53,282 nucleotides of DNA. Origin: a virus. Each line of letters starts with the position of its first letter. The stretch's first letter is position 1. Location: positions 1-53,282 of IMG/VR virus record IMGVR_UViG_3300021471_000002; one strand, 5' to 3'. The position numbers and the translations under genes were made by a program. Below are positions 1 through 53,282 of the stretch, one piece after another. Below the pieces are notes generated by a model. That model had not been told where the DNA came from. It did not search any database and saw only the letters and a program-made list of their open reading frames with translations.

Positions 1-127
1 CCGCCGCTACCGACATCCCGGTCGGTGTGTTGCAGAACAAGCCAACCACCGGCAGGGCAGCGGAGGTCTGTGTGTTGGGACCGACGAAGGTCGAGGCGGA
101 CGGTGCAATCACGGCCGGCGGGCTGAT
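1..127. repeat. Terminal direct repeat, left copy
   Basis: Bases 1-127 match 53156-53282 exactly, and the match stops at the window ends. An overlap of exactly 127 is the usual k-mer overlap left when an assembler closes a circular contig. It is therefore probably an assembly trace of a circular or circularly permuted genome rather than a biological terminal repeat. Removing one copy gives a unit of 53,155 bp. Confidence 0.95.
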
Positions 128-278
128 CGGTACGTCCGCCGATGGCCAGGCGGACGAGAAGACGGCCGGCACGGACACGACCGAGTTCATCTGCGGTCGT
201 GCGCTGGAGGCGGCTGCGGCCACCGGCGACATCATCGAGGCGGTCGTCAACTGCGTGTCGCCCGCTCGCGCCGCGTAA
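1..278 (+). CDS. Capsid decoration/stabilisation protein (DUF2190-like), C-terminal part
   Basis: This is the 3' part of a gene whose start lies at 53041. Joined across the circular closure it is a 130-aa protein. It starts MAVEAQGAYILRSW and continues through a region rich in small residues with the pattern KPTTGRAAEVCVLGPTKVEA, followed by AAAATGDIIEAVV near the end. That composition and the position directly between the prohead protease and the major capsid gene are typical of DUF2190 or lambda-D-like head decoration proteins that stabilise the expanded capsid. The TAA stop is at 276-278. The family call rests on pattern and context, not a search. Confidence 0.75.
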   Translation, partial: AATDIPVGVLQNKPTTGRAAEVCVLGPTKVEADGAITAGGLIGTSADGQADEKTAGTDTTEFICGRALEAAAATGDIIEAVVNCVSPARAA

Positions 279-308
279 TCGCCGGTTACCAAAGAAGGAG
301 GTGCAACT

Positions 309-1289
309 ATGCCAGCTGAACAACCAGGATCTGGCGACGTACACGTCGATCAGTTGCTGACCAACATCTCGGTCGGCTACAAAAATCAGTACTACATCGC
401 GGAGCAGATCTTCCCGGCCGTGTTGGTCGAGAAACGCTCCGACATCGTGCCGAAGTTCACTAAATCAGCGTGGTTCCGCGACGAGGCCAAGGAGCTCGGG
501 GAGCGTGAACCGCCCCCGGTGTCCGGGTACAACGTTGATCTGTCCGACACTTACTACTGCCGCGAATACGGTTTCGCTCATTTCATCAGCGATGCCCGAC
601 GCGACAACACCGACCAGCCGTTTGACGCCGTGCGCGACGGTGCAATGTGGGTCACCGACAAGCTTCTGCTGAAAGCAGAACGTATGTTCGTGACCGATTT
701 TTGGAAGACTGGGGTGTGGGGCACAGATGTGGCCGGAGGTGCGGATTTCACGAAGTGGTCAACCTATGCAACCTCGACGCCGATTGTTGACCTGCGCGGG
801 TGGATGCGCACTGTGCGCCGCTCTCTCGGCGGATTGGCGCCCAACACGCTGGTGCTCGGCGATCTGACGTTCGACGTGCTCGCCGACCACCCCAACTTGC
901 TCGACCGGATCAAATACTCCAGTTCGTCCGATAGTCCGGCGCTGGTGTCTCCGAACCTGATCGCACAGCTGGTTGGTGTGGAGCGGGTGCTGATTGGTCA
1001 GTCGCTGTACACCGACGATCCGGAGGGAACGGCGGAGTCCGGCGTGACATACACTCCGCTGTGGGACGACGATGCGCTGTTGGTCTACGTCGCCAGCCGT
1101 CCCTCGCTGTTCACCCCGTCAGCCGGCTACACGTTTGTGTGGCGTACCGCGTTCGGCGGCCCGCGTTACATCAAGCGCCGCCGGGACCCGATCAGCGACA
1201 AGGGGGAGCTGATCGAAGGCTTCCAGTACTTCGATCAGAAAGGCGTGGCGACCGACGCCGGGCTGTTTATATCTGACGCGGTGGACTGA
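309..1289 (+). CDS. Major capsid protein
   Basis: A 326-aa protein and the most likely main shell subunit. The central stretch PNTLVLGDLTFDVLADHPNL followed by LLDRIKY is the recognisable signature of a large family of phage coat proteins, where a conserved 'N-x-L/M-V-L-G ... L-x-x-H-P-x-x-x-D-R-I-K' segment precedes the C-terminal axial domain. The C-terminus holds aromatic-rich strands (TFVWRTAFGGPRYIKRRRD). The ATG at 309 sits behind a strong AAGAAGGAGG ribosome binding site. It lies just after the decoration gene and before connector genes, the normal head order. A HK97-type fold is inferred. Confidence 0.88.
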   Translation: MPAEQPGSGDVHVDQLLTNISVGYKNQYYIAEQIFPAVLVEKRSDIVPKFTKSAWFRDEAKELGEREPPPVSGYNVDLSDTYYCREYGFAHFISDARRDNTDQPFDAVRDGAMWVTDKLLLKAERMFVTDFWKTGVWGTDVAGGADFTKWSTYATSTPIVDLRGWMRTVRRSLGGLAPNTLVLGDLTFDVLADHPNLLDRIKYSSSSDSPALVSPNLIAQLVGVERVLIGQSLYTDDPEGTAESGVTYTPLWDDDALLVYVASRPSLFTPSAGYTFVWRTAFGGPRYIKRRRDPISDKGELIEGFQYFDQKGVATDAGLFISDAVD

Positions 1290-1291
1290 CG

Positions 1292-1624
1292 ATGAGCGGC
1301 GAGACATACGTTGTCGCAAATCGTGATTTCACGTACACCGCCGAGCTGCAGGTGCGGCGCGGGCAGGTCTTCGCCCTGGGCGGACATCGGAACGACGCAT
1401 TGCTGATTAAACACCGACACGTCGCACTGCTTGATCCTCAGCCGACAGCCGCAAAGGTGAAGCAGTTTCCGACTTGCGGCGAATGTGGTCGGCAGTTTGT
1501 CAGTGAGCACTGGCGCGAGCGGTGCGGCGAGCTGGACACACTGCCGGCCGGGGAGCAGCGGCGTGTGCGGCGGCGTGACGCGGCTCAGCGCAACGACCGC
1601 CGCATTGTAACTGTCGGCGCGTAG
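1292..1624 (+). CDS. Small head protein with C2HC zinc-finger-like motif
   Basis: A 110-aa protein that starts 2 nt after the capsid stop, so it is probably translationally coupled. A central segment FPTCGECGRQFVSEHWRERC has a C-x2-C ... H-x4-C spacing consistent with a small zinc finger. The C-terminal 30 residues are strongly basic (RRVRRRDAAQRNDRR), so nucleic-acid contact is plausible. Its place between major capsid and connector genes suggests a head-completion or packaging-associated role, but no family is recognised. Confidence 0.6.
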   Translation: MSGETYVVANRDFTYTAELQVRRGQVFALGGHRNDALLIKHRHVALLDPQPTAAKVKQFPTCGECGRQFVSEHWRERCGELDTLPAGEQRRVRRRDAAQRNDRRIVTVGA

Positions 1625-1638
1625 GGAGGGGACAGGCG

Positions 1639-2055
1639 ATGACGGTCGCACAGGTGATCTACGGTGGCTCGCCGGTAGCGTTTTCCGGCAACTTCGAGGT
1701 GACGTTGTTGTCGAGCGCCGAGCGCACGTGCAGCGTCAGCAGCGGGGATCAACAAAATCACTACTCTCGCGGTGTTGCAATCGCATTCGATGTGACCGCC
1801 ATCACCGGCTCGCCGAGTTTGACGTTGTCGCTGGAGTGGAAAACGCCGCTCGGTGAGTACGTCACGCTGATGACTGCGCCGGCTGTGACGGCGGTCGGGC
1901 ATCACACGTATATCCTGTATCCCGACATCGCCGCCGCAGCCGCCGACGTCGAGGTGGCGGTCGGGTTTCCGTTGCCGTACTGCTGGCGCGTCACCGTGGC
2001 ACACGGGACGGCGGATGCGGTGACATACAGCGTCACAGCGTCACTGTTGCAGTAG
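1639..2055 (+). CDS. Virion structural protein of unknown function
   Basis: A 138-aa protein with GGAGGGGACAGGCG just before its ATG. The sequence is beta-rich with alternating Thr/Val/Ser, for example SLTLSLEWKTPLGEYVTLMT, and lacks charged helices. This is the composition of small beta-sandwich structural proteins found between capsid and connector genes in many siphoviruses. I recognise no named family; its job is inferred only from position and composition. Confidence 0.6.
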   Translation: MTVAQVIYGGSPVAFSGNFEVTLLSSAERTCSVSSGDQQNHYSRGVAIAFDVTAITGSPSLTLSLEWKTPLGEYVTLMTAPAVTAVGHHTYILYPDIAAAAADVEVAVGFPLPYCWRVTVAHGTADAVTYSVTASLLQ

Positions 2056-2069
2056 CTGGAGGTGTATGC

Positions 2070-2654
2070 GTGTCGCTCACCGATCTGGAGCGCCTGCGGC
2101 TGACGATAGCGGATCGCCCCCGCTCGGTGATTGACGAGCGGCTGGGCGTGGGCAACGGCGTGTTGGCTGCGTTCAGGATGCAGTTGTACCCGGTCGTGCC
2201 CGGCTCGGACGTGTTGCTATTGCGCGACGGCGACACGGCTCTGGTGCAGGTGCGGGATCAGGATTACACGATCACCGAGGAGTCGGGCGTGGTGCATTTT
2301 GCAACCGCGCCGGCTTCCGGCGTGGTGGTGATGGCGTCATACGACTGGACGGTGTTCAGTGACGACGAGCTGAACGATGCACTGGAGCAGGATGGCTCTG
2401 TGCGTCGGGCGGCGATGCGGGCGATTCGGTGGCTGTTGGCGGACACGGATCGTTTTGTCAAATATCAGCTCGGCCAGGAGAGTGTTGACCGCACTACATC
2501 CCGTCAGGCGCTGCTCGATCTGCTCGACGAGCTGCGGCGCGAGGCCGGCGCTCCGTTCTTGGTCGTGCTGGCCGACACCGAGGCGCGTGAGGAGGCGATG
2601 GCGCCGTTCATCGAGCAGAGCGAGGAGCTGGCGGATGAGCTTGCACTCACATAG
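2070..2654 (+). CDS. Head-tail connector/adaptor-like protein
   Basis: A 194-aa protein starting at a GTG, chosen because GGAGG lies 6 nt upstream (2058-2062). The N-terminal half has a beta domain ending in the pattern VVHFATAPASGVVVMASYDW, which resembles the 'itF-tAPaaGd-I-v-Y' beta modules of phage structural proteins and recurs at the end of the major tail protein (3981). The C-terminal half is helical and acidic, ending EQSEELADELALT. Position after the head genes suggests an adaptor joining portal and tail. Confidence in the exact role is limited. Confidence 0.55.
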   Translation: MSLTDLERLRLTIADRPRSVIDERLGVGNGVLAAFRMQLYPVVPGSDVLLLRDGDTALVQVRDQDYTITEESGVVHFATAPASGVVVMASYDWTVFSDDELNDALEQDGSVRRAAMRAIRWLLADTDRFVKYQLGQESVDRTTSRQALLDLLDELRREAGAPFLVVLADTEAREEAMAPFIEQSEELADELALT

Positions 2655-2985
2655 CAGATTGCCGGTGGCGGCGATGGCGGCCGGGGCTCGTGCAATCACA
2701 CGCGACAGCTACACGCACGCGACGGTGTACCGCGATGACGAGCTGGTGGCGGATTTCCAGTGCCGCATCGCGGTGGCGAACAACGCGGTGATGAGCGCGG
2801 ATGTACAGCGAGCAATGGGCGATGCCAGTCCGGGATTTTACGTTGCGCTGGTGTCGGCGCAGCTGGCGATGGACCGCGTGGTCAGGCAGGGCGATGAGCT
2901 GTGGACGGATGGCCGGCGCTACCGGGTGGTGTCCGTGGCCGCGTATCCGCACGAGGGTCAAATCCTGTTGCGGCACATTCAGTAG
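2635..2985 (+). CDS. Head-tail joining protein (putative)
   Basis: A 116-aa protein whose ATG at 2635 overlaps the previous gene by 20 nt, with GAGGAG 8 nt upstream. After about 20 residues it reads ATVYRDDELVADFQCRIAVA and closes with a beta strand segment RRYRVVSVAAYPHEGQILLR. The pattern 'G-D-x-L-x-x-D-G-R-x-Y-R-V-V' is common in phage head-closure and head-tail joining proteins. The assignment rests on that and gene order. Confidence 0.5.
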   Translation: MSLHSHSRLPVAAMAAGARAITRDSYTHATVYRDDELVADFQCRIAVANNAVMSADVQRAMGDASPGFYVALVSAQLAMDRVVRQGDELWTDGRRYRVVSVAAYPHEGQILLRHIQ

Positions 2986-3010
2986 GCAGTAGACAGCAGG
3001 CGGTAGGCAG
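2981..3010. repeat. Degenerate heptamer tandem repeat (AGTAGGC)
   Basis: Four consecutive 7-base units read AGTAGGC, AGTAGAC, AGCAGGC and GGTAGGC, starting over the TAG stop of the previous gene and filling the short gap before the next ribosome binding site. From memory, similar GGCAGTA-type filler repeats are common between genes of Roseiflexus and Chloroflexus; if so this is a host-type signature. Confidence 0.7.
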
Positions 3011-3026
3011 TTGTTGGTGGAGGTGA

Positions 3027-3347
3027 ATGATGGACGAGGTTGTGATCATCGAGAATGGAGTTGAAAAATGCCGGTTCGTTCCGCGTGAGATGGGTGATGA
3101 TTACCTGATCACCCCCTCGCGCTATCGTCCCTGGCCGGTCACGCCTGGCGTGGCGGAGGTGCGGGTTGGACGTCGGCTGATCGGGCGCGTCACGACCTGC
3201 CGGCGGGAGCAGTTCCAGCGGTGCCGGATCGAGTTTGATCCGGTGCGGACGAGCAGGAAGCGGCGCTCCGTCAGGTCGGAGGAGCCTGCGGCGGACGGCG
3301 GGGAGCCAGAGTCGGTCATCAAGCCTCCGGCGGAGGCGGAGGACTGA
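3027..3347 (+). CDS. Hypothetical protein, connector region
   Basis: A 106-aa protein with GGAGG 3-6 nt before a double ATG (3027, 3030). The first 70 residues look folded and include PWPVTPGVAEVRVGRRLIGR; the last 35 are charged and low in hydrophobics (RTSRKRRSVRSEEPAADGGE), probably disordered. Sited between head-tail joining and tail-terminator-like genes. No family recognised. Confidence 0.5.
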   Translation: MMDEVVIIENGVEKCRFVPREMGDDYLITPSRYRPWPVTPGVAEVRVGRRLIGRVTTCRREQFQRCRIEFDPVRTSRKRRSVRSEEPAADGGEPESVIKPPAEAED

Positions 3348-3550
3348 TGGCGACGCTCACGCTGGCGCTGTTCGTGATGGTGGAAGACGAGGGTATTGAG
3401 CCGGCGGCGGTGGAGGTGCCGGACAGAAGCGTGGTGGTGGATGACGAGCAAGCGGATGCGTTGCTGAATTTAGCGCTGCGGATGGTGAGCGAGATTAGCG
3501 ATGACAGAGTACAGCGATCTGGCCGAGTGGGCGCTGGCGACGTTGCGTGA
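3347..3550 (+). CDS. Small hypothetical protein
   Basis: A 67-aa protein whose ATG shares bases with the upstream TGA (TGATG at 3345-3349) and has a GGAGG-type site 5 nt earlier, so it is likely coupled. It overlaps the next gene by 50 nt. The sequence is acidic with the helical segment DDEQADALLNLALRMVSEI. No function visible; the long overlap and short length keep confidence moderate. Confidence 0.42.
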   Translation: MATLTLALFVMVEDEGIEPAAVEVPDRSVVVDDEQADALLNLALRMVSEISDDRVQRSGRVGAGDVA

Positions 3551-3968
3551 CGACATCACCGCCTGCGCCGCGGTAGTCGGCGGCGCAGATGGGATCATCG
3601 AATCGGGCAACGTCGATCCGCAGGCACTGGACGACGCGCAGCGAGCGCGTCGTGACTCGGGAAACGACCAGGTGCTAACGGTCATCGTGATGGACACAGG
3701 TGAGCGGGGGGGAACAGGCGAACGAGAGGGGAGCTTTAGTGTCTATGTCTGCGACCGTGGTGGTTACGGCCGCATTCGTGCCGCACGCGATGCGGTGCTG
3801 GCTGCGCTGGCCTCGAGGCCGGTGCAGCTGACACGCGGTCGGCACGTTGTGATGGTGCGCTACCTGGCGCGGACAGGACACGAGCGATTCACGGAGTACA
3901 ATCTGGATTACGAGCGTATTGATTTCGAGGGGGCGCTGGAGAGTTACGGCAGCGCAGAGGTATATTAG
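3501..3968 (+). CDS. Tail terminator-like protein
   Basis: A 155-aa protein. The N-terminal helix YSDLAEWALATLRDDITACA, the middle strand DQVLTVIVMDTGERGG, and the pattern RIRAARDAVLAALASRPVQL followed by MVRYLARTGHERFTEYNLDYERIDFE match the layout of tail terminator proteins, where a helix packs against a sheet and the protein caps the tail tube. It sits immediately before the major tail protein, the usual place. Assignment is by layout and position. Confidence 0.5.
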   Translation: MTEYSDLAEWALATLRDDITACAAVVGGADGIIESGNVDPQALDDAQRARRDSGNDQVLTVIVMDTGERGGTGEREGSFSVYVCDRGGYGRIRAARDAVLAALASRPVQLTRGRHVVMVRYLARTGHERFTEYNLDYERIDFEGALESYGSAEVY

Positions 3969-3980
3969 AAGGAGGCTGTG

Positions 3981-4826
3981 ATGGCTACAACTAAAATCGC
4001 AACTGGAGCGGGGTTCCGGCACGTACAGGTTTTGCCGCTGGACGCCAATTCCCTGCCACTCGTCGGCGCCGCCGGCAGCACCGGCGACACCGGCAAAACG
4101 GCAAGCGGGGCGAAGACACTGACGTTGAACGTTCCGGACGCGCAGACTATCACGCACACCGGCGACGACCGGGTGATCAACATCGATATGCTACCGGCGA
4201 CCGAGGGCGTGACGGCGGAGCTGACGACCGGCAAAACCAACCTGGAGCTCGATGCGTTGTTGACCAACGTCGAGGTGTTCACGCTCGGCGAGATGCAGGC
4301 GATGCTGCACCAGACGGATCAGCAGGGCTGTGAGATTCAGGTGTGTCTGCTGGCATACCGCGCCGCGCAGGACGCCGATCCGTCCAGCGCGACGAAAGGG
4401 GCACGGCGTTGGGTGTGGGTGATGATGCCGAGCGCGATCGTTTTCCCCAAGCCGGCCTCGATGGAGGAGGGCAATCCGGACGAGAACTCTTATATGGTCG
4501 TGCCGCAAACGGTGACGGCGTGGCCGTGGGCGATTGCGTTTTCGGACACAACCGAAGGCGCCACCGAGGCCCAGCTCGCTCGTGGCATCTCCGAGGGGCC
4601 GCCGTTGCTCGAGGCGTGGGAGGGCGATGGGACAGAGACGGAATTCGATTTGAGCGAAACGGCGCGGTCAACGGACGCCGTGAAAGTGTACCATTGGGTG
4701 GCGGCCACCAAGACCGCGTCTGACGTGACCAGCAGCGTCACGATCACTACATCGTCAATCACGTTTTCGACCGCCCCGGCGAGCGGCGACAAGATCATCG
4801 CATTCTACGAGACCGCAAGCTGCTGA
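3981..4826 (+). CDS. Major tail protein with C-terminal beta domain
   Basis: A 281-aa protein. The ATG at 3981 is preferred over an in-frame GTG at 3978 because AAGGAGG ends 5 nt before the ATG. The first 200 residues contain the tail-tube style segments LPLVGAAGSTGDTGKTASGA and LDALLTNVEVFTLGEMQAML. Residues ~205-281 form an appended module (DGTETEFDLSETARS ... SITFSTAPASGDKIIAFYE) like phage surface beta domains and like part of the connector at 2070. It lies right before the tail assembly chaperones and tape measure, the standard position for the tail tube gene. Confidence 0.75.
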   Translation: MATTKIATGAGFRHVQVLPLDANSLPLVGAAGSTGDTGKTASGAKTLTLNVPDAQTITHTGDDRVINIDMLPATEGVTAELTTGKTNLELDALLTNVEVFTLGEMQAMLHQTDQQGCEIQVCLLAYRAAQDADPSSATKGARRWVWVMMPSAIVFPKPASMEEGNPDENSYMVVPQTVTAWPWAIAFSDTTEGATEAQLARGISEGPPLLEAWEGDGTETEFDLSETARSTDAVKVYHWVAATKTASDVTSSVTITTSSITFSTAPASGDKIIAFYETASC

Positions 4827-5245
4827 TGGCTCTTCAAACGCGCACTGTGACGTATGAATCCTCGGACACGACGATCACGATTGTTGTGTCCGAGGCTACG
4901 GCGATGACCGGGATGAAGCGGGCGTTACTGCGAGGTCAGGCCAACGCCTACCTGCGGGCGCTCGACGAGGAGGCCGGCGACGGGGATAGTGACACCACGT
5001 CAGTTGATGCGCTGGCCACGGTGCTGCTGGCCCGGGTCGTCTATCCCGACTTGGTCGCGTGCGTGGTGGAGGCCAAGGGGCTAGACGTCTCCGAGCTCGA
5101 CGTGGCTGCGTTCAGCGAGTTACCTGACTCGCTCGTTGACGCCTGGGAGGCGGCGGTATACGAATTGAATCCGCACTGGCTTCCGTCGGCGTCGGCGGAC
5201 GAGGAGGAGCAGGCGGCAAAAAAAGGCAGGCCGAGCTCCGGGTAG
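4826..5245 (+). CDS. Tail assembly chaperone, short form (gpG-like)
   Basis: A 139-aa acidic protein that begins inside the stop of the major tail gene (TGATG). It sits between major tail and tape-measure regions, where tail assembly chaperones are found. Near its 3' end codons GCA AAA AAA GGC create the slippery heptamer A AAA AAA at 5218-5224. Most ribosomes should stop at 5243-5245 and give this short form; a minority should shift -1 and make the longer form described at 5224-5514. The chaperone role in tape-measure folding is established for lambda gpG/gpGT; here it is inferred. Confidence 0.7.
   Translation: MALQTRTVTYESSDTTITIVVSEATAMTGMKRALLRGQANAYLRALDEEAGDGDSDTTSVDALATVLLARVVYPDLVACVVEAKGLDVSELDVAAFSELPDSLVDAWEAAVYELNPHWLPSASADEEEQAAKKGRPSSG
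5218..5224 (+). other. Programmed -1 ribosomal frameshift site (A AAA AAA)
   Basis: Seven A residues fall in the correct register (X XXY YYZ) for simultaneous slippage from the gpG-like frame. A GAGGAGGAG stretch at 5201-5209 lies about 10 nt upstream, the distance at which an internal Shine-Dalgarno site stimulates -1 shifting in dnaX. A small stem AGCCG-TTCG-CGGCT follows at 5244-5257, farther than typical for a stimulator. Confidence 0.78.
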
Positions 5246-5514
5246 CCGTTCGCGGCTGGTTAATCGATTACAACGCTGCGCTGGAGGAAGCTGCGGATGT
5301 AGACTCTCTGGAGGACGACGACACGTGGACGCTCGTGCGGCCGGAGGAAAGTTTCGCGATCTGGAAGCTCTGGCGCAGTATGGGGGCGCCACACGTGTTC
5401 GTGCCGCTGTGGAGTGGCGGCGTGCTGGACTGGCCGGAGTGGTTTGTCCACGACGCGGCGGTCTTGAACTGGCTGAACAGACTGACGCGCCGCGACATGG
5501 GACTGGAGGATTGA
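5224..5514 (+). CDS. Tail assembly chaperone frameshift extension (gpT-like part of gpGT)
   Basis: Reading on in the -1 frame from the slippery site gives about 96 further residues before TGA at 5512-5514. The stretch has no good start of its own. It reads RQAELRVAVRGWLIDYNAAL, then an acidic segment, then FAIWKLWRSMGAPHVFVPLW and VLDWPEWFVHDAAVLNWLN. The open frame is maintained for the whole distance and the sequence is Trp-rich and protein-like. With the first 133 residues of gpG it makes a fusion of about 229 aa, equivalent to lambda gpGT. Confidence 0.72.
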   Translation, partial: RQAELRVAVRGWLIDYNAALEEAADVDSLEDDDTWTLVRPEESFAIWKLWRSMGAPHVFVPLWSGGVLDWPEWFVHDAAVLNWLNRLTRRDMGLED

Positions 5515-5557
5515 AGCAGGCTGCGACCTGGCGTGGTTGTGGTCTGCTTTTTGCGTA

Positions 5558-5585
5558 CTGTGGATTTGTCTATGTGACGCTATAG
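5558..5585 (+). promoter_or_regulatory. 28-bp recurring intergenic motif, copy 1 (candidate late promoter)
   Basis: CTGTGGATTT at the left and GCTATAG at the right flank a 28-base motif that matches 46347-46374 at 22 of 28 positions. Both copies lie in short gaps upstream of rightward structural genes (5659 and 46415). It does not match the sigma-70 consensus used elsewhere, so a phage-modified or phage-encoded specificity is possible. The rest of the 5515-5658 gap shows no gene. Confidence 0.35.
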
Positions 5586-5658
5586 CTTGACGCGCGACAG
5601 CCTGGCACGGCGACGATACGGCAAATGCCAGAGGCAATGCAAGTGAAGGCGGGGAGCA

Positions 5659-6192
5659 ATGATCGAGATACGAATAAAGGCAGAGCTGAAACAAGACGCT
5701 AAATGGACTGCACTGTGGACTGCGTTGGCCGACGTGGGCAATCTCGCCAACCGCGAAGTAGAAATCATTGCCGACACCGCCCGGCGCGGCATTGCCGAAA
5801 ACTTCGAGCAGGAGCGAGCGCCAGATGGGGCACGGTGGGAGCCGCTGGCGCCGCTTACGCGCCGGCAACGGGCGGAGGGAATAGACGAGCGCGGCGTTCC
5901 GTTCCGCGTCGGTCAGGCCCACCCTATCCTGGTACGGACGCAGGACTTGAAGCGCTCGTTCGTGGAGCGCACACATCCGCGCAACGTCACACGTGTTGAG
6001 CGCGGCGATGACATGATACGTGTGTTGCTCAGTGCGCGTGACGACCCGCAGACCCCGGGCCGAATCGCCAAGCTGCACTCCGGCAGCGGGCGTGTGCCGG
6101 CCCGGCCGTTCATCGGACTGAGCAACCGGTCGCTGGCGCGGGTCGACGAGCAGGCGCGGCGCGTGCTGGCGCAGCGACTGGAGAGAGTGTAG
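5659..6192 (+). CDS. Tail completion/virion morphogenesis protein (Mu gpG / P2 gpS-like)
   Basis: A 177-aa protein. It carries the diagnostic pattern of the phage virion morphogenesis family (PF05069): FEQERAPDGARWEPLAPLTR, then HPILVRTQDLKRSF, then the C-terminal SGSGRVPARPFIGLSNRSLA followed by a helix. Family members act in tail completion or head-tail joining. Its placement between the chaperones and the tape measure is unusual compared with P2, but the motif match is clear. Confidence 0.75.
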   Translation: MIEIRIKAELKQDAKWTALWTALADVGNLANREVEIIADTARRGIAENFEQERAPDGARWEPLAPLTRRQRAEGIDERGVPFRVGQAHPILVRTQDLKRSFVERTHPRNVTRVERGDDMIRVLLSARDDPQTPGRIAKLHSGSGRVPARPFIGLSNRSLARVDEQARRVLAQRLERV

Positions 6193-6198
6193 TACTCA

Positions 6199-9100
6199 AT
6201 GTCTAACGAATACGCAATCAGGATCACAATAGACAGCCGTGATGTGCAAGCCCAGGCCGCCCGGGTCCGGCGGGTCATCGAGAGCGAGATAGCTCAGATC
6301 GCAACCGTGTCGCTTGACACGTCGGCGCTCGAGCGGGCGCTCAGCGGTGCCGGGCAGTTGTCGCTCGGTGGTGGCGAGATCGCCGGGCTTGAGAGCGCAG
6401 TGGAGCAGATACAGGAATTGCGTTCTTTGGTCGAACAGCCGTTGGTGGTCAGGATCGTCGTCGAGAGCACCGGGCTGGACGACGTCAGGGACAAGATGGC
6501 AAAAATCCGCGAAGATGCCGGCGGGCTGGGGCGGGCGGTAGCAGCCGGGTTAGGGCGGCAGGCGGATGCGCTGGAGAGACACCTGGCCGAGATCGAGTCG
6601 CGCATCACCGGTATAGTGAGCGCCGGCAAAAAGGTTGACATTGACGCGCCGCTGGAGGGGATGGAGCAGCTAGGAGAAGCACTGTCCGAGGACGAGAAGA
6701 AGGCATATAACCTGCAGCTCAAGCTGCGAGGACTTGACGAAGAGTCGCGGGTCTTGAACAAGCGGTTCGCCGAGCTCGGCGCGCAAAAGGTGATGCCGCT
6801 CGGCGGCGGGGAGTTGCAACCACTCAGCGAGCTATTCAGGATGTTCGACGCCCCGCACGTGCGGCGGAAAGTCAAATCGCTGGTGGCTGCGTTTGAGGCC
6901 GACGAAGAGCTGCGTCGGCTGGGTGAACGCATCGCTGAGGCCGAGGCGCGCGTACAGCAGGAAATAGAGCAGGGCTTGCAGGATATGATTGCGGCAGCGG
7001 ACCGGGCGAGGGAGGAGCTCGAGATACACCTCGCGAAGGAGCCGCCCGGCGTCAGGACTTTACCAGCCGAGATGCTTACGGAGGAACAGCGGGAATGGAT
7101 CGAGACAAACCAGATTCTGGCACGTGAATACGAGCGGCGACAGCAGGAGCTGTACGAGGCTAAGGCGCAGGCGCGATTTGGTGCGGAGTCGCAGGAGTTA
7201 CGCGATTTACGTGCGTCCGAGCAGGCACGTCGTCAGTTTCTGATCAGACAGATGAGCAGCGAGACCGCATTCTGGAAAGAGTGGGCACTAGGATCGGTCG
7301 AGGAGATCGCGCAGGCACTGAGACACCAGGGCCAGACGGCGGAGGCCGAGGCGCTGGAGGAGATGTATGCGATCTGGAAACGCCGCAAGCGCGTAGAAGA
7401 ACAACTAAAGCGCGGGCGTGGACGGCTGGTCAAAGGAGCACAGGTCGAGCTACCCAAAGAAGCCAAGGGAACGATGGTCGATCTGGTCAACGCTGAGCGT
7501 GTACTGGGCAAGGCGGCGGAGGACGTAACTAAGCAACTGGCCGAGCAAAGGAAAGAATTGAGCAAATTGATCATTCAGCTCGACCAGGCGGCTATGGCAG
7601 CGGACGGCTTTGGCGAGGCGCAGCGGATGGCGTTCATGCGTCTACAGAAGCTTGCGACGCGCGAGATCACGAAGCGCACGCCGCTGACGAAGACAACAAT
7701 CGAAGAGGCCAGCGACGTCAGCGTCGATGTCCTGGCGCGATTGTCGCGTGAGGCACAGCGTGTACGCGAGACGGTTGAGAAGGAGATGCAGGCCACGCTC
7801 GATCCGGTGCAGGAGACGGCGACCGAGATCGCGGAATCGCTGGCATCGCAACAAATTGAGGAGGCGGCAGCACGCCCGGCGCGCGGCATTGTAGCGTTGT
7901 GGCAGCGCGTGCGCGACATACTCGTCGGTCATTCGATCATACCGGATATGGTCAATGACATCAACGCCTGGCTGGCCCGGATCGGCGTCGAGTCTCCATT
8001 TGCCGAGCTGACAAAGCAAGGCAAGACCGCGGCCGACACGCTGGTCAACGAGTTTGCGCAGCTGGCCGAGGCGATCCCCGCGGAGCAGCTGGGTGAACGG
8101 ATCGATACACTCACGGCAGAGATTAACGCACTGGGTCAAGAGATGGAGGCGTTAACACTGCGCGGCCGGCAGGCGTCACAGAGATACCCCGCCGGTTACG
8201 GCGCGGCGGAGGAAACACGCCAAGCGCTTGGCGCATCGCCTGGGGTGCAAGGCAGCGCTCGCGAGGGCGCTGAGTGGTACCAGACGCTCAGTACAGACAT
8301 CGAGGCCGTGCGGCGGCTCAGTGCTGAGGATATGCGGCGGATGGACGAGCTGTGGTCGGCCATTGCGTCCAAACAAGCACAACTGGCTGCGCTGTTGCGT
8401 GCACAGCTGGCGCAGGCGAGCGAGACATATGCAGCGAAACTGAACGACGTGGCGAACGAGGATCAGTTCGAGCAATTGTACCGGCAGCTCGAAGCGACCG
8501 GGCACGAGATGGAGGCCGCCGAGCGGCGGATGGGTGAGGCAATCGCCGGCGTCCAGGAGCGTGTGGCCGCCGAGATAGCACGGGAGGCCGAGGCCGCCGA
8601 GAGGGAGGCCCGGGCCCGGGCCAGGTCACCCATTGGCAGAGCGGAGGCGGAGGAGCGCATTGCAGCGGCGAAGGCGGCCGCCGAACGGGAAAAGCAGCTC
8701 TACAGACAAACCACTGCTGTCGTCAGAGAAACCGAGAAACGCAAAACAGCGGAGGTAGTTACCGAGGCGCGGATCAGGCAGAAGAAGGTCGAGGAGGCCG
8801 AGAAGCGCGTGACCGCTCAGATCATTGCGGAGGCGCGGGCACAGCAGAGGCAGCGAGAGGAGGCCGCGAAACGCGAGACTGCTGCGACACGCGCGGCGGC
8901 AAAGGTGGCGGTGGAGGAGGCACAGGCGGTAGCACGCGCCCGGGCCGAGAGTGAGAAGCGCGCCACCATCGCTATGCGGCACGAACTGAAGGCACGCGAG
9001 CGCGCCGAGCGCGAGGCAGCGATAGCGCGGCGGCGTGAGGAGATGGCACGTGGCCTGGCGTTGGAGGCCGGCGTGGACTGGAACACATACGTCCAGGGTG

Positions 9101-12100
9101 CGTTGGCGGCCGGCCGCAGTGTGGATGAGATCATCGGCGCACTGCGGCGCGTCAGGCGGGAGCAGCGAGAGGCCGAGGCCGGCGCACGGCGGATGGGGAG
9201 GGAGTACGAACGCGGGGGACGCGGGATCGGACGGCTGGTCGCGGAGCTGAACAAGGCACGGACACAAGCATATGGCATCAATATGCTGATCACCGAGATC
9301 GGTCAGATGGGGCGCTCGTTGCAGTTCGCCGGCACCGCGCTGACCGGCTCGCTGACAATGGCGGCTAAATCGTACTTGGAGCTGGCGCGTGAGACCGACG
9401 CAGCCTCACGGTCGTTGTTGTTGAACCAGGAACTGACGCAGCAGATGCGCGAGAGCGTCATCGCTCTCGCCGGCGAGATTGGGATGCTGGACCCGCAGGA
9501 TGTGGCGCAGGGCGTCACGATCTGGGCACAGGCGACCGGTCAGGCAATCGAGAATGGAGAGCAGCTCAACCGCGTGCTGGAGCAGACCGTGCCTGTCCAA
9601 CAGCTGGCGGCACTGACGGGAATACAGATGGGCACCGCCAGCGATGCGGTCGCGGCGTCGCTCCGTCAGTTCAGATTGGGGATGAGTGAGACAGAGCGGG
9701 TGGTGGCGATATTCAACAAAGTCGCCGACGACACGCTGGCGACCGTACCCGATGTGGCCGAGGCGTTCAAATACGTCGGGCCGCAGGCCGCCGAGATGGG
9801 GGAGTCAATCGAGGACGTGGCGGCCGCGATTGGCATAATGGCGGAGCAGAACATACGTGGCAGTCAGGCCGGACGTGCATATCGTCAAATGATGATCTCG
9901 CTGGTAAATCCGACGGGAGAAGTTCGGGAGAGGCTGGAGGAGCTGTTCGGTACAGAACAACCGTTCTACGACGCGCAGGGGCAGTTCATCGGACTGGCGA
10001 ACGTCATAGATATGCTGGCCGGCGTGACGGAGGATATGACGGACGCCGAGCGCGATATGCTGTTGACGCAGTTGTTCTCTGCTAACGCGCTGCCGGCCGT
10101 AGCAGCGCTGGTGGCTGAGCAGACCGAGGGCCGCGAACGGAACATCAATGTGATGCGTGCCGAGGCGAAATTACAGCGCGGCATTATCGATAGCGAGGTG
10201 CGCGAGTACGCCAGGCTGCAGGAGGCATCGAGCGGCGTGAGCATCGCGATGATGGGGGCTCTCGATCTGTGGGACAGGCAGGTCGAGGATTACACAGAGA
10301 GCGATGCGGCGCGGGTGCAGCAGATGGAGATCAGATGGAAGGCATTCTGGCTGGCGATTGGACAGAGTGTGTTGAACGAGGCGATGCCGGCACTGGAGGC
10401 GGCATCAAGTCTGATCACCAGGATAACGGATATGATTCAGACCACGCCTGGCGGGAAGCTGGTCGGAGAGATGGCGGCCGCCGGCGTTGGCATATTGGCA
10501 ATCGGCACGCTGGCATCAACCAGTATGACGGTAGCGCGTGCTGTGGCCGGTCTGCGGGTGTTCGTCACCGCTGCACAGCGGATGGCGGATGCGCAGACAA
10601 CGGCCGGGACACAGTTCCAGACGGCAGTCACGGCGGCCGGGGAGCGTTTCGCGCAGATCGTGACTGCGGCGGCGGAGACCGCCGCGGCGACCGAAGTCGA
10701 GGGGGCAGAGGCAGAGACACTGATTGAAACTCAAGGAGCAGAGGCGGAGGCGGCGATTGAGGTACAGAGTGCCGGGTCGGTGGCCGGGCAACTGGGGACC
10801 GTGGCCGGGAAGCTGGGAAACGTCATCGGACTGCTGGGTCGGGTATGGGTTACGTGGATGGTAGGTGAACAGCTGTCGCAACAACTGACAGGACAGAGGA
10901 TCGAGCAGTGGTTCACAAACGCCGAAGGTGTTGCGGCCGGCGAGGCGGCTGCGACGGAGTTCTCCGGCCTGAGCCGTGCCGAGCTGCGGGACAAGCTGGA
11001 CGAGGTATCGGCCGATCTGGAGATCGTGAAACGGTTTTATGAAGAGTACGGACCAATGAGCGCCGAGGTCATCTTTGGAACCGGGCAAGGCTACGGCAGG
11101 TACGAGGAGATAATGGGCGGTCGGATGCGGGCGCTGTCTGGATCTGCGGTATACGACAAACTAGCTGAGCTGGAGACAATGCGCAACACATTGCTACAAC
11201 TGATCGGAGAGACGTATGCCGGGGTCACCGATCAGTGGACTCGTCACCGCGACGTCGTATTGCGCGACACTGATGCCCTCAGCTCGATGACAGACGCGAT
11301 CTGGCATCAGAGCGATGCGGTCAAAGACCGCATTAACTTGTCGGAAGAGGAGCAGAAGGCGGTCGATTTATACATCGAGCTACTGCGCAAACAGGCGGAG
11401 GAGATCGAACGATTCAACGATGCGATGCAGGAGGCATTGAACGATCTCAACGATGAATTAGCGGAGATGGCTCTGAAACACGCGCAGGAAATGGCGGAGG
11501 AGAGGCGGAAATTTCAGGAGGATGAGCGCGAGTCAGCAGCAGAACACAATCGACAGATGGCGAAACAACGCCGCGATCACGATTTGAAGATGCGGCGGAT
11601 GGAAGAAGACCATCTGATGCGTATGAGTGATCTGGCGCAGCAGCGTGATGCGCTGGGGATGGTGCGCGAGAGGAGACAGTACGACTTGCAGCGCCGGCGG
11701 GCGGAGGAGGATTTCGCCATCTCGCAGGGCGACGCCGAGGCGCAGTTCAACCGGGAGCGGGAGCGGCGGCGGGAAGAGCACGAGGCGCGGATGCGGGAGC
11801 GGGAGGCGGAGTACGAAGAGGAACGCCGGAAGCGGCGTGCTGAATACGAGGAGCGGAAAGCGGAACTGGAAAAAGAGCACCGCGAGACAATGAGTCAGTT
11901 GCGACAGGAATACTTCAACAAAATCAACGCCGAACTGGATTACTACAAACGCTCGCAAGCTGAACAGAACGCATATCACGCCGCGATGCTGGCGGATGCT
12001 CGCTCGTTTCTGGCAAACAATAGACAGCTATGGAACAACTACCTAGCGTCGTTTCCAACGCCGTCGCAGTCACACGGGCGAAGCAAATGGCCGCGTCCGT

Positions 12101-12432
12101 CCGGCGGCGGTATGGTGCCGGGCTACCAGACCGGGGGGTATGTGGCACGGACCGGTGTGATCTACGCTCACGCCGGCGAGTACGTGCTATCGCGTTCAAC
12201 AGTTGACGCCATAGAGCGCGGCCTGGGCCCGCTGACGCAGAGCAGGATGGTCGCCGGGATGGAGCGAGGCATTGGGGGTAGCATTCCTCGGCGCGTGAGC
12301 ATACAGCAGAATTTCACGTTTCACGGCTCGATGAGCGTGCAGGAGCGACAGTGGTTCAGACAAGTAGCACGGCGTGAGGCCGAGGCTGCGTTCCAGGAGA
12401 CGCTGCAGGGCGTGGTAGCGATGAGGGGATGA
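6199..12432 (+). CDS. Tail tape measure protein
   Basis: A 2077-aa protein, the longest in the genome. Residues ~1-1000 are mostly charged coiled coil (for example AEEERIAAAKAAAEREKQLY). Residues ~1040-1400 match the TP901-family tape-measure core, with TDAASRSLLLNQELTQQM, WAQATGQAI and GIMAEQNIRGSQAGRAYRQM. Hydrophobic segments follow near 1420-1450 and 1545-1560. Residues ~1750-1920 are an extreme E/R/K coiled coil. At roughly 1.5 angstrom per residue the tail would be about 300 nm, long for a siphovirus. The length and the position after the chaperones make the call secure. Confidence 0.93.
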   Translation: MSNEYAIRITIDSRDVQAQAARVRRVIESEIAQIATVSLDTSALERALSGAGQLSLGGGEIAGLESAVEQIQELRSLVEQPLVVRIVVESTGLDDVRDKMAKIREDAGGLGRAVAAGLGRQADALERHLAEIESRITGIVSAGKKVDIDAPLEGMEQLGEALSEDEKKAYNLQLKLRGLDEESRVLNKRFAELGAQKVMPLGGGELQPLSELFRMFDAPHVRRKVKSLVAAFEADEELRRLGERIAEAEARVQQEIEQGLQDMIAAADRAREELEIHLAKEPPGVRTLPAEMLTEEQREWIETNQILAREYERRQQELYEAKAQARFGAESQELRDLRASEQARRQFLIRQMSSETAFWKEWALGSVEEIAQALRHQGQTAEAEALEEMYAIWKRRKRVEEQLKRGRGRLVKGAQVELPKEAKGTMVDLVNAERVLGKAAEDVTKQLAEQRKELSKLIIQLDQAAMAADGFGEAQRMAFMRLQKLATREITKRTPLTKTTIEEASDVSVDVLARLSREAQRVRETVEKEMQATLDPVQETATEIAESLASQQIEEAAARPARGIVALWQRVRDILVGHSIIPDMVNDINAWLARIGVESPFAELTKQGKTAADTLVNEFAQLAEAIPAEQLGERIDTLTAEINALGQEMEALTLRGRQASQRYPAGYGAAEETRQALGASPGVQGSAREGAEWYQTLSTDIEAVRRLSAEDMRRMDELWSAIASKQAQLAALLRAQLAQASETYAAKLNDVANEDQFEQLYRQLEATGHEMEAAERRMGEAIAGVQERVAAEIAREAEAAEREARARARSPIGRAEAEERIAAAKAAAEREKQLYRQTTAVVRETEKRKTAEVVTEARIRQKKVEEAEKRVTAQIIAEARAQQRQREEAAKRETAATRAAAKVAVEEAQAVARARAESEKRATIAMRHELKARERAEREAAIARRREEMARGLALEAGVDWNTYVQGALAAGRSVDEIIGALRRVRREQREAEAGARRMGREYERGGRGIGRLVAELNKARTQAYGINMLITEIGQMGRSLQFAGTALTGSLTMAAKSYLELARETDAASRSLLLNQELTQQMRESVIALAGEIGMLDPQDVAQGVTIWAQATGQAIENGEQLNRVLEQTVPVQQLAALTGIQMGTASDAVAASLRQFRLGMSETERVVAIFNKVADDTLATVPDVAEAFKYVGPQAAEMGESIEDVAAAIGIMAEQNIRGSQAGRAYRQMMISLVNPTGEVRERLEELFGTEQPFYDAQGQFIGLANVIDMLAGVTEDMTDAERDMLLTQLFSANALPAVAALVAEQTEGRERNINVMRAEAKLQRGIIDSEVREYARLQEASSGVSIAMMGALDLWDRQVEDYTESDAARVQQMEIRWKAFWLAIGQSVLNEAMPALEAASSLITRITDMIQTTPGGKLVGEMAAAGVGILAIGTLASTSMTVARAVAGLRVFVTAAQRMADAQTTAGTQFQTAVTAAGERFAQIVTAAAETAAATEVEGAEAETLIETQGAEAEAAIEVQSAGSVAGQLGTVAGKLGNVIGLLGRVWVTWMVGEQLSQQLTGQRIEQWFTNAEGVAAGEAAATEFSGLSRAELRDKLDEVSADLEIVKRFYEEYGPMSAEVIFGTGQGYGRYEEIMGGRMRALSGSAVYDKLAELETMRNTLLQLIGETYAGVTDQWTRHRDVVLRDTDALSSMTDAIWHQSDAVKDRINLSEEEQKAVDLYIELLRKQAEEIERFNDAMQEALNDLNDELAEMALKHAQEMAEERRKFQEDERESAAEHNRQMAKQRRDHDLKMRRMEEDHLMRMSDLAQQRDALGMVRERRQYDLQRRRAEEDFAISQGDAEAQFNRERERRREEHEARMREREAEYEEERRKRRAEYEERKAELEKEHRETMSQLRQEYFNKINAELDYYKRSQAEQNAYHAAMLADARSFLANNRQLWNNYLASFPTPSQSHGRSKWPRPSGGGMVPGYQTGGYVARTGVIYAHAGEYVLSRSTVDAIERGLGPLTQSRMVAGMERGIGGSIPRRVSIQQNFTFHGSMSVQERQWFRQVARREAEAAFQETLQGVVAMRG

Positions 12433-12443
12433 GGGGATAGGCG

Positions 12444-12824
12444 ATGGCGGCATACGAGTTCAAGATCGGCGCGACGCTGGGCGGGATGGTGAACGTGGAA
12501 GAGCTGGCCGTGCCGTTGCCCGCGCCACGCTCGACATACCGACGGTATGCCACCGTCGTCGAGCTAGGCGACCGGTCGGCCAGAGGCTACGGCAACCCAT
12601 CGGCCACCTGGCGCTGGGCGGTGCTTACGCTGGCGCAGCGCGACCAGCTGAAAACGTTTTGTTCCGGTGCATCGGCGCAGGTGTACATTCGCACAAAAAA
12701 GCGCGATGACACCGAGGAGTGGGCTAATTTTCTGTGTTGGATGATCTGGCCGGAGGAAGAGGAGGTGCTGGCCGGCCGGGTGCTCGACATCGAGATTCAA
12801 TTCCGGGATATGGTGGAGCAGTGA
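12444..12824 (+). CDS. Tail protein, distal tail region (putative)
   Basis: A 126-aa protein that starts 11 nt after the tape measure. The segment RGYGNPSATWRWAVLTLAQR and the closing AGRVLDIEIQFRDMVEQ resemble small upper-baseplate/distal tail proteins located between tape measure and tail hub. No named family is certain; position gives most of the support. Confidence 0.5.
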   Translation: MAAYEFKIGATLGGMVNVEELAVPLPAPRSTYRRYATVVELGDRSARGYGNPSATWRWAVLTLAQRDQLKTFCSGASAQVYIRTKKRDDTEEWANFLCWMIWPEEEEVLAGRVLDIEIQFRDMVEQ

Positions 12825-12825
12825 C

Positions 12826-15800
12826 GTGGGGGTCTGGGACTATCGCGCATTGACCGGCGCTGAGATCGAGAAGCTGGAGAGTGACGGACAATCGTCACGT
12901 GTCGGGATGTTCGTGTTGCCGGTGCGAGAGGTGTTTTCGGCGGTCGTCGCTACCGCCCCGTCGTCAAACGACCGCGTGGCAGAGATACAGTTCAGCTCGC
13001 CCTCCGGCGACCCGGGGGATGTGCTGGTGGATATGACCTGTCTGGTCGGCACAGCCGCCGGGGGTTATGACGTCGGTATCTGCCGCGTGCGGAAGCCGAT
13101 CTCAGGATCAAGGCTCTATCTGGGCGAGACATCGGACATCGCCTGGGCCGTCGGGCAGCACCTGACGGTCATCGAGGACTGGCAAATATGGGCTCGGCAC
13201 GTGCGCATCGTCGGCAGCGGAGACAGTTTCACGGTCTATATGGACTGGGACGTGGGGTATACCGACCAGTACGAAAATCACGATCCGGTGCCGGTGATGG
13301 GGGCGCACATCGTTAAAAAGCTGACCGGAGCGACGGTGGACGTGACAGAGTTCGATGCCGGCGACTCTTGGGTGCTCGACGCGGCGATCAACTCGTACTC
13401 TTGGGAGGCGCCCGGGGCGTCTGCGACGAGTGGAATGACGACGGCCAATCCGACGCTGACATACAACGCGCCCGGGTGGTATCGCGTTTCCTGCACTGTC
13501 GGCGCGGACAACGGCAAATCGGCGACCGGGCATCGGTGGGTGCGCATCTACGACGCCGACGATCCGCCGACCTGGATCGAGCTCGAGAGTTGTTCCGGCG
13601 ATTGGGGGCAGGGCGGGTGGACATTCAGGGTGACGGGGCACTACGACGTCGGATTGTCCGACATTAGAAACCGCGCGTTGGTGATCCTGTTCGCGGAGGA
13701 TTTCTACGACGGGGTCGAGGGGAGCGTCGGCATCGTGGCCGGGCGTGAGAACATCCTGGCGGTCGGTTGGATCGCCGGGGAGACAATTGTGCTGGATCCG
13801 CGCCATTCAACCGTCCAGTTCGAAGTGCAGGGCCCGCAGTTCTGGCTCAACGCAGTGACCGGCTTTCCGGCCGGCATCGAGGACACAACCGGCGCTATGA
13901 ACTGGGTACAGTACAGCGGCCTCACCGTCAGGCGGGCGGTGTGGGCGTTTCTGCACTGGCGCTCAACGGTATGCAGCGTGCTGGATGTGTTTCCGCCTGA
14001 CGACGAAACTCCGATTGGACTGTTCAATTCCGGCTTGGCGTCGCTGTGGGCGCAAATTGGCGAGGCGGCGGAGCGGACGATCAAGGCCCACCCGGCATGC
14101 GACAGGCTGGGGCGGCTGTATGTCCAGGTAGATAGCCAGCTCAAGCCGGAGTCGGAGCGCAGCAGTATACCGGTGGTGATGGACATTCTGAAGCGACACT
14201 GGCGTTCGGAGCAAGCGCTGCAACTGGAGCGGGTCGTAGTGTCGCAGACGGCACGGGTCGATCTGTCCGGTGTGGCGTTCAACCACGCTACCAACAGCGG
14301 AGAGCCGTACTTCTCGCTGGCACCCGGGCACGTGATGAAGCGGCTGGGCAACGTCAGAGCAGAGGATCATCTGGCGCTGACGAGCCAGGCACAGGCTAAC
14401 GAGCTGGCGGGGCTGATCTGCGGTAAAGACAACAATCCGTATCCGAACGTGGCGGTGCCGTTTGCGATCAACTGCCGCGTGTGGGACATCTGTCCGCATC
14501 AGTACGGACGGATAACCGTAGCGGAGTCGGACAATGTCAGAGGTGTAGCGCTGACGAATCTCAAGCTGATACCGCGCCGGGTCAGTTTTGCGCTGCACCA
14601 GGGCGAGGCCGGTGCGGGGATCGTGGTGGATGTTGATTTCGAGGGCTATACGACGGCGGAATCGTCGGTTGACGGCGATGTACCGCCGGAGGTGCCGGCT
14701 CCTCCCCCTCCCCCCGTCCCGTCTCCGATTCCGATCCCGCCACCACCACCGACGATCACCGATCCCGCGCCGGACGTGGTGATGATGGTGCTCGAAAATT
14801 CTGCCGAGCGCATTCTGGTGCGAACGACGAACTTCCAGGAAGCTTCGCCGTCCTGGGCGATCACGCTGTCGTCAGTTGACGCGCCGCACCACTACCGGGC
14901 GGACTATCAGGCACAGACGGCATACAGCATCGGCGGCGGTGACACGTGGTTGACGCTGTACCGCATTCACGATTTCAACACCAACTCGCCAACGCAATCG
15001 CAGGTAGCGTTCAGGACTGCGCCGGGCGTCATCTGGACGTATGGCGGTTACAGGTTCAACAACCTGGCGGTCGCTACCGATGATCCGAACGAGATAGCGA
15101 TAGGGGTCAAAAACCACCTGACCTCGCGGGCCAGGTTCCACGTTTCACACGATGGCGGCGACACGTGGACGGCGTCCAATATGTTTCCGTCGGAAACTAA
15201 CTACTATAACAACAACTCGAGTGGTGTATGGTGTGTCTACCCAAAGCCAGGGGCAACGCGGACTTGGTTCCTGATCGCGATGTGTGGCTGGTATGGGCCG
15301 TTCTATGTCTATGAGATCACCGACGTAGATATAGCAGGTGCCGGTCGTGTGCAGATTGAAGAGAGTGGTGATCCGCTGCACGATTACGACAAGCTGCTGG
15401 TGTCAGGTATGGACGGATTGACCAGCACCTGGTTCCGGGCGAGTCAGTTCACTCCGCAGGTCGTGGATTCGATGTTCAAGGGAAATGTTTCATCATTATC
15501 GCTCACCGGGCCATTCCAAGCGCATCCGATGATACCCTACTCTGTTTCATCGCCGGCGGTCATTCTCAGCACGAACCAAGCACGAGTGTACCGCAGCGGG
15601 TGGGAGGATATGGGAACGACGGGGCTGATCACCTCGGCGGCGTTCATCGCACCGTGTGCGCTGGACAATTCGCTGCGCTGGGCCATTGGCGGCAGCGGAA
15701 TAGTGGTTGACACGGTACTGAAGCCGCCGATTGTGAAATACACCGCCAACGGCGGCGCGGATGATGGCGATTGGTTGGATAAAACCGGCAATTTGCACAC

Positions 15801-15879
15801 GCTTCTGGATGCGCTGGAGTGGAACACGGTTGACGTACACACGATCATCCCCGTACTCGGCGGAGGCGATGCGACGTGA
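12826..15879 (+). CDS. Large baseplate/tail-tip protein with PKD, proline linker and Asp-box repeats
   Basis: A 1017-aa protein starting at GTG one base after the previous stop. Residues ~181-242 form a PKD-like beta domain (INSYSWEAPGASATSGM ... GWYRVSCTVGADNGKSATGH). The middle region includes a tail-hub-like stretch with FVLPV- and PQFWL-type strands. Residues ~618-648 are a proline linker (APPPPPVPSPIPIPPPPP). After it, SHDGGDTWTA (about residue 775) fits the Asp-box S-x-D-x-G-x-T-W, and a related GGGDTW lies nearby, suggesting a beta-propeller such as those in sialidases. A surface-binding or glycan-binding role is inferred. Confidence 0.65.
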   Translation: MGVWDYRALTGAEIEKLESDGQSSRVGMFVLPVREVFSAVVATAPSSNDRVAEIQFSSPSGDPGDVLVDMTCLVGTAAGGYDVGICRVRKPISGSRLYLGETSDIAWAVGQHLTVIEDWQIWARHVRIVGSGDSFTVYMDWDVGYTDQYENHDPVPVMGAHIVKKLTGATVDVTEFDAGDSWVLDAAINSYSWEAPGASATSGMTTANPTLTYNAPGWYRVSCTVGADNGKSATGHRWVRIYDADDPPTWIELESCSGDWGQGGWTFRVTGHYDVGLSDIRNRALVILFAEDFYDGVEGSVGIVAGRENILAVGWIAGETIVLDPRHSTVQFEVQGPQFWLNAVTGFPAGIEDTTGAMNWVQYSGLTVRRAVWAFLHWRSTVCSVLDVFPPDDETPIGLFNSGLASLWAQIGEAAERTIKAHPACDRLGRLYVQVDSQLKPESERSSIPVVMDILKRHWRSEQALQLERVVVSQTARVDLSGVAFNHATNSGEPYFSLAPGHVMKRLGNVRAEDHLALTSQAQANELAGLICGKDNNPYPNVAVPFAINCRVWDICPHQYGRITVAESDNVRGVALTNLKLIPRRVSFALHQGEAGAGIVVDVDFEGYTTAESSVDGDVPPEVPAPPPPPVPSPIPIPPPPPTITDPAPDVVMMVLENSAERILVRTTNFQEASPSWAITLSSVDAPHHYRADYQAQTAYSIGGGDTWLTLYRIHDFNTNSPTQSQVAFRTAPGVIWTYGGYRFNNLAVATDDPNEIAIGVKNHLTSRARFHVSHDGGDTWTASNMFPSETNYYNNNSSGVWCVYPKPGATRTWFLIAMCGWYGPFYVYEITDVDIAGAGRVQIEESGDPLHDYDKLLVSGMDGLTSTWFRASQFTPQVVDSMFKGNVSSLSLTGPFQAHPMIPYSVSSPAVILSTNQARVYRSGWEDMGTTGLITSAAFIAPCALDNSLRWAIGGSGIVVDTVLKPPIVKYTANGGADDGDWLDKTGNLHTLLDALEWNTVDVHTIIPVLGGGDAT

Positions 15880-17183
15880 TTACACTCGGTCGTTCGATTA
15901 TCGGTCGCGTTCAGCGTATGCTGCTCGATATGCTGAGCGCCTATCAGCCCGTCTTGCCGAAGTTCCCGGCGCTGCTGGGCGACGGGCACGGCACGGTCTC
16001 GGTGAGCGGAAAGCCGAATTTTGTCTATATCCGCATCGGTGCCGAGGGCGAGGATGGGTTGTCTGTAGCATTCAACCAGACGGTGCCGCTGCGCGATGGA
16101 CTGCCGATCATCGTGGGATACAGAGCGGAACAGCCGCAACTGTTCCAGGTGCTCGCGTTGCGCGAGGTCTACGCCGGCACAGGCCAGGCGTCGCCGCCGC
16201 AAGTCGTGCCACACGCCAGGACGCACGAGTTTCCTATGCTGGACGATCCGGACGCCGACGGATCGGATATGGGACATTGGCACTGGCGGCAGTTGCGGGG
16301 ACTGCGCACTGTGATCGTCTCGTCGTTCACGGTGCGCCTCGAGCCGTGGCTGATGGCGCGCTCCGATGGCTATCAGTGGATCGCGGCTCAGACGCTCGAT
16401 CTGACAGAAGACAAGCCGTCGTCCGGGGCGCGTTACGTGCTGACGTATATCGATCAGGATGGAGTGTTCAAGAAACGCGCCGGGACGGTCGTGCCGGCCA
16501 GCTCATTGAGCATCGAGGATCACGCACCGATGCCGGAGGTCGGCGAGTTCCCGTCGGCGCTCGTGCGGTTGTACCGGGGTCAGATCGAGCTGGAGGAGAC
16601 GACGGAGTCACAGGATGTGATAGACGTCCGCTGGCCCTGGGCGGTCTCGTTTCACACCATCACCGGCGAGTCGCATCTTGACGCGGTCGGCACGCCGGTC
16701 GATGGCGATGTGCTCACGTACAGTGCTGGCTATTGGCGCCCTCAGGCCGGCGGCGGGGGAGGAGGAGGGGGCAGCGGCGAGCAGGTCGTGATACCGCGCT
16801 GGCACGTGGACGGCCCGCTGGCGGCAGCGACCGAGATCGATGGTGTGTGGCGTCTTCCAGCGGCGTTCAAGGCAGACTATGGAGTCATCTATGTGAAAAC
16901 AACAGGCACGGCCGGCACGACGACGGTTGACATCGAGAAGAGCACAAACGACGGTGCGAGCTGGTCGTCGTGTTTCGCTGCACCGGGCGACCGGCCGAGC
17001 GTTACCGGCGGGGGCACGGATCACATCGCCAGCGGGACGATTGACCTGGAGCTCGATGCCGGCACGTGGCTCAGAGCGTCAATCGTCGAGGTTGCGACCG
17101 GAGCGCGTTCGCTGACCGTCCAGCTTGGCGGCGGCGCACCGCCGGTGGTCGGCAGCGAGTTGACGCACCTGGGGTGTGGTTGA
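15876..17183 (+). CDS. Baseplate/tail-tip protein with Gly-rich hinge
   Basis: A 435-aa protein whose GTG start overlaps the previous TGA (GTGA), so it is coupled. It contains AVGTPVDGDVLTYSAGYWRP, a phrase common near the end of phage tail fibre and baseplate proteins, then a glycine hinge of ten Gly-rich residues (about 290-300), then a beta-rich C-terminal domain (VIYVKTTGTAGTTTVDIEKS). The order suggests an attachment stem plus a terminal beta domain. No enzymatic motif was seen. Confidence 0.55.
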   Translation: MITLGRSIIGRVQRMLLDMLSAYQPVLPKFPALLGDGHGTVSVSGKPNFVYIRIGAEGEDGLSVAFNQTVPLRDGLPIIVGYRAEQPQLFQVLALREVYAGTGQASPPQVVPHARTHEFPMLDDPDADGSDMGHWHWRQLRGLRTVIVSSFTVRLEPWLMARSDGYQWIAAQTLDLTEDKPSSGARYVLTYIDQDGVFKKRAGTVVPASSLSIEDHAPMPEVGEFPSALVRLYRGQIELEETTESQDVIDVRWPWAVSFHTITGESHLDAVGTPVDGDVLTYSAGYWRPQAGGGGGGGGSGEQVVIPRWHVDGPLAAATEIDGVWRLPAAFKADYGVIYVKTTGTAGTTTVDIEKSTNDGASWSSCFAAPGDRPSVTGGGTDHIASGTIDLELDAGTWLRASIVEVATGARSLTVQLGGGAPPVVGSELTHLGCG

Positions 17184-17254
17184 CGTCGGCGCGGGAACGG
17201 ATGCGGATAGAGCGAGTCAATTCAGGAAGTCATTAGAAGAGAGGGAGGTTTGTT

Positions 17255-17839
17255 ATGACTATTCCAGCAGCGCCGCAGGAGAGCGGCGACAACAAACGTT
17301 TGCTGTTTCTATGCGAGAGCGATGGCGCCGGCGGATTGCGTCCGGTGTTGTTTTGCACGGCGGCAAACGACGGACAGCTCACCGAGGGGGAGCGGCTGCA
17401 AGCGCTGGCCGTAGGCGGCCGGCGTGCGCGGGGCGAGGCGGCCACCGATGGGCCTGTCCCGGTCGGCGGGACGTATTACTCGTCACCGTCGAACGTTGAC
17501 GACGGTGATATGGTCACAGTGCTGACAGACGCAGCCGGGCGTGTGCAAATCGCCGGGCCGGATACAGTGGAGACATACAATGTTACATTGACCAATGCCA
17601 ACACTGAATACAGCCAGACGCTTCCGAGCAATGTGCGTGCAGTAGCTTTCAGATGCCGCACGGCGTGCGACGTGCGGTTCGCTTGGGAGTCGGGGAGGGT
17701 TGCAGCACCAATAGCGCCGTACCAGACGCTCAAGGCAAACGGCGAGTATTGGAAGGATAACATCAGGGTCAGTAGCTTGACACTGTATCTGGCGAGCGAC
17801 ACGGCCGGCGTGGTGGTCGAAGTCGAGGCGTGGAGCTAA
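17255..17839 (+). CDS. Tail-associated structural protein
   Basis: A 194-aa protein with GAGGGAGGTTTGTT before the ATG. Strands VLTDAAGRVQIAGPDTVETY, and VAFRCRTACDVRFAWESGRV near the C-terminus, give a beta-rich protein. The segment resembles the phage 'VPVGGTYYSSPSNVDDGDMV' head/tail surface proteins that bear small beta modules. A 71-nt gap upstream (17184-17254) holds only its leader. Function inferred from the tail-tip context. Confidence 0.5.
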   Translation: MTIPAAPQESGDNKRLLFLCESDGAGGLRPVLFCTAANDGQLTEGERLQALAVGGRRARGEAATDGPVPVGGTYYSSPSNVDDGDMVTVLTDAAGRVQIAGPDTVETYNVTLTNANTEYSQTLPSNVRAVAFRCRTACDVRFAWESGRVAAPIAPYQTLKANGEYWKDNIRVSSLTLYLASDTAGVVVEVEAWS

Positions 17840-17850
17840 AGGGGGGTGTG

Positions 17851-18324
17851 ATGCCTGTCACTAGATATCCAGCACAAATTACCAGGCACTTTTTTGTGCC
17901 GGCTGTCGCCGGTCTCAATGAGACAGACGGCACAAAGATCGTTTGCGATATTTATGGATTGTCATTCCCGCACGCCAAGCTGTGTAGTGCATCAAGTACT
18001 ATTATTGTGCCGACCGATTTTGTGTCTGGAATGACGGTTAAGACGATTGTCAGAAGTCAACACTATGGCAGCATATATGGCTTGCAGTACTTCTGCTCTG
18101 GTAAAGTTGAGGAGGGATACTATGACTCAAACACCGTCGACACTGAGGGCACTTGTAGCGTCTTTGAAAACGAGAACACGGTGGTCATGACTATAACTGT
18201 TGATTTTGCTGATTGTGGTGACATAATGTCACTCAGATTTACCAGGGACGGAACACACGGGAGTGATGATGATTTTTCCGTGTGGTTTGTTGGATGGATC
18301 ATAGAGTACACAGCGGAATACTAA
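17851..18324 (+). CDS. Hypothetical tail-region protein, unusually AT-rich
   Basis: A 157-aa protein. ATG 17851 is chosen over the in-frame GTG at 17830 because AAAGGGGGG precedes the ATG at good spacing. It has six cysteines and closes with FSVWFVGWIIEYTAEY. The gene is visibly richer in A+T than its neighbours (runs such as TTTTTTGTGCC and TTTATGG), which suggests recent acquisition. No family recognised; an adhesin-like add-on next to the tail fibre is possible. Confidence 0.5.
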   Translation: MPVTRYPAQITRHFFVPAVAGLNETDGTKIVCDIYGLSFPHAKLCSASSTIIVPTDFVSGMTVKTIVRSQHYGSIYGLQYFCSGKVEEGYYDSNTVDTEGTCSVFENENTVVMTITVDFADCGDIMSLRFTRDGTHGSDDDFSVWFVGWIIEYTAEY

Positions 18325-18325
18325 A

Positions 18326-21220
18326 ATGATTCACGACGGCAAAGTCATAGGTCTGCCGCTGGTAGACTACACCGACACGAAGGCGAGCATCGAGGCGCTA
18401 TCTGGCCTGGAGGCCGGGATGACAGCCTACGCTTCCGATAGCCAGCAGTTCGGGTATTACGACGGCTCGGCCTGGCAGTGGCTGGACACCTCCCTGCCGG
18501 CCGACATACCGCTGGAGGATACCGGTGGCGACCACGACTTACTGCTCTCGTGCGACGAGGACCTGTCCGCTGATCACACGTTGGGTATTACCGTGTCCGA
18601 TGCCGACCGTGAGTTGGCCTTGCACGCGGACTTGACCGTGTCCGCTGCGTGCACACTGGACCAGGACCTCCAGCAGAGCGCCAGTCCAACATTCGATGGA
18701 TTGCATCTTTCGGATGTGGGTTCGTATGACCCGGGCAGAGACATCACCGATTTGTACCACCTGGTCGACAAGAAATACGTCGATGAGGCCGTGACGTCAT
18801 TGGGAGCAAGGTACTATATGACGGACACTGACTCTGGAATCAGTGGTTACAAATTGACGCAGATGGAGGCGCCATCGGGTTCAGAGGCATCACTCTCGTT
18901 CAACAACGTGACCGACGACCAGTTTCTGGCAGGCTGGATCGCGCCGTCTGCCGGAGAACCGCCGGTGCTGATTGCCGGTATCTATGATTGGCAGATTACG
19001 GTGGAAAAGACGGGCGGTACGAAGACACTGCGATTGTACTGGGAACTGGTAGAGCGCGAATCTGGCGGTAACGAGACGGTGATAGCCACTTCTTCCCTTA
19101 CCGACGAAATCGGCGCGAAGGACGTGTACCACGCGCCGGTCGTGCTATCCAGCGACTACGATATAGCCGACACGTCGTATGTCGTGGGGAAAATCTACGC
19201 CGAGGTGACCGGTTCCGGCAACGCGCCGAGTGTCACCATCTACTATATGGGTGCAACCGCCAGTCACTGGGAGATACCTGTCAACACGGAGATACTCGAT
19301 GGCATGTACGTCAATCGTGGCGGTGACACGATGACCGGCGAGTTGAGCGTGCCAGACCTCACCGTGTCCAACCTGGCCGCGAACCGTTTGGCGGCTACGG
19401 ATGGGACCAAGGGCTTGGCATCTGTGGCCGATCTGACGGATTGGGTGGCCGGTACAGCCAATCGGGTGTCGGTGACGGATGATGGCGATGGCACGATAAC
19501 GCTGTCTACGCCGCAGGATATTCACACCGGAGCCAGCCCGACGTTTGCCGACATCACGCTGGGGGCGGGAAGCATTGATCCGACGGAGCTATCGCCTGTG
19601 CTGGCGGGAAACGTTTTCACCGTTGACGATCTGCTTCTGCTCGGCCCTGGCTGTCCAATCGGTGCGACGTTCTGGCGGTCATTGCGCGGGCAGGAGGCGA
19701 CCATCTCCGGCGCGTTCCACCTGGCGGCGGGGAGGTGGGCGGGGACGCGGGCGCTGATGGTAGAGGAGGCGGCGACGAATATTGTCACCAATCCAGTGGC
19801 CGCCAAGAGTCGCAACGGCTACGACTCGGCGTGGGGTGATATAATTGTGCGCTCAACGGAAAAGTCGCTATTTGGCCCCGCATCTGTGAAATGGACATGG
19901 GATGGCGTTGGCGGTGGAGGTTGTAAATACAACTTGGCCGGTTACTCCGCCAACACTGATTACGTTGCAAGTGTGTATGTATGGATACCAGACATCCAGA
20001 CTGGTGATGTCAAATTCACAATATTTGGTGACGGATGGGTTTCGCTGGGAAAAACACTAATCACTGACCGAAACCGATGGGTCAGAGCAGTAGTCACGTT
20101 CAATACTGGCACAAACTCAGTCGTCAGGCCAACGGTGTACATCAATAGCCCATCCGCAAGTTTGTTTTTTTACGTGGACGGACTGAATGTCGTAGCTGGT
20201 AGTATAGCTACGTCACACATTGACGGCGACCTCGGCCCCGGCTACTCCTGGTCAGGTACACCACACGCCAGCGAATCCACACGCGCCGCAACCGAAGTCA
20301 ATCTTGACGATTACGCCGACCTCATCAGCGAAAATGATACTTGGTCATTGTCGCTGTGGTGGCAACCGCAATACGACGCCGATGACGACTGGCCCGACGC
20401 GGCGTATTTGTTCGATACTCGCGGCGCAAGTGACAACCACCGCGTCATCCTGGAGTTCGATGATGACGACGACAAATACAACGTCTATGTCAATGGCGCG
20501 TGGCGATTCCAATCGTCTGCGCAGACATTCCAGGCCGGTGAGTGGCAGCACGTCGTGCTGACATTCGATTTCGGCAATGATGAGTACACACTGAGCGTAA
20601 ACGGCGTACAGGACGGGACAGACACAACCAGCCTGACTGCCCCAACGCTGACGGAAATGAACCTCGGCAGCGACTACGCGGGCAACAATCACGCCAATGC
20701 CGCATATGCCGAGTTTGCATTGTTTGACCGAGTGCTTACATCGCAAGAGATTGCGGCTCTATACTTACGCAACGAACCGCTCAACGACCCAGGCGCAATC
20801 ATCGCGCCGGTGGACAATCTCGGCCCGTCGGCCGGGCGTTGGACCATCGGCATAAGCGCCGGCAGTACCAACAGCACAACGTATGTTGAGGTCGCTCCAA
20901 ATGGGACGGGGCGGTTCGGGTTTGGGCAATGGGTCAGTGGCATTATGCAATTCGAGGTCGTGATGTCACCGTCTAATTCCGCGCAGACTGCTTATGCGCG
21001 ACTGGCGTGGAATGATTCAGGAACGTGGCGCGAAGTGCCGAACTCTGAGGTATCACTGACCGGCACGACCACGGGCACGATAGTCAGGAGCGGGCCGATC
21101 TTTCTGTCACCCGGCGAGCGGGAATATAGAATCGAGGCCAGGAGCAGCGATGCAGGCGCATATGCGCGTATCAACGCGGCTGCCCTGGTATTGACACAAG
21201 GAGGCTTAGATGAGATATAG
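18326..21220 (+). CDS. Tail fibre / receptor-binding protein with carbohydrate-binding and LamG-like lectin domains
   Basis: A 964-aa protein. Residues ~120-155 hold the fibre phrase PTFDGLHLSDVG ... YHLVDKKYVDEAV, typical of phage tail fibres. Residues ~485-640 resemble a jelly-roll carbohydrate-binding module (SLFGPASVKWTWDGVGGGG ... SASLFFYVDGLNVV). Residues ~668-815 are a concanavalin A/LamG-like fold: WSLSLWWQPQ, GEWQHVVLTFDFGNDEYTLS, and AEFALFDRVLTSQEIAALY at the end. These modules bind surface glycans, so this is the best candidate receptor-binding protein. The DNA of the middle module (about 19850-20200) is poorer in G+C than its flanks, a sign of domain exchange. Confidence 0.8.
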   Translation: MIHDGKVIGLPLVDYTDTKASIEALSGLEAGMTAYASDSQQFGYYDGSAWQWLDTSLPADIPLEDTGGDHDLLLSCDEDLSADHTLGITVSDADRELALHADLTVSAACTLDQDLQQSASPTFDGLHLSDVGSYDPGRDITDLYHLVDKKYVDEAVTSLGARYYMTDTDSGISGYKLTQMEAPSGSEASLSFNNVTDDQFLAGWIAPSAGEPPVLIAGIYDWQITVEKTGGTKTLRLYWELVERESGGNETVIATSSLTDEIGAKDVYHAPVVLSSDYDIADTSYVVGKIYAEVTGSGNAPSVTIYYMGATASHWEIPVNTEILDGMYVNRGGDTMTGELSVPDLTVSNLAANRLAATDGTKGLASVADLTDWVAGTANRVSVTDDGDGTITLSTPQDIHTGASPTFADITLGAGSIDPTELSPVLAGNVFTVDDLLLLGPGCPIGATFWRSLRGQEATISGAFHLAAGRWAGTRALMVEEAATNIVTNPVAAKSRNGYDSAWGDIIVRSTEKSLFGPASVKWTWDGVGGGGCKYNLAGYSANTDYVASVYVWIPDIQTGDVKFTIFGDGWVSLGKTLITDRNRWVRAVVTFNTGTNSVVRPTVYINSPSASLFFYVDGLNVVAGSIATSHIDGDLGPGYSWSGTPHASESTRAATEVNLDDYADLISENDTWSLSLWWQPQYDADDDWPDAAYLFDTRGASDNHRVILEFDDDDDKYNVYVNGAWRFQSSAQTFQAGEWQHVVLTFDFGNDEYTLSVNGVQDGTDTTSLTAPTLTEMNLGSDYAGNNHANAAYAEFALFDRVLTSQEIAALYLRNEPLNDPGAIIAPVDNLGPSAGRWTIGISAGSTNSTTYVEVAPNGTGRFGFGQWVSGIMQFEVVMSPSNSAQTAYARLAWNDSGTWREVPNSEVSLTGTTTGTIVRSGPIFLSPGEREYRIEARSSDAGAYARINAAALVLTQGGLDEI

Positions 21221-21683
21221 CAAACCGGACTTCGTACCGCGTTTAGCTGACGCGGGGTTGGACGATGTAATTCTGACGGCATTCAACGACACCATCACGT
21301 CCGAGGCGTTGGTAGAGATTGTAAATGCCTCTACCGGCCTGGGGCTGTCCGAGGCTGATTTGCACTACTACATCAGCCAGCGCGGGGGATTGGGGCTGAT
21401 AGTCACAGGTGGGTCACTGGCGTCCCAAATTGCCCGGCCGGATGCACCGACCGGGCTGGGACAGGACAAGGCAGCGGTGTGGTTCAGTGAACCGACAGGA
21501 GGCAAACTGACAATCCGGTGGTATGTCAACGGGGGATTAGTCTCGGAGGATACGCGAGATTGTGCCACCAATCGAGCAATGCCCAAATCTGCGCTGGAGT
21601 GCAAGGAGGGGGATGTGATTCAGGTGTGTGTAGTTGACGACAACGGTGTCGTCGGCTGGTGGGCGAGGATCGAGGTGGCGTGA
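21210..21683 (+). CDS. Small tail-fibre-associated protein
   Basis: A 157-aa protein overlapping the fibre gene by 11 nt, with ACAAGGAGG upstream of its ATG. The N-terminus is helical; the last 70 residues are an Ig/fibronectin-like beta segment (GKLTIRWYVNGGLVSEDTRD ... GDVIQVCVVDDNGVVGWWAR). It could be a fibre chaperone, a fibre-tip protein or a decoration. The overlap with the fibre gene supports a joint role. Confidence 0.5.
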   Translation: MRYSKPDFVPRLADAGLDDVILTAFNDTITSEALVEIVNASTGLGLSEADLHYYISQRGGLGLIVTGGSLASQIARPDAPTGLGQDKAAVWFSEPTGGKLTIRWYVNGGLVSEDTRDCATNRAMPKSALECKEGDVIQVCVVDDNGVVGWWARIEVA

Positions 21684-22078
21684 TTGTCCTGGAGACTGTT
21701 GAGAGGGTGGTGGTGCGGATGTCTGAATCGGATGATGTGTTACAGCAGGTATTGTTACAATTGCGTGAGCAGCAGATATTGCTGAGCAAGCTGACGTCGA
21801 CGAACGGATTGATTCCCGATCTCGGCATCAAGTTGACGGACATTGCTACCGACCTGGCGGCGCTGCGCGAGAATGTTCACACAAACTCGGAGATGATGCG
21901 AGCAAACGCGAGCCGGCTTGCAAATTTGCCGTGCGCCGAGATGGCGGCCGATCTGGAGGTGCTCAAGTGCGGCCTGCGCAGCGGCCGGACGAACTGGGAC
22001 CGCGTTACGACGGTCGGTCTGGGCGTGCTCCAGGCACTCGCCACAGCAGCGGTGCTGTATCTGGCAGGGATGAAATAG
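21680..22078 (+). CDS. Membrane-anchored coiled-coil protein (XhlA/holin-like)
   Basis: A 132-aa protein starting at GTG 21680, which overlaps the previous stop (GTGA); an alternative ATG is at 21719. Residues ~15-100 are a helical coiled coil (LLQLREQQILLSKLTSTNG, LAALRENVHTNSEMM). The C-terminus is one transmembrane helix (VTTVGLGVLQALATAAVLYL). The plan matches XhlA-type haemolysin/holin accessories and other late phage membrane proteins. It is the last gene of the rightward tail operon and a second lysis candidate beside the holin at 51251. The following 22079-22184 gap shows no convincing terminator. Confidence 0.5.
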   Translation: MIVLETVERVVVRMSESDDVLQQVLLQLREQQILLSKLTSTNGLIPDLGIKLTDIATDLAALRENVHTNSEMMRANASRLANLPCAEMAADLEVLKCGLRSGRTNWDRVTTVGLGVLQALATAAVLYLAGMK

Positions 22079-22184
22079 CTATCGTGTACACTAGTGAACT
22101 GTACAGCCTACTTTAACAATTCAGCCAGCGGCAGTTGCACTGCGTCGAGTGTCTTTTGTGTTGTCATTGTCATCTGCAAATATG

Positions 22185-22361
22185 TCAAGAAATGTTTTCT
22201 CTCGCTCTCAAAATGTCAATGGCGTCAGCCATCATACGCAACTGTTCAGCAGTGAATACTACACCCACGAAGGAATAACCACTGTCATTATCAACCGGCG
22301 CGTCAACTTTCGGGTGGATTGTAGAATCCTCACATTCAAGATCAATCGTCATTTTCATCAT
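22185..22361 (-). CDS. Small hypothetical protein, last gene of the leftward block
   Basis: A 58-aa protein. A clear AGGAG lies 5 nt upstream of ATG 22361, with a second ATG directly after. The middle reads DSTIHPKVDAPVDNDSGYSF and the end is a helix (EQLRMMADAIDILRARENIS). The ribosome binding site, clean frame and place at the convergent end of the leftward operon support it as real. No function visible. The 22362-22436 gap upstream contains only its leader. Confidence 0.55.
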   Translation of the reverse strand: MMKMTIDLECEDSTIHPKVDAPVDNDSGYSFVGVVFTAEQLRMMADAIDILRARENIS

Positions 22362-22436
22362 TCATTCTCCTGTTGAGTTCCAGGCGTTACTGTTCAGTTC
22401 TGCCGGTCACAACGGCGGTGAACAATTCTTATGCTC

Positions 22437-23093
22437 TTATGCAATTCGCAGGTAACTCACGATTCTGTCCAGTTGCCATTTTCGCGCGGCCTCCACGGCG
22501 ACGTCAACGTCTCTGCCGGCAGCACGGGCGGCGTTCCGGATGGCCCAGGCGGCGTCCCTGGCCGCAGCCCAGGCGATGGGGCAGGCGTCTCTGGTGATGT
22601 CCCGGGCGGCGTCCCTGGTCGCGGCCCAGGTGGCGATCCTGCCGGCGGTCTGGGAGGCGCACGCCGCGGCCCAAGCGGCGTCCCTGGCGGCAGCCCAGGC
22701 GGCGATCCTGACGGTGGCCTGGGCAGCGCCCGCCGCGCCCTGGGCGGTGTACGCGGCGCCCAGGGCGGCGTTCCCGGCGGCGTCCCTGGCGGCAGTCAGT
22801 TCCTCGTCCGTGATCTCGCCTCGCAGCCAAGCTCGCTTGGCTGCGATGGCGGCGGATACACGAGGATCGTCTGAAAGATGTGCTACCCGCTCCGCAAAGT
22901 CGCAGGCCAGGGCGTGCATTTGCCGGTCGGCCAGAAACTCATTGTGCAACAACGCCCAGATCTTGTCCTCTGTCGAGATTTTCAGCGCCACGATGTCCCC
23001 GGCGCTGAGTGCCGGGCGACCGGCGAACAACTTCTCTATCCTCGCGGCGCTGTAACACGGCTCCCAGGCCAGTACCTGATCTATAGTAACCAT
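22437..23093 (-). CDS. Ala/Trp-rich helical repeat protein
   Basis: A 218-aa protein with AAAGGAGAACAAA before its ATG. The N-terminal 100 residues look like an ordinary globular segment (VLAWEPCYSAARIEKLFAGR). Residues ~100-205 are an almost continuous array of Ala/Trp/Arg helices of the type AWAAARDAAWAAACASQ and ATWAATRDAARDITRDACPI, with a period near 11-12 residues, ending in RKWQLDRIVSYLRIA. Similar Ala-rich arrays occur in phages and in proteins annotated as putative immunity or DUF-type helical repeats; no function is established. The repetitive DNA makes length variation likely. Confidence 0.7.
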   Translation of the reverse strand: MVTIDQVLAWEPCYSAARIEKLFAGRPALSAGDIVALKISTEDKIWALLHNEFLADRQMHALACDFAERVAHLSDDPRVSAAIAAKRAWLRGEITDEELTAARDAAGNAALGAAYTAQGAAGAAQATVRIAAWAAARDAAWAAACASQTAGRIATWAATRDAARDITRDACPIAWAAARDAAWAIRNAARAAGRDVDVAVEAARKWQLDRIVSYLRIA

Positions 23094-23129
23094 TTTGTTC
23101 TCCTTTGTCGCGTTACTTGTATGAGCTGC

Positions 23130-23795
23130 TTATGGCAGCGTGGTCTTTTGCTCATTCAATACTCTCTCCCAAAACTCGATCTGGCACTCAGTGTGAGCCT
23201 CCCACCGCTTGAACCACTCTGCATTTGCAGGGTCTTTCTCACGTCTTCGACGGAGTTGTCGTACCTCTGCTTGCAATCGCTTCACGCGGCGAGCAATGGC
23301 GGCAGGCTCGTATTTTCGCCGCACATTGTCCAGTGCCGCCTCCGCTCGATGTTGCCAGTAATCGCGTTTAGCGGTGTTTTCATAAACCGATTGGCTTAGT
23401 CTGTCAACTCTGTCCAGATCGCGCCGATGGCGACGCTCTGAATGGTGGCCGACCAGGACAGGTTGTCCAAACGGTATTTGATCCAGTATACTGTCTCGCA
23501 TAGCAGCATCTCGAGCGGCGCGTTCGCGTGCTCTGTCAGCGTAGTCACTGTACCGCTCCGCCGCCAACTCAGCTCGCTTTTGCATTCCACCGTACTCTGT
23601 CGCGATAACACCACACGCGGCTAACACTGCATCCTCTCGGTCTGGCCTCCACGCGGCGTGTAACACGCGCTGGCGTGGGGCCCAGCGGAAGCCGAGGCCA
23701 GTCAACGTTTGCCAGTCCTCATCTGGCAAACGTTCGCCATCGCCAACGTACACGCGGAGTTTGTCATCTTCAAGCGAATACGTTGCTTTCACCAT
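23130..23795 (-). CDS. DUF3560-containing protein
   Basis: A 221-aa protein. The N-terminal ~55 residues form a small domain (LTGLGFRWAPRQRVLHAAWR) that resembles the 'SPYN-F-A..GG-W' module of the gene at 36815. From ~70 onward it matches DUF3560: AAERYSDYADRARERAARDA, then IPFGQPVLVGHHSERRHRRD, a run that is diagnostic, then charged coiled coil. DUF3560 proteins are common in phages and plasmids, function unknown. It starts directly after the stop of the 39-aa gene (TGA-ATG), with GGAGG inside that gene. Confidence 0.82.
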   Translation of the reverse strand: MVKATYSLEDDKLRVYVGDGERLPDEDWQTLTGLGFRWAPRQRVLHAAWRPDREDAVLAACGVIATEYGGMQKRAELAAERYSDYADRARERAARDAAMRDSILDQIPFGQPVLVGHHSERRHRRDLDRVDRLSQSVYENTAKRDYWQHRAEAALDNVRRKYEPAAIARRVKRLQAEVRQLRRRREKDPANAEWFKRWEAHTECQIEFWERVLNEQKTTLP

Positions 23796-23915
23796 TCACC
23801 TCCAGCAGCCCGGCGTAACCGGCCGAGCGACAGTGATGCACTCGCCGTTATCCGGTCCAGTAGTGAACCCCATAGCCCCGCCCATCCCCCCTCCCCCCCC
23901 GCCCGGCAGAATCAT
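23796..23915 (-). CDS. 39-aa glycine-rich mini-gene
   Basis: An open frame of 39 codons plus stop exactly fills the gap between two genes. Its ATG at 23915 overlaps the upstream TGA (ATGA) and its own TGA abuts the ATG of the DUF3560 gene. It starts MILPGGGGGGMGGAMG and ends ITVARPVTPGCWR. The exact fit on both sides argues for real translation, at least as a coupling peptide that carries ribosomes to the next start. A run of C residues on the + strand (23886-23900) makes it prone to slippage. No function visible. Confidence 0.42.
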   Translation of the reverse strand: MILPGGGGGGMGGAMGFTTGPDNGECITVARPVTPGCWR

Positions 23916-24637
23916 AGTTCGTCGTTATCATCGCCATGCAGCAGCGCTGTGCGATCTCGCAGCAGCGCTTCAACAGTATCCGGGCTCAATTGCGCGATCT
24001 GCTGAGACCTGCGGCGAGTCCGGGCGAGAGACTTGGCGTATGCGGCTATTGCGTCCGGGTCTGCGAGTTGTTTGGACGCCTCTTCCCAGTCCTGAGGCGA
24101 TGTCCCCTCGCTCAGGGCCATCGCCTCGGCCATCATCTCCTGCAGGGATGGCTGGCCGTAGGCCATCGAGATTGCGTTCGTCAGTGCCCGCTTCTGTGCC
24201 TGCTGCTCCCAGGTCCAGCCGCGAGGCGGTGCGACCTCGCGCTCGGCCGGCGTGACGACACCAACGGCGGATGTACTTACGAGGCTGTAGGCGGTCTCGA
24301 AGTCAGCACCGGCCGCGACAAACGCTTGAAGCACCGGGAGTGCATCGTGTCGTAGCAGGTCGCAGCGGACGATGAGGTCACCGTTGTCATCCTGCACAGT
24401 AGTCAGGCGGGTCGTGTATCCGCACTGGCGGTTGGCCCATCTGACGAGGCATTTGTAGCCTGTTCCGATTCGCGGCCCGTAGTCCCCGTCCACGAATATG
24501 ACGATGTCACCGCGTAGCTCCATAATGTGGAGCGCTTTCTGAACCGGGACGGGCAGCGATGAGACAATGTCGTAGTACACAGCGTCATCGTCATATTCGT
24601 CACTCTGGTAATAATAGTTGTCGCTCTTCTCGCTCAT
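23912..24637 (-). CDS. Hypothetical protein, possible recombination/annealing accessory
   Basis: A 241-aa protein with AGGAGGAAACAG before its ATG. The N-terminal 20 residues are acidic and Tyr-rich. The middle reads YTTRLTTVQDDNGDLIVRCD, and residues ~150-170 read GWTWEQQAQKRALTNAISMA followed by YGQPS. That last pattern recalls the 'ETKAxKRALRNAI/F' helix of phage single-strand annealing proteins (Rad52/ERF type), but the rest is not recognisable, so the link is weak. The C-terminal helix is charged (AKSLARTRRRSQQIAQLSPD). Confidence 0.45.
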   Translation of the reverse strand: MSEKSDNYYYQSDEYDDDAVYYDIVSSLPVPVQKALHIMELRGDIVIFVDGDYGPRIGTGYKCLVRWANRQCGYTTRLTTVQDDNGDLIVRCDLLRHDALPVLQAFVAAGADFETAYSLVSTSAVGVVTPAEREVAPPRGWTWEQQAQKRALTNAISMAYGQPSLQEMMAEAMALSEGTSPQDWEEASKQLADPDAIAAYAKSLARTRRRSQQIAQLSPDTVEALLRDRTALLHGDDNDEL

Positions 24638-24669
24638 CTGTTTCCTCCTCTATTATTTATTGTTGTTTG

Positions 24670-25185
24670 TTATTGCTGTTTGAATGTGAACTGCACGTTA
24701 CCGAGCAGATAGCGTCCCAGCGCGACCGCCACGGGGGTGAAAAACGAGAACAAAATCTCGCTGAGCACGCCGTAGACCACCAGGACGATGATGATCGAGA
24801 ATACGGCGCTCTCCCACCCCCGTGCCGGCTCGTACAGAGCGAAGAAGTCGAGGACGCTGTCCAGCGCGAACATCGCGGCAGACACCGCCCGAAGTACGGC
24901 GTGGTCTGAAAGAGAGGTCAGGCCGCTGACCAGCGCGGTGAAAAATACGATCTGGATCACCGTTGGCAGCATTGCCAACGTAGCGCCGAGTACCCTCGGC
25001 GCGGCGTCGATAGCGGTGTGCGTCTCGACCATCACGCCCCAGCCGGTGTAGCTGGCCATGACGTCGTAGACGAAAATCACCGCGGCCGCGATTGACAACA
25101 CTGTCGAGAGCACGAACACAATCCAAACCGCCGTCCGCTGAGCAGTTTGTGCCCAGCCCTTGATTGAATCAACTATTGCTGTCAT
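24670..25185 (-). CDS. Integral membrane protein, four predicted helices
   Basis: A 171-aa protein with AAGGAG 8 nt before the ATG, the site lying in the end of the upstream gene. Four hydrophobic spans stand out at about 18-46, 62-89, 97-118 and 126-156 (for example VWIVFVLSTVLSIAAAVIFV). The ends are polar. It matches no holin family I know and lies far from the lysis genes, inside the early leftward operon, so superinfection exclusion or an effect on the host envelope is possible. Function unknown. Confidence 0.6.
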   Translation of the reverse strand: MTAIVDSIKGWAQTAQRTAVWIVFVLSTVLSIAAAVIFVYDVMASYTGWGVMVETHTAIDAAPRVLGATLAMLPTVIQIVFFTALVSGLTSLSDHAVLRAVSAAMFALDSVLDFFALYEPARGWESAVFSIIIVLVVYGVLSEILFSFFTPVAVALGRYLLGNVQFTFKQQ

Positions 25186-25186
25186 A

Positions 25187-25366
25187 TCATTTACTCCTTC
25201 TCTTGATCCTCCTGGCGTAGGCGCGTCTGTTCTGAGCGCTACGCTTGCACTTCACCGAGCAATACCGCTGACGCGGTTCGTCGGTTCTGAATCTGTTGCC
25301 GCATTCAACGCACGTGCGTTCGAACGCGCCGGTGTCCGTCGTACTGATTGGTCCGTAATTGCTCAT
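25187..25366 (-). CDS. Small treble-clef zinc-finger protein
   Basis: A 59-aa protein; the ATG at 25366 is set by a strong AAGGAGGACTACCT. It carries TCVECGNRFRTDEPRQRYCS followed by VKC, giving C-x2-C ... C-x3-C, then a basic tail QNRRAYARRIKRRSK. This is the compact zinc finger seen in many small actinobacterial and Chloroflexota phage proteins; nucleic-acid binding is likely. One base separates its stop from the next gene's start. Confidence 0.7.
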   Translation of the reverse strand: MSNYGPISTTDTGAFERTCVECGNRFRTDEPRQRYCSVKCKRSAQNRRAYARRIKRRSK

Positions 25367-25385
25367 AGGTAGTCCTCCTTCCAGT

Positions 25386-25625
25386 TCACGCGCCGGCACT
25401 CCGGTTGCACGCAACCGGCTGCCGGGGTTGCGATATGGAAAACAACGACAACTGTGCTACTCCGCCAATGCGTTCCACGCAATGCCAGTGATATGTTGCG
25501 ATGCTGTCGCCCTCCCGGACGGCCAGCTCTACACCGCCGCCATTGCAGACGGCGCAGCGGGAGCGCGCCGGCAACGTGATCACACCAATTTGTTTCAACA
25601 TAGAGCCTACCTGCATCCTGGACAT
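25386..25625 (-). CDS. Small Cys/His protein, possible zinc binding
   Basis: A 79-aa protein. ATG 25625 is chosen because GGAGAGGAGATCGG precedes it; it overlaps the upstream gene by 19 nt. The motif RCAVCNGGGVELAVREGDSI followed by YHWHC gives C-x2-C ... H-x-H/C, consistent with one zinc site. The rest is unremarkable. It is one of three consecutive small Cys-rich genes. Confidence 0.55.
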   Translation of the reverse strand: MSRMQVGSMLKQIGVITLPARSRCAVCNGGGVELAVREGDSIATYHWHCVERIGGVAQLSLFSISQPRQPVACNRSAGA

Positions 25626-25891
25626 CCGATCTCCTCTCCCTCGTCGTTGACCAGATCGCTTTCCTTGCACCAGTGGCCGCAATACGGGCAGGTGGTCAGT
25701 CCGTGGTCCGCGAGGGTGTTAACCAGGTCGGTTTCATCGTACCACCAGATATTGAACTTGTCGATGATCTGGCTGGGCGTCATTGCGTTGTCGCCCTCGC
25801 CCTGCGAATCGAGCAGGTAGGCGACGACGATCTCGATGATGGTGTCCATCCACGGTTCCGTCTCTATTACCCAACGACTTGTCTCGTTCAT
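25607..25891 (-). CDS. Zinc-ribbon protein
   Basis: A 94-aa acidic protein with ATAGGAGAAGTGAT before its ATG. The N-terminal two thirds are helical (TIIEIVVAYLLDSQGEG, and IIDKFNIWWYDETDLVNTL, which looks like a small winged-helix segment). The C-terminus is a zinc ribbon, TTCPYCGHWCKESDLVNDEG then IGCPGC, with C-x2-C ... C-x2-C. An accessory DNA-binding or regulatory role is plausible; no family named. Confidence 0.6.
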   Translation of the reverse strand: MNETSRWVIETEPWMDTIIEIVVAYLLDSQGEGDNAMTPSQIIDKFNIWWYDETDLVNTLADHGLTTCPYCGHWCKESDLVNDEGEEIGCPGCR

Positions 25892-25909
25892 ATCACTTCT
25901 CCTATTTCT

Positions 25910-27181
25910 TTATAGCACTTTTCGCACCAGCCCGCCGGCTCGCAGTGTGCCGGCGCGTGCGGCTCTGGCGGCCGCGCGGTCAGCTGCCTCTCTGGTGGTT
26001 GTCAAAACATCCTGGAGCGCCGCCCGCAGATCGGTGAGCGCCACAGCGTCCGCAGGCGCGACACTACCCGGCCGTCCGGTCTGGCGCGGTGTCGCCGCTG
26101 CACGTTCCCGCAGCACCTCGAGCTGCCGGCGGAGGTCATCGTCTCCGACGGCGTCCTTCATTTTGAACATCTCGAGCAGGCTATTGACCCGCTCGGCGAC
26201 TTTAGGATTCAGGAAGCCGTTCTTATCCACCGAGGCGGCGATCTCGGTCGCCTCGGCGTATGCCCAGGCCCGCAGGTTGGTGAACAGCTCCTCGAATGGC
26301 GAGGCGATGTGCTGGAGTTGTTCGCGTGCGTGTTCCAGTTCGGCCTGGCGGATCGCCTCCATCTTGATCTCGGCCTCCGAACGCGCCAGGCGGGCGCGTT
26401 CATAGGCTTCCACCTCGGCGGCGTGGTGTTCTGCTGCCTGGCGGCGAAGGGCGGCGGCTCGTTCGCTCTCGGCCTCCAAGTCGGCGGCGGTCATCAAGAC
26501 GGCGGTTTTGTATTCCGCCGTCAGATTGGACTCGACGTCGCTGCGCGACGGGAACAGGGGGCGGGCGCGGTCGACCATCCACGCGATGAACTCATCGCGT
26601 GAGTCAAACGTCAGCGCTCCGCCTCGCAGGTTCAACACCAGCCGCCCGTCGTCCGCGTGGCCGTTCGCGTGGCCGTTGGCGGCGAGGATTGCGTCCCACG
26701 CCTCGGCGGCGCGTGCGGCCTCGGCGGCCAGATAGGCCTCGCGCCACTCGTCGAGATGCGCGAGGATGGTCTCCTTGAGCTCGTCCCACTCGGCCGCCAG
26801 CTCGTTCCAGCGGGCGACAAAGGCGTCGTAGGCGGCATAGTAGAGATAGCGATACGGGCGGAACCCCGCGACGTCGTGAGCGTACTTGTCGAGTACTCCC
26901 CGCATCCTGCGAGAGATGCTCTGCAGGCGGCCGTGCACCTCGCGGGGGATCAGATAGGTCTGCCCTGCAGTGCACGTCCTCCCGCGCACTGACGAGCGGG
27001 GGATTCCGAGTCCGGTCATGGTGGCGCGGCGTGAGAACATCGTCACGCCGTGCACATCGACGTCAATCAGTATCCCCTGTCGCCTGAGAACGCTCAATTC
27101 AAACCAGACGCGCTCAAAGTGCGTCTCGCCGGTGGCTGCAGCTGCGGCTGCAATCGGATCGTTCAATCTATGTTCGTCCAT
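25910..27181 (-). CDS. DUF3150 protein
   Basis: A 423-aa protein. ATG 27181 is preferred over an in-frame TTG at 27190 because GGAG precedes it at 9 nt. Residues ~95-165 read RMRGVLDKYAHDVAGFRPYR then a Tyr/Ala/Phe-rich helix and DELKETILAHLDEWREAYLA; this 'D-K-x-x-H-D-V-x-G-F-R-P-Y-R' pattern is typical of DUF3150. The remainder is coiled coil with an acidic-basic tail. From memory, DUF3150 genes of SXT-type mobile elements lie beside MoxR/CobS-like AAA ATPases; a Ycf46-like AAA ATPase is present here at 32360. It overlaps the preceding gene by 19 nt. Confidence 0.72.
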   Translation of the reverse strand: MDEHRLNDPIAAAAAATGETHFERVWFELSVLRRQGILIDVDVHGVTMFSRRATMTGLGIPRSSVRGRTCTAGQTYLIPREVHGRLQSISRRMRGVLDKYAHDVAGFRPYRYLYYAAYDAFVARWNELAAEWDELKETILAHLDEWREAYLAAEAARAAEAWDAILAANGHANGHADDGRLVLNLRGGALTFDSRDEFIAWMVDRARPLFPSRSDVESNLTAEYKTAVLMTAADLEAESERAAALRRQAAEHHAAEVEAYERARLARSEAEIKMEAIRQAELEHAREQLQHIASPFEELFTNLRAWAYAEATEIAASVDKNGFLNPKVAERVNSLLEMFKMKDAVGDDDLRRQLEVLRERAAATPRQTGRPGSVAPADAVALTDLRAALQDVLTTTREAADRAAARAARAGTLRAGGLVRKVL

Positions 27182-27486
27182 TTGTACCAACTCCGGGCGT
27201 TAGTGACCAGCACTCGGCCATGCTGGTCGATTAGTCCACGCGGGAATTTAACACACAAACCGTGTCCTGGCCACGCGACAGTGAAGCCGAGCGGCATGAA
27301 GTTCACCATCGTGACGATGTCGAAGGCGTTGAGCCGCGCGCCGGGTGCGAATATGCCGGCGGGATCACACTTGACGACAACCCGGCCGCGGGCGACATAG
27401 CCATCGGTTCTGCTGTTTCCCGGCGTGGCAGATGAGGTGGTTGAATGTACCCGGGGACCTCTTCTTTCGTCAATTTCTATACTCAT
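27163..27486 (-). CDS. Hypothetical protein coupled to the DEAH helicase
   Basis: A 107-aa protein. ATG 27486 overlaps the helicase TGA (ATGA) and AGGAG lies 8 nt upstream, so tight coupling is expected. The first 30 residues look disordered; the rest is beta-rich (YVARGRVVVKCDPAGIFAPG, FDIVTMVNFMPLGFTVAWPG) and ends NARSWYKWTNID. No known family. Its stoichiometric coupling to the helicase suggests a partner or regulator. Confidence 0.55.
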   Translation of the reverse strand: MSIEIDERRGPRVHSTTSSATPGNSRTDGYVARGRVVVKCDPAGIFAPGARLNAFDIVTMVNFMPLGFTVAWPGHGLCVKFPRGLIDQHGRVLVTNARSWYKWTNID

Positions 27487-29384
27487 CTCATCCACTCCTG
27501 CTCAATTGCCGTCACGTTTGACAGCAGTGTGAGCGGGCCGCGACGTGTGCGGATTTGCCACACCCTGTCGGCTACGATGTAGGCGGGCAACACACTGAGA
27601 AGAGCGGAGTTGCGCGCGATCTGGGCGTACGTGCAGGCGCCGGCGCGATGGTTTATGTACAAGTTGTAGTTTACACTACGCCACGTGTCCCTGGCTCCGG
27701 CCGCCAGTGCGCGGCGGACGACGGATGCCGGGGCGAGATCGGCGTCGTCATCGGCGTTGATGTTGGTGATCGCTGCGATCTGACGGAAAATGCTACGTGC
27801 CTCCAGCAACGATGAACGCCGCAGGAATTTGTCGCGGCAGAATTCACGTGAGAAGTCGGCGGTGGCCGCTGCGCGGTACGCAGCGAGGAGGGCAAAAGCA
27901 TCGCTGAGTTTCTCACGTGCCGCCGCGATGAACTCCGCATGTGCTTGATCCGCCTCTTGTTCCATTCCGCGCGGGCGGATGAGCACGTTTTGGACGCTCA
28001 TCAATGCAACTATGATAGCGACGGTGTGCTGGCAATCCAGACGTCTGGCTTCGATGAGCGTGCGGCTGTAGCGCGGGACGACAGGTATTTTCGACATCTG
28101 TCGGCCTATTTCCGTGATCACGCCACGCTCATCGAGTGCTCCGATAGCCGCCAGCTCTTGTTCGGCGTTCAGTATCCTTTCCTTGCCTGGGTGATCCAGG
28201 AAGGGGAGGGCGTTGACGTCGGTGATGCCGGCAGCTTTCAGCAGCAACACGACGTTGCTGAGGTTCATTCGTTTGATCTCCGGTACGCGGTAGCGCGGTA
28301 GCGCCGCGTGATCCTCGGCGCTCCACAGGCGGTAGCACACGCCATCGCCGGTGCGGCCGCAACGCCCGGCGCGCTGTGTCGCCGAGCTTTGGGAGATGGC
28401 ACGCAGCTTCAGCGTGCCGATGCCGTGCTCGTATTCGAAGACGCGCTCCGTGCCGGTGTCGATGACGTACCGGACGGACGGTATTGTGAGCGATGTTTCT
28501 GCTATGTTGGTCGCGACGACGATCTTCCGCCGCGACGGTGGCGCCGGGTTCAGGGCGCGGTCTCTATCATCGTCGCTCACAGCGGAGTGCAATGGCACGA
28601 TTATATCGTCTGGATTGCGGACTCGCAGACAAGTGATGCAATCGGCGATTTCACGTTTGCCTGGTTGGAATACCAGCACATCGCCGGGGGGGAGTTCGTC
28701 GATGATGTCGGCGACGGTCCGACCGGGCGCGTACACAATGTCGACGTGGTGCCGGCGACCGGCAGCGGGGATGGTTTTTGCAATACGCCGGACGAGCTCG
28801 GTGCGAATCGCGCCGGAGACGACTATCTGTTGTGATGAGCCGAGGTAGTCCTGGATCATAGATATATCCAGAGTAGCGCTCATCACGACGACCGGCGTGG
28901 TCGGGTGCTTCAATCTGACGAGTGCCAGGGCGACATCGCCGAAGAGCGAGCGTTCGTGAAACTCGTCAAACACGAACGTGCCGACATCGTCGGTTGCATT
29001 AGCGATCAGCATACGCATGAGCGTGCCATCTGTGACGTACAGTAGACGTGTTTCGTCACAGATGCGCTCATCGAACCGCACAGAATATCCCACCTCCTCG
29101 CCGACGCGCCCGCCGCGCTGTACCGCCACGTACTCGGCGACCGCCCGGGCTGTCAGGCGGCGCGGCTGTGTGACCACGACGCGCTGCTTGCCCGCCAGTC
29201 CCGCGTCCAGGATGGCGGGGGGGATGGTGGTTGTTTTGCCGGTCCCGGTGGGGGCGACGACCACGGCGCTACCGTCGCGCCTCAGGGCCTCGATGGTTGC
29301 CTTGACCATCGAGGCCGGAGCGACGGTGGCGCCGGTGGGGACGGCGACACTATCGACGAGGACGGCGCGAACCAGGCCCTTCAT
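27483..29384 (-). CDS. DEAH-box RNA/DNA helicase (HrpA/HrpB-like)
   Basis: A 633-aa SF2 helicase. The start at 29384 is chosen because it overlaps the upstream TGA (ATGA) and has GGGAG 10 nt earlier; an in-frame ATG at 29393 is too close to that site. Motifs in order: I APTGTGKTTTIPP, II VFDEFHERSLF (DEFH, a variant of DEAH), III VMSATLDIS, V VVATNIAETSLTIPSV, VI QRAGRCGRTGDGVCYRL. A helicase-associated winged-helix/ratchet region follows (LPFLDHPGKERILNAEQELA). HrpA/HrpB-type enzymes act on RNA, for example rescuing stalled ribosomes in bacteria; in a phage this gene is uncommon. The DEFH box is the noteworthy deviation. Confidence 0.9.
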   Translation of the reverse strand: MKGLVRAVLVDSVAVPTGATVAPASMVKATIEALRRDGSAVVVAPTGTGKTTTIPPAILDAGLAGKQRVVVTQPRRLTARAVAEYVAVQRGGRVGEEVGYSVRFDERICDETRLLYVTDGTLMRMLIANATDDVGTFVFDEFHERSLFGDVALALVRLKHPTTPVVVMSATLDISMIQDYLGSSQQIVVSGAIRTELVRRIAKTIPAAGRRHHVDIVYAPGRTVADIIDELPPGDVLVFQPGKREIADCITCLRVRNPDDIIVPLHSAVSDDDRDRALNPAPPSRRKIVVATNIAETSLTIPSVRYVIDTGTERVFEYEHGIGTLKLRAISQSSATQRAGRCGRTGDGVCYRLWSAEDHAALPRYRVPEIKRMNLSNVVLLLKAAGITDVNALPFLDHPGKERILNAEQELAAIGALDERGVITEIGRQMSKIPVVPRYSRTLIEARRLDCQHTVAIIVALMSVQNVLIRPRGMEQEADQAHAEFIAAAREKLSDAFALLAAYRAAATADFSREFCRDKFLRRSSLLEARSIFRQIAAITNINADDDADLAPASVVRRALAAGARDTWRSVNYNLYINHRAGACTYAQIARNSALLSVLPAYIVADRVWQIRTRRGPLTLLSNVTAIEQEWMR

Positions 29385-29716
29385 TTCGTCCATTCTCCCG
29401 CGAGGATGAGTCGCGCCAGCTCTTCCTCTTCGGCTCGCACCGCATCGGCCCGTGTGCGGTACGGGCCTAGCAGCCGGCCGTCGCACAGTGCGACGAGCCA
29501 GCGCCCGGGCCAGGTTCGCGTCCAGGCCGCGAGCGGATCGCCGGGGATGGCACGGATGAGGTGGTGTACGAGGCGGGCAGCGGGGTTTGCCGGGATAACG
29601 TGGCCCCCGCGTTGGATGGTCGTCACGTCGCCGATGCGACGCAGATTGTCGGCGTCCAGGTCGGCGTGCGCGACAACGGTGAGATGGTTGCCGTCCGGGG
29701 GGATGATGGCGATCAC
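29381..29716 (-). CDS. Hypothetical protein between DUF2997 and the helicase
   Basis: A 111-aa protein that starts at GTG 29716 with GGAGG 5 nt upstream and one base after the DUF2997 stop. Its end overlaps the helicase start by 4 nt. The N-terminus reads MIAIIPPDGNHLTVVAHADL; the C-terminus holds GRWLVALCDGRLLGPYRTRA and a helix of Ala/Glu. No family recognised. Membership in a tightly coupled block suggests it works with the helicase or with the DUF1257/DUF2997 pair. Confidence 0.5.
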   Translation of the reverse strand: MIAIIPPDGNHLTVVAHADLDADNLRRIGDVTTIQRGGHVIPANPAARLVHHLIRAIPGDPLAAWTRTWPGRWLVALCDGRLLGPYRTRADAVRAEEEELARLILAGEWTK

Positions 29717-29717
29717 G

Positions 29718-29912
29718 TTAGCCTCCGACTGTCACGCCCTCTTCGGAGGAGGCGGCGGTGAGGTAGAACTCGGCGGTGTGTTGTTCCTCATCCGCCACGC
29801 CGAGCTCGGCGGCGATGCGCTTCACCGCCTCTACGCAGGATGGACCGGTGTATCCTTCTGCCCGGACGGTCACTTTGCCGTCCGGGGCGATTTCGACAAT
29901 TATCTTCTTCAT
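29718..29912 (-). CDS. DUF2997 protein
   Basis: A 64-aa protein. ATG 29912 follows TTGGAGGTTAAA. The sequence KIIVEIAPDGKVTVRAEGYT then GPSCVEAVKRIAAELG fits DUF2997 closely (K-I-x-V-x-I-x-P-D-G ... G-F/Y-x-G-P-S-C). Family members are 60-70 aa and lie beside DUF1257 genes in cyanobacteria and other bacteria, as here, with a 1-nt gap. Function is unknown in any organism. Confidence 0.85.
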   Translation of the reverse strand: MKKIIVEIAPDGKVTVRAEGYTGPSCVEAVKRIAAELGVADEEQHTAEFYLTAASSEEGVTVGG

Positions 29913-29913
29913 T

Positions 29914-30270
29914 TTAACCTCCAACGACAACAACTACTGTCCCGTCGGCGCGTTGTTCGCGCCAGCAGGTCTGGCCGGCGCTGACGGCGGTCATCTCGAC
30001 GACCTGGGCAGTGTATTCCTGCACCAGGCGGTTGAGGTCGGCAGTGTCGCCCCACCGCCCGGCGTAGTTGTCGTACACTACCTCGCCATCATCACTGACG
30101 ACGACCGGGAAGCGCCATCCCGGGATCTTGACGGTGTACCCGCACGCCACGCCGGCGGGAAAATGCACAGCGTGGCGCTCGGCGCTGATCTCATACCCCA
30201 GCCGCTCACAGGCAGTGGCCAGAGCAGCCAGGTTGTGGACTTCAACAGATAACTTTACTATGTGGCTCAT
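29914..30270 (-). CDS. DUF1257 protein (Ycf35-like)
   Basis: A 118-aa protein that opens MSHIVKLSVEVHNLAALATA and closes with a Tyr/Val-rich strand and the phrase QRADGTVVVVVGG. The 'MSH-hydrophobic-K ... LxALxxACxxLGYE' opening is the DUF1257/Ycf35 signature, and the partner DUF2997 gene follows immediately. Ycf35 is conserved in plastids and cyanobacteria without a known role. AAGGAGTAAGTAAG precedes the ATG. A consensus promoter 35 nt upstream (30306-30334) heads this operon. Confidence 0.82.
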   Translation of the reverse strand: MSHIVKLSVEVHNLAALATACERLGYEISAERHAVHFPAGVACGYTVKIPGWRFPVVVSDDGEVVYDNYAGRWGDTADLNRLVQEYTAQVVEMTAVSAGQTCWREQRADGTVVVVVGG

Positions 30271-30305
30271 CTTACTTACTCCTTTCTTGCAATTTCCTTA
30301 CAGCC

Positions 30306-30334
30306 AATATACCACACTTGTACTACGCTGTCAA
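30306..30334 (-). promoter_or_regulatory. Leftward sigma-70 promoter before DUF1257
   Basis: On the minus strand TTGACA (30334-30329) and TATATT (30311-30306) are separated by 17 bp. The spacer ends GTGTGG directly before the -10 and contains GTAC, features shared with the promoters at 37455 and 50085. It overlaps the 3' end of the DnaC-like gene, so the DUF1257-to-DUF3150 block can be transcribed separately. Confidence 0.85.
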
Positions 30335-31141
30335 GCGCTTTATTGTTCTCATTCGATAATCCGATCCGCGCATGTCAACGAACAGGCGGCCATAGTCTGA
30401 CATTTGCCAGAGCCGGGAGAACGAGGCCGGCCCGATCCAGGACGTCATCTCGGTTGGTTGCTTGTTGGTCGTGACGACGAGCGGACCGTGTACATACCGA
30501 CCGTTGATGATCTGGTACATCTTTTCCTGGTGCCAGGCGGTGTTGGCGACGTGCTCCAGGCCCATTTCATCCATCACCAGCAGGTCGGCGGTGGCGAGGT
30601 CGCGTATGATGCTGTACTCGCTTGCGGCCTCGTCGGCGTAGCTGGCGCGTATGCGGGCCAGGAGATCGGGGACAGAGACGGCCACGATGTGCCACCCGGC
30701 GGCGGTCAGTTCGTTGGCGATGGCGCTGGCGAGGTGGGTCTTGCCGGTGCCGAAATTGCCCCACAGGATCAGGGCGACGGGAATGCCCACCCGCGCCTCG
30801 CGACAGAACGCCTGCGCTGCCCGCAGGCCGCGCTGCTGGTATGGCAGCGTGGTCTCGAATTCAGCGAACGAGGCGCGGGGGTTGAGTGTCGTCCTGGCGA
30901 TGGCATCCTCCCTGGCGGATCGGATAAACTCTTGTTCCATCCTGCGCCGGTGGCACTCAAGGCACGGGACGAACGACTCCGCACCATTCTCTTCCGTGAA
31001 TACCCAGATCGGTTCGCCACACTCCGGGCAGGTGTGCACGGACGGGCGGAATCTCTCACGCCCCGGGACCCGGAGCAGGGGGGCGTTCAACAATTGCCGC
31101 AGCGACTGCGGCTTGTTGTTGTTCGATCTTATTGTGCTCAT
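30323..31141 (-). CDS. DnaC-like helicase loader
   Basis: A 272-aa AAA+ protein. The N-terminal zinc finger reads HTCPECGEPIWVF ... SFVPCLECHRRR (C-x2-C ... C-x2-C). Then ILWGNFGTGKTHLASAIANE (Walker A), LLVMDEMGLEHVANTAWHQE (Walker B) and an arginine-finger region PASFSRLWQMSDYGRLF. This is the DnaC/IstB/lambda P-type loader that delivers the host replicative helicase to the origin. Its start lies inside the initiator gene (86-nt overlap), as is common for loader-initiator pairs. Confidence 0.9.
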   Translation of the reverse strand: MSTIRSNNNKPQSLRQLLNAPLLRVPGRERFRPSVHTCPECGEPIWVFTEENGAESFVPCLECHRRRMEQEFIRSAREDAIARTTLNPRASFAEFETTLPYQQRGLRAAQAFCREARVGIPVALILWGNFGTGKTHLASAIANELTAAGWHIVAVSVPDLLARIRASYADEAASEYSIIRDLATADLLVMDEMGLEHVANTAWHQEKMYQIINGRYVHGPLVVTTNKQPTEMTSWIGPASFSRLWQMSDYGRLFVDMRGSDYRMRTIKRLTA

Positions 31142-31970
31142 TGTGTGTTTTCTCCTCGCGTTGTTTCCTCAGCCAGACCCGGGCCCGGGCCCAGTTACGC
31201 GGGATGTCCCACGGGTCCGGGGGTTGGCCGCGGCGACCGCGCCAATCGGCGGCATACCAATAGCGGGCAAACTGAGGAATGTGGGCCGGGGTTTTGCCGG
31301 CGTCAAGCAGCTGTTTCGTGACGCGATTGAGTTTTCCTCTATCGGTCTGTGTGATCAGTGTCAGATCAATTTGACACAGTTTTGCGATGGCGGCAAACAT
31401 TTCACGCCGCGTGCTTTCATCATCGCCGGGGGTTGAAACAGTACTCTCTGTAGAAGTACTCTCTGTAGAAGTACTCTCTGATATAGAATGCAGGTTTTCT
31501 GCATTCTGACCGGCATCAGATTGCAGGTTTTCCGCATTCTGACCGGCATCAGATTGCAGGTTTTCCGCATTCTGACCGGCGTCAGATTGCGGGTTTTCCG
31601 CATTCTGAGGTGTGTTCTGGGGATGGTCGTTCCGAGAATAGTACGAATCTATGAGTGCTACCAGGTTCTCGGTGTTCACGCGGTAGTGCAATTTTCCGCG
31701 TGGTCCGGTACGCATTTCGTCCAGCACACCGAGCTGCCGGAGCTTCCTACGGGCACTCTCTTGCTCCGTTCGAGTGAGTGCCGTTTCTGACTCGATCTCG
31801 GACTGGGTTTTCCAGATGTACCCGTCCGAGCGGTTGCCTTTTCCTGTCCAGTACAGTAGCTGGCACAGGAATACAGCCGCCTTGACACCGCCGACGATAC
31901 GGGCGATGTCGGGGTGGTAGGCCACCGGCCTGTCGGAGAGTAGACTCAGTAGTGCCCGTCCGTCGCTCAT
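31056..31970 (-). CDS. Replication initiation protein with internal repeats
   Basis: A 304-aa protein. ATG 31970 is set by GGAGGTTTG. The N-terminal ~120 residues are a winged-helix domain of the kind found in phage replication initiators (VGGVKAAVFLCQLLYWTGKG, TKTQSEIESETALTRTEQES-like, KLRQLGVLDEM). A repeat region with four copies of an 11-residue unit (SDAGQNAENLQ) and a Ser/Thr/Glu run (STSTESTSTEST) separates it from a C-terminal DnaD-like helical domain. The DNA of the repeat region (31441-31608) is a candidate origin, as in lambda O. The winged-helix start plus loader neighbour give good confidence. Confidence 0.82.
   Translation of the reverse strand: MSDGRALLSLLSDRPVAYHPDIARIVGGVKAAVFLCQLLYWTGKGNRSDGYIWKTQSEIESETALTRTEQESARRKLRQLGVLDEMRTGPRGKLHYRVNTENLVALIDSYYSRNDHPQNTPQNAENPQSDAGQNAENLQSDAGQNAENLQSDAGQNAENLHSISESTSTESTSTESTVSTPGDDESTRREMFAAIAKLCQIDLTLITQTDRGKLNRVTKQLLDAGKTPAHIPQFARYWYAADWRGRRGQPPDPWDIPRNWARARVWLRKQREEKTHNEHNKIEQQQAAVAAAIVERPPAPGPGA
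31441..31480. repeat. 15-bp direct repeats inside the initiator gene
   Basis: GTACTCTCTGTAGAA is present twice in tandem from 31441 and 31456, followed by a third partial copy GTACTCTCTG at 31471. They encode the STSTESTST segment. Together with the 33-bp repeats next to them they form an iteron-like cluster in the initiator gene. Confidence 0.85.
31489..31608. repeat. 33-bp tandem repeats (iteron-like, candidate origin)
   Basis: Units begin at 31489, 31522, 31555 and 31588, exactly 33 bp apart, each starting TGCAGGTTTT or TGCGGGTTTT and containing GCATTCTGACCGGC. Three are full and the fourth is partial. Only two or three bases differ between units. They code for the QNAENLQSDAG repeat, so protein repeats and DNA iterons coincide. 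Confidence 0.85.
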
Positions 31971-31984
31971 CAACAAACCTCCTG

Positions 31985-32097
31985 AAAACAAAAGTGCCCG
32001 ACTCTCTGAGCGAGGGCGTGACGGTGGCCTACCCCAAGAAAGGCCTTTGCCCACGCCCAGAGAGTCGGGCGCTTTTTTACCTTTTTCACCTTGGGGT
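31985..32097 (-). promoter_or_regulatory. Hairpin leader of the replication operon (attenuator or structured RNA)
   Basis: In the leftward transcript a perfect 13-bp stem joins 32070-32058 (GCCCGACTCTCTG) with 32008-31996, and an inner 7-bp stem joins 32058-32052 with 32020-32014. A T-rich run (TTTTGTTTT, 31993-31985) follows, then the ribosome binding site and ATG 31970. The apical loop contains CTTGGGGT (32038-32031), complementary over 8 bases to ACCCCAAG just upstream of the stem (32097-32090), allowing a pseudoknot or an alternative anti-terminator. The + strand also has TTTTTT after the stem (32073-32078), so it may terminate both ways. It lies between a promoter and the initiator gene. 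Confidence 0.75.
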
Positions 32098-32126
32098 TCG
32101 TCGGCCCGTCACAGCCTGATGCTGTC

Positions 32127-32156
32127 ATTATATCACATTCCACCTTCAATTGTCAA
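32127..32156 (-). promoter_or_regulatory. Leftward sigma-70 promoter of the replication operon
   Basis: Minus-strand TTGACA (32156-32151), an 18-bp spacer and a perfect TATAAT (32132-32127). Predicted start near 32120 gives a leader of about 150 nt that includes the long hairpin at 31985-32097. It overlaps the last codons of the Cys-rich gene. Confidence 0.85.
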
Positions 32157-32363
32157 CCCCGGTCCCGGTGGTGGCTCCGGTGGCGGTGGCGCGTACATGG
32201 AGCATTGGCCCTGGCGGGGTTCCTGGAGCTCGGGCAGTAATTCGCCCGTGATTGCGCAGATGATGTAGCCCTCGCCCGGCGGTTCGCCTGGCTCCCCCGC
32301 GTCCCGGCAGGCCGGGACGCGGTGGGCAAACGCGCAGTCAGCGCATGCGGGGATCTTTATCAT
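32133..32363 (-). CDS. Small Cys-rich protein
   Basis: A 76-aa protein. ATG 32363 overlaps the TGA of the AAA ATPase (ATGA), with GGAGGGTAATCAG upstream. It reads IPACADCAFAHRVPACRDAG then IICAITGELLPELQE and QGQCSMY, giving at least five cysteines suited to a zinc or iron-sulfur site, and ends in a proline-rich tail. Coupled directly to the Ycf46-like ATPase, so a partner role is possible. No family recognised. Confidence 0.6.
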   Translation of the reverse strand: MIKIPACADCAFAHRVPACRDAGEPGEPPGEGYIICAITGELLPELQEPRQGQCSMYAPPPPEPPPGPGLTIEGGM

Positions 32364-33802
32364 CTGATTACCCTCCTGACCATTCTTCCGCCCTGGGCCT
32401 CCTCGGCCTGTTGGGCGGACTGCTGTTGTGACGCCGGCACGCACCGGCCGGCGGCCCAGTCGCGCAGGGCGTCGATTTGCTCGCGCATCGTGCGCGTGAG
32501 CGGTACGACGAACTGCGCCGCCTCTGCCGCCGTGGTGTTGTGTATGGCGGCGAGGCGGTAGGCGGTTGCTATCTCGGCGCCCGTCCAGCCGCGCTCATCC
32601 GGGCGCGGCTCGAGGGGGACGTCAAACACGCGGGCGTAAAGTGCTGCGATCTCCGCCCGCTCATCCACGCCGGGAACATCGAAGAAGAACAGGGCGTCCC
32701 ATCGCTCGGCGCGGGTGAACTCGGGGGGCAGCTTGGTTATGTCATTGCAGGTTGCTATGACATAAATGCCGCTGCCGGCCGGTCGGTCGTTCAACCAGGT
32801 GAGGAAGGCCTCACCGACGCGGGCGGCGGTGCCACCGTCGGAGCGGTGGCTGGACTGCACGCCGGACAATCCTTTCTCGATTTCGTCGATGATAAGGATG
32901 GCCGGCGCCATCGCCTCGACTGTTCTCAGAGCAGCGTGCATTTTCTGCTCACTCTCTCCGACGAGTGAGCCGAACACGCGGGAGAACTCCAGCTTGATCG
33001 CCGGGACGCCGACCTCGTTTCCGAGCGCCTGTGCGACCATCGTTTTCCCCACCCCTGGGACGCCGAGGAGTAATGCTCCTCGGGCGAGCTCGTGGCCACA
33101 CGTGGCACGCAGGAATTTCTTGACGTTATCGAGGCCGCCGATGTCATCGAACGTCCAGGACGTCCTGCTCCACTCCAGGACGGAGCTTTTGCGCAGCAGG
33201 CGTTCCTTCTGCGCTGCGATCTCGTCGGCGACTATCTCGCCGTGCCGGCTGATCGAGAGCGCGATACTGTTCACGAACTCGTATGCGCTCAGTCCGCGGC
33301 CGATGCGGCCCAGGGCAGCCGCCTCATCCTCGGTGATGGGGACGCCGTTGGCGACGGCGTTGGCGGCCGCGATGTCGGCCAGTTCCTCGGCGGTCGGGAG
33401 GTCGTGGTCAATGACCACTACGTATCGCTCGATCTCCGCCGGTACGGTCACGCCCGGTGGGGCGATGATGACCAGGCGGAGCATCGCCGAACTCCAGTTC
33501 GCCGCACCGTCGAGCAGGTGCTGAATGACGGACGGCGATTTGAGGTACAGGTGATAGTGTACAGCGATTAGCACGGTCGGCGGATCGGCTTCATTCAGCG
33601 CCCGGCCAACGGCGGTGGGATCGCCGTTGGCCTGTCCGCTTTCTCCGCGCTGCCAGGCCTCGAACGTGCGGATGCCGGCCACGCTGTCCCAGACCAGGAC
33701 GGTGGCCTCCCCCGCCCATTGGACCGCGACGTCGTTGACGGCGCGGAGCGGCTCGTGGGTAGCGACTACGACGATGGGAAAGGCGCGGATTTCATCTTTC
33801 AT
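32360..33802 (-). CDS. AAA ATPase, Ycf46-like
   Basis: A 480-aa protein. ATG 33802 follows GAGGAGTCATAAG. The N-terminal half has the Ycf46 layout: IVVVATHEPLRAVNDVAVQW (EE-type opening), VLVWDSVAGIRTFEAWQRGE, VLIAVHYHLYLKSPSVIQHL, then VVVIDHDLPTAEELADI. A single AAA module follows: Walker A LLLGVPGVGKTMVAQALGNE, Walker B AILIIDEIEKGLSG, sensor-1 VIATCNDITKLPPEF, and a C-terminal helical lid. Ycf46 is conserved in cyanobacteria and plastids with unclear function. Finding it with DUF1257 (Ycf35) and DUF2997 in one phage operon region is notable. Confidence 0.82.
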   Translation of the reverse strand: MKDEIRAFPIVVVATHEPLRAVNDVAVQWAGEATVLVWDSVAGIRTFEAWQRGESGQANGDPTAVGRALNEADPPTVLIAVHYHLYLKSPSVIQHLLDGAANWSSAMLRLVIIAPPGVTVPAEIERYVVVIDHDLPTAEELADIAAANAVANGVPITEDEAAALGRIGRGLSAYEFVNSIALSISRHGEIVADEIAAQKERLLRKSSVLEWSRTSWTFDDIGGLDNVKKFLRATCGHELARGALLLGVPGVGKTMVAQALGNEVGVPAIKLEFSRVFGSLVGESEQKMHAALRTVEAMAPAILIIDEIEKGLSGVQSSHRSDGGTAARVGEAFLTWLNDRPAGSGIYVIATCNDITKLPPEFTRAERWDALFFFDVPGVDERAEIAALYARVFDVPLEPRPDERGWTGAEIATAYRLAAIHNTTAAEAAQFVVPLTRTMREQIDALRDWAAGRCVPASQQQSAQQAEEAQGGRMVRRVIR

Positions 33803-33803
33803 C

Positions 33804-34286
33804 TTATGACTCCTCGATGGTGTACACCAGGTAGGTGTACCACCCGCCACCGTCCTCTGTGTGCGAGGAGACGATGATTGGATCGTCCTCGGTCGGCAGG
33901 CCCGGCTCGTCCGGCTTCTTGTAGCCGGCCGGGCATTCATCGAGCGGGAGCAGGTCATCATACACGCGCTCGATGACGACGGCGCGGCGGCGGAGGCGCG
34001 GGTTGCGGATGGATTCTACGGGGCGGATTACGAGCTGGTAATGCTCGAAGTCCACACCATCCTCGGCGTCCATGTGTCCTGTGTGGCGCCGGAAGTGCGC
34101 TACACAGGGGGTAGTGATGATGTCATAGAATCCGAATCCGGTGGGGATACGAATGGCGAACGGGAGGCGGTAGGCGCTGTTGCTGGCGAGATGTACCGCG
34201 TCCATACGACCGCCATAGTTGGCGCGGTGCTCGATCTCCGCGCAGTTTTCAAGATACAGGTTTGTGATTTCAAAGTATACGGACAT
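33804..34286 (-). CDS. Hypothetical protein upstream of the AAA ATPase
   Basis: A 160-aa protein starting at ATG 34286 with AAGGAG 9 nt upstream; one base separates its stop from the ATPase start. It is rich in Tyr/His and beta-like (YFEITNLYLENCAEIEHRAN, RLPFAIRIPTGFGFYDIITT, TPCVAHFRRHTGHMDAEDGV) and closes GGGWYTYLVYTIEES. No family recognised. Its coupling suggests a substrate or adaptor of the ATPase. Confidence 0.55.
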   Translation of the reverse strand: MSVYFEITNLYLENCAEIEHRANYGGRMDAVHLASNSAYRLPFAIRIPTGFGFYDIITTPCVAHFRRHTGHMDAEDGVDFEHYQLVIRPVESIRNPRLRRRAVVIERVYDDLLPLDECPAGYKKPDEPGLPTEDDPIIVSSHTEDGGGWYTYLVYTIEES

Positions 34287-34287
34287 T

Positions 34288-34818
34288 TTACTCAACTCCT
34301 TGTTTAATGTGATTGGCCCGGCAGTACTGTGCCAGGCGGTTTCTTATGCGCGTGCGGTACACGCGCACCGTGTTCACGTTCATTCCGAGCACGTCAGCGA
34401 TGACGGCGTTGTCTCTGACACCCTCGAGGACGAGCAACAAAATGCGCGCCTCGGTCTGCGCGATTTTGTGTCCCCGCTCGCCACCGCGGCGGCCGGCGAG
34501 TAGGATGTCAACTATCTCGCTCTCGGTGAGTGAGATAGTTGTGCTATCATCATCATCATCATCATCGTCGTGGATCAGATTTTCGAGGTAGTCATACTGG
34601 ATCGTGGACGAGGGATTTTTTCCGAAAATGCTGCGAGAGATGTATTTGCAGCATTCGCGGACTGCGGCGCCGAACGCGTAACCCGGATCGCGGTCCCGCA
34701 GGCGCCACAGGGTAACATCCGCGACCTGCTCCAGGTCCTCGATGTCCTGAGGGGACAGGTCGGGATGGTTCATTTTGGCTATGGCTCGCCAGGCTGCGGC
34801 TCGTGCTCTCATCGTCAT
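34288..34818 (-). CDS. Sigma-factor-like DNA-binding protein
   Basis: A 176-aa protein; ATG 34818 overlaps the HAD gene TGA (ATGA) behind a GAGGTG site. The N-terminal region (LSPQDIEDLEQVADVTLWRL RDRDP) resembles sigma region 2 of ECF factors, and the C-terminus (EARILLLVLEGVRDNAVIAD then VLGMNVNTVRVYRTRIRNRL) is a region-4/LuxR-type helix-turn-helix. Between them is an eight-Asp tract from a GAT repeat. A phage sigma factor would fit the non-consensus motifs at 5558 and 46347. It is short for a full sigma factor, so an HTH regulator is the alternative. Confidence 0.62.
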   Translation of the reverse strand: MTMRARAAAWRAIAKMNHPDLSPQDIEDLEQVADVTLWRLRDRDPGYAFGAAVRECCKYISRSIFGKNPSSTIQYDYLENLIHDDDDDDDDSTTISLTESEIVDILLAGRRGGERGHKIAQTEARILLLVLEGVRDNAVIADVLGMNVNTVRVYRTRIRNRLAQYCRANHIKQGVE

Positions 34819-35291
34819 TTGACACCTCGGAACTCGTCCGCCCACTGGAACCGGCATCCCGCCGCTTCTGCGGCTTGCCGGTCGGACTCGGAGTCTCCGA
34901 CAAACACTGTGTCTACGGGCGAGACTCCAAACTCCCGCATCCACTCCAAGAGCATCCCCGGGTTTGGCTTCTTGCGCGGTGAACGTGCCACCGCAAACTT
35001 GTAGCCGTCCAGAGACAGGCGGTGGCACAGCCACCGCATATGCGCGTGAACCTGCCCCAACGTAATCCTACCGCCGGGGCGGTTGAACCGTGCTCCGCCT
35101 TGGTTGGAGGCCAGGACAATGTGCTGTGTCCCGGCCTCCCGTGCCGTCCGAATCGCATCCTCGACGCCGGGGAGCAATTGGCGCTCAAAAGCACCAGTGC
35201 TCCCCTGACGGAACGGGGTCAGCGTTCCGTCGGCGTCGAGGATGAGAAGTTTAACCGGCGAAATGTCGGCCCCATCTACTTTTTCAGCCAT
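34815..35291 (-). CDS. HAD-family phosphatase (HisB-N / PNKP-like)
   Basis: A 158-aa protein with all four HAD motifs: I LLILDADGTLTPF, II IVLASNQGG, III RKKPNPGMLLEWM, IV VFVGDSESDRQAAEAAGC. The length and the ASNQ motif match the HisB-N/GmhB/polynucleotide 3'-phosphatase group. In a phage, repair of nucleic-acid 3' phosphates is the most likely role, though a sugar or nucleotide phosphatase is possible. The leader (35292-35311) is near-identical to that of the gene at 36313. Confidence 0.82.
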   Translation of the reverse strand: MAEKVDGADISPVKLLILDADGTLTPFRQGSTGAFERQLLPGVEDAIRTAREAGTQHIVLASNQGGARFNRPGGRITLGQVHAHMRWLCHRLSLDGYKFAVARSPRKKPNPGMLLEWMREFGVSPVDTVFVGDSESDRQAAEAAGCRFQWADEFRGVK

Positions 35292-35311
35292 CGTTTCTCT
35301 CCTTTTCTTTT
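35281..35311 (-). repeat. Duplicated start region/leader, copy 1
   Basis: Thirty-one bases covering the ribosome binding site (AAAAGGAGAGAAACG), the ATG and the codons for MAE are identical to 36671-36701. The two genes downstream (HAD phosphatase and the 122-aa protein) are unrelated, so the translation-start cassette itself was duplicated. Confidence 0.9.
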
Positions 35312-35380
35312 TTTGCCCCGGTCGGGCGGCGAAAGCAGGCGCTCGACCGGGGGCGGTGGTCTGTTTTTTTTCTGACGTAT
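35312..35380. other. Intercistronic stem-loop
   Basis: CCCCGGTCG and CGACCGGGG flank a 20-base interval and form a strong hairpin between two leftward genes. A T run follows only on the + strand (after GGTCTG), so leftward it is not a classic terminator; rightward it could be one. One of at least six such hairpins between small leftward genes. Confidence 0.7.
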
Positions 35381-35692
35381 TTATTCCAGCATCCCGTAGA
35401 AGCCCCAGTCAACCTCAACGAGGCGACCGGGTTCGTGGATCACCCGCGACCGGCGCAACGGCACGTGTCGTCGCGGCCAGGACCGGCCAGGGTACACCGG
35501 CGTGACACCAAAGATGGCAATGCGCCAGTCGCCGGATTCCAGCGCGCGGGCGAGCCGACGCAGGTACCAGTCCTCGTCGGCGTCGGTGCTCACTGACGAG
35601 TATATGTCAGCGAGCATGGCAATAATCTCGTGCTCTAAGTCATCTGCGTTTATGTTGTTGAAATATTCCGGTATTTCTATGATTGTCTTCAC
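35381..35692 (-). CDS. Hypothetical protein
   Basis: A 103-aa protein beginning at GTG 35692 with GGAGG about 10 nt upstream, the site lying in the duplicated 70-bp element. The N-terminal half is helical and acidic (NINADDLEHEIIAMLADIYS), the C-terminal half basic (GRSWPRRHVPLRRSRVIHEP). No family known. One of several small accessory genes with shared leaders. Confidence 0.5.
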   Translation of the reverse strand: MKTIIEIPEYFNNINADDLEHEIIAMLADIYSSVSTDADEDWYLRRLARALESGDWRIAIFGVTPVYPGRSWPRRHVPLRRSRVIHEPGRLVEVDWGFYGMLE

Positions 35693-35700
35693 CTTTCGTA

Positions 35701-35770
35701 TCCTCCGGTCGGCCTGTTCCCTCCGCCCTCTCGCGGGGCGGCTCTCCCTAAGTACCCTCGAGCGGGTCGA
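35701..35770 (-). repeat. 70-bp duplicated leader element, copy 1
   Basis: Matches 36155-36225 with a single 1-base insertion. In transcript sense it contains CTCGAGGGTACTTAGGG and a hairpin CCGCCC-CGCGAGA-GGGCGG, and ends at the GGAGG of the downstream gene. Both copies sit just before the start of a small leftward gene, so it is a mobile or duplicated 5' leader. Confidence 0.88.
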
Positions 35771-35773
35771 ATT

Positions 35774-35820
35774 CCCCCTCCTCCCCCGGCGAAAGCAGGC
35801 GGGGGAGGAGGGGCAGGGGG
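35774..35820. other. Intercistronic stem-loop
   Basis: CCCTCCTCCCCCG pairs with CGGGGGAGGAGGG across an 11-base loop, a very strong hairpin between the stop of the gene at 35826 and the duplicated leader. No T run follows in leftward sense. Confidence 0.75.
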
Positions 35821-35825
35821 ATGGT

Positions 35826-36122
35826 CTAATACTCCAATGCCTCGGCAGCTTCGAGCGCCTCGACGGCGTCGGCCCACGCCTTCACGGCGTCGGCGGGGGT
35901 GCCGATGCCCCAGCTGTCGTCCAAGGAGTCATCGCTGTAGCGATATGCGATGGTCGCGCCGTCATGGTCGAGCACGACGATCTCAATCAGCGCCGGGCCA
36001 TAGTCCAGGCCGTCCCGGCTCCCGCCCGGCACAACCACCAGGCTGTGCCGGTCGCAGGTTGTTAGACCGTATAATTCATCTTCTAATTTTTGGATCTTGA
36101 TCTCCAAAACTTTCTCGTCCAT
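35826..36122 (-). CDS. Hypothetical acidic protein
   Basis: A 98-aa protein. ATG 36122 follows GAGGAGGTAAAAAAA. It begins with a coiled coil (VLEIKIQKLEDELYGLTTCD), continues with a beta segment (PALIEIVVLDHDGATIAYRY) and ends in an Ala/Glu helix. The acidic charge is common in anti-defence and DNA-mimic proteins but nothing specific supports that. Downstream of the second copy of the duplicated leader. Confidence 0.5.
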   Translation of the reverse strand: MDEKVLEIKIQKLEDELYGLTTCDRHSLVVVPGGSRDGLDYGPALIEIVVLDHDGATIAYRYSDDSLDDSWGIGTPADAVKAWADAVEALEAAEALEY

Positions 36123-36154
36123 TTTTTTTACCTCCTCTGCCTCCCGGCCCCTCC

Positions 36155-36225
36155 TCCTCCGGTCGGCCTGTTCCCTCCGCCCTCTCGCGGGGCGGCTCTC
36201 CCTCAAGTACCCTCGAGCGGGTCGA
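36155..36225 (-). repeat. 71-bp duplicated leader element, copy 2
   Basis: Same element as 35701-35770 with one extra base. It lies 32 bases upstream of the start of the gene at 35826. Confidence 0.88.
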
Positions 36226-36269
36226 AAAAAGATTTATAGGAACTCTCAGTATTCTCAATCGAATCGTTG

Positions 36270-36310
36270 TTGGTTCCTGGCCGGGTGAATGGTGCACCCG
36301 GCCAGGGGGG
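36270..36310. other. Intercistronic stem-loop
   Basis: CTGGCCGGGTG pairs perfectly with CACCCGGCCAG across a 7-base loop, right after the stop of the gene at 36313 in leftward sense. No T run follows. Confidence 0.75.
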
Positions 36311-36312
36311 GG

Positions 36313-36681
36313 TCAGAGAGCTTCAGTTACGACGTAAACGTCAATGATACGCTCGTAGTGATCAAACTCGAACGAAACATTGTTACCATCAACCCGCCTG
36401 TTCATCACAGCGCGGATGATTTTTCCTCCCCGCGCTGCGAATTTCGAGAATTTGATCGCGGCGGACAGGAGCGTGAGTGGTAACACAGCCTCGACCACGT
36501 CCGCGTCGGCGGTCAGGTGGTCGAAAGCTGACACGAACTCGCTTGTGCGTGTCGGCATTGTTACATTGATTGTTGTAATGACGACGTCATCACCGAACAA
36601 GCGTTTTAGTTCTGATAGTTGCTCTGGTTGTACGTCGTGTCGCGTCAATCGGACGATTTTGGTAGTTTCATTTTCAGCCAT
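36313..36681 (-). CDS. Hypothetical protein (MTKIV-type, unknown)
   Basis: A 122-aa protein with the shared leader at 36671-36701. It reads TTKIVRLTRHDVQPEQLSEL, KRLFGDDVVITTINVTMPTR, ADVVEAVLPLTLLSAAIKFS and VSFEFDHYERIIDVYVVTEA, an alternating helix/strand plan suggesting a small Rossmann-like or CARF-like fold. I recall similar uncharacterised proteins in phages, but cannot name the family. No catalytic motif is evident. Confidence 0.55.
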   Translation of the reverse strand: MAENETTKIVRLTRHDVQPEQLSELKRLFGDDVVITTINVTMPTRTSEFVSAFDHLTADADVVEAVLPLTLLSAAIKFSKFAARGGKIIRAVMNRRVDGNNVSFEFDHYERIIDVYVVTEAL

Positions 36682-36701
36682 CGTTTCTCTCCTTTTCTTT
36701 T
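36671..36701 (-). repeat. Duplicated start region/leader, copy 2
   Basis: Identical over 31 bases to 35281-35311, including ribosome binding site, ATG and the first codons. Upstream of both copies is an A-rich stretch and a GC-rich hairpin. Confidence 0.9.
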
Positions 36702-36740
36702 GTTTTTTGCCCCGTTCGCCGCGCCCTGTTGCGCGTTACC

Positions 36741-36805
36741 CCGGGCCACCACGTGGCGGTGGGGCTATTGGCCCGGTTGTGGCAGGGTGGCGGCGCCACC
36801 CTGCC
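36741..36805. other. Double intercistronic stem-loop
   Basis: CCGGGCC (36741-36747) pairs with GGCCCGG (36770-36776), and a near-perfect palindrome GGCAGGGTGGCG/CGCCACCCTGCC occupies 36781-36805. They lie between the stop of the gene at 36815 and the leader of the gene at 36313. Confidence 0.75.
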
Positions 36806-36814
36806 GGGGGGGGG

Positions 36815-37387
36815 TTACGCGAGGCGCTTCACCGCGGCGCAGATTGCGTCCGGATCGGCCTCGCAGCCGAGTATCCTTGCAATCTCGGCGAGCGTGTTGT
36901 TGTGCTCGCCGGGGGTGACGAATTCCCAGCCCTCGTCGCGCATCGCTGCGACGACGTGGGTGGGGACGTCTTTGATCTTCAAAACAACGCGGGAAGTGGG
37001 TTGATTGATCTTGGGGTACTTCTTGCTGCCTCCCGAGCTTGGGAACTTCCCTTCCAGGATCACGACCCCCTTTCCCGGTTCAACCGGGGCGTCGCGCCCC
37101 GAACGAACCAAGACCGGACGGTCGATCAGGGGGAGCTTAACTTTATTGTCGTTGTAGACATTGTCGGGTGGGGAAACGACGACTGTTTCAGTGGCTTCGT
37201 CGCCCGTCATGCCGTAATGCCGACGGACGAGGTCACGAATGATATCGATGCCTTCGTCCTCAAAAACCCACACGCGGGCGGCTTTGTCCCATTGGCCGCC
37301 CGCGGCGCGGGCGGCTTTGACGAACTGGTAGTTGTAAGGGGATTCGACGATAACTTTATTCTGATTCTGCGTAACTTTGATTTTCAT
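36815..37387 (-). CDS. Hypothetical protein with an N-terminal 'SPYN' module
   Basis: A 190-aa protein; ATG 37387 follows AAAGGAGAGAA and the gene is headed by a consensus promoter. Residues ~10-60 (VIVESPYNYQFVKAARAAGG then QWDKAARVWVFEDEGIDIIR) form a module found in many phage proteins and similar to the start of the DUF3560 protein at 23130. The middle holds PVEPGKGVVILEGKFPSSGG and the C-terminus a helical segment (HNNTLAEIARILGCEADPDA). Function unknown; a nucleic-acid association is possible. Confidence 0.55.
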   Translation of the reverse strand: MKIKVTQNQNKVIVESPYNYQFVKAARAAGGQWDKAARVWVFEDEGIDIIRDLVRRHYGMTGDEATETVVVSPPDNVYNDNKVKLPLIDRPVLVRSGRDAPVEPGKGVVILEGKFPSSGGSKKYPKINQPTSRVVLKIKDVPTHVVAAMRDEGWEFVTPGEHNNTLAEIARILGCEADPDAICAAVKRLA

Positions 37388-37454
37388 TTCTCTCCTTTCT
37401 TTTCGCTTTTCGTTTTTTTTGTTTCTCCGGGCTGTGGCCCCCATCTGTACTAAC

Positions 37455-37483
37455 AGTATACCACATCCGTACACGTTTGTCAA
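37455..37483 (-). promoter_or_regulatory. Leftward sigma-70 promoter, family member
   Basis: Minus-strand TTGACA (37483-37478), 17 bp, TATACT (37460-37455). The spacer contains TGTACGGATGTGG and the flank TTCAAAAAAGC before the -35 is identical to the promoter at 50085-50113. A small stem GGGC-caca-GCCC lies at the 5' end of the transcript, followed by an A-rich leader. Confidence 0.88.
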
Positions 37484-37505
37484 GCTTTTTTGAACAATTT
37501 TAAGA

Positions 37506-37817
37506 TTAGAGAGCACCGAACCACCGGAGGATGTCTTCGGTGCCGGTGGCGATTATGAGAGGTGCATCGCCGTGGCCACCAACGCTGGCGGCAAACGCAG
37601 CCTCGGATCGGCTGAGTTTCCGGCCTGGCTGTTTGACCTCGACGCCCAGGATTTCCGTTCGTCCGGTTCGGCGGTTGAATCCCCAGACATACAGGTCTAC
37701 GCCGGCGCTTGCGACCGGCAGCGCGGACACATCGCACACGACGAAGCCGAGCGAGCGCAGCTCGCGAACAATAGCGGACTGGTTCTTGTCCGAACGCGGG
37801 TGGTGGGGGCGGGCCAT
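37506..37817 (-). CDS. PD-(D/E)XK nuclease-like protein (VRR-NUC/resolvase type)
   Basis: A 103-aa protein. The pattern SDKNQSAIVRELRSLGFVV ... SAGVDLYVWG ... GVEVKQPGRKLSRSEAAF is that of small PD-(D/E)XK or VRR-NUC nucleases: an N-terminal helix with E, then (P/G)xD, then ExK (EVK), then a helix. Such phage enzymes cut branched DNA or act in recombination. It has no obvious Shine-Dalgarno site and sits 9 nt after the preceding gene, so it may rely on coupling. Confidence 0.7.
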   Translation of the reverse strand: MARPHHPRSDKNQSAIVRELRSLGFVVCDVSALPVASAGVDLYVWGFNRRTGRTEILGVEVKQPGRKLSRSEAAFAASVGGHGDAPLIIATGTEDILRWFGAL

Positions 37818-37826
37818 CTGGAGTGG

Positions 37827-38216
37827 TCAGTAGTTGTTGTTGTCGCCGATTATGGTGAACCGCCGCGCGCTCTCGCTCTCGCCGTCATCGGAGTGATAGT
37901 ATGGCATGAGTGTGTTCCACCAGCTGCTACGCCGGTGGTCCGGCGGTGCTACTACAACAACCGGCGGGTATAGCTGTTGGTAGTGCTGCTGATGCTGCTG
38001 ATGGTGCTGTTGCCGTTGACTAGCCTCTCGCCTGCCGATCAGGAAGAGGATCAGGCCGGTGGGGATAGCTGCTCCGACACCGCATGTTGCGCCTGCCAGA
38101 ACCGCCAGCGCCTCGTCGCTCAGTCGGTTGAGGACGATGGTGGCCATCGTTGCGAGCAGTACAGCCAGCAGTACAGTGAGCGCTATTTTCGTTGATCTCG
38201 TGTTACTCGTGAACAT
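37827..38216 (-). CDS. Membrane protein with His/Gln-rich linker
   Basis: A 129-aa protein; ATG 38216 follows GGAGGTGAAA. Two transmembrane segments at about 10-30 and 40-60 (IALTVLLAVLLATMATIVL, LAVLAGATCGVGAAIPTGLI) are followed by a low-complexity linker (RQQHHQQHQQHYQQLYP) and a Ser/Trp-rich tail. No family recognised. Confidence 0.55.
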   Translation of the reverse strand: MFTSNTRSTKIALTVLLAVLLATMATIVLNRLSDEALAVLAGATCGVGAAIPTGLILFLIGRREASQRQQHHQQHQQHYQQLYPPVVVVAPPDHRRSSWWNTLMPYYHSDDGESESARRFTIIGDNNNY

Positions 38217-38449
38217 TTTCACCTCCGAAAGTGCGACGCCGGCTTCACACCCGACGCCGGGGAGCCACGCAGCGCTACCACGCCATAGCAAACCATTCTG
38301 CTACCGCCGAGCGGTAGCAGGGTGTCCGACCGGGACACAGATGCTGCTTCTGGAAGCGGTAGCGGTAGCGATTACTTATGCCGCCGCCGGTTGTGCAGGA
38401 ACGTAGCCGGCCGTGCACGTGCCGGGATTATCGTTTTCACTCTCGAATG
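38217..38449. other. Intergenic region with hairpins, no clear gene
   Basis: This 233-bp gap contains TGCTACCGC-cga-GCGGTAGCA (near 38300-38320), GTGTCC-gaccg-GGACAC (near 38322-38338) and repeated GACGCCGG. No promoter of the leftward family and no long frame with a ribosome binding site were found. Confidence 0.6.
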
Positions 38450-39760
38450 CTACAATTCCCCGCGCAGCCGATCCACTGCCTGGCAGACCAGCGCGAAGCG
38501 GCGGCCACCTTCCGCTTCTCCGAGGGCGCGGCAAGCGGAGCGGTATGACCCGCCCGGGTCCCAGCCGGCCTTGCGCAGCCGGTCGATCATCGTCGTGACC
38601 TCGTCAACCGGGGGCGTGGCGGGTGGAAGTGTCGAGGGTGGCATTGTTATTGCCGGGCTAGGCTGCTCCGTCAGCTCATCCGCCACCGCCGCTTGCGGTA
38701 TGACAGCCGGTAAGCCATACAGTTCCTCCATCACCTCCGCGATCTCATCGTGGGAGATGTAGGCGCTCTGGAAGTGGATCACGCGTCCTTTTGCCACGGC
38801 CAGAAAGTCTCCCTGTCCCGTCAACCGCTCGGCTCCCGTGCCGCTCCAGCCGGTCGCGGTGCGGGCGTCCTCGATGCTGGTGACGCGCCCGACAAGCCGC
38901 ACCGGGAAGTTTGCCTTGACCAGCGGGCCCAGCACGGCGGCGGTGGGTTTCTGCGTTGCCGCGACGATGTGGATGCCGGCCTCGCGGCCGCGCTGTGTCA
39001 GTCGCGTTAGCGCCTGTTGTGCCGGTTTCCCGCTCACCATCAGCAGATCCGCCAGCTCATCGATCACGACTACTACAGGCGGCGGTGTAGAGCTTCTGTT
39101 ATGACCTCGACCTCGTCTTTCCATCAGTCGCACGAGGCTGAGGAGCGCTTCAGTTGCCTCGCTCGCATCATGGATGACCGGACGGACCAGGTGGGGCAAT
39201 CCTGCGAAGATGCTGAAGGCGTGTCCCTTGGGGTCTATGAGCACCAGCGCCAGCTCGTGGCCTTCCCCCGCGCGGGGAGAGGAGAAGGGAGTATTGGCCA
39301 CCGCCAGGCTCAGGATCATCGCCTGGAGGAGCACCGTCTTCCCCGACCCGGTGGTGCCGGCCGTCAGGACGTGAGCCACGCTGGGAGATGGCAATCGGAT
39401 AAGTAGCGGTGAGCCGTCCTCGGCCAGGCCGAGGACGGCGGTGGCCGGCGGGACGACATCCAGGTTGATCTGGCGAAGCAGAGGCAGCAGGCGCACCGGC
39501 TGCGGGTCGGTGCGAGGGATTTCGATGGCTACAGTAGCTCCCTGCCGGGAGACACGACAATCTGGTGCGTCGAGGGCGGATGCGAGCTCCTCGTGCAGGC
39601 CTTTGATCCTGGATATTCTGGCGCCTACGGCGGGCAGCACCTCGAAGCGCACCCAGCGTGGCGTGACCGTTCCGCCGGTCACACGTGCGCGCACTCTGTG
39701 CGATGATAGCACTGCCTCGATTCGGTCTGCCATAAACTCCAACTCGCGTTTCGTAGTCAT
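38450..39760 (-). CDS. FtsK/SpoIIIE-like DNA translocase
   Basis: A 436-aa protein. Residues ~30-105 resemble the FtsK beta domain (PAVGARISRIKGLHEELASA). The motor follows: Walker A HVLTAGTTGSGKTVLLQAMI, the segment ELALVLIDPKGHAFSIFAGL, Walker B PVVVVIDELADLLMVSGKPA, and IHIVAATQKPTAAVLGPLVK. The C-terminal 60 residues look like a small winged-helix (gamma-like) DNA-binding domain (MIDRLRKAGWDPGGSYRSA). FtsK pumps dsDNA. In phages without an integrase or partition genes its role is unclear; plasmid-type maintenance or DNA transfer are options. Confidence 0.88.
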   Translation of the reverse strand: MTTKRELEFMADRIEAVLSSHRVRARVTGGTVTPRWVRFEVLPAVGARISRIKGLHEELASALDAPDCRVSRQGATVAIEIPRTDPQPVRLLPLLRQINLDVVPPATAVLGLAEDGSPLLIRLPSPSVAHVLTAGTTGSGKTVLLQAMILSLAVANTPFSSPRAGEGHELALVLIDPKGHAFSIFAGLPHLVRPVIHDASEATEALLSLVRLMERRGRGHNRSSTPPPVVVVIDELADLLMVSGKPAQQALTRLTQRGREAGIHIVAATQKPTAAVLGPLVKANFPVRLVGRVTSIEDARTATGWSGTGAERLTGQGDFLAVAKGRVIHFQSAYISHDEIAEVMEELYGLPAVIPQAAVADELTEQPSPAITMPPSTLPPATPPVDEVTTMIDRLRKAGWDPGGSYRSACRALGEAEGGRRFALVCQAVDRLRGEL

Positions 39761-39782
39761 TTTTCGCTCTCAGATTTTTGCC

Positions 39783-40262
39783 TCAGGACGGTGTCTCCGG
39801 CGGCTCGTCCGGCGGCTCGTCCGGCGGCGGTGGCAGTATGCTCAGATCGCCGTCGCTGCAATCGTAGAGGGAATAACCAGTCTTCTCTGCGTACTGCGCC
39901 GCCTTCCTTCGTGCTACCTCGAGGCGTAAGCCTCGCACGCTGCCGCCACCCCACGGGTGGGTGAAATCGTCCGGGAAGTCATTCGTATCATCGCTCATCA
40001 CGACGATTGCGTGCCGCTCGCGGGAATACAACACCTGGAATCGTGGGCCGGCGTAGTATTTCGGTGCCTGATCGTGGAATTCGAGAACGGCATCGATCTC
40101 TGCCCGGACCTCGCGTTTGCACGCATCCAGGAGGACGGAGCGAACGTCGGCGGGGTCGTCATCATCATCAAGCTGTGCTGTGATCATCACGGATGGTTTC
40201 ACATTAGCGTCAGGTAGACTGATGGTTTCTGTCCACCCGACACGGACCCGGATCGTTTTCAT
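39783..40262 (-). CDS. Hypothetical protein with proline-rich tail
   Basis: A 159-aa protein with AAAGGATTAAAAAACA before its ATG. The N-terminus is a beta hairpin (KTIRVRVGWTETISLPDANV), the middle contains an acidic run (QLDDDDDPADVRSVLLDAC) and a long helix, and the end is PPPPDEPPDEPPETPS. No family recognised. The 40263-40414 gap upstream shows no convincing gene. Confidence 0.5.
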   Translation of the reverse strand: MKTIRVRVGWTETISLPDANVKPSVMITAQLDDDDDPADVRSVLLDACKREVRAEIDAVLEFHDQAPKYYAGPRFQVLYSRERHAIVVMSDDTNDFPDDFTHPWGGGSVRGLRLEVARRKAAQYAEKTGYSLYDCSDGDLSILPPPPDEPPDEPPETPS

Positions 40263-40414
40263 TGTTTTTTAATCCTTTCTTGTCTTGTCTTGCTGTTGAG
40301 CGGCCCGACCGGCCAGGTCGCACTACCGTCAACCACCTCTGCCGGTACCGGTTGCCGCTCGTGTTTCTGTGTCTTTTGCGTAAGCCGAGCCGTGTATGTG
40401 TCGCCTCACCGCAC

Positions 40415-41125
40415 CTATTCGACTCCTACCTCTACCTCCGCCGGGTCGACGCACACCTCTATCTGCCCGTCGCGGCGGGCGATCAGCCCGATCTGCTCGA
40501 GGCGGGCGAGGTGGTGCGCGACGGTCTGCCGCGTGACACCTGCAGCCTGCGCGATTTCTGATTGTGTCTGCGTCTGGTCAGCGGCGACTATGCGGAGTAT
40601 TTGCCGCGCCGTTTGCCCGATGTTGCGCAGATTTTGCCGCGCTTCTGCGCGTTCTCTGCGCTTCTGCGCGTTCTCTGCGCGTTCTCTGCGCCGTTGCTGC
40701 CTGGCAGCTTCGATGTCTGCCAGTCGCCGGCGGTGGTCGGCGCGGATGGCGATGACGGCCGTGCCGGCGAACGACAGGAGTGGAAACACCACCGGGGCAT
40801 ACACCGCGAGCCGGGGCGCGGTGTCGAGTAGAACGGTTAGACTGATTACGGCGATAAAGTAGACGCCCACCAGTGCCAGGCTGAGCGCAAGCGGGGCACT
40901 GGGGTCGGTCTTGCGTTTGCTGCGGTCGTAGTTCCAGAGCATCAGCGCGGTCGCTGTGGTCGCCAGACCAAGGCTCTCGATTGTGATCCCCGCGCTAACC
41001 GCAACCCAGATGGGCCATTTCAGGCGGTTATAAACCGCCTGGCCGACCAGGTACGCGGTTGGCAGCGGGGCGCCCCACGGCGCCACGCGGGCGATGATGT
41101 CTACGGCGGTGCTCTCGATATTCAC
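40415..41125 (-). CDS. Membrane-anchored winged-helix transcription regulator
   Basis: A 236-aa protein starting at GTG 41125 with an AAGGTGG site. Three hydrophobic segments lie at about 37-64, 79-100 and 105-127. An arginine-rich coiled coil follows (AARQQRRRERAENAQKRRER) and the C-terminus is a clear winged HTH (AADQTQTQSEIAQAAGVTRQ then TVAHHLARLEQIGLIARRDG). The plan resembles SpdB/DUF2637-type membrane-HTH proteins of actinobacterial plasmids. It follows the Phd-like gene by 19 nt, so both may regulate the divergent promoter region at 41398-41501. Confidence 0.7.
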   Translation of the reverse strand: MNIESTAVDIIARVAPWGAPLPTAYLVGQAVYNRLKWPIWVAVSAGITIESLGLATTATALMLWNYDRSKRKTDPSAPLALSLALVGVYFIAVISLTVLLDTAPRLAVYAPVVFPLLSFAGTAVIAIRADHRRRLADIEAARQQRRRERAENAQKRRERAEARQNLRNIGQTARQILRIVAADQTQTQSEIAQAAGVTRQTVAHHLARLEQIGLIARRDGQIEVCVDPAEVEVGVE

Positions 41126-41144
41126 AAGACACCACCACCTTCAA

Positions 41145-41351
41145 CTACTTTACCGCAGCAACGGTGTCCAGCACCTCTGCGGCGTTGCTGGGCGGGGCGA
41201 CGTCGTGCTCGCGCAGGGGTGCGATTTCAACGTATGTGAACCCCTGGCGCGTGATAATCACGCGGTGTCCCGCGACTGCTGCGTCGCAGAGACGGCCGAA
41301 CATCGCCCGGGCGTCGGACAGCGATACATAGATTGTTGCTTTCTCGTTCAT
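41145..41351 (-). CDS. Phd/YefM-family antitoxin-like protein
   Basis: A 68-aa protein with AGGAGGTGACAG before its ATG. YVSLSDARAMFGRLCDAAVA then GHRVIITRQGFTYVEIAPL matches the Phd/YefM fold (S-x-x-x-A-R-x-x-F ... G-x-x-V-I-I-T-R-x-G). No toxin-like gene of usual size is adjacent; the next gene is a membrane-HTH protein. A solitary antitoxin may act as an autorepressor of the divergent promoters or neutralise a host toxin. Confidence 0.75.
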   Translation of the reverse strand: MNEKATIYVSLSDARAMFGRLCDAAVAGHRVIITRQGFTYVEIAPLREHDVAPPSNAAEVLDTVAAVK

Positions 41352-41397
41352 TCTGTCACCTCCTATTGCTGATATAGTGTAAGTGTGCTACGCGCGT

Positions 41398-41427
41398 ATT
41401 GTACCATATTAACACCGCACTTGTCAA
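41398..41427 (-). promoter_or_regulatory. Leftward sigma-70 promoter of the early operon
   Basis: Minus-strand TTGACA (41427-41422), 18 bp and TACAAT (41403-41398). It drives the Phd-like gene and probably the following early genes. Its -35 lies only 45 bp from the -35 of a rightward promoter (41472), so the two are divergent and could share regulators. Confidence 0.82.
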
Positions 41428-41471
41428 GTAAGTCCCTCGCGGCTTTCTCTCAAGACCCGGGCGGTTATGTG

Positions 41472-41501
41472 TTGACACGGCACGGTGTGTTGTTGTATAA
41501 T
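41472..41501 (+). promoter_or_regulatory. Rightward sigma-70 promoter with leaderless start
   Basis: TTGACA (41472-41477), 18 bp and TATAAT (41496-41501). Transcription should start near 41508 and the methyltransferase ATG is at 41511, so the mRNA would have essentially no leader and no Shine-Dalgarno site. Confidence 0.87.
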
Positions 41502-41510
41502 AATGACACC

Positions 41511-42824
41511 ATGATCGAGCTGCGGGACAGAATCATCGATCTGCGGCGCATTGACAGTGCGGAGTTGCAAGACAACGATGGCAACTGGCGCACCCACCCA
41601 CTGGCGCAGCGCGAGGCGCTGGCGGCTGTGCTGGACGAGGTAGGGATTGTCAACGCGCTCATTGCATACGAAAGTGAGCGGCAGGGAGGCCTGACGCTGA
41701 TAGACGGCCACCTCCGGGCGAATGAACACGCCGGAGTGTGGCCGGTTTTGGTTTTGGACCTCACCGACGACGAAGCGGACGTGGTACTGGCGACTCTGGA
41801 TCCGCTGGCAGGGATGGCGCGAACCATACCGGGGGCGTTGGCGTCGTTGGTGGATGGCATCACCGACGTCTCTCCCGACGTCCAGGCGACGTTGGACGCT
41901 ATTGCCAGGCAGGCGGACGGTGACATAGCGCACGCGATGGACGGTGACGGCGAGGTTGTCGAAGAGGGCGAGGCACGGGATCGTTTGGTGGCGGACTGGG
42001 AGATCGAGCGGGGCGCGGTGTGGTCTATCAGCTCGGCCTCGGTACGCGGCGGCGCGCATCGGGTAATGTGTGGCTCATCGCTAGAGCGCAGGGATCTCGA
42101 TGTGTTGTTCGACGGTCGCGTGGCCGATATGGTGTTTACCGATCCGCCCTACGGCATCCGGTTCGAGCCGGAGGATAGGAAACTCCGTGCTCGCGGCCCG
42201 CGTCACCGGTTCGCCGGCGGCATCATCGGTGACGATCAAGAGTTCGAGCAAAAAAAGTGGCTGTCGGCTGTTGATTCTTACTACGCCGGCGCGATATACA
42301 TCTGCGCTGCTAGAGACAGCTACCCGGAGCTGTGGACCTGGCTGCGGATCAGGTATGGCCGTCCGCCGACGGTCATCGTCTGGGTGAAAGAGATGTTCAC
42401 GATGACCCGGCGCGATTACCATCACCAGCATGAATTCTTGTTCTACGGTGAGAGCGGTGATGCTGGTCAGGCGTTGAACGACGAGATGATGGACGCCGGC
42501 GGGGGGATGGTGTTGTACTCCTGGAATGCCCGCCGCCGGTGGCTGGCCGGGCGAGGGGAGACGGATTTGTGGTTCATCAGGCGGGTGTCGTTGCGTGAGT
42601 ATGTACATCCGACACAGAAGCCGGTCGAGTTGGTCGAGCGAGCGATCACGAACTCCTGTCAGCGGGGAGGCGTGGTCGCCGATTTTTTTGGCGGGTCGGG
42701 GACAACGATGGTGGCGGCGGAGCGGACCGGGCGATTATCGTTGACGATGGAGCTGGATCCGCGTTTTGTCGCCGTCACGCTGAACCGCGCCCGCAGCCTG
42801 GGGCTGCGGGTCGAGCGGCTGTGA
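41511..42824 (+). CDS. ParB-like domain fused to DNA methyltransferase (N6-adenine type)
   Basis: A 437-aa protein; the ATG at 41511 follows directly on a consensus promoter. Residues ~10-105 form a ParB/Srx-like domain (GNWRTHPLAQREALAAVLDE, LIDGHLRANEHAG, DLTDDEADVVLATLDPLAGM). The methylase has motif IV TDPPYGI (211-214 DPPY) and the AdoMet motif FFGGSGTTMVAAER near the end, the order of beta-class enzymes; DPPY points to adenine-N6. No restriction enzyme is present, so it probably protects phage DNA. The ParB domain is shared with the next gene (over half identical), a tandem duplication. Confidence 0.88.
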   Translation: MIELRDRIIDLRRIDSAELQDNDGNWRTHPLAQREALAAVLDEVGIVNALIAYESERQGGLTLIDGHLRANEHAGVWPVLVLDLTDDEADVVLATLDPLAGMARTIPGALASLVDGITDVSPDVQATLDAIARQADGDIAHAMDGDGEVVEEGEARDRLVADWEIERGAVWSISSASVRGGAHRVMCGSSLERRDLDVLFDGRVADMVFTDPPYGIRFEPEDRKLRARGPRHRFAGGIIGDDQEFEQKKWLSAVDSYYAGAIYICAARDSYPELWTWLRIRYGRPPTVIVWVKEMFTMTRRDYHHQHEFLFYGESGDAGQALNDEMMDAGGGMVLYSWNARRRWLAGRGETDLWFIRRVSLREYVHPTQKPVELVERAITNSCQRGGVVADFFGGSGTTMVAAERTGRLSLTMELDPRFVAVTLNRARSLGLRVERL

Positions 42825-42839
42825 AATTCAGGAGGTAAT

Positions 42840-44249
42840 GTGACAGAGAAGCGAAAGACACAGCACGGCTACCGTGATCGTATTGTCGAACTGGTACGTG
42901 TACACTCCTCCGATCTGCAGGACAACGAGGGTAACTGGCGCGTGCATCCCCTGGCGCAGCGCGAGGCGCTGGCCGGGATTCTGGAGCAAGTCGGGATCGC
43001 CGATGCTCTGCTGGCGTACAGATCGCAGCGCGCCGGCGGGGCTCTGGTCGTAATTGACGGTCATCTGCGCCGTGAATTCGGCGGTACCTGGCCGGTGTTG
43101 ATCCTGGACGTCACCGACGACGAGGCCGATCTGCTGTTGACCACGCTGGATCCGCTGGCATCACTGGCGCAGATGGACGGGGATAAGATGCGCGAGCTAA
43201 CGGAGCGTGTAGCACAATCGGCGGACGCGCGACTGCGGACGATGCTGGCCGATCTCGGTACAGAGGCCGAGTTGGCGGCATTTCGTGCCGCCGCCGCTGT
43301 GGAGAGTGGTAGCACGGACGACGCAGAGGTGCCGGACTACGTCGAGGCGGCGGATACGTTGCTGGAGAAGTGGGAGGTGCGATACGGCGACGTATGGAGT
43401 GCGTGCGACGGTGAGCATTTCATCATCTGCGGCGACTGCCGCGAGGCGGCGACGTGGGAGCGGCTGCTGGGAGCAGCGGGACTCGACAGTGTCAATGGTG
43501 TGATCACCTCCCCGCCATACGCCGAACAGCGGAAGAAGCAGTACGGCGGCGTGCCAGAAGGCGAGTATGTGGACTGGTTCGAGGCAGTTCAACGGAATAT
43601 CCGCACGTGGCTGGCCGACGACGGTAGTTTTTTTCTGAACATCAAGCCGCATGCGGCACGAGGTCAGCGCGTGCTGTACGTGTTCGACCTGGTGCTGGCG
43701 ATGGTGCGGAGGTGGGACTGGATGTTTGTCGACGAGTTGATCTGGTACAAAATCGGTCTCCCCGGCGGCTGGCGTAACCGATTGCGCAACTGCTTCGAGC
43801 CGATCTATCATTTCTCGAAGCAGCGGCAGATACGATTCTACCCGCGCAACGTGGGGTCGGAGGGCGACGTGCCCCGCTATCGCGTTCCGGGTAACTGGAA
43901 TCCGAAGACAGGGAACGCCGGTATACCGCCGGCGAATCGCCGTGAGCGTGGAGTGGCGCGGCCGGGCAACGTGATCCAGGTGCATGTGAACCAGGAGGCG
44001 CTGCCGCACGCTGCCGTGTTCCCGGTGGCGCTGGTCGAGTTTTTCGTCAAACTGGCCTCGGAAGATGGCAATGTGTGGCTGGATCCGTTCTTGGGCAGCG
44101 GCACGACAATCGTGGCGGCGCACCGCCTGGGTCGGCGGGGGCTGGGGATCGAGCATCTGGCGAGGCACGTTGCCGTGTCGCTGGAACGGATGGCTGCGCT
44201 GGGCATGGAGCCGCGGCTGGAGCGGCGGGAGGAGAAGGAGGAGGAGTAG
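42840..44249 (+). CDS. ParB-like domain fused to DNA methyltransferase (N4-cytosine type)
   Basis: A 469-aa protein starting at GTG behind AGGAGGTAAT. The N-terminus repeats the ParB-like domain of the previous gene (NWRVHPLAQREALAGILEQV, VVIDGHLRREFGGTWPVLIL). The catalytic motif is TSPPY (223-227), typical of N4-cytosine enzymes, and DPFLGSGTTIVAAHRLGRRG binds AdoMet. So the duplicated pair diverged to two chemistries. It overlaps no neighbour and lies 2 nt before the terminase small gene. Confidence 0.88.
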   Translation: MTEKRKTQHGYRDRIVELVRVHSSDLQDNEGNWRVHPLAQREALAGILEQVGIADALLAYRSQRAGGALVVIDGHLRREFGGTWPVLILDVTDDEADLLLTTLDPLASLAQMDGDKMRELTERVAQSADARLRTMLADLGTEAELAAFRAAAAVESGSTDDAEVPDYVEAADTLLEKWEVRYGDVWSACDGEHFIICGDCREAATWERLLGAAGLDSVNGVITSPPYAEQRKKQYGGVPEGEYVDWFEAVQRNIRTWLADDGSFFLNIKPHAARGQRVLYVFDLVLAMVRRWDWMFVDELIWYKIGLPGGWRNRLRNCFEPIYHFSKQRQIRFYPRNVGSEGDVPRYRVPGNWNPKTGNAGIPPANRRERGVARPGNVIQVHVNQEALPHAAVFPVALVEFFVKLASEDGNVWLDPFLGSGTTIVAAHRLGRRGLGIEHLARHVAVSLERMAALGMEPRLERREEKEEE

Positions 44250-44251
44250 GT

Positions 44252-44926
44252 ATGGCGCGGGGTCGGAAGCTGAAGCTGCACAGCGATGCGTATGGCTGGA
44301 TGACAGATGAAATCCGCGAGTTGTTGCGCGCGATCCAGCCTCCTTGGGTTGGAAAAAAGCGGACGTCGGTCATCCGGCTGGCGTTCGCGGCGGCACAGAA
44401 CAAACCACTCAAACGAGTATTCGACGATCCAGATGTGTGTTCGCGCAACGTCTGGTACACCAAGTGGTCGCGACAGCCGGACGTGCGGGCGGCGTTCGAT
44501 GCGTGCGTTGCCCGCGTGCGTGAGTGGATCGATGAGGAGACGGCCGCCATCGAGGAACATTACCGCCAGGAGCGTCGCCGGGCGCTGGCTCAATACAGCG
44601 CGGCCGCGCCGGCTGCGCTGGCGACGGTGATGACCGACCGGGGCGAGCGGGGCGAGGCGCGGATCAAAGCGGCCGAGACGCTGATCAGGTTTGCAGATCC
44701 TGACGTGGCGGGCAAAGTCCGCACCGGCGGCGGGTTGAACGTGGATGTGGAGGTTGCCGATCTGGATGCGGCAATCGAGCGCGAATTACGTCGGCTGGCA
44801 GACGGCGGCGGTGTTGACGATGCGCCTGCTGTGGACCTCGATCCTGACAACGTCGGCGCCGGCTGCGCGGCTATGGCGGCGGACGCCGAGCTGGCGATAG
44901 CGACGGATGGCGACACCGGCGGATGA
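44252..44926 (+). CDS. Terminase small subunit (putative)
   Basis: A 224-aa protein; ATG 44252 follows GGAGGAGGAGTAGGT. Residues ~30-70 include a helix-turn-helix-like segment (FDDPDVCSRNVWYTKWSRQP), then a helical middle (EEHYRQERRRALAQY) and an acidic C-terminal tail. It overlaps the large terminase start by 20 nt, the usual small-large order. The sequence match to terminase small subunits is by pattern only. Confidence 0.7.
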   Translation: MARGRKLKLHSDAYGWMTDEIRELLRAIQPPWVGKKRTSVIRLAFAAAQNKPLKRVFDDPDVCSRNVWYTKWSRQPDVRAAFDACVARVREWIDEETAAIEEHYRQERRRALAQYSAAAPAALATVMTDRGERGEARIKAAETLIRFADPDVAGKVRTGGGLNVDVEVADLDAAIERELRRLADGGGVDDAPAVDLDPDNVGAGCAAMAADAELAIATDGDTGG

Positions 44927-46337
44927 CTGGAGGAGCTGGTCGCCGGAGCGGAAGCTGGCGTTGCTGGCGCGGTTGCGACGTCGCTGGCGAGCGGGGTGGT
45001 TCCCGCATCGCTCCGGTGTGGCGTATGATCCCGCGCAGTCAGCCGAGCTGGCACGATTTCATTCCAGCCGGGCGCGGTTTCGGCTCCTGGCCGGCGGCCG
45101 TGGGTCTGGTAAGACGGCCGCCGGTGCGCAGGAGGCGTTGCGTCGTGTCCGGCGCGGCTTGTCCGGCGCGGTACTGAATCCGGACTTTGAGAATTTCAAA
45201 TACTCCACCTGGCCGGAGTTTCGGTTGTGGATTCCCTGGCAGCACGTCATACCCGCCGACCGGCGGATGGGCGAGGAGGGCTGGGAGCCACACCAACCGT
45301 TCGTGCTGCATTTCGACACCGGGGCCCGGGTGGTGTGCAAAGGCCTGCGGGACCCGGACGCGGCGCGGGGGCCGAACATCAACTGGCTGTGGTACGACGA
45401 GGCGGCCAGGGATCGGGACGGTACGGCCTGGCGGCTGGCGATTGCGTCTGTGCGGAAAGGGGACTCGCCGGCGGCGTGGTGTACGACTACACCGCGAGGC
45501 AAACGTCACTGGACGTATGAGTGGTTCGTGGATGCCGAACTGCCCCCCGACGCCGCCGAGCTGCTGGACGCGGCCGGCTACACCGGGCAGTTGTTCGAGT
45601 ATTTTCGTATCACGATTCACGACAATCGCGAGCATCTCGATCCGCTGTTCTACGCCTCGATGCTGGCCTCGTACACCGGCTGGTTGCGCGATCAGGAGAT
45701 CGACGGACTGTTCGTCGAGGGTTTCGGTACGCTGGCGCAGCGTCAGTGGTTCAAGATCGTAGACGCTGCCCCGGCAGGGCTGCGCTGGGTGCGGTTCTGG
45801 GACCTGGCGACGACGGAGCGTCAGTTGTCGCCCCGCTCCGGGCGGCGCGATGCGCATGATCCAGATTATACCGCCGGCGCGTTGCTGGCGCGGAGCGCGG
45901 ACGGCAGGTTGTGGTTGCGCGACGTGGTGCGCGGGCAGTGGGCGTGGATGGCAGCGAAGAGCACGATTAAACAGACGGCGCTACTGGATGGCCGGGCGGT
46001 ACCGATCGGGGTCGAGGCAGTGGCGGGATTCAGGACGGCAGTAGCGGAGCTGCAGGCCGACCGCGATTTGGCAGGCTATGTAGTGCGCGGCTATGGTGTC
46101 GAGCGCGACAAAGTAGCGCGGGCCAATCCTTGGCTGGCGCAGGCGGAGGCGGGCAATTTCTACCTGGTGCGCGGTGGGTGGAATCGTGCGTTTCTGGACG
46201 AGGTTGAGAGTTTTCCGGTCGGAGATCACGACGATCAGGTTGACGCCGTCTCCGGCGCTCTGGAGATGCTGGTGGCCGGGCTGGCATCGCGGTTGCCGGA
46301 CCAGGCCGGGTTGAGGAAGGCGGGAGAGTGGGACTAG
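44907..46337 (+). CDS. terL: Terminase large subunit
   Basis: A 476-aa packaging ATPase/nuclease. Walker A GGRGSGKT at residues 63-70, Walker B INWLWYDEA at ~158-166, the coupling segment WCTTTPRGKRHW, then a nuclease domain with D299 in RFWDLATT and the metal-binding tail SFPVGDHDDQVDAVSGALEM. It pumps DNA into proheads and cuts it. The motif set is complete. Confidence 0.93.
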   Translation: MATPADDWRSWSPERKLALLARLRRRWRAGWFPHRSGVAYDPAQSAELARFHSSRARFRLLAGGRGSGKTAAGAQEALRRVRRGLSGAVLNPDFENFKYSTWPEFRLWIPWQHVIPADRRMGEEGWEPHQPFVLHFDTGARVVCKGLRDPDAARGPNINWLWYDEAARDRDGTAWRLAIASVRKGDSPAAWCTTTPRGKRHWTYEWFVDAELPPDAAELLDAAGYTGQLFEYFRITIHDNREHLDPLFYASMLASYTGWLRDQEIDGLFVEGFGTLAQRQWFKIVDAAPAGLRWVRFWDLATTERQLSPRSGRRDAHDPDYTAGALLARSADGRLWLRDVVRGQWAWMAAKSTIKQTALLDGRAVPIGVEAVAGFRTAVAELQADRDLAGYVVRGYGVERDKVARANPWLAQAEAGNFYLVRGGWNRAFLDEVESFPVGDHDDQVDAVSGALEMLVAGLASRLPDQAGLRKAGEWD

Positions 46338-46346
46338 CCGGTCAGG

Positions 46347-46374
46347 CTGTGGATTTACTTACGTGATGCTGTAG
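46347..46374 (+). promoter_or_regulatory. 28-bp recurring intergenic motif, copy 2 (candidate late promoter)
   Basis: Begins CTGTGGATTT and ends GCTGTAG; 22 of 28 positions match 5558-5585. It lies 40 bp before the portal start in a 77-bp gap that otherwise contains only the ribosome binding site. Confidence 0.35.
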
Positions 46375-46414
46375 AGAAAGAGCAGATCGGAGCAAGATCA
46401 AGAGAGGAGTGGCT

Positions 46415-48481
46415 ATGGCGAGGTTGAATCCGTACCGCGAGATCGGAAGTACCGGGCGCTCGCAGTGGGGCGCAGAAATCAGACTAAGCGAGCACAAAAC
46501 GCTGCGCGGTATGGCGGCGTGGCGGGTATACGAGCAGATGCGGCACGACGACGCAACAGGCACGATGATGTACCTCGCGCTGTCGTTGCCGATCCGCTCG
46601 GTGAGCTGGTCGTGCCGAGCCGGCGGCGACGGTCCGCAGGACGAGGAGGCCGCTCGGTTCGCGTGGGAGTGTCTGGACAGCATGTCGTTGTCGTTTTCGG
46701 ACGTCATTGCCGATGTGTGCACGATGTTTGAGTTCGGTTGGTCGTTGTTCGAGATGGTGTTGAAGCGGCGCCGGGATGGGCGCGTGGGGTTCAAAAAGCT
46801 TGCCTTCCGGCCGCAGCTGACGCTGGCCGGATGGGAATACGCCGAGGACGGCGACATCAAGGCGATGAAACAGTACACGCCGGCAGGTGGTGTGGTGACG
46901 ATTCCGCTTGCGAGGTCGTTGTTGTTCAGGACTACGCGCAACGGCGACAATCCAGAGGGCGTCAGCATATACAGATCGGCGGTACGTCCGTTCCAGTTCC
47001 GTCGCAAACTGGAGCGAATTGAAGGCATCGGGCTATACCGGCGCTGGGCGGGTTTCCCGCATCTCGTGCTGCCGGCGGGCGCCACCAGGCGGGGCGAGGT
47101 GGCGGATGGAGAAACATCGGATGAGGAGCGGGCCGAGCAGATGCTCCAGGCGATTTACGAAGACCGGATGATGGGCGCCTGCACCCCCGCCGGCTGGGAA
47201 TTGTCGCTTGGTGGGCCGGAAGGGAACGTTGACAAAACGATGGGGGACACGATTCTCAGGAAAGATACGGAGATGGCGCGGGCCATCCTGGCGCAGTTCC
47301 TGCTGCTCGGCATGCGCTCGGTCGGAACGCAAGCACTGGCCGAGACGTTGCTGGACACGTTTGCGTTGTCGGTAGAGGCGTATCTGGAGAACATCACGCA
47401 GGAGTTCAATAGATACGCGATTCCGTATCTGTTTCGTTATAATGCGTTTCCGTCCGACACAGCGTTGCCGATTTTGACGCACACTTCTCCTCGCCGCGCC
47501 GATTTGGAGGCGGTGGGGCAGTATTTGTCGCAGTTGACCAATGTCGGACTGATCACGGCCGACGCCGACACGGAGGCGTTCCTCCGCTCGCTGGTTCCCG
47601 GTATGCCGGCGTCCGGCGGCGAGGCGCGAGGTGACGTTAGCGAGGGCGCAGAGGAGCACAGCAGTGTTATCATCGAGACGTTCGGCGGCGATGAGCGTGC
47701 TGCACAGTACCACGCGCTGGCAGACGCGAATGCTGCCGCACAGCGGCGCAACCTCGAGGCGCTATCCGACGATCTGGCGGGGGCGGTGGGTGAGATGGGG
47801 CCGGACACGACGGAGGAGGAGCTACGCTCGACGTTTGACGACATTGTCCTGGCGGCGTTGTTGGTGTTTCGCGAGCGCTCGATGCTCGACATCGGAGCGG
47901 CGTTCTGGCTGGCGTTTGGGATGGATTCCGGTGGCCCGGCGCAGCTGGCGGCGCTGCAGAACGAGGTCGCGGTGGCGGACTCCTGGCTCGGATACAATGC
48001 CGACGGGACGTTGCGACGTGTCAATCCCGCCGGGCGTCCGACGTTGTTTGGCGACATTGCGGGAACGCTGGAGGGTCGGATCGCGGCGATTCTGCTGTTG
48101 TTGAAAGACGGCCGCACCGACGAGGCGATGGCAGAGGTCGTGGGCGCAGTGCGGTCGGCGACGAGGGGCTACGCACGCGGGGAGCAGTATGCCGGGCACG
48201 TCTGGCACGCAGTGTGGGAGGGAGCGCGTCAGCGTGAGCTGTACGGCATCGAGACCGGCGCGGGGACGGCCTGGCGCTGGCGCTGGGTCAACGATCCGCT
48301 GGCTCAGCACTGTGCCGAATGCTCGGTGTTCGGCGCCGATCCGCCGGGGCGGGAATACGAGTCCTGGGAGGCGATGATGGCGATAACCGGAGGCGTGCTG
48401 CCAGGTCTGGGGACCGAGTGCGACGGCAATTGTCGCTGTCACCTGGAATGCGACGAATCCGGGGGGTGGGGATGGGCGTGA
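46415..48481 (+). CDS. Portal protein fused to Mu-F-like head morphogenesis domain
   Basis: A 688-aa protein; ATG 46415 has AGGAG 5 nt upstream, while the in-frame GTG at 46409 overlaps that site. The N-terminal ~400 residues match DUF935 portals (Mu gp29-like): DDATGTMMYLALSLPIRSVS, CTMFEFGWSLFEMVLKRR and KRKLERIEGIGLYRR-type segments. The C-terminal ~150 residues carry the Mu-F signature (AGHVWHAVWEGARQRELYGI, then cysteines in HCAECSVFGADPPGREYESW and CDGNCRCHLEC). Portals and minor head proteins are usually separate genes, so the fusion is unusual. Confidence 0.82.
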   Translation: MARLNPYREIGSTGRSQWGAEIRLSEHKTLRGMAAWRVYEQMRHDDATGTMMYLALSLPIRSVSWSCRAGGDGPQDEEAARFAWECLDSMSLSFSDVIADVCTMFEFGWSLFEMVLKRRRDGRVGFKKLAFRPQLTLAGWEYAEDGDIKAMKQYTPAGGVVTIPLARSLLFRTTRNGDNPEGVSIYRSAVRPFQFRRKLERIEGIGLYRRWAGFPHLVLPAGATRRGEVADGETSDEERAEQMLQAIYEDRMMGACTPAGWELSLGGPEGNVDKTMGDTILRKDTEMARAILAQFLLLGMRSVGTQALAETLLDTFALSVEAYLENITQEFNRYAIPYLFRYNAFPSDTALPILTHTSPRRADLEAVGQYLSQLTNVGLITADADTEAFLRSLVPGMPASGGEARGDVSEGAEEHSSVIIETFGGDERAAQYHALADANAAAQRRNLEALSDDLAGAVGEMGPDTTEEELRSTFDDIVLAALLVFRERSMLDIGAAFWLAFGMDSGGPAQLAALQNEVAVADSWLGYNADGTLRRVNPAGRPTLFGDIAGTLEGRIAAILLLLKDGRTDEAMAEVVGAVRSATRGYARGEQYAGHVWHAVWEGARQRELYGIETGAGTAWRWRWVNDPLAQHCAECSVFGADPPGREYESWEAMMAITGGVLPGLGTECDGNCRCHLECDESGGWGWA

Positions 48482-48711
48482 ACGAACGCAGCACGGCGCG
48501 GACGGTACGTATTCCGACCGTCCTGGTGGCATTCGTGAATCGCGTGATGGCGCTCCCGCCGGGGATTCACACGATTCACATTGTCAAGGCCGGGCGGGGT
48601 GCCGCCGGGCTAATTGGCTGGGCTGTGACTGTTGGGGAACGTCTGGAGGGTGGAGTGGTGATCAACGAGCTTGGGGGCTCAGCAGGCGAGAACAGGGAGG
48701 TGGCGTCCTGA
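48472..48711 (+). CDS. Small hypothetical protein after the portal
   Basis: A 79-aa protein overlapping the portal end by 10 nt, with GGGGGGTGGGG before ATG 48472 (a GTG at 48478 is an alternative). It reads RTVRIPTVLVAFVNRVMALP then IHTIHIVKAGRGAAGLIGWA, mostly strands. It is the last rightward gene before the inverted cassette. No family recognised. Confidence 0.5.
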   Translation: MGVNERSTARTVRIPTVLVAFVNRVMALPPGIHTIHIVKAGRGAAGLIGWAVTVGERLEGGVVINELGGSAGENREVAS

Positions 48712-48750
48712 TGAGAAGTGGCCGCTTGAGTGCCGTGGTGGCTGTGCTAC

Positions 48751-48996
48751 TCACGAGGGGCTCCCCCCTCTGTGTCGGCTATATGCGGCGAGCATCTCCG
48801 CAGCCTCCTCCCGCGTTAGGGAGGGAACTGTTTTTACCCGCTCCATCCAGGCCAGGGCCTGGGCCGGTGACGCGGTCGGTGGTTCTTCGTTCCCGCTGCC
48901 GTACCACGCTGACAGGTAGGCAACGTCGAACTCGAATCCGTGCTCGCGCATTAGTGCGGCGGCTAATGCCGCCACGCTCGGCTTTCTCATTTCCAT
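48751..48996 (-). CDS. Small helical protein of the inverted cassette
   Basis: An 81-aa protein; GGAAAGGTGA precedes ATG 48996 (a second ATG follows at 48990). Helical segments KPSVAALAAALMREHGFEF and DVAYLSAWYGSG, then LTREEAAEMLAAYSRHRGGS. Last gene of the leftward cassette; its stop is 40 nt from the convergent end of the rightward gene. No family recognised. Confidence 0.5.
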   Translation of the reverse strand: MEMRKPSVAALAAALMREHGFEFDVAYLSAWYGSGNEEPPTASPAQALAWMERVKTVPSLTREEAAEMLAAYSRHRGGSPS

Positions 48997-49005
48997 TCAC
49001 CTTTC

Positions 49006-49093
49006 CGGGGGACCTTTCCCCCCTCCAGGGCGTCCGAGTGGTCGGGCGCCCTGGAGGGGGCCGGAGCGCGGTCGTCTGCGCTCCGGCGGCGGG
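49006..49093 (-). repeat. Duplicated double stem-loop, copy 1
   Basis: About 85 bases nearly identical to 49731-49816. Contains two hairpins: CCCTCCAGGGCG/CGCCCTGGAGGG (49021-49058) and CCGGAGCGC/GCGCTCCGG (49061-49086). It begins right after the stop of the gene at 49095 in leftward sense and has no T run, so it is an intercistronic structure rather than a terminator. Confidence 0.88.
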
Positions 49094-49094
49094 T

Positions 49095-49496
49095 CTAGTA
49101 GCTGCGGGTGGTGCGCACGCAATCCTCGGCGGCAACCGTAGCCGCAATTGCGGCTACGGCTGACTCGACGATCTCGAGTGCTACGCGGGCATCGTCAATG
49201 CAATTGTTAGCGCTGTTTATCATAAGGGTTATGTCGGCTTTGTTGTTACTGTCGGATTTGGTGAGAATACTATCGCGCACCGCGTCGCTCAGGGCGGTGA
49301 CAACGGCGCTGAGGTCGGCGATAGTATCGGCGGCGTCGTCTAATATCTCGCAAGATTCGTAAGCAATTGCTCCCGCGATAGTGAGGATAGCCTCGCGGAG
49401 CGAGGCTATGACGACGTCTTCGGCGATGCCGCCCGCGCTGCGGCTACGGCAGAGTGTATTGAGACCGTCAAGAAGTAAATCTGTTTTTTCGTTCAT
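49095..49496 (-). CDS. Ala-rich helical protein of the inverted cassette
   Basis: A 133-aa protein; ATG 49496 follows AAAAGGAGCATA. It is almost all helix with short-period Ala/Ile/Asp patterns (IAEDVVIASLREAILTIAGA, DDAADTIADLSAVVTALSD, DDARVALEIVESAVAAIAAT). Three neighbouring genes share this helical style, suggesting a diverged family or a complex. No known domain. Confidence 0.6.
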   Translation of the reverse strand: MNEKTDLLLDGLNTLCRSRSAGGIAEDVVIASLREAILTIAGAIAYESCEILDDAADTIADLSAVVTALSDAVRDSILTKSDSNNKADITLMINSANNCIDDARVALEIVESAVAAIAATVAAEDCVRTTRSY

Positions 49497-49506
49497 TATG
49501 CTCCTT

Positions 49507-49707
49507 TTATTGTACCACCAGCTTCTCGAGGTCCGCCAGGGCTTTCTTGGCGGCCTCAAGGGCATCGAGGAAGAACTCGATGCCTTCCTCCTCCATCTCG
49601 GTCCCTCGGCTGGCAAGGGCCAGCCCGGCGATCTCGGTTGCCTCGGTCAGTGTGTTTTCGATCTCCAATATCGTTACTGCGTTTCCCTTTCTCGCGTTTC
49701 CCTTCAT
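49507..49707 (-). CDS. Small acidic helical protein of the inverted cassette
   Basis: A 66-aa protein behind AAAGGAGCACA. The body is two amphipathic helices (TILEIENTLTEATEIAGLAL, FFLDALEAAKKALADLEKL) joined by an acidic loop (TEMEEEGIE). Size and acidity recall anti-defence or antitoxin-like proteins, without direct evidence. Confidence 0.55.
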   Translation of the reverse strand: MKGNARKGNAVTILEIENTLTEATEIAGLALASRGTEMEEEGIEFFLDALEAAKKALADLEKLVVQ

Positions 49708-49730
49708 TGTGCTCCTTTCTTTCTGATTTT

Positions 49731-49816
49731 CGGGGGCCTTTCCCCCTCCAGGGCGTCCGAGTGGTCGGGCGCTCTGGAGGGGGCCGGAGCGCGGTCGTCT
49801 GCGCTCCGGCGGCGGG
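49731..49816 (-). repeat. Duplicated double stem-loop, copy 2
   Basis: Same structure as 49006-49093 with a few substitutions. It separates the genes at 49820 and 49507. Confidence 0.88.
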
Positions 49817-49819
49817 CTG

Positions 49820-50029
49820 TTAACTGATCGAGCGGGCGAATCGTGCTATGTCTGCCAGCTCGGATGCGATGTGTGCAGCCGATCCGGCGTGTGCCCAGCT
49901 AGTTTCGTCTTCGAATAGGGTCGCTCTTATTTGCAACTGTCGCAACGCGTTCTCGATCTCGGTAATCGATGCGCGTGCTCTCTCTACCGCTTCGATTGTC
50001 TCCTTCGGGGCTGTCCTTTTTTCGCTCAT
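49820..50029 (-). CDS. First protein of the inverted cassette
   Basis: A 69-aa helical protein; ATG 50029 follows AAAGGAGTATA. It reads ETIEAVERARASITEIENAL, then RQLQIRATLFEDETSWAHAG and SELADIARFARSIS. It is first in the cassette, directly under a near-perfect promoter with a 5' stem (GGGGCGACAGCCCC). No family recognised. Confidence 0.55.
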   Translation of the reverse strand: MSEKRTAPKETIEAVERARASITEIENALRQLQIRATLFEDETSWAHAGSAAHIASELADIARFARSIS

Positions 50030-50084
50030 TATACTCCTTTCTTTTCTTCTCTTCTCGGGGCTGTCGCCCCACCCTCGTACTACC

Positions 50085-50113
50085 ATTATACCACATCTGT
50101 ACATCTGTGTCAA
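50085..50113 (-). promoter_or_regulatory. Leftward sigma-70 promoter of the inverted cassette
   Basis: Minus-strand TTGACA (50113-50108), 17 bp and a perfect TATAAT (50090-50085). The -35 flank (TTCAAAAAAGC), spacer (TGTACAGATGTGG) and +1 region (TGGTAGTAC) nearly match the promoter at 37455-37483, showing a recently duplicated control element. Confidence 0.9.
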
Positions 50114-50307
50114 GCTTTTTTGAACAATCTTAAGATTTGCCAATTTTTCGCGTAGTAATCACCTGCCCGACCACCATACCTACGCAACTCGGCCACCCGC
50201 ACAACCCGGCCCTGGTCCGGCGGAGGGCTTTTCACGGAACAATTGAAATCAAACTGTATCTGAAGTTACACGACAGAGCTACCTGCGGCGAAATACTTGC
50301 AAAATGC
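50114..50307. other. Divergent intergenic region, no gene
   Basis: Between the leftward promoter at 50085-50113 and the rightward promoter at 50308-50336 there is no convincing coding frame. The sequence is less G+C-rich on the right (GAAATCAAACTGTATCTGAAG). It may carry operators. Confidence 0.5.
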
Positions 50308-50336
50308 TTGACAGGCAGATGGCGGTGTTGTATAAT
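50308..50336 (+). promoter_or_regulatory. Perfect consensus rightward sigma-70 promoter
   Basis: TTGACA (50308-50313), exactly 17 bp, TATAAT (50331-50336). Both hexamers are perfect. Predicted start near 50343. The transcript runs into a strong terminator at 50423-50467 before the endolysin gene. Confidence 0.92.
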
Positions 50337-50342
50337 ATCGAC

Positions 50343-50467
50343 AACGGAATACAAAGCCCGGCACGAGCCGTGTGGCCGACGCGCCGGGGGACGCCAGGGC
50401 ACGAAGCGAATACAGCGGACACAGCGGGCAGACTGATCAACTGATCAATGGTCTGCCCGCTTTTTTT
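50343..50467 (+). ncRNA. Candidate structured ncRNA / antitermination leader
   Basis: About 125 nt between the perfect promoter and an intrinsic terminator contain no gene with a ribosome binding site. A hairpin can form from CCCGGC with GCCGGG, enclosing GCC-GTGT-GGC, followed by a purine-rich single-stranded stretch. The layout equals the lambda pR'-6S RNA-tR' unit that waits for Q antiterminator before late lysis genes. It may be a stable small RNA, a put-like self-antitermination RNA or a leader. Confidence 0.6.
50423..50467 (+). terminator. Strong intrinsic terminator
   Basis: AGCGGGCAGAC (50423-50433) pairs perfectly over 11 bp with GTCTGCCCGCT (50451-50461), followed by seven T residues. 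The 17-base loop carries two TGATCA palindromes. It would stop nearly all transcription into the lysis genes unless relieved. Confidence 0.92.
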
Positions 50468-50495
50468 GTTCTGAAGCAGGAGGCCAGGAGGCACG

Positions 50496-51233
50496 ATGGA
50501 GAGAGTACTGTTCAGTCAACGCGACAAACGATGGAGCGACATCCACCTCGGCACGGCCGGCGGTATGTTCATCGGCGGTGCCGGTTGTCTGTTGAGCGTC
50601 TCGGCAGCGATGCTGCGCGAGACGTTTTCCGTGTCTGTGGACCCCGGCGTCCTCAACCGCTGGTTGTGCCGGAACAGCGGATACACCCACGGCAACCTGC
50701 TGGTGTTCGACGCACTCCGGCGTGCGGCGCTGGAGCTGGGCGGAGTCGAGCTTGCCGTTCGCGTCATTGACTGCGCAAACGTACCCGCCCCACTCGACCA
50801 GATAGACGCAACGCTGGACGGGGGGGGCGGTGTGCTGGTGCTGGTTGATTTCCATCCCGGCGGCGCGATACAACAGCACTGGATCAGAATCCTGGAGCGT
50901 GACGCGAGTGGTGGCGAAGCGGATTACATCGTGCACGATCCGTGGCTGCCGGCGGCGGTCAATCCGTACAGGCTGATGCCACGCTATGCGCATTACTCTT
51001 GGAGTTCGCCGGCGCGTGTGATATTCAGAATCGTGCTGTACCGGCAGGCGGGTGACGCCGGTGCGTTGCCTCCGGCCTCCAAGGCCGGTGCGGTAAACGA
51101 AGCACAGGAGAAGCTGTTTCTGAATCTGGACACACCGGGCGAGATTATGACGTTCACTACTGAAAGCCACGCCCCCGCCGACGCATACACCATCGCCTGC
51201 GGTGGCGGGTACTGTACTGTTACACATTCATAG
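50496..51233 (+). CDS. Endolysin, C39-like cysteine peptidase
   Basis: A 245-aa protein with CAGGAGGCCAGGAGGCACG before its ATG. Opens with a Q-x-D-x-x-W motif (FSQRDKRWSDIHLG), then GGAGCLLSVSAAML places the catalytic Cys at 31; QHWIRIL gives His 128 and DYIVHDPW gives Asp 148, a C-H-D triad of the peptidase C39_2 family that often serves as phage endolysin. The C-terminal ~90 residues could be a cell-wall-binding region. Downstream is a holin, 18 nt away. Confidence 0.82.
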   Translation: MERVLFSQRDKRWSDIHLGTAGGMFIGGAGCLLSVSAAMLRETFSVSVDPGVLNRWLCRNSGYTHGNLLVFDALRRAALELGGVELAVRVIDCANVPAPLDQIDATLDGGGGVLVLVDFHPGGAIQQHWIRILERDASGGEADYIVHDPWLPAAVNPYRLMPRYAHYSWSSPARVIFRIVLYRQAGDAGALPPASKAGAVNEAQEKLFLNLDTPGEIMTFTTESHAPADAYTIACGGGYCTVTHS

Positions 51234-51250
51234 ACGAGAGGAGGATACAG

Positions 51251-51544
51251 ATGGACTTTGGAACTATTGAGATCGGTGGTGTACCTGTGATGGCGCTGAT
51301 CGTGGCGCTGGTGGCGCTGTGTCGCGAGTGGTTTGGACTGCGCGGCAACGCTCTGCGGATGCTGAGCGCCGGCCTGGGAGTTCTGTTCGGCGTGCTCTAC
51401 CAGTTCTTGGCGGGCTGGCCGGCGGACGCGGAAGGCTGGGTGGTATTTGGCGTGCAGTTGCTATACGGCGTCATCGCCAGCGGCTTGGTGGACATCACAC
51501 GCGACATTGTCGGTCGCGCTGCATCGTGCAGCGATAGCCGGTAG
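51251..51544 (+). CDS. Holin
   Basis: A 97-aa protein with GAGAGGAGGATACAG before its ATG. Three hydrophobic segments at about 10-27, 38-58 and 65-85 (VPVMALIVALVALC, MLSAGLGVLFGVLYQFLAGW, GVQLLYGVIASGLVDIT) and a charged C-terminus fit a class I holin. Directly follows the endolysin. Confidence 0.75.
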   Translation: MDFGTIEIGGVPVMALIVALVALCREWFGLRGNALRMLSAGLGVLFGVLYQFLAGWPADAEGWVVFGVQLLYGVIASGLVDITRDIVGRAASCSDSR

Positions 51545-51589
51545 CCGGCCGGCCGGCGAGACGGCCAGGAGTAGACGGGAGGAGACGGG

Positions 51590-53041
51590 ATGCCAGGCGA
51601 CGGGGGTTTTCTGGTCGAGCGGGGGTTCATCGTCAATCTGTTCGCGCAGTCCGGTGACGCCGGCGGCTCGCCGGCGGCGCGGGCTTTGGCCGGCGAGCCG
51701 ATCCTGATCATACCGCGAGGCACATTCCACCGGCTGGGTCGCACATTCACGGTGGACGACGGGGTGATCGCCGATTTCGTGGAAAACTGGCTGCATCGCG
51801 GTGAACGCGGCATCAGGCGTACACGGCTGGCGGTGGACACGGATCACAACGGCCGCGCGGTGGGTTGGTATGCCGACATCCTGCCGCTCGACGGCGGCCT
51901 GGGGGCGACGTTCACCTGGAACGACGCCGGGCGGCGTGCGCTCGAGGATGGCGAGTTCGCATACTTTTCGGCAACCGTCTACTGGCAAATAGTCGATCCG
52001 GTGACCGGCGAGGTCGTGCACAACCAGGTTGGCGGTGGCGCATTGACTAATTATCCGTTTTTCGGCGAAGAGACGGCGCTGTATTCCCTGCGCGTGGGGG
52101 GTGTTGGGAGTACGGCGCCGGTCTTTTTCGCCGTCACAAAAACCGAGGACGGTGTACAGTACCCGGCGCGGGCATACCTGGTGGTAGAGGACCCGGCCAA
52201 GCCGACGACCTGGCACTTGCGCGTGTACTCCTGGCAGGACGGAGAACTGCGGCCAGATCATCGGCTGATGGGTGCGGCCAAGGCGGCGCTGTTATCGCCG
52301 GGCGGCCACCGGGGCAATCGGTACACCGGGCCGCAGCGTGAGGAGGCGATCCGCAAGCTGCGGGCGTTGTATGAATCAGAGGGTTTGGAATTTAGAGCAA
52401 AAGGAGGCAGTGTTATGAACGAGAACATCACGCTGGAGCGACTCGGCGACTGGTTGGTGGGGTTGTTCTCCCGCCTGCCGCCGGTCGACGACGGCACCGG
52501 CGGCGGCGAGAGCGATGCCGGCGGCGGTGGCGACGAGCGGCTTGTGGAGTTGTCTACTCAAATTGACAGTCTGCGCGAGCAGTTCGAGCAGGTAGTCGAA
52601 GAGCGGGATCAGTACCGCCGGCAGATCGAGGAGCTGCGCGGAACGGTGGCGCAGGTGCAGGACGAGCGAGATGCCGAGCGGTTTGCGCAGATGGTGCGGA
52701 GCGAGTTCGCGCATCTGCCGACGACCGCCGACGAGCTGGCGGCTCACATCCGCTGGTTGCACGAGACGGATGTTGCCGGCGATGACGGCACTCAGGTGCA
52801 CGCGGAGTTTTTCTGCGAGCTGTTGCGGCGAGCCGATGCCGAATTTGCACGCGCCTTCGCCGAACGCGGTCACGGCCGCGTCATCAGCGGCGGGGCAATG
52901 CAGGCAATTGACAGCGCGGTAGCCGAATACCGCAAAGAGCATCCCGACGTTGACTACGACGTGGCGCTCGGTGCGGTGCTGGCGCTCAAGCCGGAGCTGT
53001 TCGCCGCCTACGAGGATGAACGGGAACGAGGAGGTGTGTGA
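51590..53041 (+). CDS. Prohead protease with scaffold (Mu I/Z-like)
   Basis: A 483-aa protein behind GACGGGAGGAGACGGG. The N-terminal ~200 residues resemble Mu gpI/S78-type prohead proteases (PILIIPRGTFHRLGRTFTVD, VDTDHNGRAVGWYADILPLD). A short helical domain follows (GAAKAALLSPGGHRGNRYTG then REEAIRKLRALYESEGL), then at ~275 a new start region and an acidic coiled-coil scaffold (QIDSLREQFEQVVEERDQYR). Protease and scaffold are thus fused and can also be made separately. It ends inside the decoration gene start (TGATG). Confidence 0.82.
   Translation: MPGDGGFLVERGFIVNLFAQSGDAGGSPAARALAGEPILIIPRGTFHRLGRTFTVDDGVIADFVENWLHRGERGIRRTRLAVDTDHNGRAVGWYADILPLDGGLGATFTWNDAGRRALEDGEFAYFSATVYWQIVDPVTGEVVHNQVGGGALTNYPFFGEETALYSLRVGGVGSTAPVFFAVTKTEDGVQYPARAYLVVEDPAKPTTWHLRVYSWQDGELRPDHRLMGAAKAALLSPGGHRGNRYTGPQREEAIRKLRALYESEGLEFRAKGGSVMNENITLERLGDWLVGLFSRLPPVDDGTGGGESDAGGGGDERLVELSTQIDSLREQFEQVVEERDQYRRQIEELRGTVAQVQDERDAERFAQMVRSEFAHLPTTADELAAHIRWLHETDVAGDDGTQVHAEFFCELLRRADAEFARAFAERGHGRVISGGAMQAIDSAVAEYRKEHPDVDYDVALGAVLALKPELFAAYEDERERGGV
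52415..53041 (+). CDS. Scaffold protein from internal start (nested in the protease gene)
   Basis: An in-frame ATG at 52415 has AAAAGGAGG (52399-52407) just upstream, the strongest Shine-Dalgarno site inside the gene. The 208-aa product is helical and acidic, as expected for a scaffold, like Mu gpZ or lambda Nu3 made from internal starts. Confidence 0.65.
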   Translation: MNENITLERLGDWLVGLFSRLPPVDDGTGGGESDAGGGGDERLVELSTQIDSLREQFEQVVEERDQYRRQIEELRGTVAQVQDERDAERFAQMVRSEFAHLPTTADELAAHIRWLHETDVAGDDGTQVHAEFFCELLRRADAEFARAFAERGHGRVISGGAMQAIDSAVAEYRKEHPDVDYDVALGAVLALKPELFAAYEDERERGGV

Positions 53042-53282
53042 TGGCTGTTGAAGCTCAGGGTGCGTATATCCTGCGGTCGTGGCCGGCGGGCGAGGATTTG
53101 TCGGCCAAACAGTTCAGGTTTGTAAAACTGTCGTCCGGCACTGTCGTGGCGTGCGCCGCCGCTACCGACATCCCGGTCGGTGTGTTGCAGAACAAGCCAA
53201 CCACCGGCAGGGCAGCGGAGGTCTGTGTGTTGGGACCGACGAAGGTCGAGGCGGACGGTGCAATCACGGCCGGCGGGCTGAT
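53041..53282 (+). CDS. Capsid decoration protein, N-terminal part (continues at 1)
   Basis: The ATG at 53041 overlaps the protease/scaffold TGA and follows a GGAGG site. The frame continues through the window end and, by the circular overlap, to the stop at 276-278. Begins MAVEAQGAYILRSWPAGEDL. Confidence 0.75.
   Translation, partial: MAVEAQGAYILRSWPAGEDLSAKQFRFVKLSSGTVVACAAATDIPVGVLQNKPTTGRAAEVCVLGPTKVEADGAITAGGL
53156..53282. repeat. Terminal direct repeat, right copy
   Basis: Exact copy of 1-127; see the left copy. Its presence shows that the genome is circular or circularly permuted. Confidence 0.95.

What the first reader, a model, noticed from the sequence alone, without database searches (positions are those of the whole stretch)
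29381..33802. Ycf46 AAA ATPase, Ycf35 (DUF1257) and DUF2997 together in a phage
Three families that are conserved side by side or in the same organisms in cyanobacteria and plastids, all without a known function, occur close together here, with unknown genes coupled to each (160 aa and 76 aa at the ATPase, 111 aa at DUF2997). Sequence shows the family signatures; the genomic partnership in phages is from general knowledge. A phage carrying the set suggests it is a self-contained system acting on something in the infected cell, perhaps protein remodelling by the AAA ring.
Basis: partly seen in the sequence, partly recalled or inferred. Interest (0 to 1): 0.78.

Follow-up and report, generated by a model that had tools for sequence, protein, structure and literature searches.

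The report
Phage Ycf46-DUF1257-DUF2997-DUF3150 gene set
This phage carries a small linked gene set, a p97-like protein-remodelling motor and its conserved companion proteins, that many unrelated phages and most sampled photosynthetic-type cyanobacterial genomes also keep together, so a mystery of chloroplast-type genes could now be studied in ordinary phages.

Summary
The window is a tailed phage (IMG/VR record, 53 kb). It encodes a Ycf46-type AAA ATPase (32360-33802, minus), a DUF2997 protein (Pfam 2e-13) and a 118-aa protein that Pfam misses but profile comparison identifies as DUF1257 (Ycf35). The linkage is far beyond chance. Of 92 loci fetched by the ATPase, 51 also have DUF1257 and 45 DUF2997; of 54 fetched by DUF1257, 53 have DUF2997 and 51 the ATPase; of 13 fetched by DUF3150, all 13 have all four. 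Cultured phages of Rhizobium, Agrobacterium, Aeromonas, Pseudomonas and Rhodobacter carry the trio; cyanobacterial chromosomes show the same partnership. The ATPase model is a p97-like double AAA module with a nucleotide-dead first ring and an intact second. On plasmids DUF3150 accompanies a MoxR-type ATPase and a VWA protein, suggesting that DUF1257-DUF2997 fill the adaptor role of VWA. Best explanation: a protein-remodelling machine with a dedicated adaptor pair; substrate unknown, perhaps a replication or partition protein. The 160-aa, 76-aa and 111-aa neighbours are not conserved partners. No paper found describes this set in phages.

The parts
32360..33802 (-). Ycf46-type tandem AAA ATPase, 480 aa (ATG at 33802): D1 without Walker A, D2 with intact Walker A/B, sensor 1 and arginine fingers
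29914..30270 (-). DUF1257 (Ycf35-like) protein, 118 aa; missed by Pfam, found by profile-profile comparison
29718..29912 (-). DUF2997 protein, 64 aa (ATG at 29912, directly after the DUF1257 stop), with the family-wide invariant Cys
25910..27181 (-).
29381..29716 (-). 111-aa protein, overlaps the next gene; not a conserved partner (one relative, in L077)
33804..34286 (-). 160-aa protein directly upstream of the ATPase (stop codon and ATPase start 1 base apart); no relatives found
32133..32363 (-). 76-aa Cys-rich protein whose ATG overlaps the ATPase stop (ATGA); no relatives found
31056..31979 (-). replication initiation O-like protein, interleaved
   Evidence: phrog_9773 1.7e-40
30323..31141 (-). 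DnaC-like helicase loader, directly upstream of DUF1257
   Evidence: phrog_50 7e-52
27483..29393 (-). DEAH-box helicase (HA2 domains), between the 111-aa gene and DUF3150

Best explanation
The genes encode one ATP-driven protein-remodelling machine. The ATPase forms a p97/Cdc48-like hexamer of stacked AAA rings: the first ring has lost its nucleotide site and serves as scaffold and docking surface, the second hydrolyses ATP and pulls on a polypeptide through a hydrophobic pore loop. DUF1257 and DUF2997 are its dedicated small adaptors, recognising the client or holding it at the pore; DUF2997 contributes a strictly conserved cysteine. DUF3150 is the mobile-element-specific partner, an arm or client handler, which in other elements is served by a MoxR-type ATPase with a VWA adaptor. 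In the phage the machine most likely takes apart or activates a protein complex of genome replication or partition. Shown: sequence families, linkage in many elements, tandem AAA fold (predicted), intact D2 and dead D1 motifs. Inferred: hexamer, complex formation, adaptor role, client.
For: Linkage anchored on each part: ATPase (51 with DUF1257, 45 with DUF2997, 33 with DUF3150, of 92 loci; all of the 20 nearest have at least one), DUF1257 (53/54 DUF2997, 51/54 ATPase) and DUF3150 (13/13 all four). 17 of 26 ATPase clusters at 45% identity carry both DUFs, in ten gene orders, so the set survives rearrangement. In Cyanobacteriota all 70 sampled genomes with DUF2997 also have the ATPase, against 4 of 46 without. 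The ATPase model (pLDDT 91) aligns with p97 residues 215-763 over 426 residues, Z 25.2, rmsd 5.3. D1 Walker A in 0 of 142; D2 Lys, Asp-Glu and Asn invariant. DUF2997 Cys 113/113. DUF3150 beside a MoxR/CbbQ-type AAA and a VWA-type protein on plasmids. NorQ-NorD precedent for an AAA ring with an adaptor in its pore (PMC13036017). Replication context.
Against: No complex was predicted or measured. 33 viral or phage ATPase loci, most with full flanks, show none of the partners, and the Streptococcus satellite phage Javan368 has the ATPase alone, so the ATPase can work without them or with others. DUF3150 is absent from the Rhizobium-type phages and from the cyanobacterial loci examined, so it is not core. 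In the window the ATPase lies about 2 kb from the DUF pair and 5 kb from DUF3150. The replication link is gene neighbourhood only.
Confidence: 0.58

Rival explanations
1. Cofactor-insertion chaperone: like NorQ-NorD, the ATPase bends a carrier so that a metal or iron-sulfur cofactor is inserted into a target enzyme; the DUF2997 cysteine handles the metal or sulfur.
For: Invariant Cys in DUF2997 (113/113); in Synechocystis the DUF2997-ycf35 pair is clustered with ferredoxin fed7 (PMC4284462); ycf35 and ycf46 losses in red algae track habitat together with a haem oxygenase gene, argued to reflect iron (PMC5940233); a phage PAPS reductase near the set in L077; NorQD precedent (PMC13036017).
Against: A single conserved Cys is no metal site; DUF1257 has no conserved Cys and no conserved His beyond the MSH start; no shared metalloenzyme seen next to the set in phages.
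Confidence: 0.17
2. Anti-defence or host-takeover machine: the ring extracts or unfolds a host defence or regulatory protein, with DUF1257-DUF2997 as target-recognition adaptors.
For: Widely carried by phages and plasmids of unrelated hosts; one cyanobacterial NACHT-type gene carries a C-terminal DUF1257 domain, as a decoy would.
Against: No PADLOC family beyond the generic AAA part; also a conserved chromosomal gene set in cyanobacteria; the NACHT fusion was seen once among 194 genomes and is interrupted by a stop codon.
Confidence: 0.13
3. Auxiliary metabolic genes taken from a cyanobacterial host that boost host photosynthesis or carbon uptake.
For: Ycf46 inactivation lowers EcaB activity in Synechocystis (Jiang 2015, as cited in PMC7496141).
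Against: The window ATPase lies in a deep viral/plasmid subclade, not inside cyanobacteria; named phages with the set infect Rhizobium, Agrobacterium, Aeromonas, Pseudomonas and Rhodobacter.
Confidence: 0.03
4. Chance or hitch-hiking neighbourhood of early phage genes without a functional link.
For: Early phage regions hold many small genes; some ATPase loci lack partners; one related group of large phages dominates the DUF1257-anchored set.
Against: Retained through ten gene orders, in 17 divergent ATPase clusters, and independently in cyanobacterial genomes.
Confidence: 0.03

Closest known systems
Ycf46 (Slr0374) and its DUF1257 neighbour, and Ycf35-DUF2997-Fed7, in cyanobacteria and algal plastids
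   Same: Same ATPase type over D1 and D2, same DUF1257 and DUF2997 families; in cyanobacteria a DUF1257 gene lies just downstream of ycf46, and some genomes have all three clustered
   Different: Phage ATPase forms its own viral/plasmid subclade; DUF3150 added; non-photosynthetic hosts; interleaved with replication genes
Rhizobium phage RHph_I4 EVC24_084-088 and relatives (L338C, Aeromonas HJ05, Agrobacterium JP1, Rhodobacter RcTiptonus, Pseudomonas Pa BHU-17)
   Same: ATPase, DUF1257, DUF2997 in one run; next to replication genes in RHph_I4 and L338C
   Different: A conserved ~200-240-aa gene (X) between ATPase and DUF1257 and a ~120-aa gene (Y) further on; no DUF3150; no function given
Candidatus Manganitrophus plasmids CP114559/CP114562
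   Same: ATPase-DUF1257-DUF2997-DUF3150 in a row; ATPase in the window's subclade, 36% identical
   Different: Plasmid, standard-length DUF3150, no interleaved replication genes
p97/Cdc48, Rix7/NVL, Drg1 tandem AAA unfoldases
   Same: Predicted D1-D2 fold (Z 25.2, 426 residues); intact D2
   Different: D1 has no Walker A; no p97 N-domain; different partners; the Ycf46-type sequence clade is separate from CDC48 and FtsH
MoxR/CbbQ-type AAA with VWA (NorQ-NorD, CbbQ-CbbO, ternary conflict systems) and the plasmid AAA-DUF3150-VWA sets
   Same: AAA ring with a dedicated adaptor; shared DUF3150 partner
   Different: Other AAA clade; no VWA here; DUF1257-DUF2997 instead

Membership tests
Ycf46-type AAA ATPase | Degenerate N-terminal AAA domain (no Walker A) followed by an intact AAA domain | tested here: met
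   Model and alignment: D1 Walker A 0/142; D2 Lys, Asp-Glu, Asn invariant
Ycf46-type AAA ATPase | Groups with cyanobacterial Ycf46 rather than FtsH or CDC48 | tested here: met
   72-row clade, SH-aLRT 100; the window is in a viral/plasmid subclade of 15 rows. It is Ycf46-type, not a copy of cyanobacterial Ycf46
DUF1257 (PF06868, Ycf35) | Match above the Pfam cut-off | tested here: not met
   No match reported at E up to 1; some other phage and plasmid members of these loci also miss it. Because of this I call it DUF1257-like, divergent
DUF1257 (PF06868, Ycf35) | Profile-level homology over the full length | tested here: met
   hhalign probability 97%, E 1e-10 over 118 residues; 32-39% identity to relatives
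DUF2997 (PF11211) | Match above the Pfam cut-off; Gly/Cys signature | tested here: met
   50.3 bits against 24.1; invariant G and C
DUF3150 (PF11348) | Match above the Pfam cut-off | tested here: not met
   No match; nearest relative L049 only E 0.037. Called DUF3150-like
DUF3150 (PF11348) | Profile-level homology to members over most of the length | tested here: met
   hhalign 97.8%, E 1e-12, 277 columns; HMM of 31 others 3.8e-13; a member of that set, L020, passes the Pfam cut-off (2e-24)
p97/Cdc48 | Two intact ATPase domains and an N-domain for cofactors | tested here: not met
   D1 lacks Walker A; the D1-D2 alignment starts at model residue 1, leaving no N-domain. Works like, not member
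MoxR-VWA systems | MoxR-clade AAA plus VWA protein | tested here: not met
   Best Pfam match is PF00004, AAA_5 and AAA_3 weak and below cut-off; no VWA match among the window proteins scanned. Analogy through DUF3150 only
Functional AAA-adaptor complex | Physical association of ATPase, DUF1257 and DUF2997 | not testable with these tools
   No multimer prediction or experiment available
Known anti-phage defence systems (PADLOC) | Match to a system-specific protein model | tested here: not met
   Only weak AAA-domain matches to IetA/TRIP13 for the ATPase; none for DUF1257, DUF2997 or DUF3150

The most novel reading that the evidence does not exclude
Ycf46-DUF1257-DUF2997 is an ancient, mobile, self-contained AAA remodelling module that is not specific to photosynthesis. 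In mobile elements it is paired with DUF3150, a partner shared with MoxR-VWA machines, so two unrelated AAA machineries appear to be interchangeable drivers of one unknown DUF3150-dependent process in phage and plasmid replication or maintenance.
Probability: 0.4. Interest if true: 0.85.

Novelty: new variant of a known kind. Interest (0 to 1): 0.68.

Why it matters
Ycf46, Ycf35 and DUF2997 are conserved in cyanobacteria, the first two also in algal plastids, and have no agreed function; the one phenotype found concerns carbon use in a cyanobacterium. Finding the same set retained in phages of non-photosynthetic hosts means the core activity cannot be photosynthesis itself, and it gives small, culturable systems (Rhizobium, Aeromonas and Rhodobacter phages) in which the genes can be deleted one at a time. 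The shared DUF3150 partner ties it to a MoxR-VWA set carried by hundreds of conjugative plasmids, also unexplained.

Tried and rejected
Single-protein pattern scans of viral contigs with the window's ATPase and DUF2997 found nothing; tblastn of DUF2997 and the 118-aa protein against 50,697 phage records found nothing, so profile methods were needed. The 111-aa protein looked by eye like the ~120-aa Y protein after DUF2997 in other phages; hhalign rejects that. The 160-aa protein is not the X protein. A first guess that X is DUF3150 was wrong: X has no Pfam match. Stenotrophomonas DLP5 seemed to share the order, but its neighbours are not DUF1257/DUF2997. DUF1257 fold search: no Foldseek match better than E 0.07; VIA-align Z at most 6.1 to TBP/KA1-like folds among others, too weak to use. 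No PDB relatives by sequence for DUF1257, DUF2997 or DUF3150. Apparent fusions L204 and L205 are long upstream reading frames, not fusions. Literature: no paper held mentions DUF3150; DUF2997/DUF1257 occur only in cyanobacterial or soil contexts; none of the three papers holding both 'ycf46' and 'phage' appears to concern a phage set.
Full report
WHAT IS THERE. The window is a tailed-phage contig with terminase, portal, major head and tape-measure genes; the tools identify it as a 53,282-base virus record. On the minus strand, in one co-directional run, lie a 160-aa gene, the AAA ATPase (32360-33802), a 76-aa Cys-rich gene, a replication-initiator-like gene, a DnaC-like helicase loader, the 118-aa gene (29914-30270), DUF2997 (29718-29912), a 111-aa gene, a DEAH helicase, and after one more small gene a 423-aa gene (25910-27181). 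Neighbouring starts and stops overlap or nearly touch: the 160-aa stop and ATPase start are one base apart, the ATPase stop overlaps the next ATG, and the DUF2997 start follows the DUF1257 stop directly.

FAMILY CHECKS. DUF2997 is clear (PF11211, 2.1e-13). The 118-aa protein is not called by Pfam DUF1257, but hhalign against six DUF1257s from phages and a plasmid (the Pfam hits include members of that set above the cut-off) gives 97% probability and E 1e-10 over its whole length, and it is 32-39% identical to a group of viral DUF1257s. The 423-aa protein is not called by Pfam either, but a profile of 31 DUF3150 proteins finds it at 3.8e-13 and hhalign aligns 277 columns at E 1e-12. The ATPase has only generic AAA matches in Pfam, but full-length homology to phrog_8638. 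Reversed-sequence controls of the DUF1257 and DUF2997 HMMs gave no hit, and the best DUF3150 hit was E 0.15.

LINKAGE. A scan of IMG/VR with the ATPase alignment alone returned 80 loci. With 12 loci from phages and plasmids this makes 92 loci besides the window, of which 51 have DUF1257, 45 DUF2997 and 33 DUF3150 on the same strand (the counts there, 52, 46 and 34, include the window). All of the 20 loci nearest to the window have at least one. The 12 were picked from annotated collections by hand, so the 80 IMG/VR loci are the cleaner sample. Scans from the other side agree: 13 loci fetched by DUF3150 all have the order ATPase-DUF1257-DUF2997-DUF3150, and of 54 fetched by window-type DUF1257, 53 have DUF2997 and 51 the ATPase, the exceptions lying on short contigs or near contig ends. 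Some contigs were fetched by more than one of these scans. Many of the 54 belong to one group of phages, several with contigs near 200 kb, so I clustered: 218 loci with the ATPase fall into 26 clusters at 45% identity, 17 of which contain DUF1257+DUF2997, in ten gene orders. Rhizobium phage RHph_I4 is annotated with all three families; Aeromonas HJ05, Agrobacterium JP1, Rhodobacter RcTiptonus and Pseudomonas Pa BHU-17 have a similar layout without names.

CYANOBACTERIA. In 116 Cyanobacteriota genomes DUF1257 occurs in 60, DUF2997 in 70 and the Ycf46-type ATPase in 74; all 70 with DUF2997 have the ATPase, and only 4 of the 46 others do. Relatedness inflates the p-value; within the 56 genomes without Pfam DUF1257 the split is still 12 both, 0 DUF2997 only, 3 ATPase only, 41 neither. 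A DUF1257 match lies within 1 kb downstream of a ycf46-type gene in at least 50 genomes (positions copied by hand from the tables, not every genome was included, and in G009, G015 and G023 the two are on different contigs). Three-gene clusters occur in several genomes (L206, L208, L210, L211, L213). The cluster known from the literature is DUF2997-ycf35-fed7 (PMC4284462).

ATPASE. AlphaFold2 gives pLDDT 91, pTM 0.85. The whole chain aligns with p97 D1-D2 (residues 215-763; Z 25.2, 426 residues, rmsd 5.3). D1 has no Walker A in any of 142 full-length relatives; in D2 the P-loop Lys, Walker B Asp-Glu and sensor Asn are invariant and the arginine-finger positions are conserved. A tree separates 72 Ycf46-type sequences from FtsH and CDC48 (SH-aLRT 100) and puts the window in a viral/plasmid subclade of 15 (100). 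So it is Ycf46-type but not a recent capture from cyanobacteria. The hexamer is inferred from the family.

SMALL PARTNERS. DUF2997 has an invariant Cys in a G-(F/Y)-x-G-x-x-C motif (113 of 113). DUF1257 folds confidently in the model (pLDDT 89) but gives no convincing match to solved structures. Its most conserved features are the MSH start, a Q-x-Y in the long helix and a Gly after it.

DUF3150. On plasmids it sits with a MoxR/CbbQ-type AAA (AAA_5 with CbbQ_C) and a CobT-type VWA protein in Allochromatium and Halomonas, the latter also with ssb, RecT and a YqaJ recombinase, and with an AAA-type protein and a DUF2201 VWA-like protein in Cupriavidus. These have no Ycf46-type ATPase, DUF1257 or DUF2997 among the proteins tested. 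Its relatives are on 850 plasmid records, 814 predicted conjugative. Hence the inference that DUF1257-DUF2997 stand where VWA stands in the other machine. In NorQ-NorD the VWA protein inserts a finger into the AAA pore and a linker is pulled (PMC13036017), a model for what the small pair may do.

FUNCTION. Best explanation: protein remodelling by a single active AAA ring with two adaptors, in mobile elements with DUF3150. Neighbours in several elements are replication, recombination or partition genes: O-like and DnaC-like here, DnaB (and DNA polymerase I in L338C) in the Rhizobium phages, ParB and a sliding clamp in L038, SSB/RecT with the plasmid DUF3150. This suggests, but does not show, a replication or partition client.

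LIMITS. No complex was predicted; 33 viral or phage loci have the ATPase without partners; the searches cap results, so the counts are samples, not censuses; sub-threshold families rest on my own HMMs, checked by hhalign and reversed-sequence controls.

Noticed in passing
L203:2533-4272 (+), G096:C71: A NACHT/STAND-like protein region (an in-frame stop upstream separates the P-loop part) ends in a DUF1257 domain most like the one next to cyanobacterial ycf46, up to 79% identical; one case in 194 genomes. Possibly a decoy or sensor.
   Followed up: partly
L118:6000-8717 (+): Ycf46-type ATPase of a Desmonostoc MAG carries a ~350-aa insert with Hint and LAGLIDADG-like matches near the nucleotide-binding region: a probable intein.
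   Followed up: yes
L002 (Streptococcus satellite phage Javan368) 11467-13044: Ycf46-type ATPase without any of the partners in a 14-kb satellite phage.
   Followed up: partly
L005:6561-7199 and 8138-8509, and equivalents in L003, L006, L009, L010, L013: Two further proteins travel with the set in Rhizobium-type phages: X (~200-240 aa, basic C-terminus) and Y (~120 aa, phrog_38408 in several); no known function.
   Followed up: partly
L078:5825-6778 and 21 other loci: A different protein family clusters across 22 of the loci, directly after the ATPase in L078, a locus without DUF1257/DUF2997; perhaps an alternative partner.
   Followed up: partly
window 41385-44249 (+): Two consecutive DNA methyltransferase-like genes upstream of the terminase.
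   Followed up: no
window 38450-39760 (-): FtsK/SpoIIIE-like translocase encoded by the phage.
   Followed up: no
L183-L194 (small 1.8-2.0 Mb Cyanobacteriota genomes): ATPase and DUF2997 are neighbours, with a gene in some of them that matches DUF1257 only weakly; could be chromosomal sets or prophages.
   Followed up: partly

What the first reader, a model, noticed from the sequence alone, without database searches (positions are those of the whole stretch)
31985..32156. Promoter plus long hairpin leader before the replication initiator: candidate attenuator or riboswitch-like RNA
A perfect promoter is followed by a 13-bp plus 7-bp nested stem with a T run just before the start site, and the apical loop has 8 bases complementary to the leader upstream of the stem. 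A loop-to-leader pairing could form a pseudoknot or break the terminator, which would gate synthesis of the initiator and loader.
Basis: partly seen in the sequence, partly recalled or inferred. Interest (0 to 1): 0.8.

Follow-up and report, generated by a model that had tools for sequence, protein, structure and literature searches.

The report
Hairpin leader before phage replication initiator
In this uncultured phage the gene that starts DNA replication is preceded by a strong promoter and a ~150-nucleotide RNA leader that could fold in two competing ways, so it may act as an on/off gate for replication, but no close relative was found to confirm it and the ordinary reading (a plain hairpin or weak terminator) is not excluded.

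Summary
On the minus strand a 12/12 extended -10 promoter (32156-32127) precedes a ~150-nt leader. The leader holds a 17-bp stem (13 bp perfect, 32070-32054/32012-31996), the strongest inverted repeat of the window. A T-rich run, TTTTGTTTT, follows 2 nt later, then the SD and ATG of an O-like initiator. The loop-leader 8-mer is real and is part of a longer complementarity in register (GTGACGG..ACCCCAAG with CTTGGGGT..CCGTCAC; duplex -33.9 kcal/mol; chance 0.1-0.4%). Before the 3' arm is transcribed, this leader-loop pairing is the predicted fold; afterwards the terminator hairpin wins. This supports an attenuator-like two-state leader, analogous to plasmid rep attenuators (pT181, pIP501). Against it: the U-run is interrupted and scores poorly as a terminator; SD masking is not specific to this leader; no antisense promoter or Rfam family was found; none of 83 scorable initiator homologues has a comparable leader; no close relative exists to test covariation. 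The two helices also cross, so both could coexist as a pseudoknot. Verdict: a plausible lineage-specific RNA switch on a phage initiator operon, unproven; a functional analogue of known attenuators, not a demonstrated member.

The parts
32127..32156 (-). sigma70-type promoter TTGACA-18-TATAAT with extended -10 (TGATATAAT); transcription start inferred near 32120
32106..32112 (-). leader segment GTGACGG, complementary to CCGTCAC in the apical domain
32090..32097 (-). leader segment ACCCCAAG, complementary to loop CTTGGGGT
32054..32070 (-). 5' arm of the main stem (13 bp perfect, 17 bp with one G-U); in the early fold it self-pairs (32072-32066 with 32059-32053)
32031..32038 (-). apical loop CTTGGGGT
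32018..32024 (-). apical segment CCGTCAC
31996..32012 (-). 3' arm of the main stem
31985..31993 (-). T run TTTTGTTTT, candidate termination zone (weak by d'Aubenton-Carafa score, -22)
31978..31983 (-). Shine-Dalgarno AGGAGG of the initiator gene
31056..31970 (-). replication initiator, O-like (phrog_9773, E 1.6e-40), ATG at 31970
31485..31608 (.). 33-bp tandem repeat x3.8 inside the initiator gene, candidate origin iterons
30323..31141 (-). DnaC-like helicase loader (phrog_50, E 7e-52)

Best explanation
A two-state RNA leader that tunes or gates transcription of the initiator-loader operon. RNA polymerase starts near 32120. Once ~110 nt are made, the leader (32112-32090) pairs with the apical part of the nascent hairpin (32038-32018), and the terminator's 5' arm folds on itself. 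If this early fold persists, polymerase reads through into the initiator. If it does not form, or something binds the leader, the 17-bp hairpin forms over the U-rich run and part of the transcripts end near 31985-31990 as a ~130-nt RNA. Shown: the sequence elements, their non-random complementarity, and the predicted order of folds. Inferred: the start site, actual termination, the switching, and any signal (initiator feedback or an RNA/protein binding the leader).
For: Perfect promoter. Strongest hairpin of the window, with z = -5.0 for the leader. Leader-apical duplex better than 99.6% of shuffled leaders and 99.9% of other 48-mers. MFE of the nascent RNA at 88-120 nt is the leader-loop fold, replaced by the terminator hairpin from ~124 nt; nested barrier ~37 kcal/mol, so it would be a kinetic trap. 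Energy of the 108-nt nascent RNA is in the best ~1% of leader shuffles. It is the only one of the five promoters with a hairpin leader; the four others have short or no leaders.
Against: Terminator score is negative: d = -22, or -7 if the stem is extended, against +30 for a trp-like control. The two helices cross rather than exclude each other, so a pseudoknot with the terminator intact is about as stable. No conservation: 83 scorable initiator homologues lack it, and no close relative was found for covariation. All evidence comes from a single sequence.
Confidence: 0.42

Rival explanations
1. The promoter and hairpin define a small RNA gene or a fixed leaky terminator: most transcripts stop after ~130 nt, and the initiator is made by constant read-through. 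There is no switching; the leader-loop match is incidental or stabilises the small RNA as a pseudoknot.
For: A promoter-to-U-run unit of ~130 nt is what an sRNA gene looks like; the pseudoknot estimate is as good as the nested fold.
Against: Weak terminator score. No Rfam match. The initiator SD starts only 1 nt beyond the U run, which suits a leader more than a separate gene.
Confidence: 0.25
2. The long stem is a processing or stability element of the initiator mRNA (RNase III site or 5' stabiliser, as in the lambda N leader), not a terminator.
For: 17 bp plus A-U extension is long double-stranded RNA directly before an SD; such stems are RNase III substrates (general knowledge).
Against: The U run right after the stem is unexplained. 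SD masking, which processing would relieve, is not specific to this leader: 24% of shuffled leaders mask as well, and the SD stays masked without leader or hairpin.
Confidence: 0.18
3. A DNA-level palindrome (protein-binding dyad or remnant of a dispersed repeat) that has no RNA role.
For: The 13-nt arm also occurs as the arm of a dispersed palindromic repeat in two Planctomycetaceae MAGs (47 and 14 copies).
Against: The match stops at the 13-nt arm; inner and flanking sequences differ, so homology is not shown. The element sits between a perfect promoter and its SD with a U run on the transcript side.
Confidence: 0.12

Closest known systems
pT181 repC / pIP501 repR transcription attenuators (PMC5703833, PMC4981023)
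   Same: Initiator mRNA with an untranslated leader; terminator-like stem-loop just before the start codon; an upstream leader sequence that pairs within the structure and can prevent the terminator.
   Different: No counter-transcript promoter found here; the leader pairs with the apical domain rather than the 5' arm; phage O-like initiator instead of a plasmid Rep; the terminator is weak by score.
Pseudoknot riboswitches (e.g. SAM-II, preQ1)
   Same: Loop-to-leader pairing crossing a stem is topologically alike.
   Different: No sequence/structure match in Rfam, no conserved ligand core, far larger stem; no ligand suggested.
Lambda N leader RNase III hairpin (from general knowledge)
   Same: Long hairpin between an early promoter and an SD.
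   Different: No nut-like context tested or found; SD masking not specific here.

Membership tests
Plasmid rep transcription attenuator (pT181/pIP501 type) | Terminator-like stem-loop with poly-U immediately before the initiator start | tested here: inconclusive
   Stem strong; U run interrupted and 2 nt off; score d = -22
Plasmid rep transcription attenuator (pT181/pIP501 type) | Pre-emptor sequence in the leader pairing with the 5' arm of the terminator | tested here: not met
   The leader pairs with the apical domain; the 5' arm self-pairs
Plasmid rep transcription attenuator (pT181/pIP501 type) | Antisense RNA promoter on the opposite strand within the leader | tested here: not met
   No + strand site of 8/12 or better in 31600-32110; none in the wider scan
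Known riboswitch or leader families (Rfam 15) | Match at gathering score | tested here: not met
Intrinsic terminator | GC-rich hairpin followed at once by a U tract | tested here: inconclusive
   7 of 8 T starting 2 nt after the stem, but large apical domain and negative score
Regulatory RNA with conserved structure | Covariation in relatives | not testable with these tools
   No close relatives found; distant homologues have no leader

The most novel reading that the evidence does not exclude
A phage replication initiator controlled by a self-contained pseudoknot attenuator. The nascent leader captures the hairpin loop before the terminator closes, giving transcription-level gating of replication without an antisense RNA, perhaps with feedback from the initiator or another phage factor binding the leader.
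Probability: 0.2. Interest if true: 0.65.

Novelty: new variant of a known kind. Interest (0 to 1): 0.4.

Why it matters
RNA attenuation of initiator synthesis is classic for plasmids. If the switch is real, it would show the same logic in a phage, with a loop-capture design instead of a counter-transcript, and would link the timing of phage replication to nascent RNA folding.

Tried and rejected
SD sequestration as a specific second switch: rejected, because 24% of shuffled leaders mask the SD as well and it is masked in both states. Leader peptide: a 52-aa frame (ATG 32128-32126) runs through the hairpin and ends in TGATG on the initiator start. Its ATG lies upstream of the inferred start site, it has only a weak AAGGTGG SD for read-through mRNA, and it has no phage homologue. 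Antisense promoter: none. Rfam: only chance miRNA and other matches below gathering. Planctomycete repeat with the same 13-nt arm: match does not extend, treated as coincidence. Conservation with the terminase relatives: no match of leader or of loader; initiator hits only weak, partial ones. L139, the only homologue with a 14-bp hairpin shortly before the initiator, has no U run and an unrelated AT-rich sequence.

Full report
The window is an IMG/VR virus record of 53,282 bases. On its minus strand the genes at 31056-31970 and 30323-31141 match an O-like replication initiator (phrog_9773) and a DnaC-like loader (phrog_50). Upstream lie a small ORF (32133-32381) and an AAA ATPase (32360-33961).

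The promoter TTGACA-18-TATAAT is 12/12 with TG before the -10. The leader contains the strongest inverted repeat of the window (score 21.6; five shuffled windows reached at most 17.3) and folds at -74.9 kcal/mol (z -5.0). Four other consensus promoters of the phage (30334, 37483, 41427 on -, 41472 on +) have short or no leaders and no such hairpin, so the leader is special to the initiator operon.

The loop-leader complementarity is larger than reported. GTGACGG..ACCCCAAG in the leader and CTTGGGGT..CCGTCAC in the apical domain pair in register; the duplex energy is -33.9 kcal/mol against -21.6 +/- 3.8 for shuffled leaders (0.4% as good) and 0.1% of 999 other window segments. Folding the growing transcript gives the leader-loop fold as MFE from 88 to 120 nt, with the 5' arm of the terminator in a small hairpin of its own. 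From 124 nt the terminator hairpin becomes the MFE. The nested refolding barrier is ~37 kcal/mol. This is the signature expected of an attenuator with a kinetic antiterminator. Because the loop pairing and the lower stem use different bases, they could also coexist as a pseudoknot: a crude estimate gives -67.5 against -64.7 kcal/mol for the nested fold at 136 nt. That would leave the terminator intact, so the direction of the effect is not settled.

Weak points. The U run is TTTTGTTTT after a 2-nt spacer; the d'Aubenton-Carafa score is -22 (-7 with the stem extended), against +30 for a trp-like control. Rfam has nothing. Masking of the SD by the leader, which I first took as a second level of control, is not specific. 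No antisense promoter was found, so the plasmid rep attenuators of pT181 and pIP501, described in PMC5703833 and PMC4981023, are the closest analogue in logic but membership fails on two defining features.

Comparative test. Initiator homologues from phages and IMG/VR (88 fetched, 83 with a scorable start; ~35-55% identity at the N-terminus) were checked for the 200 nt upstream. In nearly all, the initiator follows the preceding gene closely, and none has a comparable stem plus U run. No close relative of the leader, initiator, loader or ATPase was found, so covariation is untested. A pattern scan of genomes found the 12-nt arms in a dispersed palindromic repeat of two Planctomycetaceae MAGs. 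The match ends with the arm (13 nt), so I regard it as coincidence.

Conclusion: a real, non-random, lineage-specific structured leader that most likely modulates transcription into the initiator operon in an attenuator-like way, with moderate confidence. Each functional step remains inferred.

Noticed in passing
31485-31608: 33-bp tandem repeat (3.8 copies, 95% matches) inside the initiator gene, coding for QNAENLQSDAG repeats; resembles origin iterons inside lambda O.
   Followed up: partly
30334-30306 (-), 37483-37455 (-), 41427-41398 (-), 41472-41501 (+), 32156-32127 (-): A set of near-perfect promoters; the four on the minus strand share TG before the -10 (TGTGGTATAnT-like). The two at 41.4 kb are divergent, between minus- and plus-strand gene blocks.
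   Followed up: partly
49019-49087 and 49742-49810: A pair of adjacent near-perfect hairpins (CCCCCTCCAGGGCGTCCGA..., GCCGGAGCGCGG...) present in two nearly identical copies 723 bp apart.
   Followed up: no
L176, L175 (Planctomycetaceae MAGs): Dispersed paired palindromic repeat GTAGCCCGACTCTCTGAGTCGGG-N-CCCGACTCAGAGAGTCGGGCTAC, 47 and 14 exact copies in two ~9-10 Mb MAGs.
   Followed up: partly
41385-42824 and 42840-44249 (+): Two adjacent DNA methyltransferase genes of related families (phrog_498, phrog_67) upstream of the terminase gene.
   Followed up: no
31971-32128 (-): 52-codon open frame running through the whole hairpin, ending TGATG on the initiator start; could couple translation on read-through mRNA.
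   Followed up: partly
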